This document shows, piece by piece, positions 1 through 42,100 of a stretch of 42,100 nt of DNA. The stretch comes from Acidobacteriota bacterium (GTDB lineage: Bacteria > Acidobacteriota > Terriglobia > Acidiferrales > UBA7541). The notes beneath the pieces are model-generated. The model searched no databases. It was not told where the DNA came from and worked only from the letters and a program-made list of their open reading frames with translations. A program made the translations under genes and the position numbers. Numbering within the stretch: position 1 is the first letter of the stretch; every line of letters begins with the position of its first letter. Location of the stretch: positions 3,976 through 46,075 of the forward strand of contig QHYU01000178.1 in NCBI GenBank assembly GCA_003224235.1, read 5' to 3'.

Positions 1-166
1 GGCTGCGAGTCAATCCGGTGATCTTCTCGGCGATGGCGTAAACATCCGGCAGATGTGGCTCGCCTGCGAGAATCCAATCCCCCAACGCCCACCGCACGTC
101 AGCGTCGCGCTTGGCGAGACGTTTGCCGCAGCGAGTCCAGGCGTGTCGGTTCCAGGTTCGGGACAC
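1..166 (-). CDS. Partial unknown gene, runs off the left edge
   Basis: An open minus-strand frame runs off the window edge, so the C-terminus is missing. It reads AWTRCGKRLAKRD, then ADVRWALGDWILAGE, then a stretch containing YAIAEKITGL. The WxxxGxxLxxxxxxxxWxxGDWxxxGE pattern resembles a protein type I recall from mobile elements and actinobacterial or acidobacterial genomes, with no known activity. A GTG at 166 is a possible start, but the frame stays open further upstream without an ATG, so the true start is unsure. Other minus-strand frames across 100-240 are also open, one of them with a helix-turn-helix-like look (containing SPDTVRQYWQRVP), so a frameshift here is possible. It follows the excisionase-like gene on the same strand with a gap of about 97 bp, which suggests it belongs to the same integrated element. 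Confidence 0.35.
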   Translation of the reverse strand, partial: MSRTWNRHAWTRCGKRLAKRDADVRWALGDWILAGEPHLPDVYAIAEKITGLTRS

Positions 167-263
167 GCTGCCAATATTGGCGCACCGTGTCCGGCGAGAC
201 GAAGTAGCAAGAAGTTCTATTGTGACCGAAGATGTAGTTACTTTTTGGCGTGCGCCAGCCCTC

Positions 264-494
264 TTAGGCCGCCTCTTTCTTCTGCCGCTCGACGAAGGCA
301 TCTAAGTCGCTGCGGTCATACAATAGACGGCGGCTCCCACCTATCTTGACCGGGGTTAGCTGCTTCGTCCAAGTCAACTGGCGGACGCACCAAACGGCGA
401 CGGACAAGTAACGCGCCGCTTCGCGGACATCCAACAATCTGGGTTGAACTTGCGGGATTGAAACAGGTGTACTGCTACTGGATTTTTGAGCCAC
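264..494 (-). CDS. Excisionase-like helix-turn-helix protein
   Basis: A 76-residue protein with a MerR/excisionase-type winged helix-turn-helix (HTH_17 style). The core runs from about residue 20: LLDVREAARYLSV (first helices), a recognition-helix region ending near WTKQL, then PVKIGGSRRLLYDRSDLDAFVE, the usual wing and closing helix. Proteins of this kind bind DNA and often act as recombination directionality factors or small regulators. The start is GTG at 494, chosen because an AGGAG lies 7 bases upstream. It is divergent from the tyrosine integrase at 846, the usual arrangement for an int/xis pair, so control of excision is a reasonable inference; a plain transcription regulator is the alternative. 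Confidence 0.75.
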   Translation of the reverse strand: MAQKSSSSTPVSIPQVQPRLLDVREAARYLSVAVWCVRQLTWTKQLTPVKIGGSRRLLYDRSDLDAFVERQKKEAA

Positions 495-845
495 GGGAAC
501 ACTCCTACTTACAGGAGATTCCCGCTGCCGCCCACCGAAGGGTAGGGCTTTACGTGATTCGGGCGATCACTAGGGTACCAGCCCCTGCCCACGCCGGAGA
601 GGGCATCCCGCTCATCGGGATGTCCGGTGGCCAACCAACTTCGTCTGCAAATATATTACCAAATATCGCCTAAACTTGTCAAGCGCGAATCGCCAAAGTT
701 AGGCGCGGCGCGCCAAGCGGTTCCGTTTGGTGGTACTTAAGTACTAACTCGGCGGTACTTCCTGTCCATCGACAGCCCCAAGCACTTTCTGGCACCTTCA
801 CTTCGTTAGATCGTGAATACAATTTCTAATGCAAGGGGCGCAACA
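495..845. promoter_or_regulatory. Divergent control region between HTH gene and integrase
   Basis: No gene is seen in this 351-bp gap between two divergent genes. It is more AT-rich than its surroundings around 645-680 and holds two symmetric sequences: an imperfect inverted repeat with arms at 667-678 and 694-705 (CGCCTAAACTTG against CAAAGTTAGGCG), and a perfect 12-bp palindrome GTACTTAAGTAC at 733-744, followed by a half copy (GGTACTT) near 754. These are candidate operators or recombinase/Xis binding sites. Protein binding is inferred only. Confidence 0.35.
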
Positions 846-1940
846 ATGAGCACCGAAACGAAGCGAGCACGCGGAACGGGCAGCGTGGTGAAACTACCGG
901 GCTCTCGCTTCTGGTACATCCTGTTCTATGTCGATGGCAAGCAGCGGCGGGAATCGAGCAAGACGGAGAGTCGCGCCGCAGCGGAATCGTTGCTACGCAA
1001 GCGGTTGGGCGAAGCTGAAGACGGCCGCGCGCAACTCGACAAGAAACTTCGCTACGAAGATGTCCGCGCTTCGCTACTCCTAGAGTACAGCAACAAGCAG
1101 AACAAATCCCTACGTCACCAAAAGAACGGCGATGTCAGCATCGGCGGGCTGAAGCATCTCGACAGCTTCTTTACGGGGATGCTGGTCAGCCGGATTGATA
1201 CCGACACGATTCAGGAGTTCGTACAGCAACGACTTGCCGAGGGCGCAGAGCGGCCCACCGTCAACCGCGCCCTTGCATTGTTGCGCCGCATGTTCTACCT
1301 CGCGAAAGAGCACGGGAAGATTCAGAACATACCGTACTTCCCGATGCAGAAAGAGAACGCGCCGCGCCAGGGCTTCCTTGACCATGACGAGTTTCGCGCG
1401 TTGCTCGACGCTCTGCCGATTCGCTTTCATCCGCTAGTGATATTCCTGTACTTTTGCGGCGTTCGAGTTGGTGAAGCAACGCAGATCACTTGGAACCAAG
1501 TCGATTTGAACCGGCACCAGATTCGACTCGAAGCGGAGCAAGCAAAGAATGCCGAGGCGCGCATCCTGCCGTTACCTGCGGAGCTGGTAGATCACTTGCG
1601 AGCGATTCCGATTGAGTCCCGCTCGGGGCTTGTATTCTTTGCAAAGAACTTCCGGAACCACTGGAATGCCGCTGTGCAAGCGGCCTTCCTGAAGACGGGC
1701 AATGAGAAGTTCGACGGGCTTCTGATTCACGACTTGCGCCGCAGTGCCGTGCGGAATTTGATTGCAGCCGGCGTCCCCGAGAAGATTGCAATGCGCATCT
1801 CCGGCCACAAGACGCGCCACGTGTTTGACCGTTACATGATCGTGAGCACTGGCGACCTGCACAACGCGATGGGGCGCGTCCAAGCGGCCGCCCAAGTAAT
1901 CACCGTGAATGCTCCCCGGCTGCTTAAATCAAAAGTCTAA
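846..1940 (+). CDS. Tyrosine recombinase / phage-type integrase
   Basis: A 364-residue site-specific recombinase that would cut and rejoin DNA through a tyrosine-DNA intermediate. The N-terminus carries an AP2-like arm-binding segment (about residues 10-60, GSRFWYILFYVDGKQRRES). A SAM-like core-binding domain follows (to about 170), then the catalytic domain. Catalytic residues are visible: Arg in FCGVRVGEATQI, HDLRR (His and second Arg), SGHKTRHVF, and the nucleophile in FDRYMIV near the C-terminus. The start at 846 is preferred over a GTG at 813 because an AGGGG motif lies just upstream. Length and domain order are normal for the family. It is followed by a strong terminator and is divergent from the excisionase-like gene. 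No tRNA gene or matching attachment core is visible, so the integration site is unknown. Confidence 0.93.
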   Translation: MSTETKRARGTGSVVKLPGSRFWYILFYVDGKQRRESSKTESRAAAESLLRKRLGEAEDGRAQLDKKLRYEDVRASLLLEYSNKQNKSLRHQKNGDVSIGGLKHLDSFFTGMLVSRIDTDTIQEFVQQRLAEGAERPTVNRALALLRRMFYLAKEHGKIQNIPYFPMQKENAPRQGFLDHDEFRALLDALPIRFHPLVIFLYFCGVRVGEATQITWNQVDLNRHQIRLEAEQAKNAEARILPLPAELVDHLRAIPIESRSGLVFFAKNFRNHWNAAVQAAFLKTGNEKFDGLLIHDLRRSAVRNLIAAGVPEKIAMRISGHKTRHVFDRYMIVSTGDLHNAMGRVQAAAQVITVNAPRLLKSKV

Positions 1941-1992
1941 TTTTCGATGCAAGTCTGCTCCAGTACGATACAAATTCCGATGCAAACCGAAG

Positions 1993-2021
1993 AGGCGGGG
2001 ACTTCAAATCCCCGCCTTTTT
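1993..2021 (+). terminator. Rho-independent terminator after the integrase
   Basis: A perfect 9-bp stem (AGGCGGGGA pairing with TCCCCGCCT), a 7-base loop and a run of five T residues, 52 bases after the integrase stop codon. Confidence 0.85.
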
Positions 2022-2075
2022 GCTGGCTTTTTGACGGTTTCGAGCCTGAATTTGGATGGACTTTAAGTCCAATGA

Positions 2076-2145
2076 TTTTGGAACTGCGCATTCCAAAGGG
2101 CTTGCGGACGCATTTTTGGTAACTGCGTATTCCAAAGGAGTTGCG
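2076..2145. repeat. Two imperfect 31-bp direct repeats
   Basis: Copies at 2076-2106 and 2114-2145 share TTTTGG, then AACTGCG(C/T)ATTCCAAAGG, then a TTGCG end. They differ by one inserted base and about three substitutions. Each contains TTGG...CCAA half sites. Lying just beyond the integrase terminator, they could be arm-type integrase sites or element-end repeats. This role is inference. Confidence 0.45.
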
Positions 2146-2154
2146 CGGGCGGAC

Positions 2155-2250
2155 CTAAGACAGAGCGTGGCGGGCGTAGACGAAGCAGAGAGCTTCACCA
2201 TCTGAGAGTCGGTCGTTTCTGCAAAGCTCTTGGCAGGCTTTGCACTTCAT
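2155..2250 (-). CDS. Possible 31-residue cysteine-rich peptide
   Basis: A short minus-strand frame begins MKCKACQELC and has a further cysteine near the middle (EALCFVYARH). A GAGG sits four bases before the ATG. The CxxC start suggests half of a zinc-binding knuckle. The frame is also open upstream to 2448, but that part looks non-coding. No family is recognised, and the call rests only on start context and cysteine spacing. Confidence 0.2.
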   Translation of the reverse strand: MKCKACQELCRNDRLSDGEALCFVYARHALS

Positions 2251-2449
2251 GTTGCCTCGGCGGTAATAGCATGTCAACGGGAAACTGATTCCAGGTCTGC
2301 GGTGAGACAAAGAAAATGCGCAAAACACGCAATGACGCCCGGAAACAACTGGTAAGCTCCTAAGGGTCTTTGGAAATGGTAGAAAGCCCGCCGAAAGCAA
2401 ATCGGCAAGCTTGGCATCGGTCAGCTGGCAACTTTTGTGCTGGCGCAAT

Positions 2450-2548
2450 GCTGCCCTGAAGGGCAGCGCTACATTGTTTTTGTAGCGCCGGGCTTCAGCC
2501 CGGCACGGCCCCCGTCTGCCTGCCGCCCTAAAGGCGAGGTGCTGGAGG
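2450..2548. repeat. REP-like element, copy 1
   Basis: Three adjoining palindromes: CTGCCCTGAAGGGCAG (2451-2466), GCGCTACA...TGTAGCGC (2466-2488) and GCCGGGCTTCAGCCCGGC (2487-2504). A conserved tail (ACGGCCCCCGTCTGCCTGCC) follows, then a variable stretch ending at the stop codon of the zinc-ribbon gene. Related copies lie at 10101, 11319 and 12657. Inverted-repeat clusters of this type are usually dispersed by RAYT transposases, and one RAYT lies at 13367, although the repeats nearest that gene belong to a different family. Confidence 0.8.
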
Positions 2549-2695
2549 CTAGGCCTTATGGCAGTTGGGGCACAGCTTAGACTCGTAGTTCTCGGGGGTG
2601 ACGCGAAACATGTTGTTGCAGGTGACGCAGACCCGGAGGATAACCTTCTTCGGTGCGGCTGCCGGTTTGGTTTCAGTTTTCTGTTCCTGGGTCAT
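2549..2695 (-). CDS. 48-residue zinc-ribbon protein, copy 1
   Basis: The protein starts MTQEQKTETKPAAAPKK, a polar Lys/Pro/Ala-rich tail, followed by a compact zinc-ribbon. Two CxxC knuckles, VCVTCNNMF (Cys23, Cys26) and LCPNCHKA (Cys42, Cys45), are 15 residues apart, so one structural zinc is expected. There is no enzyme motif and no signal peptide; nucleic-acid or protein binding is the common role of such ribbons but is not shown. A second copy at 12745 differs at only two residues (Ala14 to Lys, Leu20 to His), while four other codon differences are silent. This supports translation of both copies. The REP element abuts the stop codon in each copy. No strong ribosome-binding site is seen. 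Confidence 0.7.
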   Translation of the reverse strand: MTQEQKTETKPAAAPKKVILRVCVTCNNMFRVTPENYESKLCPNCHKA

Positions 2696-2939
2696 AATTT
2701 CATCGCCGAAGACTACCCTAGCTTAACGTCCGTACTTTGCGTTGTTTGGCTTGGCCCTAAAGCCCCACGATAGGGTCGGGACAAGACTTTGCACGAGCCA
2801 TTGATGATTCAGGCGGAGCGAGTTGAGATTCGAGACAGATTAAACAGTTGATTCAAGTTCCGAAAAGCTTGAAACATGATTCTGCGCGGTCGTCAAGGAA
2901 TTCAACAGCGACGTGTGGTCGCAGAGAGCAGAAAGGAAA

Positions 2940-3403
2940 TCATTTTAACCGGGAATCCTGCTCAGTGACTGCTACCACGAACCAGTCCGCGTTTGCAAAA
3001 TGAGCTGGGTTTTTCTTGATGGCGTCCAGGCTCGTCTGGATCACGTCTACCGTGATCTCAGCTGCCTTGACAGTATTGGGATCGAAGTAGAGCCCCAGTG
3101 GGTTCCTGGGTTCGACCACTACGACCCCTCCAATCAAGCCCGCATTGGGATGTTGTTGGTGAAGCGCCAAGAAGTCTTGCCAGTTGCTTGCGGAGTTGAA
3201 ACCTATCTAGATTTGGTCAAGGATTCCGTCACTGTCTCGGCCCCGGTCGGAAATAAGAACGTTCCCAGCGGTTCCAAACCACGGATCGGAAGGAGTAGGG
3301 ACCGGGGAGCACTTGGAGGAAGAGAGCCGTCTGCACAACTCAGGAGAATTGTGAGTGGGAGAGCAAACAGCAAAGCCGTAAGAATCTTAGCTGCTCCAGA
3401 CAT
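2940..3403 (-). pseudogene. Broken gene for a secreted protein
   Basis: A strong start (ATG at 3403 with AGGAGGAG upstream) opens a signal peptide or lipoprotein leader, KILTALLFALPLTILLSC. The initial frame then continues into an unconvincing sequence and stops near 3203. A second frame, overlapping from about 3345 downward, reads protein-like sequence: DPWFGTAGNVLISDRGRD, SDGILDQI, an in-frame TAG, then IGFNSASNWQDFLALHQQ and a conserved-looking tail to 2940. A frameshift plus one nonsense codon would join them into a protein of about 154 residues. It sits 62 bp after the Ig-lipoprotein gene on the same strand and may be the operon's last, decayed member. Assembly error is the alternative. 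No family is recognised. Confidence 0.5.
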
Positions 3404-3465
3404 CTTACTCCTCCTGGGCTTGTACCACTTTGCGGCCACAGGGGCGGGGTATGCATACCCAAAAA

Positions 3466-5913
3466 CTAAGGACAATTCACTACGGTCAGGCTGACCGTCT
3501 GGCTCTGGCCGGAAGGAGGCCGGGCGGAATCCGAGGCGCCAACTATGCCTGTGAAGGTGCCGAGAACTCCGGCGACACCACTGAAAGTGCCTGTGTTTTG
3601 ATCCAGATTGATGGGAATCCAGGAGCTGGAGAAGAAGTTGAAATTAATCGGACGTATTCCGCCTGAGGTTTGAATTGTGAAGGAATAGGGTTGGTTGAGA
3701 CAGGCGTTGGGCCATGTCGCGGGACTCGTGATAACGACAGGTTCCGCGATCTGAAGCGTGTATTGAGCACGCGCGGTCTGGGGTGGGTTAGCAGAGTCGG
3801 TGGCCTTGATGGTGAACGTATAAGAGCCATCGGTGGTCGCAACACCACTAAGCAGGCCGGACGAATTCAATGACCAGCCGGGCGGCAGGGACCCGCCGTC
3901 GATAGACCAAGTGACACTGCCCGTGCCGCCATGAGCTGTGAATTGCTGTTGGTAGCTGACGCCGCGAGTCGCGCCAAGACCCAGGGTAGAGGGCGAAATA
4001 GCGAGCGGTTCGATGACGCCCCTGATATTCAAGTAGTACTGCATATCCGGGCGCGCGTCGCCGCGCCAGTCAAAGACATGGACGTAGAAGGTCGCCTGCG
4101 TATTTGAAGGGCCGGGAACTTTCAAATCGAGTGCAGAGTCGAGCGTGGCCAAGTTGAGATCGTCGTTGAGACACGCAGATGTGTACGAAGGCTGAGTACA
4201 AGTCTGGAGACGCTGCCCGCTTGCATCCAAGATTTCCAGTACACTGTCGAGCGTATCTGCGCCCCACGAGCGCTGAGCGAAAGTTTCGACGTGAACCAGA
4301 CTGCCGCCATTAGCGACAAGTCTGTAAAAGTCCGTGTCGGGATTCGGCGTGGCGGCGTCGATGGGATCGATATAAGGACTTATCGAAAGAGGTATGGGGA
4401 TCTGGAGATTGGCACTGTTGCCGAGGGGTGTGGCGGTGGCGACGGAATCATTGCGACCCAGACCGGGCCGAATCTGGATGAAATCGTTCGCGTTGGCAGT
4501 TTGTGGCGGGTTGCCGGAATCAGTGCCCTTGGCGACAAAGTTGAAGGTGCCGACCTGCGTGGGAGTGCCGTCGATGTTGCCTGTGACCGGATCGAGAGCG
4601 AGCCCCGGGGGCAACTGGCCAGAAGAGATGCTCCAAGAATAGGGTGGTGTTCCCCCGGACGCGGGGATCTGCGAGTGATAGCGCACATTCACGGGCGCGG
4701 GAGAGAGCGGCCCGCCCAGGATGCTGAGCGGCTGAGGAGTGACTTTCAGGGTGACGGAAGTCGTGACCACATAGGGGGGAGAGCCGGAATCAGTGACTTG
4801 GAGGACAAAGGCGTACGAGCCGAGTTGGGTCGGTGTGCCGAAAACTAAGCCCTGGGATTGGAGGAACAGGCCGGGAGGTAGAGCACCGGAAGCCAGGCTC
4901 CATGTATAGGGATAATTGCCTCCAGTGGCGATGAGGGATTGGGTGTATGGCAAACTAATGTAGGCGGGAGGAAAGGTACCGATGATTTGCAACTGCCGGG
5001 CAATATTGAGGATGCCCTGACCGGAATCGCTTTGAACGGTGGAACTGGAGTCGCTCACAGAGACGGAATAGACAAAACCGCCAAAGTCGCTGGGTGTGCC
5101 GGTGACCTGCCCGGAAGACGGAGCGAGAGAAAGGCCTGCGGGGAAATTGCCGGAAATGGACCAGTGATATGGAGGCGTGCCGTTGACCGCTGCGAAGGAG
5201 TCGGAGTAGACCTGATTCTGGCCACCGTTTTTCAAGGAGGACTTCGTAATCGCGAGATGGGAATCGACGCCGATGGTGACGACCATCGTAGCCGTCTGAG
5301 GAAGCGTGTAATCCTGAGCTCGCACGGTGAAGGTGTAGGTGCCCAGTTGGGTAGGAGTTCCGGAGATGGATGCGACGTTGAACTGGCTCACGCTTAAGGA
5401 CAAGCCGGGAGGCAACTGTCCGGCAGAAATGGTCCAACTGGCGATGGCCGAGGAACCCTGGCCGGTGATGGAGAGCGAGTAGGGCGCATTAAGATGTGCG
5501 GGCGGAGGATTGACGGGATTGATGATGAGCTTGGCGAAGACAAGGAAGTTGAACTGTTTGGAAGTGCTGGCCTTGGCATCGGCGGCTTGAATGGTGACGG
5601 TAACGCCCGAACCCGCGGTGGGTGTTCCGGAGACGACGCCTGTAGAAGAATCCAAAGATAGTCCTGCCGGCAACTGGCCGGAAGTGATGGTCCAGGTGAC
5701 GGCGCTGGAGGCGCCCTGGACTTGTAACGTGAGACTAAAGGGAACCGTCTGAACGCACTGGACGGTCGAATTCGTTGTGATGGTGAGGACTTCCGGAGCT
5801 GGAGGCGGAGGGGGGAGTACCGGCGTGGAACCCGAGCCACCGCCACAGCCAGCTGTGAGCGCGAGAAGCGCAAACGCGACGAGACTGAACAGAGATGGCG
5901 ATTTGCCATTCAC
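3466..5913 (-). CDS. Large lipoprotein with putative Ig-type repeats
   Basis: An 815-residue exported protein. The N-terminus is a lipoprotein signal with lipobox LTAGC (Cys at about residue 23), followed by a Gly/Ser/Pro linker. About five He_PIG-type repeats follow, each with the signature LPxGLxLxxxxGxxxGTPT. A segment at about 490-630 (containing DTDFYRLVANGGS and FYVHVFDWRGD) resembles a PPC/pre-peptidase C-terminal beta-domain. Two further, more diverged Ig-like repeats end the protein. Such proteins are surface or outer-membrane anchored; adhesion or polymer binding is inferred only. The GTG start overlaps the preceding protease stop codon by four bases (GTGA), so translational coupling is likely. 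The pairing suggests the two proteins act at the same surface site. Confidence 0.85.
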   Translation of the reverse strand: MNGKSPSLFSLVAFALLALTAGCGGGSGSTPVLPPPPPAPEVLTITTNSTVQCVQTVPFSLTLQVQGASSAVTWTITSGQLPAGLSLDSSTGVVSGTPTAGSGVTVTIQAADAKASTSKQFNFLVFAKLIINPVNPPPAHLNAPYSLSITGQGSSAIASWTISAGQLPPGLSLSVSQFNVASISGTPTQLGTYTFTVRAQDYTLPQTATMVVTIGVDSHLAITKSSLKNGGQNQVYSDSFAAVNGTPPYHWSISGNFPAGLSLAPSSGQVTGTPSDFGGFVYSVSVSDSSSTVQSDSGQGILNIARQLQIIGTFPPAYISLPYTQSLIATGGNYPYTWSLASGALPPGLFLQSQGLVFGTPTQLGSYAFVLQVTDSGSPPYVVTTSVTLKVTPQPLSILGGPLSPAPVNVRYHSQIPASGGTPPYSWSISSGQLPPGLALDPVTGNIDGTPTQVGTFNFVAKGTDSGNPPQTANANDFIQIRPGLGRNDSVATATPLGNSANLQIPIPLSISPYIDPIDAATPNPDTDFYRLVANGGSLVHVETFAQRSWGADTLDSVLEILDASGQRLQTCTQPSYTSACLNDDLNLATLDSALDLKVPGPSNTQATFYVHVFDWRGDARPDMQYYLNIRGVIEPLAISPSTLGLGATRGVSYQQQFTAHGGTGSVTWSIDGGSLPPGWSLNSSGLLSGVATTDGSYTFTIKATDSANPPQTARAQYTLQIAEPVVITSPATWPNACLNQPYSFTIQTSGGIRPINFNFFSSSWIPINLDQNTGTFSGVAGVLGTFTGIVGASDSARPPSGQSQTVSLTVVNCP

Positions 5914-7262
5914 GACGCTTTTCCCAGGATCCAGGGTTCGAGCGAAGCGGGAAACACAAACGGGGGCTTCGGCTGCTCGAGCTGCACCTCACCGTCTTCG
6001 AACTGATCAAACCGAGGAGGCGTCTGATTGAGGATGATGTTGATGTTGCTGAGCTTTTGGCCCGCCTGCACTCTAAGCGGATCCTTTTTTGAGGGATCGT
6101 CGAAAGCAGACTCATATTGATGCCAGAACTCGTAGGCACCGTAGGTGATGGCCGGCGGGTCGAGCGGGCCCACGCTGGAGCCATGAGTAAAGGCGGCATC
6201 AAGGTTTTCGACCTGAACGGTGTAGTTCCCCGGGGTCACAGGGATTTCGTAGTAGCCGATCAACGCGGGGTTGCGACTCCCGTACGGGCTGCCTGCAGTG
6301 TTGTTGCCAGTAATCGGCTGACCCGGATTGCCGGTGAACGTAAATGTGGAGGGATCATCGACGCGGCGAGCGATGACATTCACACCTTGAACGTGCGTGA
6401 TCCCATCGGAAAAAAAGATAAACCCGCTGATAATTCCATAATTGGATGAAAAGCCTGAATTTGGATACAACTTGGAAATCCAGGCGATATCGTCAGGAGC
6501 GAGAATGGGAAGCCCAGCTGATTTTCTGGACTGGCAGAAGGCAACCGGGAACATGAGTGGGAGGCCTGCCAATTTGTCGACATTGCAGTTGCCCACCATA
6601 CCGCTCTGGAAGAGGTCGAGGTTGATCTGGGAATGATCGAGACCGGAGAAATGGCCCAGCTCATGGGTAATGGCCTCGTCGAACTGGTCGGGCGTGAGCT
6701 CGTAATTCGAGGTGCTGGGATCGTTGATGCCGTCCTGAAACTCGCCATTAAGAAAAACCAGGGCCGAGACGATGTGGCCCGCCTGCGGGTCCAATTTGCA
6801 GGTTCCAGCAAAACCGATGACCAACGGATTGAGACCCAACGCCCGGAGGAGAGAGCCGTCGGCATCGAAGATGACGGGATTTTGAGAACCGCTGTTGCAG
6901 GTGCCCAGGACGGCGTTGAAATCCTGGATGGTTTTCACGTCACCGTCTGGAGGGAGGCCTGGAGCAGTAATCGGACCGGCGTAGGAGTAGGTGATCGAAG
7001 CGGTGGAAACTGACTGCCAGTTCTGAAAGAGGCTCTGGACGCGGGCTACTCCCTGGGAGTTGCTGATGACGACGTGACCGCTGGGATCAACACTGAGAGG
7101 GCCGCCGTCGACCGTGAAGCGAATGGGCGTGGAAACATCCCAGATCAACGGCTGGCCGGGATTCTTCGAGGCAGGGCCTGTGACGCGCCGAGGACCACCA
7201 GCATCGGCAAATCCGACGAAGAGGATAGAAGACAAAAGGAGCGCAGCGACGCGTCGTTTCAC
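5910..7262 (-). CDS. Secreted matrixin-like zinc metalloprotease
   Basis: A 450-residue protein with a signal peptide (MKRRVAALLLSSILFVGFADA). The zinc motif HELGHFSGLDHSQ matches the metzincin pattern HExxHxxGxxH, with Glu as catalytic base, at about residue 202. The acidic DDIAWISKLYP segment after it is typical of the matrixin fold, where a C-terminal helix of the form DIxxIxxLY closes the domain; LPLMFPV may supply the Met-turn. From about 285 a carboxypeptidase-regulatory-like beta domain appears (GIISGFIFFSDG, YYEIPVTPGNYTVQVENLD). The protein would cleave extracellular or periplasmic proteins; the substrate is unknown. The start is GTG at 7262, overlapping the previous gene's TGA (GTGA), and the gene similarly overlaps the Ig-lipoprotein gene downstream. 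Confidence 0.85.
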   Translation of the reverse strand: MKRRVAALLLSSILFVGFADAGGPRRVTGPASKNPGQPLIWDVSTPIRFTVDGGPLSVDPSGHVVISNSQGVARVQSLFQNWQSVSTASITYSYAGPITAPGLPPDGDVKTIQDFNAVLGTCNSGSQNPVIFDADGSLLRALGLNPLVIGFAGTCKLDPQAGHIVSALVFLNGEFQDGINDPSTSNYELTPDQFDEAITHELGHFSGLDHSQINLDLFQSGMVGNCNVDKLAGLPLMFPVAFCQSRKSAGLPILAPDDIAWISKLYPNSGFSSNYGIISGFIFFSDGITHVQGVNVIARRVDDPSTFTFTGNPGQPITGNNTAGSPYGSRNPALIGYYEIPVTPGNYTVQVENLDAAFTHGSSVGPLDPPAITYGAYEFWHQYESAFDDPSKKDPLRVQAGQKLSNINIILNQTPPRFDQFEDGEVQLEQPKPPFVFPASLEPWILGKAS

Positions 7263-7876
7263 TTAGGTGCTCCCGCGAGTGCCTGAATAGCGTCTTCCAA
7301 TGCGTCGAGAGGCACCCGACCGCCGGACTTTGACAACATCTCTCGAACTTGCTTGGAAAGTGCCACACCGCGAGAGCTAGCCTTGTTGGTGACTTGGTCG
7401 AACAGACCGAGGTTGCCACGGCCGTTGAGGGCGTAGCGATTTCCTTTTGCATCTTGAAGGATGCGAAAGCGCCCCTGCTCGAGGCCGACAGGACTTGTGA
7501 GGCCGTACGGCGAGACGGGGTTCAGAAAGAGCAAGAGTTCACCGGCTCTCTTGTATTCGGCGAAGACCGGCACATCGCGAGCATCCCAGAGGAACTGGCG
7601 AAAAGTGAGAGTAGAAGCTGCTTCGCCCTTAAGCACCTTGGTCACGGCGAGCGTGACGACGACGGTCTGCAGATTGGAGAATTGGGGATGGGGCTCAACC
7701 CTGGCAGACATGACGCGGCCACGGACGACGGTTTTTGCGCTCTGGACCAGTTGGTCCAAATCGGCTGGCGCCGTGTACGCCCCACTCTGCGCGAAGACAG
7801 AGGCAGCGAAAAACAGTACTAAGACGAGCGAACACGCTGGGTCTGCGAATCGGACCGGGAAGGGGCGGTTTGTCAT
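7259..7876 (-). CDS. Secreted protein of unknown function, first gene of protease operon
   Basis: A 205-residue protein with a signal peptide ending near VFAQSG. The mature part (AYTAPADLDQLVQSAKTVVRGRV, VVVTLAVTKVLKG, ELLLFLNPVSPYGL, GRFRILQDAKGNRYALN) looks like a small beta-rich domain that I do not assign to a named family. The C-terminal 60 residues are helical and charged. The ATG at 7876 is preferred, with a GTG at 7885 as the alternative; neither has a strong ribosome-binding site. It heads a three-gene operon with the metalloprotease and Ig-lipoprotein, preceded by a near-consensus promoter at 7971-7999. A helper, inhibitor or pro-domain role for the protease is possible but only suggested by context. 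Confidence 0.75.
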   Translation of the reverse strand: MTNRPFPVRFADPACSLVLVLFFAASVFAQSGAYTAPADLDQLVQSAKTVVRGRVMSARVEPHPQFSNLQTVVVTLAVTKVLKGEAASTLTFRQFLWDARDVPVFAEYKRAGELLLFLNPVSPYGLTSPVGLEQGRFRILQDAKGNRYALNGRGNLGLFDQVTNKASSRGVALSKQVREMLSKSGGRVPLDALEDAIQALAGAPK

Positions 7877-7970
7877 TGAAAACACCGACCGAGTCGGCGC
7901 GGCATGCCGACTATGCCCAAACCTCTCGAAACAGACATTCGTATCTCTGCCGACGAGCGCTTAGGCCGCG

Positions 7971-7999
7971 ATTCTAGAATATAGGTATTGCCTTGTCAA
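7971..7999 (-). promoter_or_regulatory. Near-consensus sigma70 promoter of the protease operon
   Basis: Read on the minus strand: TTGACA (7994-7999), a 17-base spacer and TAGAAT (7971-7976). This is six of six and five of six matches at ideal spacing. The expected transcription start is near 7964, about 90 bases before the first gene. The left end of the insertion sequence lies only 14 bp upstream of the -35 box. Confidence 0.75.
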
Positions 8000-8012
8000 T
8001 ATACCGTATCGA

Positions 8013-9261
8013 GCCATCTAAAATGTAACCCTAGGGGGTGTTATCGCGCCATTTAAGATGTAACCCAACTCAGAAGGCCTTTGAGGAGGGTTATGGTGGG
8101 CCATCAAACGAAATGGGAGTACTTGCGAGCCATCTATGAGCGTTACCGCCAAGCGGGGCACAGGGTAAAGCACGTGATCCTGAACGAATCTTGTCTCAAC
8201 ACCGGCTACCACCGGAAATACGCGATTCGGCTTCTGAACGGTCCGCCCCCAGGAAAGCAGCGCGTTGGGCGGGCGCGGCGACGTGCGCTGCGCTATGGCC
8301 AGGAAACACTGTCCATCCTGACGGCCGTTTGGGAAGCGGCCGGTTAGACGGATAGCTGGGAGGTGACCTCGCCAGGGTTCACCGAAGTGGACCTGGTCTC
8401 CCACTCTGGCAATTCGGGCGCGGGAGAATTCGCTCATACCTTGAATGTGACCGACATCCATACGACCTGGACGGAATCCCGAGCCGTGCTGGGGCGCGGC
8501 CAGGCGACCATAGAAGGGGCCTTGCAGGAGGTGGAGAAGGCCCTGCCGTTCCGTCTTCTCGGAGTGGATTCGGACAATGGTTCGGAATTCATCAACTGGC
8601 ATCTGCAGGCTTGGTGCCAGCGGAAAGGGATCCAACTCACCCGCGGACGCCCCTACAAGAAAGACGACAATGCGCACGTGGAGCAGAAGAACTGGACGCA
8701 CGTGCGCAAACTGTTGGGTTGGGACCGCTACGACTCGCCCGCAGCCGTCGAGGCCCTCAACGATCTCTACCGCCACGAACTGCGCCTGTGGCTGAATCTT
8801 TTTCTCCCCTCGGTGAAACTGGTGAAGAAGGTGCGAGTGGGATCGAAACTGCGCCGGGTCTATGACACGCCCCAGACCCCTCTGCAGCGCGTGGCCTCCT
8901 CGCCGCAGGCTGATGCCGCCCGCGTGGCCGAGTTGCAAAGCTTGCGGGAGTCTCTGAATCCATTTGCGCTGGCGAAAGCCATCGATCAAAAGCTGGAGCA
9001 CATCTACGAGCTGGTCAACCGGCGGCTGAGCCCCAAGGTGCCCCAGGGACTCCCGGCGACGGAGCGCACAAAATCGAGCCAGCCCAACGGCGGTGGAAAA
9101 GACGCTGCGTGGAAAAGTCGGAAAACAGACTTTTCCACTCCGCTTGGGAATCCCGCAAAAGACGCGGGATTCCCACTTTCCCACCGCCGCAACAACAACA
9201 GCCTTAAGGTTACATTTCAAATGGCGCGACGACCCACCCCACGGTTACATTCTTAAATGGC
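8013..9261. mobile_element. Internally deleted insertion sequence with doubled terminal repeats
   Basis: Each end carries two copies of an 18-19-bp unit close to GCCATTTAAGATGTAACC. The left copies are at 8013-8030 and 8048-8065, and the inverted right copies at 9208-9225 and 9243-9261. Between the two units at each end lies a similar GGGGTG-rich spacer. The body holds one broken transposase gene. Flanks show weak extra inverted similarity (TCGATACG against TTGACGCG), so the true tips may lie a few bases further out. No target-site duplication could be fixed by eye. The element looks non-autonomous in its present state. Confidence 0.8.
8093..9256 (+). pseudogene. DDE-type transposase, internal deletion and in-frame stop
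   Basis: The N-terminal part (KWEYLRAIYERYRQAGHRVK, YHRKYAIRLLNG) ends at EAAG with a TAG at 8345-8347. The same frame then resumes as TDSWEVTSPGFTEVDLVSH and continues through the integrase-type catalytic core: DLVSHSG (first Asp), DSDNGSEFINWHLQ (second Asp), YKKDDNAHVEQKN (Glu). From memory of full-length relatives, roughly 100 residues that normally separate the two parts are missing, so the stop sits at a deletion junction. The ATG at 8093 follows an AGGAGG. The last 40 or so residues extend into the terminal repeats and are probably not original. No in-window copy could supply the full enzyme. Confidence 0.8.
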
Positions 9262-9887
9262 TTGACGCGTATACCTCCCGCATCGAGCCGCTGTGCGCCG
9301 GCACATTATTCTCCGTATAGGCAGGATTCTGGAGCGCTCTTGACAGTCGCAAATGTCATCAGAAAAGATAAGAACCTGAGGAAATCTGCACAAACCAAGC
9401 ATCTCTTTCCTCCCACGAAGCTGCTTTCGTTAAAATTGCGAGGTGTGGATGGTTTGGGCGCCGTGCAGGTGTGGCCCCTCGGATACGGTCATCCGTTGCC
9501 CTTGAACAGGCGGTGGAGGATAAGTCTCAGTCTGAATGTTTAGTAATTTGCGAGCCCAGCTTCATCACGAGCACACAACTGCGCGTCGCCTCTGACCACT
9601 TCTTTACGTAACCTCTCGTTGGTTGAATTACGAAGCTGCTATAGTAGGAATCAAAAGACCTAGCAATCAGGTCATTGCTGTAATTTTGAGTCGGGGAAAG
9701 ACCTGGGGACTAGCTGCTTCATTCTCGGCTAGGATAGAATCTAATGTGCTTTCGGCTTGCCTGACTGACTTAATTCACCGCTTGGTCTTAAAGGATTTCT
9801 GAGGACATCACAATCGGGCCTTTTAGAACATGCGCCACGTCCTTTCCGCACGCCCTTGCGCCTGCATCGCAGCGCGGTAGGCGTTGT
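9262..9887. other. Gap without a convincing gene; possible orphan promoter
   Basis: No frame here looks coding on either strand. The stretch 9580-9790 is more AT-rich than its neighbours. An extended -10 element TGCTATAGT lies at 9637-9645, with TTGGTT at 9619-9624 (15-base spacer) on the plus strand, followed by a short hairpin GACCT...AGGTC near 9658-9674. This could start a small RNA, but no terminator is seen before the REP hairpins. Confidence 0.3.
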
Positions 9888-10175
9888 GGCACGGCTGGAA
9901 GCCGTGCCCAGACGAGCCTCGGAGCATTTATGCGATGAAGGTTGGCTTCTTTTGTCGGAGCTGATGGCTCCGACCCCCGAAACATCCTCCAATGCTCTTT
10001 GGGACAGCCTAGGTCGTTTGCCGGGCTGAAAAGGGCACCTCTACAGGTGCTGGAGGCTAGAGGTGGCAAGAGGGTATCGATCACATCGATCAGGCTGCGT
10101 GCTGCCCTGAAGGGCAGCGCCACATTGTTTTTGTAGCGCCGGGCTTTAGCCCGGCACGGCCCCCGTCTGCCTGCC
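9888..10175. repeat. Cluster of three REP-like hairpin families
   Basis: Three different hairpins are packed together. GGCACGGCT-GGA-AGCCGTGCC (9888-9908) is a perfect 9-bp stem. GTCGGAG-CTGATGG-CTCCGAC (9954-9974) is a perfect 7-bp stem. Copy 2 of the CTGCCC/TGTAGCGC/GCCGGGC element spans 10101-10175. Between them, 10021-10060 (AAGGGCACCTCTACAGG followed by TGCTGGAGGCTAG) matches the variable tail seen before the zinc-ribbon stop codon in the other copies, so this region holds pieces of more than one REP unit. No zinc-ribbon coding part remains. Confidence 0.7.
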
Positions 10176-10306
10176 AGCAGCCCCGACTGATTTCGTCCGA
10201 TTACTTTTCGGGCAAGACAGTCCGGCGTACCATAGCTCCATCCTCACGAGACGGTTATCCTGCAGGGTCATCTTGATAGGCATCCCCTTCGCAACGGGAG
10301 AACATC

Positions 10307-11269
10307 GTGAAAGGCAAGTGGATTTTGCGTCTAGCCGACGTGAACAGAGAGCTTTTCCTCATTTTCGCGATCATCGCCTTGGCCGGGCTGGTCAATTTCC
10401 TCGTAGAAGGCCAGCGGTTGGTGTTGACCTTCTACAATCTTCCTACTCTCTTGGCCGCGTACTACTTCGGCCGTCGCCGCGCCGTGGAGGCGGCGGTGGG
10501 CTCGGTTCTCTTCGTCGTCTGGATGAACATGATGAATCCCACGGCCCTGGGCAGCGGCTTGCAACTGGAGAACCGCGGCCTGTTGACCTGGTCCGACCTC
10601 GCCGTCTGGGCCGGCTTCCTGTTGATTTCGGCTTACGCTACCGGCACCCTCTACGAACTCGGTGAGCGCAGGCTGCGCGACTTGCGGGAGACTTACTACG
10701 GCGTGCTGCAAATCCTGAATCAGTTCATTGGCAACGACAAGTTCACGCAAAATCATTCTTACCGGGTATCCGTCTACGCTACGCAAATTGCCGACGAGAT
10801 GCGCTTGACGAAAGACCAGATCGAAGACGTGCGAGCCGCGGCGCTGCTGCACGATATCGGCAAACTGGAAACGAGCCGGGCTATCTTGTATAAGGCTGCG
10901 CGCCTCACCGACGATGAGATGACGCACATCAAGACGCACGTGGAAAAAGGGGTCGAGATGCTCAGCTCCGTCGGCGGCTCACTCCGGCGGGTGCTGCCCA
11001 TCATCCTGGCGCATCACGATAAGTTCGACGGCTCCGGCTATCATCCCACAAAGGGTGAGCAGATCCCCATCGAGGCGCGGATTATCACCGTGGCCGACGT
11101 GTTTGATGCAATGGTCAGCGACCGCCCTTACCGCAAGGGTGTGTCCCCCTTTGAGGCGCGAGACGCCATCGTGAAAGGCAAAGGTACCGATTTCGATCCC
11201 CGCGTCGTCACGGCGTTCGAGTCGGCCTTTCAAAAACAGAGACTAGAAGTCCCTGAAGTTCTGGTATGA
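10307..11269 (+). CDS. Membrane-anchored HD-GYP domain protein
   Basis: A 320-residue protein. The first 120 residues form about four membrane helices (LFLIFAIIALAGLVNFLV, LPTLLAAYYFG, VGSVLFVVWMNMM, LAVWAGFLLISAYATG). A short linker helix leads to an HD-GYP domain from about residue 140: NHSYRVSVYA, LLHDIGKLE (HD pair), HHDKFDGSGYHPTKG and ADVFDAMVSDRPYRKG. HD-GYP proteins usually hydrolyse cyclic-di-GMP, and the metal-binding His/Asp residues seem present. The signature GYP reads GYH here, with Pro one residue later, so activity may be altered. The start is GTG at 10307 with GGGAG upstream. It stands alone between REP elements. The N-terminal helices may sense a membrane signal; no ligand can be inferred. 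Confidence 0.85.
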   Translation: MKGKWILRLADVNRELFLIFAIIALAGLVNFLVEGQRLVLTFYNLPTLLAAYYFGRRRAVEAAVGSVLFVVWMNMMNPTALGSGLQLENRGLLTWSDLAVWAGFLLISAYATGTLYELGERRLRDLRETYYGVLQILNQFIGNDKFTQNHSYRVSVYATQIADEMRLTKDQIEDVRAAALLHDIGKLETSRAILYKAARLTDDEMTHIKTHVEKGVEMLSSVGGSLRRVLPIILAHHDKFDGSGYHPTKGEQIPIEARIITVADVFDAMVSDRPYRKGVSPFEARDAIVKGKGTDFDPRVVTAFESAFQKQRLEVPEVLV

Positions 11270-11318
11270 GCCTGGCCACATCTTCCTTTGATCGAAGCCC
11301 TGAGGCCGGCAGGCGCGT

Positions 11319-11455
11319 GCTGCCCTGAAGGGCAGCGCTACATTGTTTTTGTAGCGCCGGGCTTCAGCCCGGCACGGCCCTCGTCTGCGTGCCGCCCGAA
11401 AAGGGCGGTGCTACAGGTCCTGGAGGCTAGGCCTTATGGCAGTTGGGGCACAGCT
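11319..11455. repeat. REP-like element, copy 3, with zinc-ribbon tail
   Basis: This copy holds all three palindromes and then a variable part (GAAAAGGGCGGTGCTACAGG). It ends with the last codons of the zinc-ribbon gene in antisense (remnant entered separately). Homology to the other copies stops at about 11455, inside the zinc-ribbon sequence. Confidence 0.75.
11427..11455 (-). pseudogene. 3' remnant of the zinc-ribbon gene
   Basis: On the minus strand the sequence reads ELCPNCHKA and a stop, identical to the end of the two intact zinc-ribbon genes. Upstream of these nine codons the match is lost, replaced by sequence of the DUF2207-type gene. It is too short to be functional. It marks the breakpoint where a REP/zinc-ribbon unit joined unrelated DNA. 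Confidence 0.7.
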
Positions 11456-12635
11456 CAGCATCGGAAACGGAAGTGAGATCTCTCCACTGCGCAAGCTCAT
11501 GGCGGCGGCAGTTGTTTTTCTGGCCGCCGATTTTTTTCTCCTCATTAATTTCATGGCTTCTGAGGTCAATCGCGTTTCGGCGCGTGGCAGGGAGGGCAGG
11601 GGGTTTTATTTTATCCCGATCGCTTTGGCGGCATACTACGCTTGCACATGGGTCCTGGTCGCACGCCGACGGCCGGAACGTGAACCGATCGTTGTTCAAT
11701 ACCAGCCGCCCGAGGGCGTCTCACCTGCTGAGGCCCGTTACATTTACACGTTGAGTTGCGACGGGCGCACGTACGCCGCCATTGTGGCTGACCTGGCTGC
11801 GCGCGGTCTGCTGACGATTGAGCCGACCGGGGACGGCATCTACGCGCGCAGCGCCATCGAACTTCCCGATGCGGGACGGAATGTGATCTCCGCCGTGCCC
11901 ACTGATCTTCCGGAAGAAGAGCGTTGCGTCTTTTACGATCTGTTTCAGGCTGGGGCGATGGCCTGCCTGCATCCCCCGCGGCAGAGTTTGCTCAACTATG
12001 TTTGTGCGGCTCTGCAGAGGCGCACTTCGACCCTGTACTACAACTTCCGCCCTCACCTTCTGACTGCCGGACTCGTTGTGATGTCGATTATCACGGTATG
12101 GATGGCCGGCGCTGAGGGGCTACTGACAACAATGCAGGGTCAGGCCGATCTTAAGTTGGCCGCCTTTCTAGGAAGCTGTGTGTTCGCTGCGGGCGCGGCC
12201 AGCTTCTTCTTGTGGCAGCACAATCGCCATGCAGTCATGCTGGCGTGGCGCGGCATATACCGCTACCGCACGCTTCCGCTTCTGCTGGGTGGGCTCTTCT
12301 TCACTCCTGTGCTCTTCTGGCTGAGCATGCGCGTCATCGCTCCTGTTTTTGCCGAGGTTACCGCTCTCATGCTGCTGGTGAACACCTTTGCTCCGCCCTT
12401 CCTCATGGGCTATAGCGAGCGCGGAGCGCAGTTGATGCGCCACATTCTCGGATTTCGCCAATTTCTCGAATCCACGGAACAAGACCGGCTTGATCGCCTC
12501 GATCCCGCCAGGAGGGATGCCAAATCCGAGCTCTCACTGCTGCCCTATGCCGTCGCACTCGATATCCGCGAAAGATGGGGTGACCGTCTGGGCGCGGAAA
12601 CAATGGTTGAAGTCGCGCTCGACCGCATGCTCTGA
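11436..12635 (+). CDS. DUF2207-type membrane protein, probably missing its N-terminal half
   Basis: A 399-residue protein. After a membrane helix (LMAAAVVFLAADFFLLINFM) and a second one (FYFIPIALAAYYACTWVLVA) comes the DUF2207 hallmark QYQPPEGVSPAEARY, followed by a winged-helix-like segment (YAAIVADLAARGLLTIE). Four more helices follow, then the closing motif HILGFRQFLESTEQDRLDR and LLPYAVALDIRERWG. Full DUF2207 proteins have an extracellular beta domain of a few hundred residues in front; it is absent here. The ATG at 11436 and a GGAGG nine bases before it lie inside the REP/zinc-ribbon remnant in antisense, so the present start may have been supplied by that repeat. An internal ATG at 11499 is the alternative. 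The role of the family is unknown. Confidence 0.7.
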   Translation: MAVGAQLSIGNGSEISPLRKLMAAAVVFLAADFFLLINFMASEVNRVSARGREGRGFYFIPIALAAYYACTWVLVARRRPEREPIVVQYQPPEGVSPAEARYIYTLSCDGRTYAAIVADLAARGLLTIEPTGDGIYARSAIELPDAGRNVISAVPTDLPEEERCVFYDLFQAGAMACLHPPRQSLLNYVCAALQRRTSTLYYNFRPHLLTAGLVVMSIITVWMAGAEGLLTTMQGQADLKLAAFLGSCVFAAGAASFFLWQHNRHAVMLAWRGIYRYRTLPLLLGGLFFTPVLFWLSMRVIAPVFAEVTALMLLVNTFAPPFLMGYSERGAQLMRHILGFRQFLESTEQDRLDRLDPARRDAKSELSLLPYAVALDIRERWGDRLGAETMVEVALDRML

Positions 12636-12656
12636 GCGATAGAATCCCGAGCCCCG

Positions 12657-12744
12657 CCAGCGGCTACATTGTTTTTGTAGCGCCAGGCTTCAGCCCGGCA
12701 CGGCCCCCGTCTGCCTGCCGCCCTAGAGGGCGAGGTGCGGGAGG
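12657..12744. repeat. REP-like element, copy 4
   Basis: This copy lacks the first palindrome (CTGCCCTGAAGGGCAG) but keeps GGCTACATTG...TGTAGCG, the CAGGCTTCAGCCCGG hairpin with one changed base, the CGGCCCCCGTCTGCC tail, and the variable stretch ending at the second zinc-ribbon stop codon. Confidence 0.75.
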
Positions 12745-12891
12745 CTAGGCCTTATGGCAGTTGGGGCACAGCTTAGACTCGTAGTTCTCGGGGGTAACGC
12801 GAAACATGTTGTTGCAGGTGACGCAGACGCGGTGGATAACCTTCTTCGGCTTGGCTGCCGGTTTGGTTTCGGTTTTCTGTTCCTGAGTCAT
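12745..12891 (-). CDS. 48-residue zinc-ribbon protein, copy 2
   Basis: This protein is nearly identical to the one at 2549-2695: same length, same CxxC pairs (VCVTC and LCPNC, 15 residues apart), and two residue changes, Lys14 and His20. The upstream 20 bases differ completely from copy 1, so the duplicated unit begins close to the start codon and extends through the REP element at the 3' end. TAAAAT lies 13 to 8 bases before the ATG (12899-12904) and could act as a -10 box for an almost leaderless message, but this is weak. Its neighbours are a REP element and the RAYT repeat cluster, so the copy probably arrived by the same process that spreads the repeats. Confidence 0.7.
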   Translation of the reverse strand: MTQEQKTETKPAAKPKKVIHRVCVTCNNMFRVTPENYESKLCPNCHKA

Positions 12892-13000
12892 AATCGAATT
12901 TTAGCACACCGGCGCGAGCGTGGTGGCGCGGGTATTGGTACCGGCGCGGTTTCCGCGTGGTGCGGATGGCGATGGGGGCAAAAACAAGGCGCACAGGAAG

Positions 13001-13302
13001 GGCTTAGTGGCGAGACAGAGAATGGCCGTGGTCGAGCGCTGACGCCGGCAGAGTCAGTAGCACAGCCACTCTTGGCTGTGCATGGATATTCGATTCAAAA
13101 TAAAGCACACAGGCAAGAGTGCCTGTGCTACCTGTGCCGCCGCCATCGAGCGCAATCCCGTAGTGGCGGGCTTAGTGGCGAGACCGGAAGAATGGCCGTG
13201 GTCGAGCGCTGACGCCGGCAGAGTCAGTAGCACAGCCACTCTTGGCTGTGCATGGATTTTCGATTCAAAATAAAGCACACAGGCAAGAGTGCCTGTGCTA
13301 CC
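13001..13302. repeat. Two tandem RAYT-linked repeat units
   Basis: Two units of about 133 bp begin at 13001 and 13169. Each contains a piece of the RAYT 3' coding end (reads VVAGLVARPEEWPWSSA in copy 2), then GTAGCACAGCCACTCTTGG with its inverted partner GGCTGTGC, a spacer (ATTCGATTCAAAATAAAG) and a second hairpin, GCACACAGGCAAGAGTGCC to TGTGCTAC. The first is at 13057-13131 and the second at 13227-13301. A short flank (TAGCACA...CGCGAGCG...GGTGGCG) occurs on both sides, at about 12901 and 13311. The array sits directly before the RAYT gene. Confidence 0.8.
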
Positions 13303-13366
13303 TGAAATTTAGCACATGGCCGCGAGCGCGGTGGCGGGGAGGAATGCCTGTGCTAGCTAAGCTAAG

Positions 13367-14083
13367 ATGACCTACTACGAACGAAATCTCCCGCACTGGC
13401 ACCCGGCAGGGAGGATTATCTTTCTAACGTGGCGTTTCTATGGCTCGCTCCCGGCCAGCTTTCTGCGAAGTCTGGGGGAAGACAAGGCGCAGCCCGCCGG
13501 CAAGTTCTTCCGAGTCGTCGATTGTCAACTGGATCAGGCCCGGACTGGACCCTTGTGGCTGAAGGACCCGCGAATCGCCGGCTATGTGGTGCGAGCGCTC
13601 CAGAGGGGGGAGGTCGAACTCGAGCAGTATGCCTTGTTGTCCTTTGTTGTGATGGCCAATCACGTTCACGTCCTGCTGGAGCCCAAGATTGACGTCGCCC
13701 GGATCACAAAAGGGATCAAGGGCGTGACCGCCAAAGAGGGGAACCAGATCTTGGGACGCACGGGGAGACGATTTTGGCAGGATGAATCGTACGACCACTG
13801 GGTGCGCAGCCCTAGCGAATGCGACAGAATTCGGTCGTACATCGAGCGCAATCCCGTAGTGGCGGGCTTAGTGGCGAGACCGGAAGAATGGCCGATTCAA
13901 AATAAAGCGCACAGGCAGGAGTGCCTGTGCTACTGGAGGCGGCGGATGGTGGGCGCGGCAAAGGCGATGACTGCGGTCAGCGCCAATGCGAAGCCGCTGG
14001 AGAACGCCATGGCCACGGGAGTACTCCAACGCTCTGCCAACGCGCCGACCAGCAGGCTGCCCAGCGGAGTGAAGCCCAGGTAA
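13367..14083 (+). CDS. REP-associated tyrosine transposase (RAYT) with rewritten C-terminus
   Basis: A single-strand DNA nuclease of the HUH/Y1 type (TnpA_REP). The N-terminal HWHPAGRIIFLTWRFYGSLP is typical. The HUH motif is in VVMANHVHVLLEPK (about residue 100), followed by KGVTAKEGNQILGR. RRFWQDESYDHWVRSPSE and YIERNPVVAGLVARPEEWP follow, with the probable catalytic Tyr in SYIERNP. Relatives continue PEEWPWSSA and stop soon after. Here the frame jumps after EEWP into IQNKAHRQECLCYW, which is its own repeat sequence, and then reads on in antisense over the MFS gene end to 14083. A deletion between the coding tail and the downstream REP explains this. The core motifs are intact, so activity cannot be excluded. 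Confidence 0.82.
   Translation: MTYYERNLPHWHPAGRIIFLTWRFYGSLPASFLRSLGEDKAQPAGKFFRVVDCQLDQARTGPLWLKDPRIAGYVVRALQRGEVELEQYALLSFVVMANHVHVLLEPKIDVARITKGIKGVTAKEGNQILGRTGRRFWQDESYDHWVRSPSECDRIRSYIERNPVVAGLVARPEEWPIQNKAHRQECLCYWRRRMVGAAKAMTAVSANAKPLENAMATGVLQRSANAPTSRLPSGVKPR
13865..13933. repeat. Shortened third RAYT-linked repeat unit
   Basis: This unit matches those at 13001 and 13169 but lacks the segment between GAATGGCC and GATTCAAAATAAAG, so the first hairpin is gone. The remaining hairpin GCACAGGCAGGAGTGCCTG ends in TGTGCTAC. The CTA of that end is, on the other strand, the TAG stop codon of the MFS gene. Confidence 0.75.
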
Positions 14084-15279
14084 GCCATCAGATGCATACT
14101 CAGCACGCGCCCGCGGATCTGGTCGGGCACCAGCGTCTGGATCAGGCTGAGCGGGGTGGCCACCGCGCCCACCATCGCGCCGCCCACTACAGCGAGGAGA
14201 AACGCAGAGAGCAGGAGCTGGCGCGAGAGGCAGAACAGCAGAATGGCTGCGAAAAAAGTGAGCGCGGCGCCAAGCAGCACCGGGCCACGCCGGTGATGGG
14301 ACTTCAGCATGGCCAGGTTAATCCCGCCGATGATCGCTCCAACTCCTGAGGCCGCGACCAGGTAGCCCAGGCCACGAGCTCCGACGAGGAGGACATCTTT
14401 CGCAAAGGCGGGCATCATCACCAGGTACGGCATGCCGAACATGCTGATCATGCCCACCAAAAGCACCAGCAGCAAAATGGTGGGGTTCTCCCGAACGTAG
14501 CGAAAGCCCTCGGCCATCTCGGCTCCAATGGAGTTGGCCTCGCGCTCGGCGCGCGCCGGAAACCTCACTCGCGCGAGGACGAACAGCAGCGGCACGTAGC
14601 TCAGCGCGTTCAAGTAGAAGCAAGCGGCGATGCCGGCTCCGGCGATGGTGAAGCCAGCCAGCGTGGGCCCCAGCACGCGCGAGGCATTGAACTGGATCGA
14701 ATTCAGTGCGATGGCGTTCAGGAGGTCTTCCCGCGGCGCCAGGTCGCGGATGGCCGATTGATAGGTTGGGGCGTTGAGCGCGGTGGTCGTGCCGGCCAGC
14801 ACGGCGATCAGCACAATCTGCTGCACGGTAATGCGTTGCAGATGCGTCAGCACAGCCAGCAACACCGCCAGAAGCATCATGGTGGTCTGGGTGACCATCA
14901 GCAGCCGGCGCCGCGAGGCGCGGTCGGCGATCACGCCGCCCAGGAGCGAGAACACCAGCGCGGGCACCTGTTGCGCGAATCCCACCAGGCCCAACCAAAG
15001 GGGCGAGTTGGTGAGTTGCAGCACCAGCCATCCCTGGGCCACGTTCTGCATCCACGAGCCGATATTCGAGATGAAATTACCCGTCCAGAACAGCCTGAAC
15101 TCCGGGTGCCGCAGCGCGCGGAACCATCCGTGCCCCGGCGCGAGCAGTAAGTCCAGCGGCATGCGCAGGGCGGACGATTCGGGTGCTTCCAGCGAAACCG
15201 GCGTGGCGTGTGGCTCGGACGACGTAGTTGCCTGGGGAGAGGGTGAGGCCGGAGGATCCGCTGGAGTTGAGTCTGACAT
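13930..15279 (-). CDS. MFS exporter (enterobactin-exporter-like family)
   Basis: A 449-residue protein with a long polar N-terminal tail rich in Ser/Pro/Ala (about 50 residues), then twelve expected membrane helices. The first motif is FRLFWTGNFISNIGSWMQ, typical of the MFS_3/EntS group, followed by GFAQQVPALVFSLLGGVIADRASRRRLL with the MFS loop motif G-x-x-x-D-R. The second half contains GVGAIIGGINLAML and PDQIRGRVLSMHLM. It would export a small molecule with proton coupling; the substrate is unknown. The stop codon falls inside a RAYT-linked repeat, so the last codons may have been changed by repeat insertion. No strong ribosome-binding site precedes the ATG. Confidence 0.85.
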   Translation of the reverse strand: MSDSTPADPPASPSPQATTSSEPHATPVSLEAPESSALRMPLDLLLAPGHGWFRALRHPEFRLFWTGNFISNIGSWMQNVAQGWLVLQLTNSPLWLGLVGFAQQVPALVFSLLGGVIADRASRRRLLMVTQTTMMLLAVLLAVLTHLQRITVQQIVLIAVLAGTTTALNAPTYQSAIRDLAPREDLLNAIALNSIQFNASRVLGPTLAGFTIAGAGIAACFYLNALSYVPLLFVLARVRFPARAEREANSIGAEMAEGFRYVRENPTILLLVLLVGMISMFGMPYLVMMPAFAKDVLLVGARGLGYLVAASGVGAIIGGINLAMLKSHHRRGPVLLGAALTFFAAILLFCLSRQLLLSAFLLAVVGGAMVGAVATPLSLIQTLVPDQIRGRVLSMHLMAYLGFTPLGSLLVGALAERWSTPVAMAFSSGFALALTAVIAFAAPTIRRLQ

Positions 15280-15378
15280 CGGTTAGTACCGTTCCAATGT
15301 GGCTTGGCTACTAATTCCCTGACTAATGCCCATAACAAGCGGCCGGCCTGGTGTCGCCTCAAATAGTTGGAACGGGCA

Positions 15379-15750
15379 CTACGCTGCCTGCCCTCGCAGA
15401 AGTCCGAGGACACGCGCGACGATCTCGCCCACAGTCACCGGCCGGACCAGCACAGCCGCCACACCCTCGAGGGGCGTCGCGGGTTTGCCAGAAATTTCCG
15501 AGCGGGAGGCCACGAGAACTATCGGCACTCTTCTGGCTAGCTTGGCCAGGGCGGCACGGGTGGGACCGGTGGCCCGCTCAATGGCGGCCGCGTCCAGCAC
15601 AATTGCGGAGGGAGTGTCTCCCCGCGCTAGTGCTACTGCAAGATCGCCCACCGAGTCCATCCCCAGTGCATGGACGCCCGCATGCAGCAGTTCGGCGCGA
15701 ACCAGGGCGCGCAAGCTCCAATCCTCTGAAATAACGAATACTCTGGGCAT
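15379..15750 (-). CDS. Stand-alone, degenerate receiver-like protein
   Basis: A 123-residue protein with the receiver fold: VFVISEDWSLRALVRAELL (first strand and helix), SAIVLDAAAIE (Asp at about 52 in the phospho-acceptor position), VPIVLVASRSE and AVLVRPVTVGEIVARVLGLL. The acidic pair at the first strand is reduced to ED, and the conserved Lys of the last strand is Arg (LVRP). Phosphorylation may therefore be weak or absent. No output domain is attached and no kinase gene is nearby. It lies 99 bp before the MFS gene on the same strand, so it may be co-transcribed. Function is unknown beyond a probable protein-interaction or signalling role. Confidence 0.6.
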   Translation of the reverse strand: MPRVFVISEDWSLRALVRAELLHAGVHALGMDSVGDLAVALARGDTPSAIVLDAAAIERATGPTRAALAKLARRVPIVLVASRSEISGKPATPLEGVAAVLVRPVTVGEIVARVLGLLRGQAA

Positions 15751-15920
15751 GTCGGCGATGAATCCAGGATCCCGAAGCTTCGGGACTGGGAAGGGAAGCC
15801 AAGCGAGATCCGGCCCCTCGCAACGCCTGCGGCATCCCCGAATCAGAGTATAGCATCCCCTATTGCAGTACTACTTTGCTCAGGGCTTAGGAGGCGCCAT
15901 ATGCAAGGACTTCAACCGTT

Positions 15921-15929
15921 TGCTAGAAT
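15921..15929 (+). promoter_or_regulatory. Extended -10 promoter element before the adaptor gene
   Basis: TGCTAGAAT is an extended -10 motif (TG, one base, TAGAAT). There is no good -35 box 16-18 bases upstream. Expected transcription start is near 15936, about 110 bases before the MacA-like gene. Confidence 0.35.
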
Positions 15930-16046
15930 GAAAAGCTTTCTCCTTTCGTTCCACGGCCAACGGATGAACGAGCTTAGCGTGGGGGCATTTTGGAACGCCC
16001 GCAGTTTCATTCCGGATAGGGGGAACTGCCAGAGCAAGGGGCGAAG

Positions 16047-17303
16047 ATGGATTGGAAGCTGAGCAGAAGGATGTGGATGCTGCTGGGGCTGGCGGTGGTC
16101 CTGGTAGTTGTGCTGGTGATGTTGAGCGGCCGCCCGCCGGTACCGAAGGTCGCCGTGGTCCACGCCGTCCGCGAGAACTTGACTGCCTCGATTTTCAGCA
16201 ACGGTAAGGTGGAACCGATTACGCCCTATGCGCTGCGGGCACAGCTCGCGACATTTATCGAAAAAATTCTGGCGGTCGAAGGGCAAGCGGTGAAGCGCGG
16301 GCAGTTACTGATGACGCTCAATGCCTCCGGGGCGCGGGCCGATCTGGCCCGCACACGGGAGGAATTGGTGTCCGCACAGGAAGACCTGCGGGCCGCGCGA
16401 GCCGGGGGCCGGGCCGACGAAGTGGCGCAGCTCGAGAGCGACCTGCGCAAAGCCGAGGTGGATCGCGACCGACTGCGACACGAGCGCGAGGCCCTCGAGA
16501 ACCTGGTAGCCAAGCAGGCCGCCACAAGAGAGGAACTCGATCAGAACCAGATCGCGCTCGCTCGCGCGGACGCAGAATGGCAGCGACTCCAGAAGACCAA
16601 GCAAGACTTCACCCGGCGAGCCCAGCTCGAGGTTGAGCGAGCAACCTTCCGCGTCGAGAAGGCCCGCAGCGAGGTCCATGCGCTGGAGGAAAAGGTCCGC
16701 TCCGCTGAGGTCACTGCGCCCATCGATGGCACCCTTTATTCGTTGCCGGTACACGCCCACGACTTTGTCGAGGTCGGCAAACTGCTCGCCGAACTCGCCG
16801 ACCTGCGCCGTGTGCGTGTGCGCGCCTTCATCGACGAGCCCGAGCTGGGCTCGCTCGGGCCCAACCAAAGCGTCGAGATCACCTGGGACGCCTTGCCCAA
16901 TCGGACCTGGACCGGGCGCACCGAGATTATCCCGAAACAGGTGGTGGCGCGGGGGACGCGCAGCGTAGGCGAGTTGATCTGCTCGGTGGACAACGAGAAG
17001 CTCGAGCTGCTCCCCAACATCAACGTGAACGTCACCATCCACTTGCACGAGCGCCGCAATGCTTTAGCCGTGCCGCGCGGCGCAGTCCGCATTGAGGGAT
17101 TGCGCCGGTTCGTCTTCGTTGTCGACGAGCCGCGACTGGGCGTGGAGCGCTCCCGGTTGCAGAAGCGCGAAATCAAGGTGGGTATCGCCAGCGCTACCGA
17201 CTATGAGGTGCTGGAAGGCCTGCGCGAAGGCGAAGTGTTGGCGCTGCCCGGCGACGTGGAATTGCGCGATGGCTTGGGTGTCCGCGTGGTGCGGGGAGGA
17301 TGA
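16047..17303 (+). CDS. HlyD/MacA-type periplasmic adaptor protein
   Basis: A 418-residue membrane-fusion protein with one N-terminal membrane anchor (MWMLLGLAVVLVVVLVMLSG). A lipoyl half follows (EKILAVEGQAVKRGQLLMTL), then a long coiled-coil hairpin from about residue 90 to 215, rich in Glu/Arg/Ala/Leu. The second lipoyl half is VTAPIDGTLYSLPVHAHDFVEVGKLLAEL, then the beta-barrel and membrane-proximal domains (IDEPELGSLGPNQSVEI). Such adaptors link an inner-membrane transporter to a TolC-type channel. An AAGGGG precedes the ATG. The stop overlaps the next gene by four bases (ATGA). No permease is adjacent: a MacB-type permease lies 5 kb away and a TolC family gene 8 kb away. Whether the three form one pump is inference. 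Confidence 0.85.
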   Translation: MDWKLSRRMWMLLGLAVVLVVVLVMLSGRPPVPKVAVVHAVRENLTASIFSNGKVEPITPYALRAQLATFIEKILAVEGQAVKRGQLLMTLNASGARADLARTREELVSAQEDLRAARAGGRADEVAQLESDLRKAEVDRDRLRHEREALENLVAKQAATREELDQNQIALARADAEWQRLQKTKQDFTRRAQLEVERATFRVEKARSEVHALEEKVRSAEVTAPIDGTLYSLPVHAHDFVEVGKLLAELADLRRVRVRAFIDEPELGSLGPNQSVEITWDALPNRTWTGRTEIIPKQVVARGTRSVGELICSVDNEKLELLPNINVNVTIHLHERRNALAVPRGAVRIEGLRRFVFVVDEPRLGVERSRLQKREIKVGIASATDYEVLEGLREGEVLALPGDVELRDGLGVRVVRGG

Positions 17304-18358
17304 TGGCTGCCCCGCAAACGCACGAGAGTCCATCCGCACGCCGCTCGGGAGTGCGGAAGAGCGCGCGGGCTGGGCGCACAGTGGCGCTGGTGTTGGTGAC
17401 GGCATCGCTGGGCGTTCTGCTGGGGCCGGCTGCCCTGGCTGACACTAATGCTCTCCTGGCCGACGCCAGCCGGCTGTTTGACGCTGGCAATTACCAGCAG
17501 GCTGCGAACGTCCTCAATGCCGCTCGGGGAAAGAAGGCGCAAGACGCCCCGCTGCACTACTGGCTGGCCCGATGTTACTTTGAGCTGCGGCAATTTGATC
17601 TCGCCGCAGCCAGCGCCGAAAAGTCGGTCGAGCTGGAGCCAAACAATTCCGAGTACCGTTTGTGGCTCGGGCGGGCTTACGGTCGGAAGGCGGAGCAGGC
17701 CGGTGGGTTCTCCGCGCTTTCCTCGGCGCGAAAGTCCCGGCGCGAGTTCGAAGAGGCGGTGCGGTTGGATCCTGCCAATCTGCATGCGCAGCGAGATTTG
17801 ATTGAGTTTTACTTCCGCGCGCCGGGGATCGTCGGCGGGGGCGAAGATAAGGCTCGGCGACAGATCCAGCAACTCGAAACCGTTGATGCGGTTGAAGCTC
17901 ATCTAGCGCGCGCTGATTTCTTAATGCACAAAGGGAAACCCGAGCAGGCTGAGGCGGAGTGTCGCCAGGTGCTCGAGGCCAAGCCCACGCGCATCGGGCC
18001 GTATATCGAAGTCGCGGACTTCTACCGTCGCCGCAATGACGCAGTGCGGATGGAAGAAGCTGTCGAGGCCGCCGCCCGCGTCGATGCCTCTGACCGCCGG
18101 CTCGGATATTATCGCGGCGTGGTGCGCGTACTAGCCGGAAACCGCCTGAACGAAGCCGAGCAGTTGTTGAAGAATTACCTGAGCAGTGTCCCGCGGCACA
18201 GCGATCTTCCCTCGCACGCCGCGGCGCGGGAGTGGCTGGGGCGCCTCTACGAGCAACAGGGCCGGCGCCAGGCTGCGGCTGATCAGTATCGCGTCGCGCT
18301 GGAAATCGACCCCCGCAGCAAAGGGGCACGCGAGGCCCTACGCCGCGTCTCGAAGTAA
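17300..18358 (+). CDS. Secreted or periplasmic TPR-repeat protein
   Basis: A 352-residue protein with a basic N-terminus and a hydrophobic segment (TVALVLVTASLGVLLGPAALA) that looks like a signal peptide or anchor. The rest is mostly tetratricopeptide repeats: LFDAGNYQQAANVLNAARG, APLHYWLARCYFELRQFDLA, AAASAEKSVELEPNN, and more diverged ones to DQYRVALEIDPRSKGAREAL at the end. TPR arrays bind other proteins and often scaffold envelope complexes. Its start overlaps the adaptor stop (ATGA) with GGGGAGG directly before it, so coupled translation is likely. A periplasmic partner role for the adaptor's pump is therefore suggested by context only. Confidence 0.75.
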   Translation: MMAAPQTHESPSARRSGVRKSARAGRTVALVLVTASLGVLLGPAALADTNALLADASRLFDAGNYQQAANVLNAARGKKAQDAPLHYWLARCYFELRQFDLAAASAEKSVELEPNNSEYRLWLGRAYGRKAEQAGGFSALSSARKSRREFEEAVRLDPANLHAQRDLIEFYFRAPGIVGGGEDKARRQIQQLETVDAVEAHLARADFLMHKGKPEQAEAECRQVLEAKPTRIGPYIEVADFYRRRNDAVRMEEAVEAAARVDASDRRLGYYRGVVRVLAGNRLNEAEQLLKNYLSSVPRHSDLPSHAAAREWLGRLYEQQGRRQAAADQYRVALEIDPRSKGAREALRRVSK

Positions 18359-18462
18359 CCGATCTTCCGATCCATGATGTGATCCCCTGTGGGGCCTTCA
18401 CCCCGGCACAGATGGCGCAGTGAAGTCTGGTGTCCTGCGCCAACTTGGTTGAGCCGTGCCGC

Positions 18463-20196
18463 CTACATCTTCCCACTGCCCAGCTCGGATTGCTGGTGCG
18501 GGTGAGGCTCACGCGGAACGTCGAAGACGTGCAGGGTGTGGTTGAGGATAATCTTGCGCGGGTATTGCAGCACCCAGTGATAGCTCGAAGGATTGCGAAG
18601 GTATTGGCCGGTGAGGTGCGTCGCGCTGACCACTACGGTCCCGGTGACGCGATCGGTCTCTTCCAGAGGCGCCGCCCGGATGCCGTACAGCGAAGGACGC
18701 ACGCGACCGAAGTAGGCGAGGTGCAATTCCTCGCCCGGACGTTGCTGCTCGTAGCGGCGCAACGCAATCAGCCCCTGTCCCCAGTCGAGGTTGCTGTCGG
18801 AAAGCAGCATGTAGCTCCGCTCGGGCCTAACGAAGACATTGAAATAGGAGAGATAGTCTGGGGCGTAGCGCAGGCAGTCCGCGGCTTGCGCCAGCACGGC
18901 AGCGAGCAACAGCGCCTGCAGGGCTCGTTGACGTCGCGCATACTCCCAGAGCGCGGCGCACGCCAGCAAGACAAAGGGATAGATGGGGAGGATGTGCCGG
19001 TCGCCAATGTTGATGCGCGAAAAAACCGCGAAGAAGAAAAAAACGGCCGGGAATAACATGAGCACTCGGAAATCCGCCGGCCAGATGAGGCGTCGCCGCG
19101 CCGTAAGCGCCAGCATCGCCGCCGCGAGCAGCAGAACCGTCGTCGGCCATTTCAGCAGAATCACGACCGGGAAATAGAGCTTCCACCCGCCCCGCTGGGA
19201 AACTTCGCCCAGAAAGAAGCTCCGATGCCCGCGGACCCAACTATGGTGCACGACATTGCCGAAACCCGTCAGGTATTCGCAGGCGGGGATATAAACTTTC
19301 GCATGGAAGCTCACCGGTAAGTGCTGCACCAACGGGGGGCTGTAGCCTGAAAACGTCGCGGTCACCTGCCCTGGCTGAAACGTCACCCTGGAAACATGGA
19401 AGAAGTAACCGGCCCAGACGGTGAAAAAGGCGCTTGCGAACACTATCACCATGGCCCGCCAGTTCCAGGCCCAGGGCTTCAGCAGAGAGGCGTGAGGCTT
19501 GTGGAGCAGAACTACTCCCATGGCCAGCGCAAATAATGGGAGCGTGTGGAACTTTGCCAGCAGCAGCCCGCCCAGAACCAGCCCCAGCAGAAGGGTCTCC
19601 GCGAAGGATGGCTGGCGACGCCAGCGAGCGACTTGCAGCGCCGTAGCGAAAATCAGCAGCGTTGCGACGCCATCGATTGCGGCCACGGAGAAATGAGCGA
19701 TCAGCGCGGGAGAAAAGACGAATAGAGCCAGGGCGAAATTCGCGGCCCCAGCCGAGAACCGGCGGCGCGCAGTTGTCCACAGCAGGCCGGCAAGCAGAAA
19801 GCCCAGCAGGACATTGACGGGGCGCGCCCGCCAGGCCCAGCTTTCCGGGCCAGGCCGGATGGGCTCGATCTCTCCGGCAACCGTTTCAAATCGCCAGTTC
19901 GTGTCGAGCAGCGGGAGTGCAAACAGGAGCCGCGCTAACGGCGGCTGATCGTCCCAGCTCCTGAACTCGCCATGACGCCATGCGTCAAGCCCCGCGGCAA
20001 TGTGCTCCGGCTCGTCAGCCGTCATTGACTGCGTGCCGATGAACCAAGCGCATTGCGCCCCGTAGAGGAGGCACAGCAGACTCGGGATCAGGATGTGGAC
20101 CACAAAGTTCCGGCGTGGCGCAGGGCTGCCGCTCGCCCGTAGATCGCGGTCCTCTACGACGTGTTCCGCAGGAAATGGAAGTTTCGAGCGAATCAT
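18463..20196 (-). CDS. PMT-family membrane glycosyltransferase (GT-C type)
   Basis: A 577-residue polytopic membrane protein. After the first helix (FVVHILIPSLLCLLYGAQCAW) comes the acidic loop QSMTADEPEHIAAGLDAW, the conserved Asp-Glu site of dolichyl-phosphate-mannose mannosyltransferase-like enzymes, then WDDQPPLARLLFALPLL. About nine to eleven further helices follow, and a soluble C-terminus (SDSNLDWGQGLIALRRYEQ) that occurs in related proteins. These enzymes move a sugar from a polyprenyl-phosphate donor to protein or lipid outside the membrane; the acceptor here is unknown. The ATG at 20196 is chosen over a TTG at 20256. Another polytopic gene lies 126 bp upstream on the same strand. 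Confidence 0.8.
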   Translation of the reverse strand: MIRSKLPFPAEHVVEDRDLRASGSPAPRRNFVVHILIPSLLCLLYGAQCAWFIGTQSMTADEPEHIAAGLDAWRHGEFRSWDDQPPLARLLFALPLLDTNWRFETVAGEIEPIRPGPESWAWRARPVNVLLGFLLAGLLWTTARRRFSAGAANFALALFVFSPALIAHFSVAAIDGVATLLIFATALQVARWRRQPSFAETLLLGLVLGGLLLAKFHTLPLFALAMGVVLLHKPHASLLKPWAWNWRAMVIVFASAFFTVWAGYFFHVSRVTFQPGQVTATFSGYSPPLVQHLPVSFHAKVYIPACEYLTGFGNVVHHSWVRGHRSFFLGEVSQRGGWKLYFPVVILLKWPTTVLLLAAAMLALTARRRLIWPADFRVLMLFPAVFFFFAVFSRINIGDRHILPIYPFVLLACAALWEYARRQRALQALLLAAVLAQAADCLRYAPDYLSYFNVFVRPERSYMLLSDSNLDWGQGLIALRRYEQQRPGEELHLAYFGRVRPSLYGIRAAPLEETDRVTGTVVVSATHLTGQYLRNPSSYHWVLQYPRKIILNHTLHVFDVPREPHPHQQSELGSGKM

Positions 20197-20322
20197 GGCA
20201 AGGGCAGCATACGTTGCGGTGTAACCCGCGTTGGTCGTGCTGCGCGCTCTATACAAAATTCAGTACCCGAAACGCGAGGCCGTCGCGGACTCGCACCAGA
20301 GCCCGGCTGTTGCGAGGAGCGC

Positions 20323-21852
20323 TCATTCGACGCGACAAACCATGACCACGCTGTTCGCGTAGGGACAGGGAAGTTCCCGCGGATCCCTCCGAGACGCAAG
20401 GGCCGCGCCGGCCGCCGTGGGTCGCTCCAACACAACCCAACTGATGCCATACTTTTTTTGCAGGCGGCGGAAATCGTCCGGGCCGAAGTCGCGCCAGCGA
20501 TCGAGTGTGGCTCCCGCCCGAATTTCCGATACGCCAAGATCGCGGACCTGTTCGCGCCAGGTGGGGGCCAGCTCAGGCGCGAGCGCGGAAACGGCGCGGT
20601 CCTTGACCCAATCGGCGAGCATGCTGCGCTCAGCGAAGGCGCGAAAGCCGTGCGAATCTTCGCCAGGTCGCGCCATATGAAGCGGGTCAAGCGCGCACAG
20701 TGCTTCCTGCGGCGTGTTGCGACGAATCCAATCAAACGCTTCGACCCAGGCGTTTTTCGGAACGCGGCCCGGCCACTCGATGTGGGGGCTGGAGGGGTAG
20801 CTCAACCGGTGAGAGAAAAAGAATACCAGACAGAGCGGCGCCAGAAACAGCAGCCAGCGCACGGGGTGGTTGCGCAGGACGCGCTCGCCCAGCAAGCCAC
20901 CGCCCAGAAACACGAGCAGAAAATAGACAAAGTAGAGCGTGCGCATAGGTTCGGTGGGGATGAAACGCTCGAACGCCGGCACTGTGGTGATCAGAATCGC
21001 CCCGGCGACTCCCAGCACGCCGGCAAGCACGGCCCGGCGGCTGACTTGATTGACCAGCGGGCAGACAGGAACGCCTGTCCTACCGAACCGCGCGAACCAA
21101 GTCAGAATCGCGAGCGGCGCAATGACACCCAGCCATTCGTACCAGTGCCAGCGCAGCGGAAAGAGATATGGTCGGGTGGACAACACTTCGCGCCAGGCGT
21201 CGTTTGCAACCGGCCCGCGAGGGGCGCCGAATGCGAACAAAGGAATGAGCGGCGCCATGGCAAGCAACTTCCACGCGCCAAACCGCTGGATGGCAAGATG
21301 GAACGCACCAAACAGGGCCATCGTCGGATGGATGACCGCGGCGGCTGCAATCCAGCCTAACGCAGCAAGACTTCGGTCGAGGATCGCGACGAAGGCTAGC
21401 AGCAGGGCCGCGGTGGCCAAGTCGCGGGGATGGAGGTAGCGGTCCATCAGCTGCAGCTGCGTGCCAGCTACCGGCAAAAGGCGCGCTGCCCACACGGTTA
21501 GAACAGCGCCCCACTGCGCCGCGGGCGCGGCAAAAATGCGGCGCGACATTTGCAGGCTGGCCAGCAATACCACAAAGATGGCGAGCAGGTGCCACAGAAA
21601 GACGGCCAGATCAAGCTGCACTCGGGTGAGGCGCACCGAGAAGGCCACCAATTCGCCAAACAGCATCCAGCGAGTCTGCGACAGAAAAAACGCCGAATCA
21701 TATGGGTACAGCGCCGGGTTCAGATTCTTCTTGATGGCTGGCAGATAAATGGCGCCATCCTGATGGCCCAGATGGTAGCCGTGGAGGAGCACGCCCGCCG
21801 CGGTGAGCACCAGTAATAGCAGCAGGTCGCGCGCTGTGATCTTCGTGGTCAT
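20323..21852 (-). CDS. Polytopic membrane protein, GT-C-like (DUF6798-type)
   Basis: A 509-residue protein with about ten to twelve membrane helices. It starts with ARDLLLLLVLTAAGVLLHGY, followed by a lumenal loop GHQDGAIYLPAIKKNLNP and YDSAFFLSQTRWMLFG. The acidic loop in the position used by GT-C enzymes carries HQDG rather than a DE pair. The C-terminal 130 residues are soluble (VEAFDWIRRNTPQEALCALD, LQKKYGISWVVLERPT) and resemble tails found in membrane proteins annotated DUF6798. Enzymatic activity is unproven. It is on the same strand as the PMT-type gene, so both may serve one envelope glycan or lipid pathway. Confidence 0.7.
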   Translation of the reverse strand: MTTKITARDLLLLLVLTAAGVLLHGYHLGHQDGAIYLPAIKKNLNPALYPYDSAFFLSQTRWMLFGELVAFSVRLTRVQLDLAVFLWHLLAIFVVLLASLQMSRRIFAAPAAQWGAVLTVWAARLLPVAGTQLQLMDRYLHPRDLATAALLLAFVAILDRSLAALGWIAAAAVIHPTMALFGAFHLAIQRFGAWKLLAMAPLIPLFAFGAPRGPVANDAWREVLSTRPYLFPLRWHWYEWLGVIAPLAILTWFARFGRTGVPVCPLVNQVSRRAVLAGVLGVAGAILITTVPAFERFIPTEPMRTLYFVYFLLVFLGGGLLGERVLRNHPVRWLLFLAPLCLVFFFSHRLSYPSSPHIEWPGRVPKNAWVEAFDWIRRNTPQEALCALDPLHMARPGEDSHGFRAFAERSMLADWVKDRAVSALAPELAPTWREQVRDLGVSEIRAGATLDRWRDFGPDDFRRLQKKYGISWVVLERPTAAGAALASRRDPRELPCPYANSVVMVCRVE

Positions 21853-22128
21853 GCGGCCAAACGCTTCGGGATGCTCAATCTATCCTCGGCGGGAGGTGGC
21901 GTCAAACGCGGCGTGGTACCAGCCGTTTGTACGTCGGCGGTTCGAGAGGCGCTGGGGAGACGCAGGATTCATCAGGGCACGCCCGCCGTGGCGGGGCGAG
22001 GATCGGACACCGGCCACATCCGAGAGCTTCAGCCCGGAGACACAGGTCTTACCAATCTTAAGCTGGCTTCCAGTTTGTTCGGGATTTCTTCTCCCCGGGT
22101 TGTTATAGTTTCAAAGAGGAGCGCAACC

Positions 22129-23337
22129 TTGCTTGCCAAGCTCAGCCGCGAGACCTTTTTCGTCGCCTTGGATGCCCTGCGGTCCAACAAGGTCCGCGCT
22201 CTGCTCACCATGCTGGGCGTGGTGATCGGCAGCGCATGCATCGTGCTCGTGGTGACGGTGGCGCTGACGGGCAAGAAGTACATCATTGGGCAGATCGAGA
22301 GCGTGGGCTCCAACCTGGTCTGGGCTGAATATGCGCGCACGGGACAGCAGCCCAGAGCGCTCAGCTACGAACTCAATCTAGACGACCTGCAAGCCGTAAA
22401 AGTGGGGATCCCGCAGGTGGCGGAAGTCGCCGCCACACGGGAAATCCACATGACGGTGGTAATCGGCGGGATCGAATATCCGGTGACCCTAGTGGGGGTC
22501 AGCCAGGGTTTTCAGGCCATTCGTAATCTGATCGTCCTGCGCGGCCGATACTTCGACGCCGACGACATGCTATCGCGGAGCAAAGTTTGCCTGATCACTA
22601 AAGAGCTTGCCGATCGCGTCTATCCTTACGAGAATCCCATCGGCAAACCAATCCGCATCAGCGAGCTCAGTTTCACCGTCATCGGGGTTTTCAAGGAGCG
22701 CGTGGCCACCTTCGGGCTTTCCGAGATTCAGAAGGAGTCCGCCATCATTCCCTTCTCCCTGATGAAGTACTACACCGGGGACGACATCGTACGCGTGCTC
22801 TACGCTTCGGCGCGCACGCCCGAAAGCGTACCCTCCGTCGCGCGGCAGTTGGAGCTCCTGCTGAAGAGCCGTCATCCTGCTGGGGCGCTCTATGATGTGT
22901 CCACGCTCAGCGGGATCCTGGATGCGGCGAGAAAGATCTCCCAAGCACTCACAATGGTGCTGCTGTTTATCGCCTTCATCGCGTTGTTGATCAGCGGCAT
23001 CGGCATCATGAACATCATGCTGGTCACGGTGACCGAGCGAACACGCGAGATCGGGATCCGCAAGGCCATCGGGGCGCGGCGCAGCGAAATCCTGAATCAG
23101 TTCCTACTCGAGGCGTTCCTGATCAGCGGGACTGGCGCTGTGGGAGGCATCCTAATCGGCGTGAGCATCCCCGTGCTGGTCCAGCAACTGCTCCCGGGCA
23201 ACCTGCGCGTCCCGGTTTCCTGGCTTTCGGTGGTGGTGGCTTTTTTGGTGTCGAGTTTGACCGGAATCTTCTTTGGCTTTCTGCCGGCCAATCGGGCTGC
23301 CAGGCTGCAGCCAACTGAATCGCTGCGGTACGAGTGA
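22129..23337 (+). CDS. MacB/FtsX-type ABC transporter permease
   Basis: A 402-residue permease. A first helix after a short cytoplasmic start (LRSNKVRALLTMLGVVIGSACIVLVV) leads to a periplasmic MacB-type core domain (about residues 50-270, with AEVAATREIHMTVVIGG and LIVLRGRYFDADDML). Three FtsX helices follow at the C-terminus (ALTMVLLFIAFIALLISGIG, IMNIMLVTVTERTREIGIRK, and the last ending NRAARLQPTESLRYE). The TTG at 22129 is the chosen start because AGAGGAG lies seven bases upstream; an extended -10-like TGTTATAGT lies at 22101-22109. The matching ATPase is not in the window, so it must be supplied elsewhere. A partnership with the MacA-like adaptor and TolC-like channel is plausible. Confidence 0.88.
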   Translation: MLAKLSRETFFVALDALRSNKVRALLTMLGVVIGSACIVLVVTVALTGKKYIIGQIESVGSNLVWAEYARTGQQPRALSYELNLDDLQAVKVGIPQVAEVAATREIHMTVVIGGIEYPVTLVGVSQGFQAIRNLIVLRGRYFDADDMLSRSKVCLITKELADRVYPYENPIGKPIRISELSFTVIGVFKERVATFGLSEIQKESAIIPFSLMKYYTGDDIVRVLYASARTPESVPSVARQLELLLKSRHPAGALYDVSTLSGILDAARKISQALTMVLLFIAFIALLISGIGIMNIMLVTVTERTREIGIRKAIGARRSEILNQFLLEAFLISGTGAVGGILIGVSIPVLVQQLLPGNLRVPVSWLSVVVAFLVSSLTGIFFGFLPANRAARLQPTESLRYE

Positions 23338-23448
23338 AGCCTGCATCGGGACTCCGGACCACAAGGGATTGAACTGCTGACGGCTGAGTGCTCAGCACTG
23401 AGCTGAGAGCTCAATGCGAGGGTGATGCTGAGAGCTGCAAGCTTGGCG

Positions 23449-24066
23449 CTAACGCTCGATGTAGAAAGCGAACTGCAGCCCAAAAATGAGCATTAGCGCC
23501 GGTACGGCATATCGCCCCAGCCAGCGACCGCCCCAGCCCACATCAGAGAGGATTTTGGACGCCGCCATCGTGATGGCCACGATGCCCATCCAGCGGTGCT
23601 GCAAGTGAATGATGGCCGAGTGTTGCCCAGTGTGGAAAAGCAAAAAGAAGGCGCCCCCGAGCATCAAAACGTTTAGCACTTGCGGCCATGCCGCCTGGCG
23701 CAGCCATTTGGTCCGCCGGAAGAGCTCAATCAATCCCACCAGGACCGCAATGGTTTCAAAGAATTTATGCTGTACTTCGGTCTTGTCGAACTCGCCGTTA
23801 AGCAGCCACTGAAACCAGGGCTCCGGGTCGCGAAAGAAAAACAAGAACAGGCCCAGGCCGAGCAGGGGTAGGGGGTAGAGATACTTCATCCAGTTGTGCC
23901 GCCAGGCGAGGCTGGTGTGCTCCAGAAAGGCGAAGATTCCCATCAGGATGAGCAAGACCCCAGCCAGGTGGTGATCGAAGATCGACACCGGGTCCGGCAC
24001 GAACGCCTCATTTCCCCCGTGTTGGTGCATGTGCTCGGCTTGCAGGAAGAGCATTAGCAGGTACAT
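23449..24066 (-). CDS. His-rich integral membrane protein, paralog A
   Basis: A 205-residue protein with about six membrane helices. The N-terminus is His-rich: LLMLFLQAEHMHQHGGNEAF. Shared with the next gene are DHHLAGVLLILMGIFAFLE, EVQHKFFETIAVLVGLIELFRRT, a central HTGQHSAIIHLQHRWMG and the end GLQFAFYIE. Repeated His in or near helices suggests metal or haem binding, but no named family is recognised. GGAGG lies nine bases before the ATG at 24066, which is preferred over an upstream extension. It is downstream of its paralog at 24176 with a gap of about 110 bp and points away from the TolC-like gene. Confidence 0.7.
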   Translation of the reverse strand: MYLLMLFLQAEHMHQHGGNEAFVPDPVSIFDHHLAGVLLILMGIFAFLEHTSLAWRHNWMKYLYPLPLLGLGLFLFFFRDPEPWFQWLLNGEFDKTEVQHKFFETIAVLVGLIELFRRTKWLRQAAWPQVLNVLMLGGAFFLLFHTGQHSAIIHLQHRWMGIVAITMAASKILSDVGWGGRWLGRYAVPALMLIFGLQFAFYIER

Positions 24067-24175
24067 GAATCGAATCCTCCGATCGTGTCTTGCTGGTTCC
24101 CTCTCGTTGAATTTACGGTGCGCCGCACCTGCGCTCCAACCTTCCTCTGCCTCCGTGGGAGGTGTGTCCAGCGGG

Positions 24176-24799
24176 CTATTCGACGTAGAAGGCCAGTTGC
24201 AGGCCCAAGGCAAGAATGAAGACGGGTAGAATATAGAGCCGCAGCCAGGCCAGTCCGCTCTTCAGGTCTCCCAGGACTTTAGTTGTCGCGGCAGCGATGC
24301 ACCACGTGCCCATCCAGAGGTGCTGGCGGTGAATCACGGCCGTATGATGCCCGCTGTGAAACAGCAGAAAAACCCCGCCTCCGAACATCAAGCCATAGAA
24401 GACATAGCGCCACCCTGGATGAGTCAGATGCCCGGTGCGCCGGAACAGCTCGATGAAAGCGATGCCGAACGTCAGCAAGGCGAAAATCTTGTGCTGCACC
24501 GCCTCCGCATCGGGCATGATGGTTGCCAGCCGGAGCGGCCATTTCAATTCGCTATCCCCGCGGAGGACGACGTTGGTGGCCTCCACGAACAGAGGGAGTG
24601 GCCACAGATATTTCAGCCAGGGGTGTTGCTTTCCGAGCGGCGACCCTTCCAGCGCCGTGAAAACTGCCAACACAATAACCAGCACACCGGCCAAGTGATG
24701 GTTGAACAGCGAGAAGGCATCCGGCGGGTACATCCCGTGTCCAGCGTGCATGTCGTGAACTTGTGCGGCTAGCAGATAGAGGGCACTCCAGGGCATCAT
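24176..24799 (-). CDS. His-rich integral membrane protein, paralog B
   Basis: A 207-residue protein paralogous over its whole length to the downstream gene. N-terminal His/Met motif VHDMHAGHGMYPPDAFS, then NHHLAGVLVIVLAVFTALE, AVQHKIFALLTFGIAFIELF, HSGHHTAVIHRQHLWMG and GLQLAFYVE at the end. The start is one of two adjacent ATGs (24799 or 24796), both close behind an AAGGA. The conserved histidines at equal positions in both paralogs suggest a common ligand, perhaps copper or haem. I cannot name the family. The tandem pair may form a heterodimer. Confidence 0.7.
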   Translation of the reverse strand: MMPWSALYLLAAQVHDMHAGHGMYPPDAFSLFNHHLAGVLVIVLAVFTALEGSPLGKQHPWLKYLWPLPLFVEATNVVLRGDSELKWPLRLATIMPDAEAVQHKIFALLTFGIAFIELFRRTGHLTHPGWRYVFYGLMFGGGVFLLFHSGHHTAVIHRQHLWMGTWCIAAATTKVLGDLKSGLAWLRLYILPVFILALGLQLAFYVE

Positions 24800-25090
24800 T
24801 GGTTCCTTCTTATCCTCCAAGCGTCTAAGAAATTCCTGTTGAAAGCGGAACGCCAAGGCTGCCCCGACATTTCAGGAGCGCCGGATTCCGCCAGACATGC
24901 TTCGAGCCGGCCCGACCCTAAACGCACAACTAAATACATCGTTTACCACCCTTTTGGCAACACCATCTGTCGGGAGGGGGCATCCCAGTAACTCTGGCGA
25001 TGGAGGAATCCAACCCTGTAGTGGCGGCTGGGGTGGAGGTTCGGCTACAATCGAAGGTTCCGCCCGACGCGGCGGAAGGGAAGAAGCTTT

Positions 25091-26398
25091 ATGAAAACGA
25101 AGCAGAGGAAGATTCTTATCTTCACTGGCATACTGCTGCTGGCCTCGGCGACGGGCGGGTTTGCTCAGGGAACTTCAGACACCGAAATCCTTACCCTGAA
25201 GCGGGCAGTGGTTTTGGCGTTGCAAAACAGCCGCGAGCTGGCGTTGGCCCGCGTGCAGTCGAACGTGGCGGAGAAGACGGCGAACGTGAACCGTGCGCTG
25301 TTCCTTCCCAATTTCTACACCGGCTCGGGGATCGGTTACACTCGTGGATACCCGCAAGGGATTGCCGGACCGCCCTCGATTTTCAACCTGACTTACGTCC
25401 AAACCATATTCAACGGGCCCTTGCGTGGCGAGTTTCGCGCGGCGGAGGAGCGCGCAGAGGGCCAAAGGCTGGCCTTTGAGAGCACGCGGGACGCGGTGAT
25501 CGTGCGCGCTGCCTCGGCATGTCTGGAGCTGGCCAAGGTTCGGCGCTCGCTGGATCTGCTGCGGCAAGAACGGGAGAGCGCGCAGAGGATTGTGGACATC
25601 ACCCGGGAGCGGCTGGGCGCCGGGGTCGAACTACCCATTGAGGTCACCCGCGCGCAGCTCACCGCGGCGCGGATCGAGCAGCGCATTGTGCACCTGGAGG
25701 GCCGGGAAGAGGCCCTCGAAGGAGAATTGCGCGGCTTGCTGAGGCTGCCCACGAACCGGCGCCTGGAAGTGGCGCCGGAGGAGCTGCCGGCGAGTGCCGA
25801 CCAGCCCGTCCGCGAGCTGGTGGCTATGGCCCTGGCCGAGAATTCCTCGATCAAGCGGACCGAGGCCGAACGACGGGCGCGCGAACATCGCCTGAGGGGA
25901 GAGCGTATCGGCTACTTCCCGACGGTGGACCTAGTCAGCCAGTACGCTCTTCTGGCGCGCTTCAACAACTTTGACCAATTCTTCCGAACGTTTCGCCGGA
26001 ACAACTTCAATATCGGCCTGGACGTGAAGATTCCCCTGTTCAGCGCTCGTACCTCCGCGGCGGTGGCGCTGGCGCAGACCGATCTGAACGCCGCGGAACT
26101 AGAATTGAAGACCAAACGCAAGGACCTGGAAATCGAAGTCCGCCAGCAGTCGCGCCAGGCGCGGGAACTGGAGATGGCTCGCGAGGTGGCTCGCCTGGAG
26201 CTGCAAATGGCGCAGGAGAATCTCCGCGTGGTCCAGTCGCAATTCCAGGAGGGACGCGCCGGCCTGCGCGACGTGGAAAAAGCTCGCCTGGAGGAAACCA
26301 ACAGGCGGCTGGCGTTCCTCGACGCCGACTACGAACGCCAGCAGGCCCAGCTCGAGCTGCTCCGCTCCACCGGCCAGTTGGCGAGTGTATTTCGATAA
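25091..26398 (+). CDS. TolC-family outer-membrane efflux protein
   Basis: A 435-residue exported protein with a signal peptide (KILIFTGILLLASATGGFAQ). Two structural repeats are seen, each a beta-hairpin flanked by long helices: TLKRAVVLALQNSRELALARVQ, FLPNFYTGSGIGYTRGYPQG, then a long coiled region. The second half has AENSSIKRTEAERRAREHRL, GYFPTVDLVSQYALL, LDVKIPLFSARTSAAVALAQ and closing helices to LASVFR. It forms the trimeric exit channel for tripartite pumps or type I secretion. Length is normal and no lipobox is seen. AAGGGAAG lies before the ATG. The nearest unpaired adaptor and permease genes are at 16047 and 22129. Confidence 0.88.
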   Translation: MKTKQRKILIFTGILLLASATGGFAQGTSDTEILTLKRAVVLALQNSRELALARVQSNVAEKTANVNRALFLPNFYTGSGIGYTRGYPQGIAGPPSIFNLTYVQTIFNGPLRGEFRAAEERAEGQRLAFESTRDAVIVRAASACLELAKVRRSLDLLRQERESAQRIVDITRERLGAGVELPIEVTRAQLTAARIEQRIVHLEGREEALEGELRGLLRLPTNRRLEVAPEELPASADQPVRELVAMALAENSSIKRTEAERRAREHRLRGERIGYFPTVDLVSQYALLARFNNFDQFFRTFRRNNFNIGLDVKIPLFSARTSAAVALAQTDLNAAELELKTKRKDLEIEVRQQSRQARELEMAREVARLELQMAQENLRVVQSQFQEGRAGLRDVEKARLEETNRRLAFLDADYERQQAQLELLRSTGQLASVFR

Positions 26399-26492
26399 GG
26401 CTGCGCCGGTTGCTGTCCGGGCTCGGGCCCGGGTTCGGAACCTCGGGATGAAGGCCAGCGACTCCGGAGCAAGGTCGTCGCAAGCTTTGCCT

Positions 26493-26520
26493 TTGGCAGG
26501 GCAACGGTTTCGGGTAGAAT
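26493..26520 (+). promoter_or_regulatory. Sigma70-like promoter of the hopanoid operon
   Basis: TTGGCA (26493-26498), a 16-base spacer and TAGAAT (26515-26520): five of six matches in each box. Expected transcription start is near 26527, about 55 bases before hpnJ. Confidence 0.5.
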
Positions 26521-26581
26521 ACTTATTTGTAGGCGGAAGCTTCTTAGCGTATATAGAGCCAGGAATCGAGGGGGGATTCGT

Positions 26582-28090
26582 ATGCCTGATGTGATGAAGG
26601 CCCTGCTGTTGAATCCGCCGAGCTTCGCGAATTTTGACGGCGGGGCGAGTTCGCGCTGGCCGGTGACGCGCGAGATCGAATCCTACTGGTATCCGGTGTG
26701 GCTTACTTATGCGGCGGGTATGCTGCCCGGAAGCCGGCTGCTCGACGCCTGCCCCCACAAGATCACGCCAGCGCAGACCATCGAGATCGCAACCGATTAT
26801 GACTTTGTCGTGCTGTTCACTTCGACGGTCGGATTCCACAACGACCTCCTGCTGATCCGCAAGATGAAAGAGCGCAAGCCCGATCTGAAAATCGCGTTTG
26901 TCGGGCCGCACGTGCAGAACCTCCCGGACCAGAGCCTGATGGCCAGCGAGGACATTGATTTCGTGGTGCGCGGTGAGTTTGACCACGCGGTGGTGGAATT
27001 CGCGCAGGGCCGGCCGCTGGCGGAGATTCTGGGGATCAGTTATCGCAAAGACGGCAAGGTGATGCACACGCCGACGCGGCCGCAGTTGCACACCGAGCAG
27101 TTGGACGCGCTGCCTTTTGCCACCGAAGTGTACAAGCGGGATCTGGCGATCGAAAACTACAACGTGCCGTTCCTGCTGCACCCCTTTGTCTCGCTGTACA
27201 CGACGCGGGGCTGCCCCGCGCTATGCACCTTCTGCCAGTGGCCGCAGACGATCTCCGGTCATGCCTGGCGGGTGCGGTCGACCGACAACGTGGCGCGCGA
27301 AATCAAGCAAGCACTCGAGATGTTTCCGCAGATGAAAGAGTTTTTCTTTGACGACGATACCTTCAACATCCGCAAGGACCGGGTACTGGAGATTTGCCAG
27401 AAATTCAAGCCGTTGAAGTTCCGCTGGTCTGCCAACGCCCGGGTGCACAGCGACTACGAAACCCTGAAGGCCATGGCCGACGGCGGCGCGCGCCTGTTCA
27501 TCGTCGGCTTCGAGTCCGGTGATCCTCAGATCCTGAAGAACATCAAGAAAGGCGCCACGGTCGAAATGGCTCGCGCGTTCGCGAAAAACTGCAAGAAGGT
27601 GGGCATTACCATTCACGGCGACTTCATTATCGGCCTGCCCGGCGAAACCAAGGAAACCATCCAGTGCACCATCGACTTCGCCAAAGAGCTCGACTGCGAG
27701 ACCGTCCAGGTTTCGCTGGCTCACGCCTTTCCCGGAACGGAACTCTACAATGACTTGGTCAAAGGAAACTTTCTAAAGGCTGAGGCCTTGACGGATGGCA
27801 ACGGCCACCAGCTTCCGCACATCGAGTACCCTGGCCTGACTCGCGAGGACATGATGGCTGGGGTCAATCGCTTTTACGACTCCTACTACTTCCGGCCGAA
27901 GGTGGCTTGGCGCATCGTGCGCAAGGCCCTCTGGGATGCACACGAGCGCAAGCGCCTCTACCACGAAGCGGTCGCGTTTCTTCGCCTGCGCGCTGAGCGC
28001 TTGAAGTACGCCCGCAAGGGTCTGGAGAAGAAGCCCGTTGTCCCGGTGCCCGCGATCGATGTCGGATCCGGCCCGGCAGCCCACGGCTAG
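26582..28090 (+). CDS. hpnJ: Hopanoid radical SAM protein HpnJ
   Basis: A 502-residue radical SAM enzyme. The N-terminal B12-binding-like domain (about 1-190) begins KALLLNPPSFANFDGG and includes DFVVLFTSTVGFHNDLL and FVGPHVQNLPDQ. The 4Fe-4S motif is TTRGCPALCTFCQWPQ (Cys211, 215, 218). The SAM barrel follows, with FFFDDDTFNIRKDRVLEICQ, IVGFESGDPQILKNIKKGAT and HGDFIIGLPGETKETIQ. In characterised hopanoid producers HpnJ converts glucosaminyl-bacteriohopanetetrol to the cyclitol ether by ring contraction. The call rests on overall resemblance and on HpnI two genes downstream. The next gene starts 11 bp after the stop. No hpnK-like deacetylase is seen in the window. Confidence 0.85.
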   Translation: MPDVMKALLLNPPSFANFDGGASSRWPVTREIESYWYPVWLTYAAGMLPGSRLLDACPHKITPAQTIEIATDYDFVVLFTSTVGFHNDLLLIRKMKERKPDLKIAFVGPHVQNLPDQSLMASEDIDFVVRGEFDHAVVEFAQGRPLAEILGISYRKDGKVMHTPTRPQLHTEQLDALPFATEVYKRDLAIENYNVPFLLHPFVSLYTTRGCPALCTFCQWPQTISGHAWRVRSTDNVAREIKQALEMFPQMKEFFFDDDTFNIRKDRVLEICQKFKPLKFRWSANARVHSDYETLKAMADGGARLFIVGFESGDPQILKNIKKGATVEMARAFAKNCKKVGITIHGDFIIGLPGETKETIQCTIDFAKELDCETVQVSLAHAFPGTELYNDLVKGNFLKAEALTDGNGHQLPHIEYPGLTREDMMAGVNRFYDSYYFRPKVAWRIVRKALWDAHERKRLYHEAVAFLRLRAERLKYARKGLEKKPVVPVPAIDVGSGPAAHG

Positions 28091-28101
28091 GCTGGAAGCT
28101 C

Positions 28102-28518
28102 ATGCCCACGATGAATGCCCTGCGGAGGAAAACCCACGTCCTGGTCGTCCTGATGGTGTTATTCAGCTCGGTGGGGGAGATCTTTCTCAGCAAGGGAATG
28201 AAGCGAATCGGATCGGTGAGCCTCGGTTCGTTGGGCTCGCTCGCCGCGGCTTTCGGGCAGACCGTCCGCAGCGAGACAATCTGGCTGGGCATCTTCCTCC
28301 TGCTGGTTTTCTTCGTCTGCTACATGCTGGTCCTTTCCTGGGCTGATTACAGTTACGTGATGCCAGCTTCGGCTTTCGGTTACGCCGTTGTAGCGTTCTT
28401 GGGTTACGCTGTTCTGGGCGAAGTAGTGAGCCCGACACGCTGGGCAGGCGTGGCACTCATCTGTATGGGTGTGGCGCTGGTGGGCCAAACGCCGCCGCGC
28501 ACCACACCTCCGAGTTGA
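28102..28518 (+). CDS. Four-helix EamA/SMR-like membrane protein
   Basis: A 138-residue protein with four membrane helices: HVLVVLMVLFSSVGEIFLSK, ETIWLGIFLLLVFFVCYMLV, SAFGYAVVAFLGYAVLGE and WAGVALICMGVALVG. The GEIFLSKGMK turn and the GYAVLGE...RWAGV pattern match half-size drug/metabolite transporters such as SMR proteins and the ArnE/ArnF flippase pair. It is placed between hpnJ and hpnI, with its stop overlapping the next start (TTGA). The N-terminal 130 residues of the next protein are a diverged copy of it, so the two may pair in the membrane. A flippase for a lipid-linked sugar or hopanoid is a reasonable inference. Confidence 0.75.
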   Translation: MPTMNALRRKTHVLVVLMVLFSSVGEIFLSKGMKRIGSVSLGSLGSLAAAFGQTVRSETIWLGIFLLLVFFVCYMLVLSWADYSYVMPASAFGYAVVAFLGYAVLGEVVSPTRWAGVALICMGVALVGQTPPRTTPPS

Positions 28519-30137
28519 CCTTGCGCACCGCGTTGTTTCTGGCCATCGTCGTTTTCGCCGGCACCGGCGGGGAGATCTGCACTACGCTGGCGATGAAGCG
28601 CGTCGGCGAGGTGAAAGACTTCTCGCCTTACGCCTTGCTCGCTGTGTTGGGCCGGGCTTTCCGAGTGAGTTGGATGTGGTTCGGCATTGTGCTGTCGGCG
28701 CTGGCGTTCTATGCCTTTCTGGCGCTGCTCTCCTGGAACCCGGTGAGCTTCGTGATTCCCGTGACAGCACTCAGCTACGCCGCTGGCGCCCTCGGCGCAA
28801 AATTTCTGTTGCGCGAGCACCTGAGCGGCGCGCGCTGGGCGGGTGTGCTGCTGGTTTGCGGCGGTGTGGCCCTGGTGTGGGCCGGCGAAGGGAATAACAT
28901 CTTGGAAGTCGGGGTACTCCCCACGGGGATGCGCTGGGCGGTCCTGGCACTGGCCGTAACGCCGTTCGTTTACTACCTTCTGTGCATTCATTCTGCCCTG
29001 AGCTTTTTCTTGGCGCAGCGCAAGCCGGGACCGCGCGTGACCCCGGCGAGTGATTTCACCCCTCCGGTCAGCATCCTGAAACCCGTGCGCGGGCTCGATC
29101 GAGATGCTTACGAGAATTTCGCCAGCTTCTGCCGCCAGGACTATCCGGAGTATGAGATTCTGTTCGCCGTAAGCGATGAAGACGACCCTGCCGTCCCGGT
29201 CATTGAGAAGCTCATTCAGGATTTTCCCGAACGATCCATCCGCCTGCTGATCGGCGCCGAGATCCAGGGCACCAGCAGCAAGGTGTGCAAGCTCTGCCGG
29301 CTGGTGCGTGAGGCGCGGTACGACCTGCTGGCAATCAGCGACAGTGATGTCCGCGTGGAATCCGACTACTTGCGGGGGGTCGCCGCGCCGTTTCGTGATC
29401 CCCGAGTAGGCGCGGTTACCGCGCTGTTCCGGGGGATGGCGGTGCGCCAACTTGTCTCGGAGATCGATTGCGTGGGCTCCTCGGCGGAATTTTGCGCCGG
29501 CGCTCTGGTGGCGCGGAAACTGGAAGGGTTGAAGTTCGCTTTGGGCTCGACGATGGCCACCACGCGGGAGCGGCTGGCCGAAATCGGGGGTTTCGAGGCG
29601 CTGGTGAACCACCACTCGGACGACTTCGAGTTCGGCAAACGCATCGCCGCGCGGGGCTACCGCGTGGAATTGACCCGGGACCCGGTCTGGATGATCTTTC
29701 CCGCGCAGTCGTTGCGCAATTATCTGCGGCACGAACTGCGCTGGGCCATCGGTCTGCGCCACATCCGCCCCTGGGGGCATCTCGGACTCATTTTCACTCA
29801 TGGCCTGCCGTGGTCCCTGGTGGCAGCGGCGGTGGCGCCCTCGTCGGCCGTGGCAGCCGGCTACATCGGAACCTACTTCGTGCTGCGTTTCTTGATGGCC
29901 TGGACGGTGGGCGTGTGGGGTCTGAAAGACCCCGTGCTGCAGCGGAAGCTATGGCTGCTGCCTGTGCGCGATGCCTCTGCCTTTCTGGTCTGGCTGGCAA
30001 GCTTCGCTTCCAATCGCATCCAGTGGCGTGGGCTGGAATTCACTATCCAGGAAGGGCGCTTGATTCCCGTGACCCCCACTCGAAACCTCCAGCCAAGCGC
30101 CATTGAAGCCCCCGCAACAACTCGGCGCGGCGGCTGA
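28515..30137 (+). CDS. hpnI: Fusion of four-helix EamA/SMR-like domain to hopanoid glycosyltransferase HpnI
   Basis: A 540-residue fusion. Residues 1-130 are a four-helix EamA/SMR-like domain (AIVVFAGTGGEICTTLAMKR, AALGAKFLLREHLSG). After another helix (RWAVLALAVTPFVYYLLC), the rest is a ceramide-glucosyltransferase-type GT2/GT21 domain: PPVSILKPVRGLDRDAYENF, AVSDEDDPAVP, ISDSDVRVESDYL (DxD), HHSDDFEFGKRI (catalytic Asp) and RHELRWAIGLR, the (Q/R)xxRW motif. Two or three membrane helices close the protein. HpnI adds N-acetylglucosamine to bacteriohopanetetrol in known pathways. The start is TTG at 28515, overlapping the previous stop. HpnI proteins I know of lack the extra transporter-like front; a missed start inside (near GMRWAVLAL) is the alternative, but the frame is open and protein-like throughout. 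Confidence 0.82.
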   Translation: MTLRTALFLAIVVFAGTGGEICTTLAMKRVGEVKDFSPYALLAVLGRAFRVSWMWFGIVLSALAFYAFLALLSWNPVSFVIPVTALSYAAGALGAKFLLREHLSGARWAGVLLVCGGVALVWAGEGNNILEVGVLPTGMRWAVLALAVTPFVYYLLCIHSALSFFLAQRKPGPRVTPASDFTPPVSILKPVRGLDRDAYENFASFCRQDYPEYEILFAVSDEDDPAVPVIEKLIQDFPERSIRLLIGAEIQGTSSKVCKLCRLVREARYDLLAISDSDVRVESDYLRGVAAPFRDPRVGAVTALFRGMAVRQLVSEIDCVGSSAEFCAGALVARKLEGLKFALGSTMATTRERLAEIGGFEALVNHHSDDFEFGKRIAARGYRVELTRDPVWMIFPAQSLRNYLRHELRWAIGLRHIRPWGHLGLIFTHGLPWSLVAAAVAPSSAVAAGYIGTYFVLRFLMAWTVGVWGLKDPVLQRKLWLLPVRDASAFLVWLASFASNRIQWRGLEFTIQEGRLIPVTPTRNLQPSAIEAPATTRRGG

Positions 30138-30324
30138 CCGGCGCCGCTTTCCTGATTACAGTAGTGAAGTTGCGCCTGTTGCAGGATCAACTGGCTCTGC
30201 GCTCTGCTTTGCCTGATCGCGGCACCCAGCGTAACCTTAATACATAGGAGACGCGTCTTAACCTTCGTACTCTATACGCATCCCCCCTCCGCTAAACTAT
30301 CCTGACAACTAGAAAGGAAGACGA

Positions 30325-30789
30325 ATGGCTCGACGCTTTGCAGTTCTGTTCTTGCTTTTTGCTGCACCTGTTTTTGCCCAAGAAAACAAGCTGAATCCCA
30401 ACGACAACTTCAAAGCCCTGAACGGCCTGCACGCCGGTCAGAAAGTCGAGGTTGTAGAGACGAGCCTGAAGAAACACACGGGCACGTTCATGACAGTTTC
30501 CGAGGAAGCCATCCAGTTGCGCGAAGGCGCGACGGACGTCTCCCTCCGGAGGGAGAACGTTCTGCGCGTCACGCTACTCGAAAAGAGCCATCGTCTGCGC
30601 AACATTTTGATCTTCGGTGGAGCGGGCTGCGGCGTGGGCGCCGGCATAGGAGCTGCGACTGTATCGAGTGCCTATCACGGAAAACAGATTGCCGCTGCGT
30701 TTGGCGGAGTGATAGGTTTGCTGGGAGGCATCGGTGTCGGCGCTGCCTGGCCCGCTCACCCAACCGTCTATCGCGCCAATTCACACTGA
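30325..30789 (+). CDS. Small exported protein with LSm-like and glycine-zipper parts
   Basis: A 154-residue protein. A signal peptide (RRFAVLFLLFAAPVFAQ) is followed by a strand-rich segment, GLHAGQKVEVVETSLKKHTG to VSLRRENVLRVTL, which resembles the Sm-like fold (G-x-V-x-V and a closing R-x-x-V-L-R-V). The C-terminal part is a Gly/Ala-rich hydrophobic hairpin (ILIFGGAGCGVGAGIGAAT, AAFGGVIGLLGGIGVGAAW), of glycine-zipper type. It is likely anchored in an envelope membrane. AGAAAGGAAG precedes the ATG. It is monocistronic by spacing. Function unknown. Confidence 0.7.
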   Translation: MARRFAVLFLLFAAPVFAQENKLNPNDNFKALNGLHAGQKVEVVETSLKKHTGTFMTVSEEAIQLREGATDVSLRRENVLRVTLLEKSHRLRNILIFGGAGCGVGAGIGAATVSSAYHGKQIAAAFGGVIGLLGGIGVGAAWPAHPTVYRANSH

Positions 30790-31064
30790 TCCCCGCACCT
30801 GCGTCACGCTGGATGCGTTTGCGCCCTCCGCAGTTTTCCTTCACCAGTCACGAAGTTCTTCACGCTAGCCAGACGATCTCCGCAGACAGCTTGCTGCACG
30901 TCGGCTTCATCGCATAGAAAGCCTTCTTCCGCGAATCCGGCCGAGCGCAAGCGCGCCCAACCCCGTTCTTCCTGACAATCCCTGGCTGGCGCTGGCCCAT
31001 TCATCGGTTAGAACACTGGTCTCTATTTAAGCTTCCGCGGTGGCCCTGTGTCTGGCAGAATTTC

Positions 31065-31763
31065 ATGAGGCGATTATCTGAACGCAAGTCGACCGGGATG
31101 CTCTCAAGTAAGCAAGCCATCCGCACTCTCGTCGCTGACGACCACGCCATCTTCCGTGATGGCTTGCGTAAGCTGCTTAGCTCCACCGATGATATCGCCA
31201 TTATCGGGGAGGCCTCGAACGGCGCCGATTGCATCAAGATGCTTGCCAAGCTCAAGCCCGACATTTTGTTGCTCGACCTGCGCATGCCGGACAAGGATGG
31301 CTTGGCTGTGCTCGAGGAAGTCAACTTCGACTCGCTGCCTACCCGCGTCATCGTTCTGACCGCCGCCGAAGATGACCGCGATGTCATCCGCGCCATGCGT
31401 CTGGGCGCACGCGGGGTGGTTCTGAAGCAGTCCGCCACCGACCTGCTGGTCAAGAGCATTTATCGGGTCCACGCCGGCGAGATCTGGCTCGACAACCGCA
31501 TTACTGCGGAGGTGATGAAGGCCTTTGCCAAGTCCTCCGACAACGGCCCGCGCCGCGAAAAGCCCCTGCTCAGCAACCGCGAGAAGCAAATCGTCCAGCT
31601 GGTCGCCCAGGGCTACCGGAACAAGGAAATGGGGGAAAAGCTCTTCATCAGCGAACAGACCGTCAAAAACCACCTCCATAACATTTTCGACAAGCTCGGG
31701 GTTTCTGACCGGCTCGAGCTGGCCCTCTACGCCATCCACCACCGACTGGTTGATCAGGGGTAA
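31065..31763 (+). CDS. NarL/FixJ-family response regulator
   Basis: A 232-residue two-domain regulator. The receiver starts at about residue 20 with LVADDHAIFRDGLRKLL (acidic pair). The phospho-acceptor Asp lies in ILLLDLRMPDKDG at about 66, VIVLTAAEDD has the Thr, and GVVLKQSA the Lys. The LuxR-type helix-turn-helix is near 170-220: LLSNREKQIVQLVAQG, NKEMGEKLFISEQTV, KNHLHNIFDKLGVSDRLELA. It would bind DNA as a dimer when phosphorylated. ATG at 31065 is used; ATG at 31098 (MLSSKQAIRT) is equally possible, since neither has a clear ribosome-binding site. No histidine kinase lies within the window. Confidence 0.9.
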   Translation: MRRLSERKSTGMLSSKQAIRTLVADDHAIFRDGLRKLLSSTDDIAIIGEASNGADCIKMLAKLKPDILLLDLRMPDKDGLAVLEEVNFDSLPTRVIVLTAAEDDRDVIRAMRLGARGVVLKQSATDLLVKSIYRVHAGEIWLDNRITAEVMKAFAKSSDNGPRREKPLLSNREKQIVQLVAQGYRNKEMGEKLFISEQTVKNHLHNIFDKLGVSDRLELALYAIHHRLVDQG

Positions 31764-31938
31764 AATTATCCGCTGGCAACCCAACTGCTCCTCTGCGAGC
31801 ACAGCTTGCAAGCCCCACTCTTCTCCGGGACGTCGTAGTGGTCGGCCAGAACTCGGCCCGAGCCGACTCAGGGGTCGCGACGGGGCAAGTGACTGAACTC
31901 TGAAGTCGTCGTACTGGATCAGTCAAACTGATTGGCGC

Positions 31939-33459
31939 TTATTTGCAGACATTCCCGGAACAGGTGGCGCTTACAAGTTTTCCGCAACACTCCGGATGTT
32001 GAGGGAGGCTGGAGCTATCCCATCCTCCACCGAGGGCCTGGACCAATTGGACGGCGGCTACCATTCGCCGGCCGAGAATGTTTACCGCAGTAACCTCGTC
32101 AGCGAGAGCCGCACTCTGCGCGGTGGTCACTTCCAGGTAACTGGTGACACCACCCTTGTATCGTGTGATGGACAGTTCCAGGTATTTCTGGGCTGCAACG
32201 ACTGCTTCATTCTGAGTCTGCGCTTCTTTCTCCAGGATGCGCAATGCGGCCAGATTGTCTTCCACCTGCTGGAAACTGGTAAGCACGGTTTCGCGATAGG
32301 AAGCCACAGTCTGATCGTAGGCCGCAATGGCTTGGTCTGAGGCCGCCCTGCGCCTGCCTCCGTCAAATAGCGTGAATATCGCCGAGGGCCCAACGGCCCA
32401 CAACGCGCTGGGGCCCGACAACAATGTCGAAATGGCCCCGCTTTCAAAACCTCCGGCAGCCGTCAGATTCAAGAGTGGATAATAGGCGGCTTTGGCCACC
32501 CCGATCCGGGCGTTCGCAGCAGCCATCAGTCGCTCGGCAGATGCGATGTCAGGCCGTCGCTCGAGCAGCTCTGAAGGCACACCTGCCGGAATCGCAGGCG
32601 GCGGCGTGCGGAGAGGGAGAGGAGGAAGGCTGAAGGATCCTGCAGGTTTGCCGATCAGAGTTGCAACGGCATGCTCGAACTGGGCGCGGAGCACTCCGAC
32701 GTCTATTGCTTGGGCACGGGTTGTCTCAAGTTGCGTCTTGGCCTGCTGGACTTCAACCTCGGAGCCAATTCCTCCCTGAAACCGGCTCTGGTTCAACTCC
32801 AGGGCCTGCTCATACAGCGCGACGGTCGAGTTCAGCAGCTGCTCTTGGGCATCGAGGCTGCGCGCCTGGAAGTAGAACAGAGCCAGTTGCGCATGCACGC
32901 TCAGGTTAACAGTTGCCAGGTCAGCAGCACTGGCTTGCGCCTGCTCGCGATAAAACTCCACGTTGCGGCGCACTCGCCCCCAGGCGTCGATTTCGTATGA
33001 CAATTCAAAGGGCAGTTGGAGGTCGGTGGAGGTAACGCCATTGGAAATTGCTCTCGGAGGCGGACGGTTGCTGGACACTCTTGCGCGTGTCGCGGACGGA
33101 GCGGCGGCCACCGTCGGGAAGTAATCGGCGCGATAATAGCGGAGCAGCGCGCGAGCTTGCATATATCGGGCCTGTGCGGCCTTCAGGTTCTGGTTGGAAA
33201 TATCGACTTGCTGTTCCAGAGCGTTCAGTTGAGGATCCTGGAATATTTCCCACCAATTGCCACCGAGACTCTGCTCGTTCGGCTGGGCAGTTTTCCAATT
33301 GCCAGCCTCTTTATAAGCTGGTGGAACTTCGACTGGCGGGCGCTGGTACTTGGGGCCAACCGCACAACCGGTCAGCAAGAGCATACTGGCAAGACAGATG
33401 GTCGCTACACTGTGCCTGCAGACTCGAATCTCTGCCTTCGGATCGCGAGGTAAGGTCAC
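31939..33459 (-). CDS. RND-pump outer-membrane lipoprotein (OprM/NodT family)
   Basis: A 506-residue channel protein. The signal peptide ends in the lipobox LLLTGC (Cys at about 32), followed by AVGPKYQRPPVEVPPAY, the usual NodT-family start, and WWEIFQDPQLNALEQQ. Helical repeats with LPFELSYEIDAWGRVRRNVE and the second-half LLERRPDIASAERLMAAANA and FTLFDGGRRRAASDQAIA are all standard. The last 25 residues (HPECCGKLVSATCSGNVCK) are Cys-rich and atypical. The GTG start overlaps the adaptor's stop by four bases (GTGA). It is the third gene of the RND operon and would form the exit duct for the pump. Confidence 0.92.
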   Translation of the reverse strand: MTLPRDPKAEIRVCRHSVATICLASMLLLTGCAVGPKYQRPPVEVPPAYKEAGNWKTAQPNEQSLGGNWWEIFQDPQLNALEQQVDISNQNLKAAQARYMQARALLRYYRADYFPTVAAAPSATRARVSSNRPPPRAISNGVTSTDLQLPFELSYEIDAWGRVRRNVEFYREQAQASAADLATVNLSVHAQLALFYFQARSLDAQEQLLNSTVALYEQALELNQSRFQGGIGSEVEVQQAKTQLETTRAQAIDVGVLRAQFEHAVATLIGKPAGSFSLPPLPLRTPPPAIPAGVPSELLERRPDIASAERLMAAANARIGVAKAAYYPLLNLTAAGGFESGAISTLLSGPSALWAVGPSAIFTLFDGGRRRAASDQAIAAYDQTVASYRETVLTSFQQVEDNLAALRILEKEAQTQNEAVVAAQKYLELSITRYKGGVTSYLEVTTAQSAALADEVTAVNILGRRMVAAVQLVQALGGGWDSSSLPQHPECCGKLVSATCSGNVCK

Positions 33460-34685
33460 TGTGCGCCTCCTGTAGCAGCGGGCTGCACGACCTGCACCTT
33501 TTCTCCAGTGACGATGGAATCTGGCGGATTTACAATCACCGATTCATCGCCCTTGAGACCAGAAACAATCTCTATTTGATCGCCGAAATCGCGACCAGGC
33601 GTTACCGGTGTGAGCAACACGCTGCCGTTTTTTACAACTGCGACCTGCAGACCTTGCGAGCGAAATATAAGAGCGGAGACTGGCACGAGGTAGGAGGAGG
33701 TCTGTCCACGTACCTTGAGATGGACCTCGGTATAGGAGCCGGAGAGCAACTCGCCGCTGGGATTATCCACGTCAATCTCCGCAAGCAAGGTGCGAGTGGC
33801 GTAGTTGATGGCATTTGAAGTGCGAACCAGTTTGCCTTGGAATCGTCGTCCGGGAAATTCCGCCAGAGTCAGCTCTGCCGTCAGACCCGGAGTGGCGGCT
33901 TGGGAGTATTGTTGCGGCACATTCACGTAGACACGCAGCTTTCCCGCCTGAGAGATATGGAAAAGATCGGTTTTCACGCCTCCGGCGTTGCCAGAAGCGA
34001 TTAGCGCTCCGATATCGGTGTTACGTGCAGTGACGATTCCATCGAAAGGACAATAGATCTTCTGGAATGACTGCAAGGTCTCAAGCTGCTTCACATTGGC
34101 TTGATTGGCTTCGACTATCGTTTTGTTGGCATTGTAAGTGCCGACGGCATTATCCACGTCTTGCTGCGCCACCGCATGGGTTGCCAGCAAACCCTGGTAC
34201 CGATTCTTGGTGATCTCCGCCAGCTTGAGATTGGCCTGCACGGTGGCGAGATTGCTGCGTGACTGCTGCAATTGCTGATCGACTTCCGGCGTCTCAATCT
34301 CAGCCAGCAGCTGCCCCTTTCTTACATGCGCTCCGATATCTGCATACCAACGCTTGAGATAGCCGTTAGTGCGAGAGTAGATAGGAGCACTGATGAAGGG
34401 TTGCACGTTCCCCGGCAACACAATCTCCTGCGACGGCGCGGAACGCTGGGGAGAAATGACCGAAACTGACGGCACGGCCATCTGTGCGGTTTCAGCACTC
34501 ACCGTGGCGGCTTTCCGAAGACGCGCGAGAATGCCGTATACGAAGATCCCAGCAAAAACCAGGAGAATTGCGCCCGCGATGAGCCAGCCTCGTTTCGACC
34601 GACGCGGCGCTTTAACGACACTCAACGCTGGCGGTTCGTGCGGGAAGGCATTGCTTTGTGTTTGCGATTCCATGGGCATAACCAT
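33456..34685 (-). CDS. RND efflux periplasmic adaptor
   Basis: A 409-residue membrane-fusion protein. The N-terminal helix (RGWLIAGAILLVFAGIFVYG) is followed by VSVISPQRSAPSQEIVLPG, a lipoyl half (KRWYADIGAHVRKGQLLAEI), a coiled-coil hairpin of about 80 residues, the second lipoyl half (YCPFDGIVTARNTDIGALI), a beta-barrel (LRVYVNVPQQYSQAATPG) and a membrane-proximal domain to QPAATGGAQ. The start at 34685 is chosen because AAGGAG lies seven bases upstream; the frame is open further back over the end of the permease gene. It begins 25 bp after the permease stop and overlaps the channel gene start (GTGA). Confidence 0.92.
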   Translation of the reverse strand: MVMPMESQTQSNAFPHEPPALSVVKAPRRSKRGWLIAGAILLVFAGIFVYGILARLRKAATVSAETAQMAVPSVSVISPQRSAPSQEIVLPGNVQPFISAPIYSRTNGYLKRWYADIGAHVRKGQLLAEIETPEVDQQLQQSRSNLATVQANLKLAEITKNRYQGLLATHAVAQQDVDNAVGTYNANKTIVEANQANVKQLETLQSFQKIYCPFDGIVTARNTDIGALIASGNAGGVKTDLFHISQAGKLRVYVNVPQQYSQAATPGLTAELTLAEFPGRRFQGKLVRTSNAINYATRTLLAEIDVDNPSGELLSGSYTEVHLKVRGQTSSYLVPVSALIFRSQGLQVAVVKNGSVLLTPVTPGRDFGDQIEIVSGLKGDESVIVNPPDSIVTGEKVQVVQPAATGGAQ

Positions 34686-34710
34686 TCCTATTCTCCTTCG
34701 AAGAATTTTC

Positions 34711-37700
34711 CTATTGCTGACTGCCAGAATCAGCAACTTGCCGGCGCAGACCGTGGAGGACGCTGAAGACCGCGGGGACGAAGAACAGCGTGGACACCGT
34801 GGCGAAGAGTAATCCGCCAATCACGGCGCGGCCGAGAGGTGCATTCTGCTCTCCGCCTTCACCCAGTCCCAGCGCCATGGGCGCCATTCCAATGATCATG
34901 GCCAAAGCCGTCATTAACACCGGCCGAAAGCGCATGTATCCTGCCTGGAGGGCTGCTTCGACGGCGCTGCGTCCCTCACTCAATTGTTCTTTCGCAAAGC
35001 TGACCACCAGGATGCTGTTTGCTGTTGCCACTCCAACGCACATGATCGAGCCCGTCAGCGCGGGAACGCTGATGGTAGTGCCGGTCATAAATAGGAACCA
35101 GACAATTCCAGCCAGCGCCGCAGGCAACGCCATGAGAATGATGAAGGGGTCAAGCCACGACTGAAAATTCACGACGATCAGCAGGTAGACCAGAACAATG
35201 GCGAATAGCAGACCTGTCAACAAGCCCACAAAGGATGAACGCATGGTTTGGATCTGGCCACGTACGATGATTTGCGACCCCCGCGGAAGCTCTTTCTGGC
35301 TGGTGTTGATGATCGAGAAGATGTCCTTTGAGACGCCGCCAAGGTCTCGGCCCTGGACGGAACCGAATATGTCAATCACCGGCGCCACGTTGTAATGTGA
35401 GACAACGCTCAAGTCTGAATCGCGGCTTAAAGAGGCAAGACTCGCAAGTATGGAGGGCGGCGCATTACCCGTGCCAGTTACCGGAATGTTGGCCAAATCC
35501 TGGAATGACTGGACGCGGTACTGGGGTGTTTGTGTCGCGATCTGGTAGCTCACGCCATTCTTCGGGTTCAGCCAGAAAGAGGGCGAGGTTTGAGAACTGC
35601 CGCTGAGCGTTACCAGGAGATTGGTCGCAACTTCTCGCTGAGTGAACCCGATAGCACGGGCCTTCGTCCGATCCACATCGATATGCAGCTTCGGCTGGTT
35701 AAAGGTCTGCTGAATGCGGAGATCAGATGTTCCCGAAACGTTTTTTACGCGTGCCAAGAGCTTGTCCGCAAATTGCCGGTTGGCCTCCAGATCGTTTCCC
35801 ACCACTTGAATATCGATTGGGGCAGGCAGCCCGAAGTTCAGAATTTGCGTCACCATATCCGATGGCAAGAAATAGAACGTAGTTCCCGGAAAGGCGCGCG
35901 CCAGCTTTAACCTCAAGTCGTGCACATAACCTGCGGTGGGGTGATGCTTCGGCGAGAGCGAGACCATGATGTCCGCATCCTGCGTCCCAACCGGAGCCGA
36001 ATTGCTGTAGGAAAGATTGATACCGCTATAGGGCAAGCCAATGTTATCGATGACGCCGGCAAACTCCTGCGGCGGTATCTGCTTGCGGATTTCGTTTTCC
36101 GCCCGGTCACACAAAGCAGCTGTTTCTTCAATGCGCGTTCCGGTTGGGGCACGCAGGTGCAGCGTAAACTCGCCACTATCCACCGATGGAAAAAAGTCTT
36201 GTCCCAGCCACGGGAGCAGAGCGAAGGAGAGGAAGCAGGCCGAGAGGAAGCCGGCAACAAAAATGCGGCGGTGATCAATAAATGTTTCGAGCAGCCTGCG
36301 ATATGCGCTCCGGATACTCTCAAAACTACGTTCGAACCAAGCTTGAAACCGCACCAGAGGGTTCTTGCTCACGCTAGTTTCGTTTGAATTTCCTTCCGCG
36401 TGGGCCTTGAGGAAGTATTTGGCCAAGGTCGGCACCAGGGTCCTCGAAAGCAGGTAAGAAGCCAGCATAGCGAATACAACTGCCTCAGCCAGCGGCACAA
36501 AGAGATAACGCGCAACACCGGTGAGCAGGAACATCGGCACGAACACGATGCAAATGCTGAGTGTTGAAACCAGCGCGGGTATTGCGATCTGCTGCGCGCC
36601 ATCGAGAATCGCTTGTTCTATGTCCTTGCCTTCGGCGAGGAAGCGGTGGATGTTTTCAATGGTGACCGTTGCATCATCCACCAGAATGCCGACGGCCAGC
36701 GCCAGGCCGCCAAGCGTCATGATGTTGATGGTCTCTCCCAGCATGCTGAGGGCAGTGATAGAAGACAGAATAGAAAGAGGAATTGAAATGGCGATGATAA
36801 CCGTGCTGCGCCAGCTTCCGAGAAAAAGAAGAATCATGGCAGCCGTAAGGCAGGCAGCGATGAGCGCCTCCCGCACCACGCCGGAAATGGCCCCGCGGAC
36901 AAAAACAGATTGATCCCCTACGGTACGAATTTGAAGGTCCGGTGGGAGCGTGTTCTTGACGAATGGCAATAGCTGTTTGATCCCGGCGATGATGTTTAGC
37001 GTAGAGGCACTGCCGATCTTTTGGATCGTCATCAGCGTCGACCGTCGCCCGTCGACGCGGACGATATTGGTTTGCGGCGGGAACCCGTCCCGCACGAAGG
37101 CGACATCACGGATGTAAATCGTCGAGGTTCCAACAGTCTTGATGGGAAGGTCGTTCAGTCCCTTGATTGTCGTCGGGCTCCCATTCATGTCCACGTTGTA
37201 TTCGAAGGCCCCGATCTTCGCCGTTCCGGCAGGGAGAATGAGATTTTGCGCGCTGATAGCGTTCACCACGTCGAGTGGAGACAGCCCGTTCGCTTGGAGC
37301 GCAGCGGTGTTCAAATCCACTTGAACCTGCCGTTGCTTGCCACCGTACGGATACGGGATGGCTGTGCCGGGAACTGAAGTGAGCTGGGGCCGGATGAAAT
37401 TCAGTCCCAGATCATTCAACTGTTGCTCAGGAAGCGTGGGACTGGAGAGAGCGAGCTGAAGAATCGGAACGCTGGAAGCGCTGTAAGTGATGATCAGCGG
37501 CGCCGTCGTTCCCGCCGGCAACTGCTTGAGTTGAGTCTGGGACTGGCCTGCAATCTGCGCTATGGCGGTACTGATATTCGCACCGGGATGGAAAAAAACC
37601 TTGATGACAGCGACGCCGTTCAGCGACTGCGACTCTATATGCTCGATATCATTCACGGTGGTCGTTAGGTTGCGCTCCTGAAGAGTGATGATTCTACTCG

Positions 37701-37878
37701 CCATGTCCTGCGGTGCGAGCCCGTTGTAAGTCCAAATGATGCTCACTACAGGGATGTTGATGTTCGGGAAAATGTCTGTGGGAGTGCGAAACGCTGAGAG
37801 CGTTCCCAGGATCAAGATCAGAATAGCCAGCACTACGAACGTGTAGGGCCGCCTGAGCGCGAGCCGAACAATCCACAT
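34711..37878 (-). CDS. RND multidrug-type efflux permease (AcrB/HAE1-like)
   Basis: A 1055-residue proton-driven pump with the usual twelve helices and two large periplasmic loops. It starts MWIVRLALRRPYTFVVLAIL, then FRTPTDIFPNINIPVVSIIW. The helix-4 motif GILVDDATVTIENIHR, near residue 400, carries the paired Asp of the proton relay. The second half repeats the plan, with PAALAGIVWFLFMTGTTI and GVATANSILVVSFAKEQL. The motif suits the drug/organic-compound (HAE1) branch better than the heavy-metal branch, but substrates cannot be read from it. The ATG follows a perfect AAGGAGGT. First gene of a three-gene operon with its adaptor and channel. No regulator lies directly next to it. Confidence 0.93.
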   Translation of the reverse strand: MWIVRLALRRPYTFVVLAILILILGTLSAFRTPTDIFPNINIPVVSIIWTYNGLAPQDMASRIITLQERNLTTTVNDIEHIESQSLNGVAVIKVFFHPGANISTAIAQIAGQSQTQLKQLPAGTTAPLIITYSASSVPILQLALSSPTLPEQQLNDLGLNFIRPQLTSVPGTAIPYPYGGKQRQVQVDLNTAALQANGLSPLDVVNAISAQNLILPAGTAKIGAFEYNVDMNGSPTTIKGLNDLPIKTVGTSTIYIRDVAFVRDGFPPQTNIVRVDGRRSTLMTIQKIGSASTLNIIAGIKQLLPFVKNTLPPDLQIRTVGDQSVFVRGAISGVVREALIAACLTAAMILLFLGSWRSTVIIAISIPLSILSSITALSMLGETINIMTLGGLALAVGILVDDATVTIENIHRFLAEGKDIEQAILDGAQQIAIPALVSTLSICIVFVPMFLLTGVARYLFVPLAEAVVFAMLASYLLSRTLVPTLAKYFLKAHAEGNSNETSVSKNPLVRFQAWFERSFESIRSAYRRLLETFIDHRRIFVAGFLSACFLSFALLPWLGQDFFPSVDSGEFTLHLRAPTGTRIEETAALCDRAENEIRKQIPPQEFAGVIDNIGLPYSGINLSYSNSAPVGTQDADIMVSLSPKHHPTAGYVHDLRLKLARAFPGTTFYFLPSDMVTQILNFGLPAPIDIQVVGNDLEANRQFADKLLARVKNVSGTSDLRIQQTFNQPKLHIDVDRTKARAIGFTQREVATNLLVTLSGSSQTSPSFWLNPKNGVSYQIATQTPQYRVQSFQDLANIPVTGTGNAPPSILASLASLSRDSDLSVVSHYNVAPVIDIFGSVQGRDLGGVSKDIFSIINTSQKELPRGSQIIVRGQIQTMRSSFVGLLTGLLFAIVLVYLLIVVNFQSWLDPFIILMALPAALAGIVWFLFMTGTTISVPALTGSIMCVGVATANSILVVSFAKEQLSEGRSAVEAALQAGYMRFRPVLMTALAMIIGMAPMALGLGEGGEQNAPLGRAVIGGLLFATVSTLFFVPAVFSVLHGLRRQVADSGSQQ

Positions 37879-38082
37879 AAATTACCTCCTTGTGACTTTT
37901 CAGGTCTGGATCAATGTCCAGGGATCACCCAGCCGAACAGTTGGGCGAAAGCGCCACCCTCCAAGGGAGCACACTTGAGTTGCTGTGGGCCTGCCTCCAA
38001 AAGCTTTTTCGAACCTGATCTTCCTTCGGTGCATGATTTCTTCTCCATATCGGCCACTTGCCGCTGTCTTGATGAATTCGAA

Positions 38083-38202
38083 CTACCTGTGACCGCCGCC
38101 GCCGTGACCGCCGCCTCCGTGGAAACCGCCGCCATGGAAATTACCAGCGTGGAAACGTCCGCGCAAGCTCGACTGCCCGCGCGAGGAGTACCCCCTGGCC
38201 AC
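38083..38202 (-). CDS. Gly/His-rich short frame, probably a gene fragment
   Basis: A 39-codon minus-strand frame opens with GTG and reads MARGYSSRGQSSLRGRF, then HAGNFHGGGFHGGGGHGGG and HR, stop. Gly-Gly-His tails of this kind end many exported or envelope proteins in Acidobacteria-like genomes. An in-frame TGA lies just upstream, so it is more likely the 3' end of a decayed gene than a full gene. The frame shifted by one (37911-38135) is longer, but its Ala/Val/Thr repeats only mirror the same GC-rich triplets. Metal binding by the histidines is possible. Confidence 0.35.
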   Translation of the reverse strand: MARGYSSRGQSSLRGRFHAGNFHGGGFHGGGGHGGGGHR

Positions 38203-38602
38203 CCCTCAGTTCGGTGGATGCCGCGCGTTCGCTTCTCTACCCAATCAACTGCATTTGACTAACCACAGTGAACTTTGAGCCTAGAACTTGGGAAGTGACT
38301 GAAGACAAGGAAATTGGGCTTACTGAGATCGCGACTGCTGGAGAAGGTGTCATTATTTCGACGCGCCTCTGGACATTTCTCGAGGGTTTTCGACACGCGA
38401 TACATCTCAGGGGGCCGCAGCATGCCGGGAGACTTGAAAGCGAGCAGATATGTTTCTGGTTATGCGTCATGCTGGTGACGATGGCGGCGGGTGCCGTCAT
38501 CGTCGATTGCAAAGCGTCATCGCGCCATTCTGCAGGCCTAACTCCGGATCGGACACGTTCTGCGCTGATCGCTTGCTTGCAAGGAATACCTTGGGGAAGG
38601 CC
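38203..38602. other. Gap upstream of the multicopper oxidase
   Basis: No convincing gene is seen between the Gly/His fragment and the oxidase. Frames on both strands (38268-38606 plus, 38237-38512 minus) are open, but neither has a start context or recognisable motif. The region probably holds control sequence for the divergent RND operon and oxidase. I found no clear sigma70 promoter by eye. Confidence 0.3.
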
Positions 38603-38622
38603 ATGACAAGCTGGTTATCACT

Positions 38623-38640
38623 TTGGCATGGGAAGTGCTA
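38623..38640 (+). promoter_or_regulatory. Sigma54-like -24/-12 sequence before the multicopper oxidase
   Basis: TTGGCATGGGAAGTGCTA has GG and GC separated by exactly ten bases and matches TGGCA at the -24 box; the -12 box reads GTGC instead of TTGC. Expected start is near 38650, giving a leader of only about seven bases to the ATG at 38657, which argues against it or for a different start codon. A sigma54 activator gene lies just downstream of the oxidase, which makes the match worth noting. Confidence 0.35.
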
Positions 38641-38656
38641 CAGGACAATCGTGATT

Positions 38657-40117
38657 ATGACAAGGACCCTACTGCTCATCGGTGTGCGGATATTTCTCCC
38701 AGCTCTGGGCTGCGCCCAGACTGTTTCATTGCCGGAGCCTCCGCAGGTGCGAGCGAAGAATCACGTCGTATCCCTTACGCTGCATGGAGTAAATGAAAAT
38801 GGCCGGTATGCCTTCGCTTTCAACGGTGGGAGGGTGGCTCCTGTGATCCGTGCTTCCCCTGGTGATGTTCTCAGCATCACCTACATCAACGATCTTCCGG
38901 CCAAGTCCCGGGAGACTTGTGCGGTGAATCCCTGCATGAACATGACGAACTTGCATTTTCATGGGCTCGCCGTCTCGCCGAACGCCCCGCAGGATGACGT
39001 GATCGGAATGCTGGCCATGCCTGGCCAGGTTTTGCGCTACTCTGTCGAGATTCCGCGCGATCATCCGCCGGGCCTGTTCTGGTATCACACTCATCCCCAT
39101 GGCGAGAGCCACCGGCAAGTATCGGACGGAATGTCAGGAGCCATCGTCATCGAGGGAATGGAACGTTATGCCCCCCAAGTAGGGCGACTTCGCGAGCGTG
39201 TGATCGTTCTGCGCGGCCGCTCCATTGAGCATGATCCGAATGCGGCCGAACTCAGGCACCATGTTGAAATCCAGTCTAAGGGATGTAGGGGAGAAGCGAA
39301 GGCAGCCGAGGAAATCTTCACCGTGAATGGGGCAGTTCGCCCGCGAATCGAGATCGCGCCTAAAGAGCGGCAGTTCTGGCGGATGGTGAACGCCTCGGCG
39401 GACCGCTATTTAGACCTGCAGCTTGATGGACAGACATTTGAAATCGCGGCGCTGGACGGGATGCCACTCGCGTACCACGAACCCGAAGGCCCGACACGCA
39501 CCACCAATCACCTACTGCTGGCACCTGCGGGACGGCTCGAAGCTATCGTTACCGGTCCACCGCCTGGAACACATAGTGCTCTGCGTACGCTTTGTGTAGA
39601 TACCGGTTCCGACGGGGATCCCAATCCGGGGATGGCGCTGGCAGATCTGGTGCAACCCAGTTCAGATCCACCGCCTGAGCAAGTGCATGCTATCGATGAC
39701 CGCCCGCCGCTTTACAAGCCGATCGACGTCGAGCCGCTGAACAAGGTTGCACCGAACTTCATTGTCACCTTCACCGAGGACAAGAACGGCTTCTACATCA
39801 ATGGCCGCAAGTTTGCGCCGGATGCAAGTCCGATGACAAGCGCTCGCTTAGGTACTTATCAGCATTGGCGTATTGTCAACCGAACTGGGGAACTACATCC
39901 TTTCCACATACACCAGGTCCACTTCCTGGCCTATGCAGAAAACGGCGTCCCGCTCGCGCATCCTGCGTGGCTGGATACGGTGAATGTTCCTTATCGCAGC
40001 TCCGTTGATGTCATCTTGGACTTCACCGACCCCATCATCAAGGGCATTTCGGTATTTCATTGTCATCTGCTGAATCACGAGGACAAGGGGATGATGGCCA
40101 AGATCCTGTTCAAGTGA
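38657..40117 (+). CDS. Laccase-type multicopper oxidase
   Basis: A 486-residue exported three-domain copper oxidase that would oxidise a substrate (phenol, metal ion such as Cu(I), or similar) and reduce oxygen to water. The signal peptide is LLLIGVRIFLPALGCAQ. All four copper-binding motifs are present: NLHFHGLAVS, FWYHTHPHGES, LHPFHIHQVHFL and VFHCHLLNHEDKGMM, the last with the type-1 Cys and a Met in the axial position. The ATG at 38657 is used; ATG 38603 and GTG 38651 are alternatives. It is convergent with the sigma54 activator (31-bp gap) and divergent from the RND operon. A role in copper or phenolic stress is an inference from the motifs. Confidence 0.88.
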   Translation: MTRTLLLIGVRIFLPALGCAQTVSLPEPPQVRAKNHVVSLTLHGVNENGRYAFAFNGGRVAPVIRASPGDVLSITYINDLPAKSRETCAVNPCMNMTNLHFHGLAVSPNAPQDDVIGMLAMPGQVLRYSVEIPRDHPPGLFWYHTHPHGESHRQVSDGMSGAIVIEGMERYAPQVGRLRERVIVLRGRSIEHDPNAAELRHHVEIQSKGCRGEAKAAEEIFTVNGAVRPRIEIAPKERQFWRMVNASADRYLDLQLDGQTFEIAALDGMPLAYHEPEGPTRTTNHLLLAPAGRLEAIVTGPPPGTHSALRTLCVDTGSDGDPNPGMALADLVQPSSDPPPEQVHAIDDRPPLYKPIDVEPLNKVAPNFIVTFTEDKNGFYINGRKFAPDASPMTSARLGTYQHWRIVNRTGELHPFHIHQVHFLAYAENGVPLAHPAWLDTVNVPYRSSVDVILDFTDPIIKGISVFHCHLLNHEDKGMMAKILFK

Positions 40118-40148
40118 CCGTCGCAGGCCAGCATCTTTATGGACGCTA

Positions 40149-41462
40149 CTAAAATTGCGGCAGTGGCTCCGGCTCCTGAAGTGTTGGCCCCATCACATCC
40201 TGGCTGCTTTGGGGACAAGGCCGGGAAATCCCCAGCTTCTTCATCTTGTGGATAAGCGTGGTGCGCTTCAGCCCCAGCTTGGCAGCGGCACCGGTCGGTC
40301 CGCCTAACACCCAGCCCACCGCCGCCAGCGTGTGCGAAATCAGAGTGCGTTCGGAGTCCGTTAGAGTAGTTGCAGCCGGAGAGATGTTGACACCCTGAGT
40401 CCCTGCCGTCGGCAAAGCATTGGGAAGCACGCCATCGTTTGAAAGGATCACGGCACGTTCGATCTGGCTGCTTTGGGGACAAGGCCGGGAAATCCCCAGC
40501 TTCTTCATCTTGTGGATCAGCGTGGTGCGCTTCAGCCCCAGCTTGGCAGCGGCACCGGTCGGTCCGCCTAGCACCCAGCCTACCGCCGCCAGCGTGTGCG
40601 AAATCAGAGTGCGTTCGGAATCCCTCAGAGTAGTTGCAGCCGGAGAGATGATGACATCCTGAGTCCCTGCCGTCGGCAAAGGATTGGGAAGCACGCCATC
40701 GTTTGAAAGGATCACGGCACGTTCGATCAGGTTCTGTAGCTCGCGAATATTCCCCGGCCACTGGTACGAGCTGAGCGCAGACATCGTTTTCGGAGGAATG
40801 TGTTCGATTTGCTTACCTATCCGGCGAGAAACAATCTCGACAAAATGCGTCACCAGGGCCGGAATGTCTTCGCGGCGCGCCCGCAACGGTGGCAGCAGGA
40901 TAGGGAACACGTTCAGACGGTAGTAGAGGTCGATGCGAAATTCGCCCCGCTTCACCATCTCCGTCAGATCACGGTTCGTTGCAGCCACCAGCCGAACGTC
41001 CACTTGGTGAGTCCGAGTGCTGCCCAAGCGCTCGAACTCCTGTTCCTGCAGGACACGGAGCAGTTTGGGCTGCAATGCCAGCGGAATATCGCCCACTTCA
41101 TCCAGGAAGAGCGTGCCTTTGTCGGCCAGCTCGAAACGGCCAATCCTTTGCGCTATGGCTCCGGTGAACGCGCCTTTCTCGTGGCCAAAAAGCTCACTTT
41201 CCAGCAGATCCAGCGGAATGGCAGCGCAATTCAGCTTTGCGAACGAGCGTCCGCACCGCGAGCTGATGTTGTGAATCGCGCGCGCGATCAGCTCCTTGCC
41301 GGTGCCTGTTTCTCCCTGGATCAGAACGGTGGAATCCGTAGGCGCGACGCGTTCGACTTGTTCGAGCACCGCTTCCAGAGCAAGACTGTTGCCTATGACT
41401 TGCTCGAATCTGCGCTGATTACGGCCCTGGCCACCGGACCCGAATCTTTCGAAAGCTTCCAC
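40149..41462 (-). CDS. Sigma54-dependent activator with duplicated Fis-type DNA-binding domain
   Basis: A 437-residue NtrC-type AAA+ activator without its own receiver. The AAA+ domain starts near [20 protein letters not shown]. It has Walker A GETGTGKE, the sigma54-contact loop HEKGAFTGA, Walker [11 protein letters not shown], and AATNRDL and [20 protein letters not shown] further on. The C-terminal Fis-type helix-turn-helix ([35 protein letters not shown]) occurs twice, separated by a second copy of the AAA+ end [15 protein letters not shown]. This results from a 264-bp tandem repeat (40200-40727). The start is GTG at 41462 because GGAGG lies six bases upstream; ATG 41552 would overlap the receiver gene. 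It follows the receiver gene by 43 bp, so the two probably act as a split NtrC-like system. Confidence 0.9.
40200..40727. repeat. Tandem 264-bp duplication inside the activator gene
   Basis: Copies at 40200-40463 and 40464-40727 are nearly identical. The period is exactly 88 codons, so the frame is preserved. I noticed only about eight to ten differing bases (for example at the PNALPT/PNPLPT, GVNIS/DVIIS and LTDSE/LRDSE positions), which points to a fairly recent event followed by some divergence. Confidence 0.92.
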
Positions 41463-41505
41463 AGAGGACCTCCGGGCGCCCGGATGGACGCTTCCGTTAC
41501 CGGGC

Positions 41506-41883
41506 TCAACTCTCCAGAGCCGCTCGAACACTCTCGAGCAGGGCTTCATCATCGAACGGTTTTGCGAGGAACTCCACTGCGCCTGCTCTCAACGCCTGCA
41601 TCCGCATTTTTGCGTCGCCATGTGCCGTGATGAAGATGATCGGAATCCTGCAACGTTCAGCGTTCAGCTGAGCCTGCAGTTCGAGACCGGACATTCCGGG
41701 CATACGGATATCCGCGATCAGACATGCAATCTCGTGCTGTTGGCCGGACTTCAGGAATTCCTCCGCCGACGCAAACGCTTGTGCCGGCAAGCCAACCGCT
41801 TTCAGCAGGCCCTGTAGTGCGCTGCGCACCGAATCATCATCATCGAGGATGGCAACTAATTTGGTCTTTCCCTGAATGGCCAT
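41506..41883 (-). CDS. Single-domain response regulator (receiver)
   Basis: A 125-residue receiver with all key residues: VAILDDDDSVRSALQGLL (acidic cluster), LIADIRMPGMSGLELQ with the phospho-acceptor Asp at about residue 57, PIIFITAHGD (Thr), and VEFLAKPFDDEAL (Lys). The sequence is closest in style to FixJ/NodW-type receivers. There is no output domain. It precedes the sigma54 activator by 43 bp on the same strand and probably forms its signalling input, in place of the receiver that NtrC-type proteins usually carry. No kinase gene is visible before the window ends, although upstream sequence to 42100 shows no gene. Confidence 0.88.
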   Translation of the reverse strand: MAIQGKTKLVAILDDDDSVRSALQGLLKAVGLPAQAFASAEEFLKSGQQHEIACLIADIRMPGMSGLELQAQLNAERCRIPIIFITAHGDAKMRMQALRAGAVEFLAKPFDDEALLESVRAALES

Positions 41884-42100
41884 AGTAGGAGCCTAGCAGC
41901 GGTGCCAAAAGCGGCGCAATTATGCTTTGGTATAGGAGCTCTAACCCAAGTTCCGCAGTTTGGAGCGAGTTGAAGATTTTTTGAGCACATTCTCAAGGCG
42001 GTTCGAGCCTTGAGATTTCCTAACATTCCCATTTGCAGCGTGAGTCCTCGAGGCGGGTTGCGTGGTGTGCGTGAATGCGTTTGTAGTGAAGACCAACCCT

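Follow-up and report, generated by a model that had tools for sequence, protein, structure and literature searches.

The two near-identical zinc-ribbon genes in this acidobacterial DNA, here called copies A and B, are an ordinary side effect of the REP elements near their stop codons, not a travelling gene. We consider it probable that they, together with the partial units C, D and D', reflect local growth of a REP cluster in which the REP was copied along with variable lengths of adjacent DNA, a phenomenon of known kind. The window (the whole stretch of 42,100 nucleotides that we analysed) is part of contig C222 of a 4.57-Mb acidobacterial assembly, which is fragmented into 237 contigs and probably metagenome-derived. 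The original prediction saw here a dispersed unit that carries a small gene or gene tail. The REP is indeed copied with the gene or its tail, but dispersal does not hold, as all units share one orientation and lie within 10.5 kb of one contig. Whole-genome searches rule out a mobile unit with a passenger gene: they place no copy at an unrelated position, and the gene-side ends are not constant. The units comprise the following features:

2450-2541, unstranded: REP trimer of copy A, with palindromes detected and a DNA fold z = -3.25.
2549-2695, minus strand: ribbon gene copy A, assigned as derived, without a promoter box; 96% protein identity to copy B, with the change H20L.
10020-10060, minus strand: fragment D', made of the stop-side sequence CTAGCCTCCAGCACCTGTAG and a degenerate palindrome.
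10100-10175, unstranded: unit D, limited to REP palindromes 1 and 2; 97.4% identity to 2449-2524 over 76 bp.
11319-11416, unstranded: REP trimer of unit C, whose third palindrome is the best preserved; fold z = -3.59.
11427-11455, minus strand: what remains of the ribbon gene in unit C, namely the stop, eight codons and two further bases; no difference from A or B there.
12656-12733, unstranded: REP of copy B, comprising palindromes 2 and 3, from its alignment with A, C and D; the outermost palindrome 1 is eroded.
12745-12891, minus strand: ribbon gene copy B, assigned as ancestral on the same preceding MFS and response-regulator genes as in relatives, the upstream box and a retained His20.

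The two ribbon ORFs and the third REP unit lie where they had been predicted; units D and D' are additions. The REP, described as abutting the stop codon, is near it but not quite abutting: in unit C, the GTAG of the nearest palindrome begins 12 nt past the stop. The same three-palindrome REP had been assigned to both genes, and A has the trimer but B lacks most of the outermost palindrome. Where unit C was said to keep the last nine codons, it has eight whole codons and the stop, with only two bases of the ninth. The three palindromes of A and C alternate in orientation. The alignment of A with B spans 237 bp (2464-2698 and 12658-12894; 94.5% identity), and a genome search with A recovers B at E 2e-62, which excludes chance; the homology of the two stops 3 nt upstream of the ATG. 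Unit C aligns with A over 151 bp (88.7%), and D' has 16 contiguous bases in common with A and 20 with C at one mismatch. On the REP side, A, C and D end at nearly the same place. A search for a common breakpoint inside the ribbon had been proposed as a check, but the gene-side ends differ: that of A is 3 nt ahead of the ATG, that of C eight codons from the stop, and that of D inside the REP.

A single segmental duplication could have made A and B, with C and D as ordinary independent REP insertions. The 237-bp block common to A and B and the single-copy state of the gene in relatives agree with this, but C contains ribbon coding sequence and D' contains stop-side sequence, so that the gene took part in at least two copying events, and we regard this reading as very unlikely. 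The original prediction had itself named a single segmental duplication as the counter-reading, for a ribbon gene that is single-copy elsewhere. Most of that picture stands, since wherever the search of relatives found the gene it is single-copy, with no REP pair at its stop in the loci read, but several copying events take the place of one segmental duplication. No larger duplicated segment accompanies the units in the window, which, with their single orientation in 10.5 kb, favours local growth of the REP cluster.

The ribbon protein has the pattern CxxC...CPxC in common with the small zinc-ribbon proteins of Pfam Zn_ribbon_19 and DUF7564, which it matches weakly (E 0.004 and 0.001) and below the curated cut-offs of both (17.8 bits against 30.8 for Zn_ribbon_19). 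Both copies are 48-codon ORFs on the minus strand. As predicted, they differ by four silent changes (codons 2, 7, 21 and 32) and two replacements (codons 14 and 20), for a total of 8 nt, with codon 14 differing at all three bases. The coding constraint that had been read from these changes is not supported by comparison with the REP. Coding differences amount to 8 of 147 bases and REP-side differences to 3 of 85 aligned bases plus two single-base gaps, rates that do not differ (Fisher p = 0.75), and synonymous versus replacement changes per site give p = 0.06. One of the replacements, H20L, falls on A: residue 20 is Leu there and His in all other rows of a 14-row alignment. The coding differences thus do not demonstrate constraint on the pair.

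We scored the presence of the ribbon gene by protein search in 100 relatives and in the genome itself. Exactly one ribbon protein is found in 38 of the 100 relatives, and two are found in none. In its own genome, DNA and protein searches recover only genes A and B, plus the tail in C. A pattern-based scan of species genomes gave 39 ribbon loci, nearly all in assemblies titled as acidobacterial metagenomes, with two loci in the SRVP_26 genome; in this analysis the family is seen almost only in acidobacterial genomes. Among those relative loci whose downstream sequence was read, a subset of the matching genomes, none has a REP pair at the ribbon stop codon, and a GTAG hairpin scan of the relatives' stop sides gave isolated single candidates only. 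A single-copy gene with no REP pair at its stop in the loci read favours growth of a REP cluster around the gene in this genome.

In the nearest relatives, a response regulator and an MFS transporter precede the ribbon gene, and a YjbQ-family gene or an ABC ATPase follows it. On the upstream side of copy B we identified:

12898-12903, minus strand: promoter-like hexamer TAAAAT within GTGTGCTAAAAT, 6 nt before the ATG of B.
13930-15279, minus strand: MFS transporter preceding the ribbon gene, 66-77% identical to the pre-ribbon MFS of L143, L144, L145, L161 and L167.
15379-15750: response regulator, on the 5' side of B.

The upstream box of the relatives is of the type GTGCTAGAAT (GCTAnAAT-like) and usually lies 6 nt (6-9) ahead of the start codon. 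The script pattern for it matched in 25 of 37 readable relative loci, most of the others having a visible variant such as TGTTAGAAT; of the 40-bp stretches in the window, 0.5% contain the pattern by chance. The box is absent from copy A. Judged by neighbouring genes and a box like those of the relatives, and by its retained His20, B is the ancestral copy; A, with Leu20 and no box, is the derived one, for which expression from its own promoter is improbable. That ancestral neighbour genes and box occur at B only also favours the REP-cluster explanation. At the end of contig C158 lie the best match to the ABC ATPase (87% identity) and its YjbQ-family neighbour, and the junction after B is therefore broken.

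The conserved promoter-like box near the start of the family's genes (12898-12903; loci L143-L181) suggests leaderless transcripts. In L145, which is from the same genus, the pre-ribbon MFS gene (1823-2377) is missing its middle (residues 156-359 when aligned with the window protein).

Reverse transcription of a leaderless ribbon mRNA might also have generated A, C and D as variously 5'-truncated copies, with the REP hairpin as their common 3' end. Copy A, which has no promoter box, begins no more than 3 nt from where the transcript is predicted to start. One reverse transcriptase (PF00078) is encoded in the genome; it looks like group II intron types, an assignment made by inspection only. 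However, the copies are local and uniformly oriented rather than scattered at random positions and orientations. The reading was also conceived after the breakpoint had been seen, and the coincidence of breakpoint and start codon therefore merits little weight. We find it highly improbable.

Details of the REPs bear on the order of events. Copies A and B both lack ~9 bp at the GTAG of palindrome 3, a derived loss, and C still has these bases, which suggests that C branched off before A; the outermost palindrome is retained in A and was later lost from B. Copying happened more than once, with the lineage of B as its likely source, the order of the copies being drawn from few characters. Under local REP-cluster growth, a GTAG-tagged REP trimer would have settled ~12 bp past the stop of a vertically inherited zinc-ribbon gene (copy B) and nucleated local direct duplications that took varying lengths of neighbouring DNA. 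Unit C and the fragments D and D' would have arisen first and copy A later. Subsequent insertions and rearrangements would then have separated the copies, and the old downstream neighbours (YjbQ family, ABC ATPase) would have come to lie on a different contig. As the means of copying, slippage or template switching where the REP forms single-strand hairpins is probable, and a REP-associated tyrosine transposase (RAYT) may have assisted.

The ribbon copies are now 1-9 kb apart, with HD-domain, DUF2207, Ig-like and IS genes between them. Because they do not form a tight array, the splitting of an originally tight cluster must be assumed, which counts against this explanation. An empty site between the HD-domain and DUF2207 genes was not recoverable, as the relatives yielded no close ortholog of the DUF2207 gene. 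The region also includes an IS-like element (8009-9265). Its rve-domain ORF falls slightly short of the Pfam cut-off, and its ends (8009-8065 and 9208-9265) are inverted at 81%.

Gene-tail copying is also seen at a RAYT gene within the same window:

13000-13134, plus strand: RAYT gene tail and REP pair, repeat 1; 97% identity to 13168-13304.
13144-13304, plus strand: RAYT gene tail and REP pair, repeat 2; 13144-13198 is identical to RAYT 13840-13894.
13367-14083, plus strand: RAYT gene (PF01797, E 1e-7).

The RAYT also matches NCBIfam REP_Tyr_transpos at E 3e-16, which is under the cut-off of that model. On its 5' side, two 137-bp units of tail plus REP pair stand head to tail, and the RAYT itself is without that tail; its reading frame continues into a REP and then into the MFS gene, and the native C-terminus has apparently been lost. 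Contig C40 has a 148-bp tandem repeat of REP plus flank (94%). Ordered REPIN clusters have been described by Bertels and Rainey as tandem repeats with flanking sequences (PMC3116915), and a survey of GTAG repeats reports large clusters whose reiteration includes flanking DNA of varying extent, as well as REPs near the 3' ends of ORFs (PMC3733652). These precedents, the RAYT-tail repeats and the C40 tandem favour cluster growth as the origin of the ribbon copies.

The main rival to that explanation is one-ended transposition driven by a RAYT, which would cut at a constant outer REP edge, copy variable neighbouring DNA and take gene tails to new sites. In vitro, TnpA-REP cuts on either the 5' or the 3' side of the REP structure, and at discrete sites farther away as well (PMC8266576). 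The nearly constant REP-side end and variable gene-side end of A, C and D also speak for this route, and the genome has three Y1 transposase (Y1_Tnp) genes. However, the window RAYT is flanked by REPs of another type (GTAGCACAGSCACTCTTG..., not GTAGCGCCGGGC), the ribbon-bearing copies are local and in a single orientation, and the REPs on other contigs have no ribbon tail. We consider one-ended transposition unlikely.

The REP has a GTAG tag followed by an imperfect palindrome, as in GTAGCGCTGCCCTTCAGGGCAGC and GTAGCGCCGGGCTTCAGCCCGGC. The core palindrome has 20 matches in the genome at <=3 mismatches, and a control pattern has 0. No ribbon sequence accompanies the REPs on other contigs, among them a related REP pair on C40 and a trimer (C234:295-390) that matches unit C over 96 bp at 88.5% and so delimits the REP unit. 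Genome G029, of another genus, has the two outer (stop-distal) palindromes, again without ribbon sequence. A dispersed repeat of ~300 bp lies at 2059-2352 of the window; its copies, 72-82% identical, are near REPs on other contigs (L024, L030 and L079), and it has no Rfam match. At 40200-40731, a 268-bp direct repeat stands head to tail with 96% identity.

REPs close to some contig ends (C62:47 and C234:310), in a fragmented and probably metagenome-derived assembly of 237 contigs, raise the question of assembly error at the repeats. Numerous differences separate copies A, B and C, and the flanks of each are unique, which would not easily come from a collapsed or chimeric repeat, and we judge such an error to be extremely unlikely.

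Genes for a tyrosine integrase, a small HTH protein and a Toprim-domain protein in the window (264-1940) and in L085 (1477-3504) suggest an integrative island at the left edge of the window. A tRNA attachment site and a known structured RNA are ruled out, the window containing no tRNA and no Rfam match to a structured RNA, and a search for plasmid relatives of window positions 1-12000 gave no match. It could be proposed that an island used the 3' end of the ribbon gene as its attachment site, with A and B as the flanking repeats. The integrase (813-1940), HTH (264-491) and Toprim genes, on the same contig just beyond A, speak for this. What is duplicated, however, is a whole gene and REP, not a short core; the island does not account for C and D', and the downstream side of A is without the ancestral neighbours, which sit on contig C158. 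It is very unlikely that an island made the pair.

Compared with known systems, local REP-cluster growth here resembles GTAG-REP families and BIMEs (PMC3733652, PMC2817692) in the GTAG tag with a GC-rich palindrome, the alternating orientation, the trimers, the site just past a stop codon and the reiteration of clusters with flanks of variable length. It may differ in copy number, with ~20 core palindromes counted at <=3 mismatches against the >100 described as usual, and it differs in a reiterated flank that includes a complete small gene. The ordered REPIN clusters of Pseudomonas fluorescens SBW25 (PMC3116915) are likewise tandem REP doublets with flanks, some of them beside RAYT genes, and are tightly spaced, unlike the ribbon copies, which are kilobases apart; the RAYT-tail repeats of the window are the closer match to that pattern.

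The window thus offers a case of REP-cluster growth in an acidobacterial genome that probably copied the tails of host genes and, in one instance, an entire small gene; next to the RAYT of this window, too, a gene tail has been copied. It also advises caution, in that a near-identical gene pair with a common REP need not mean a mobile gene.
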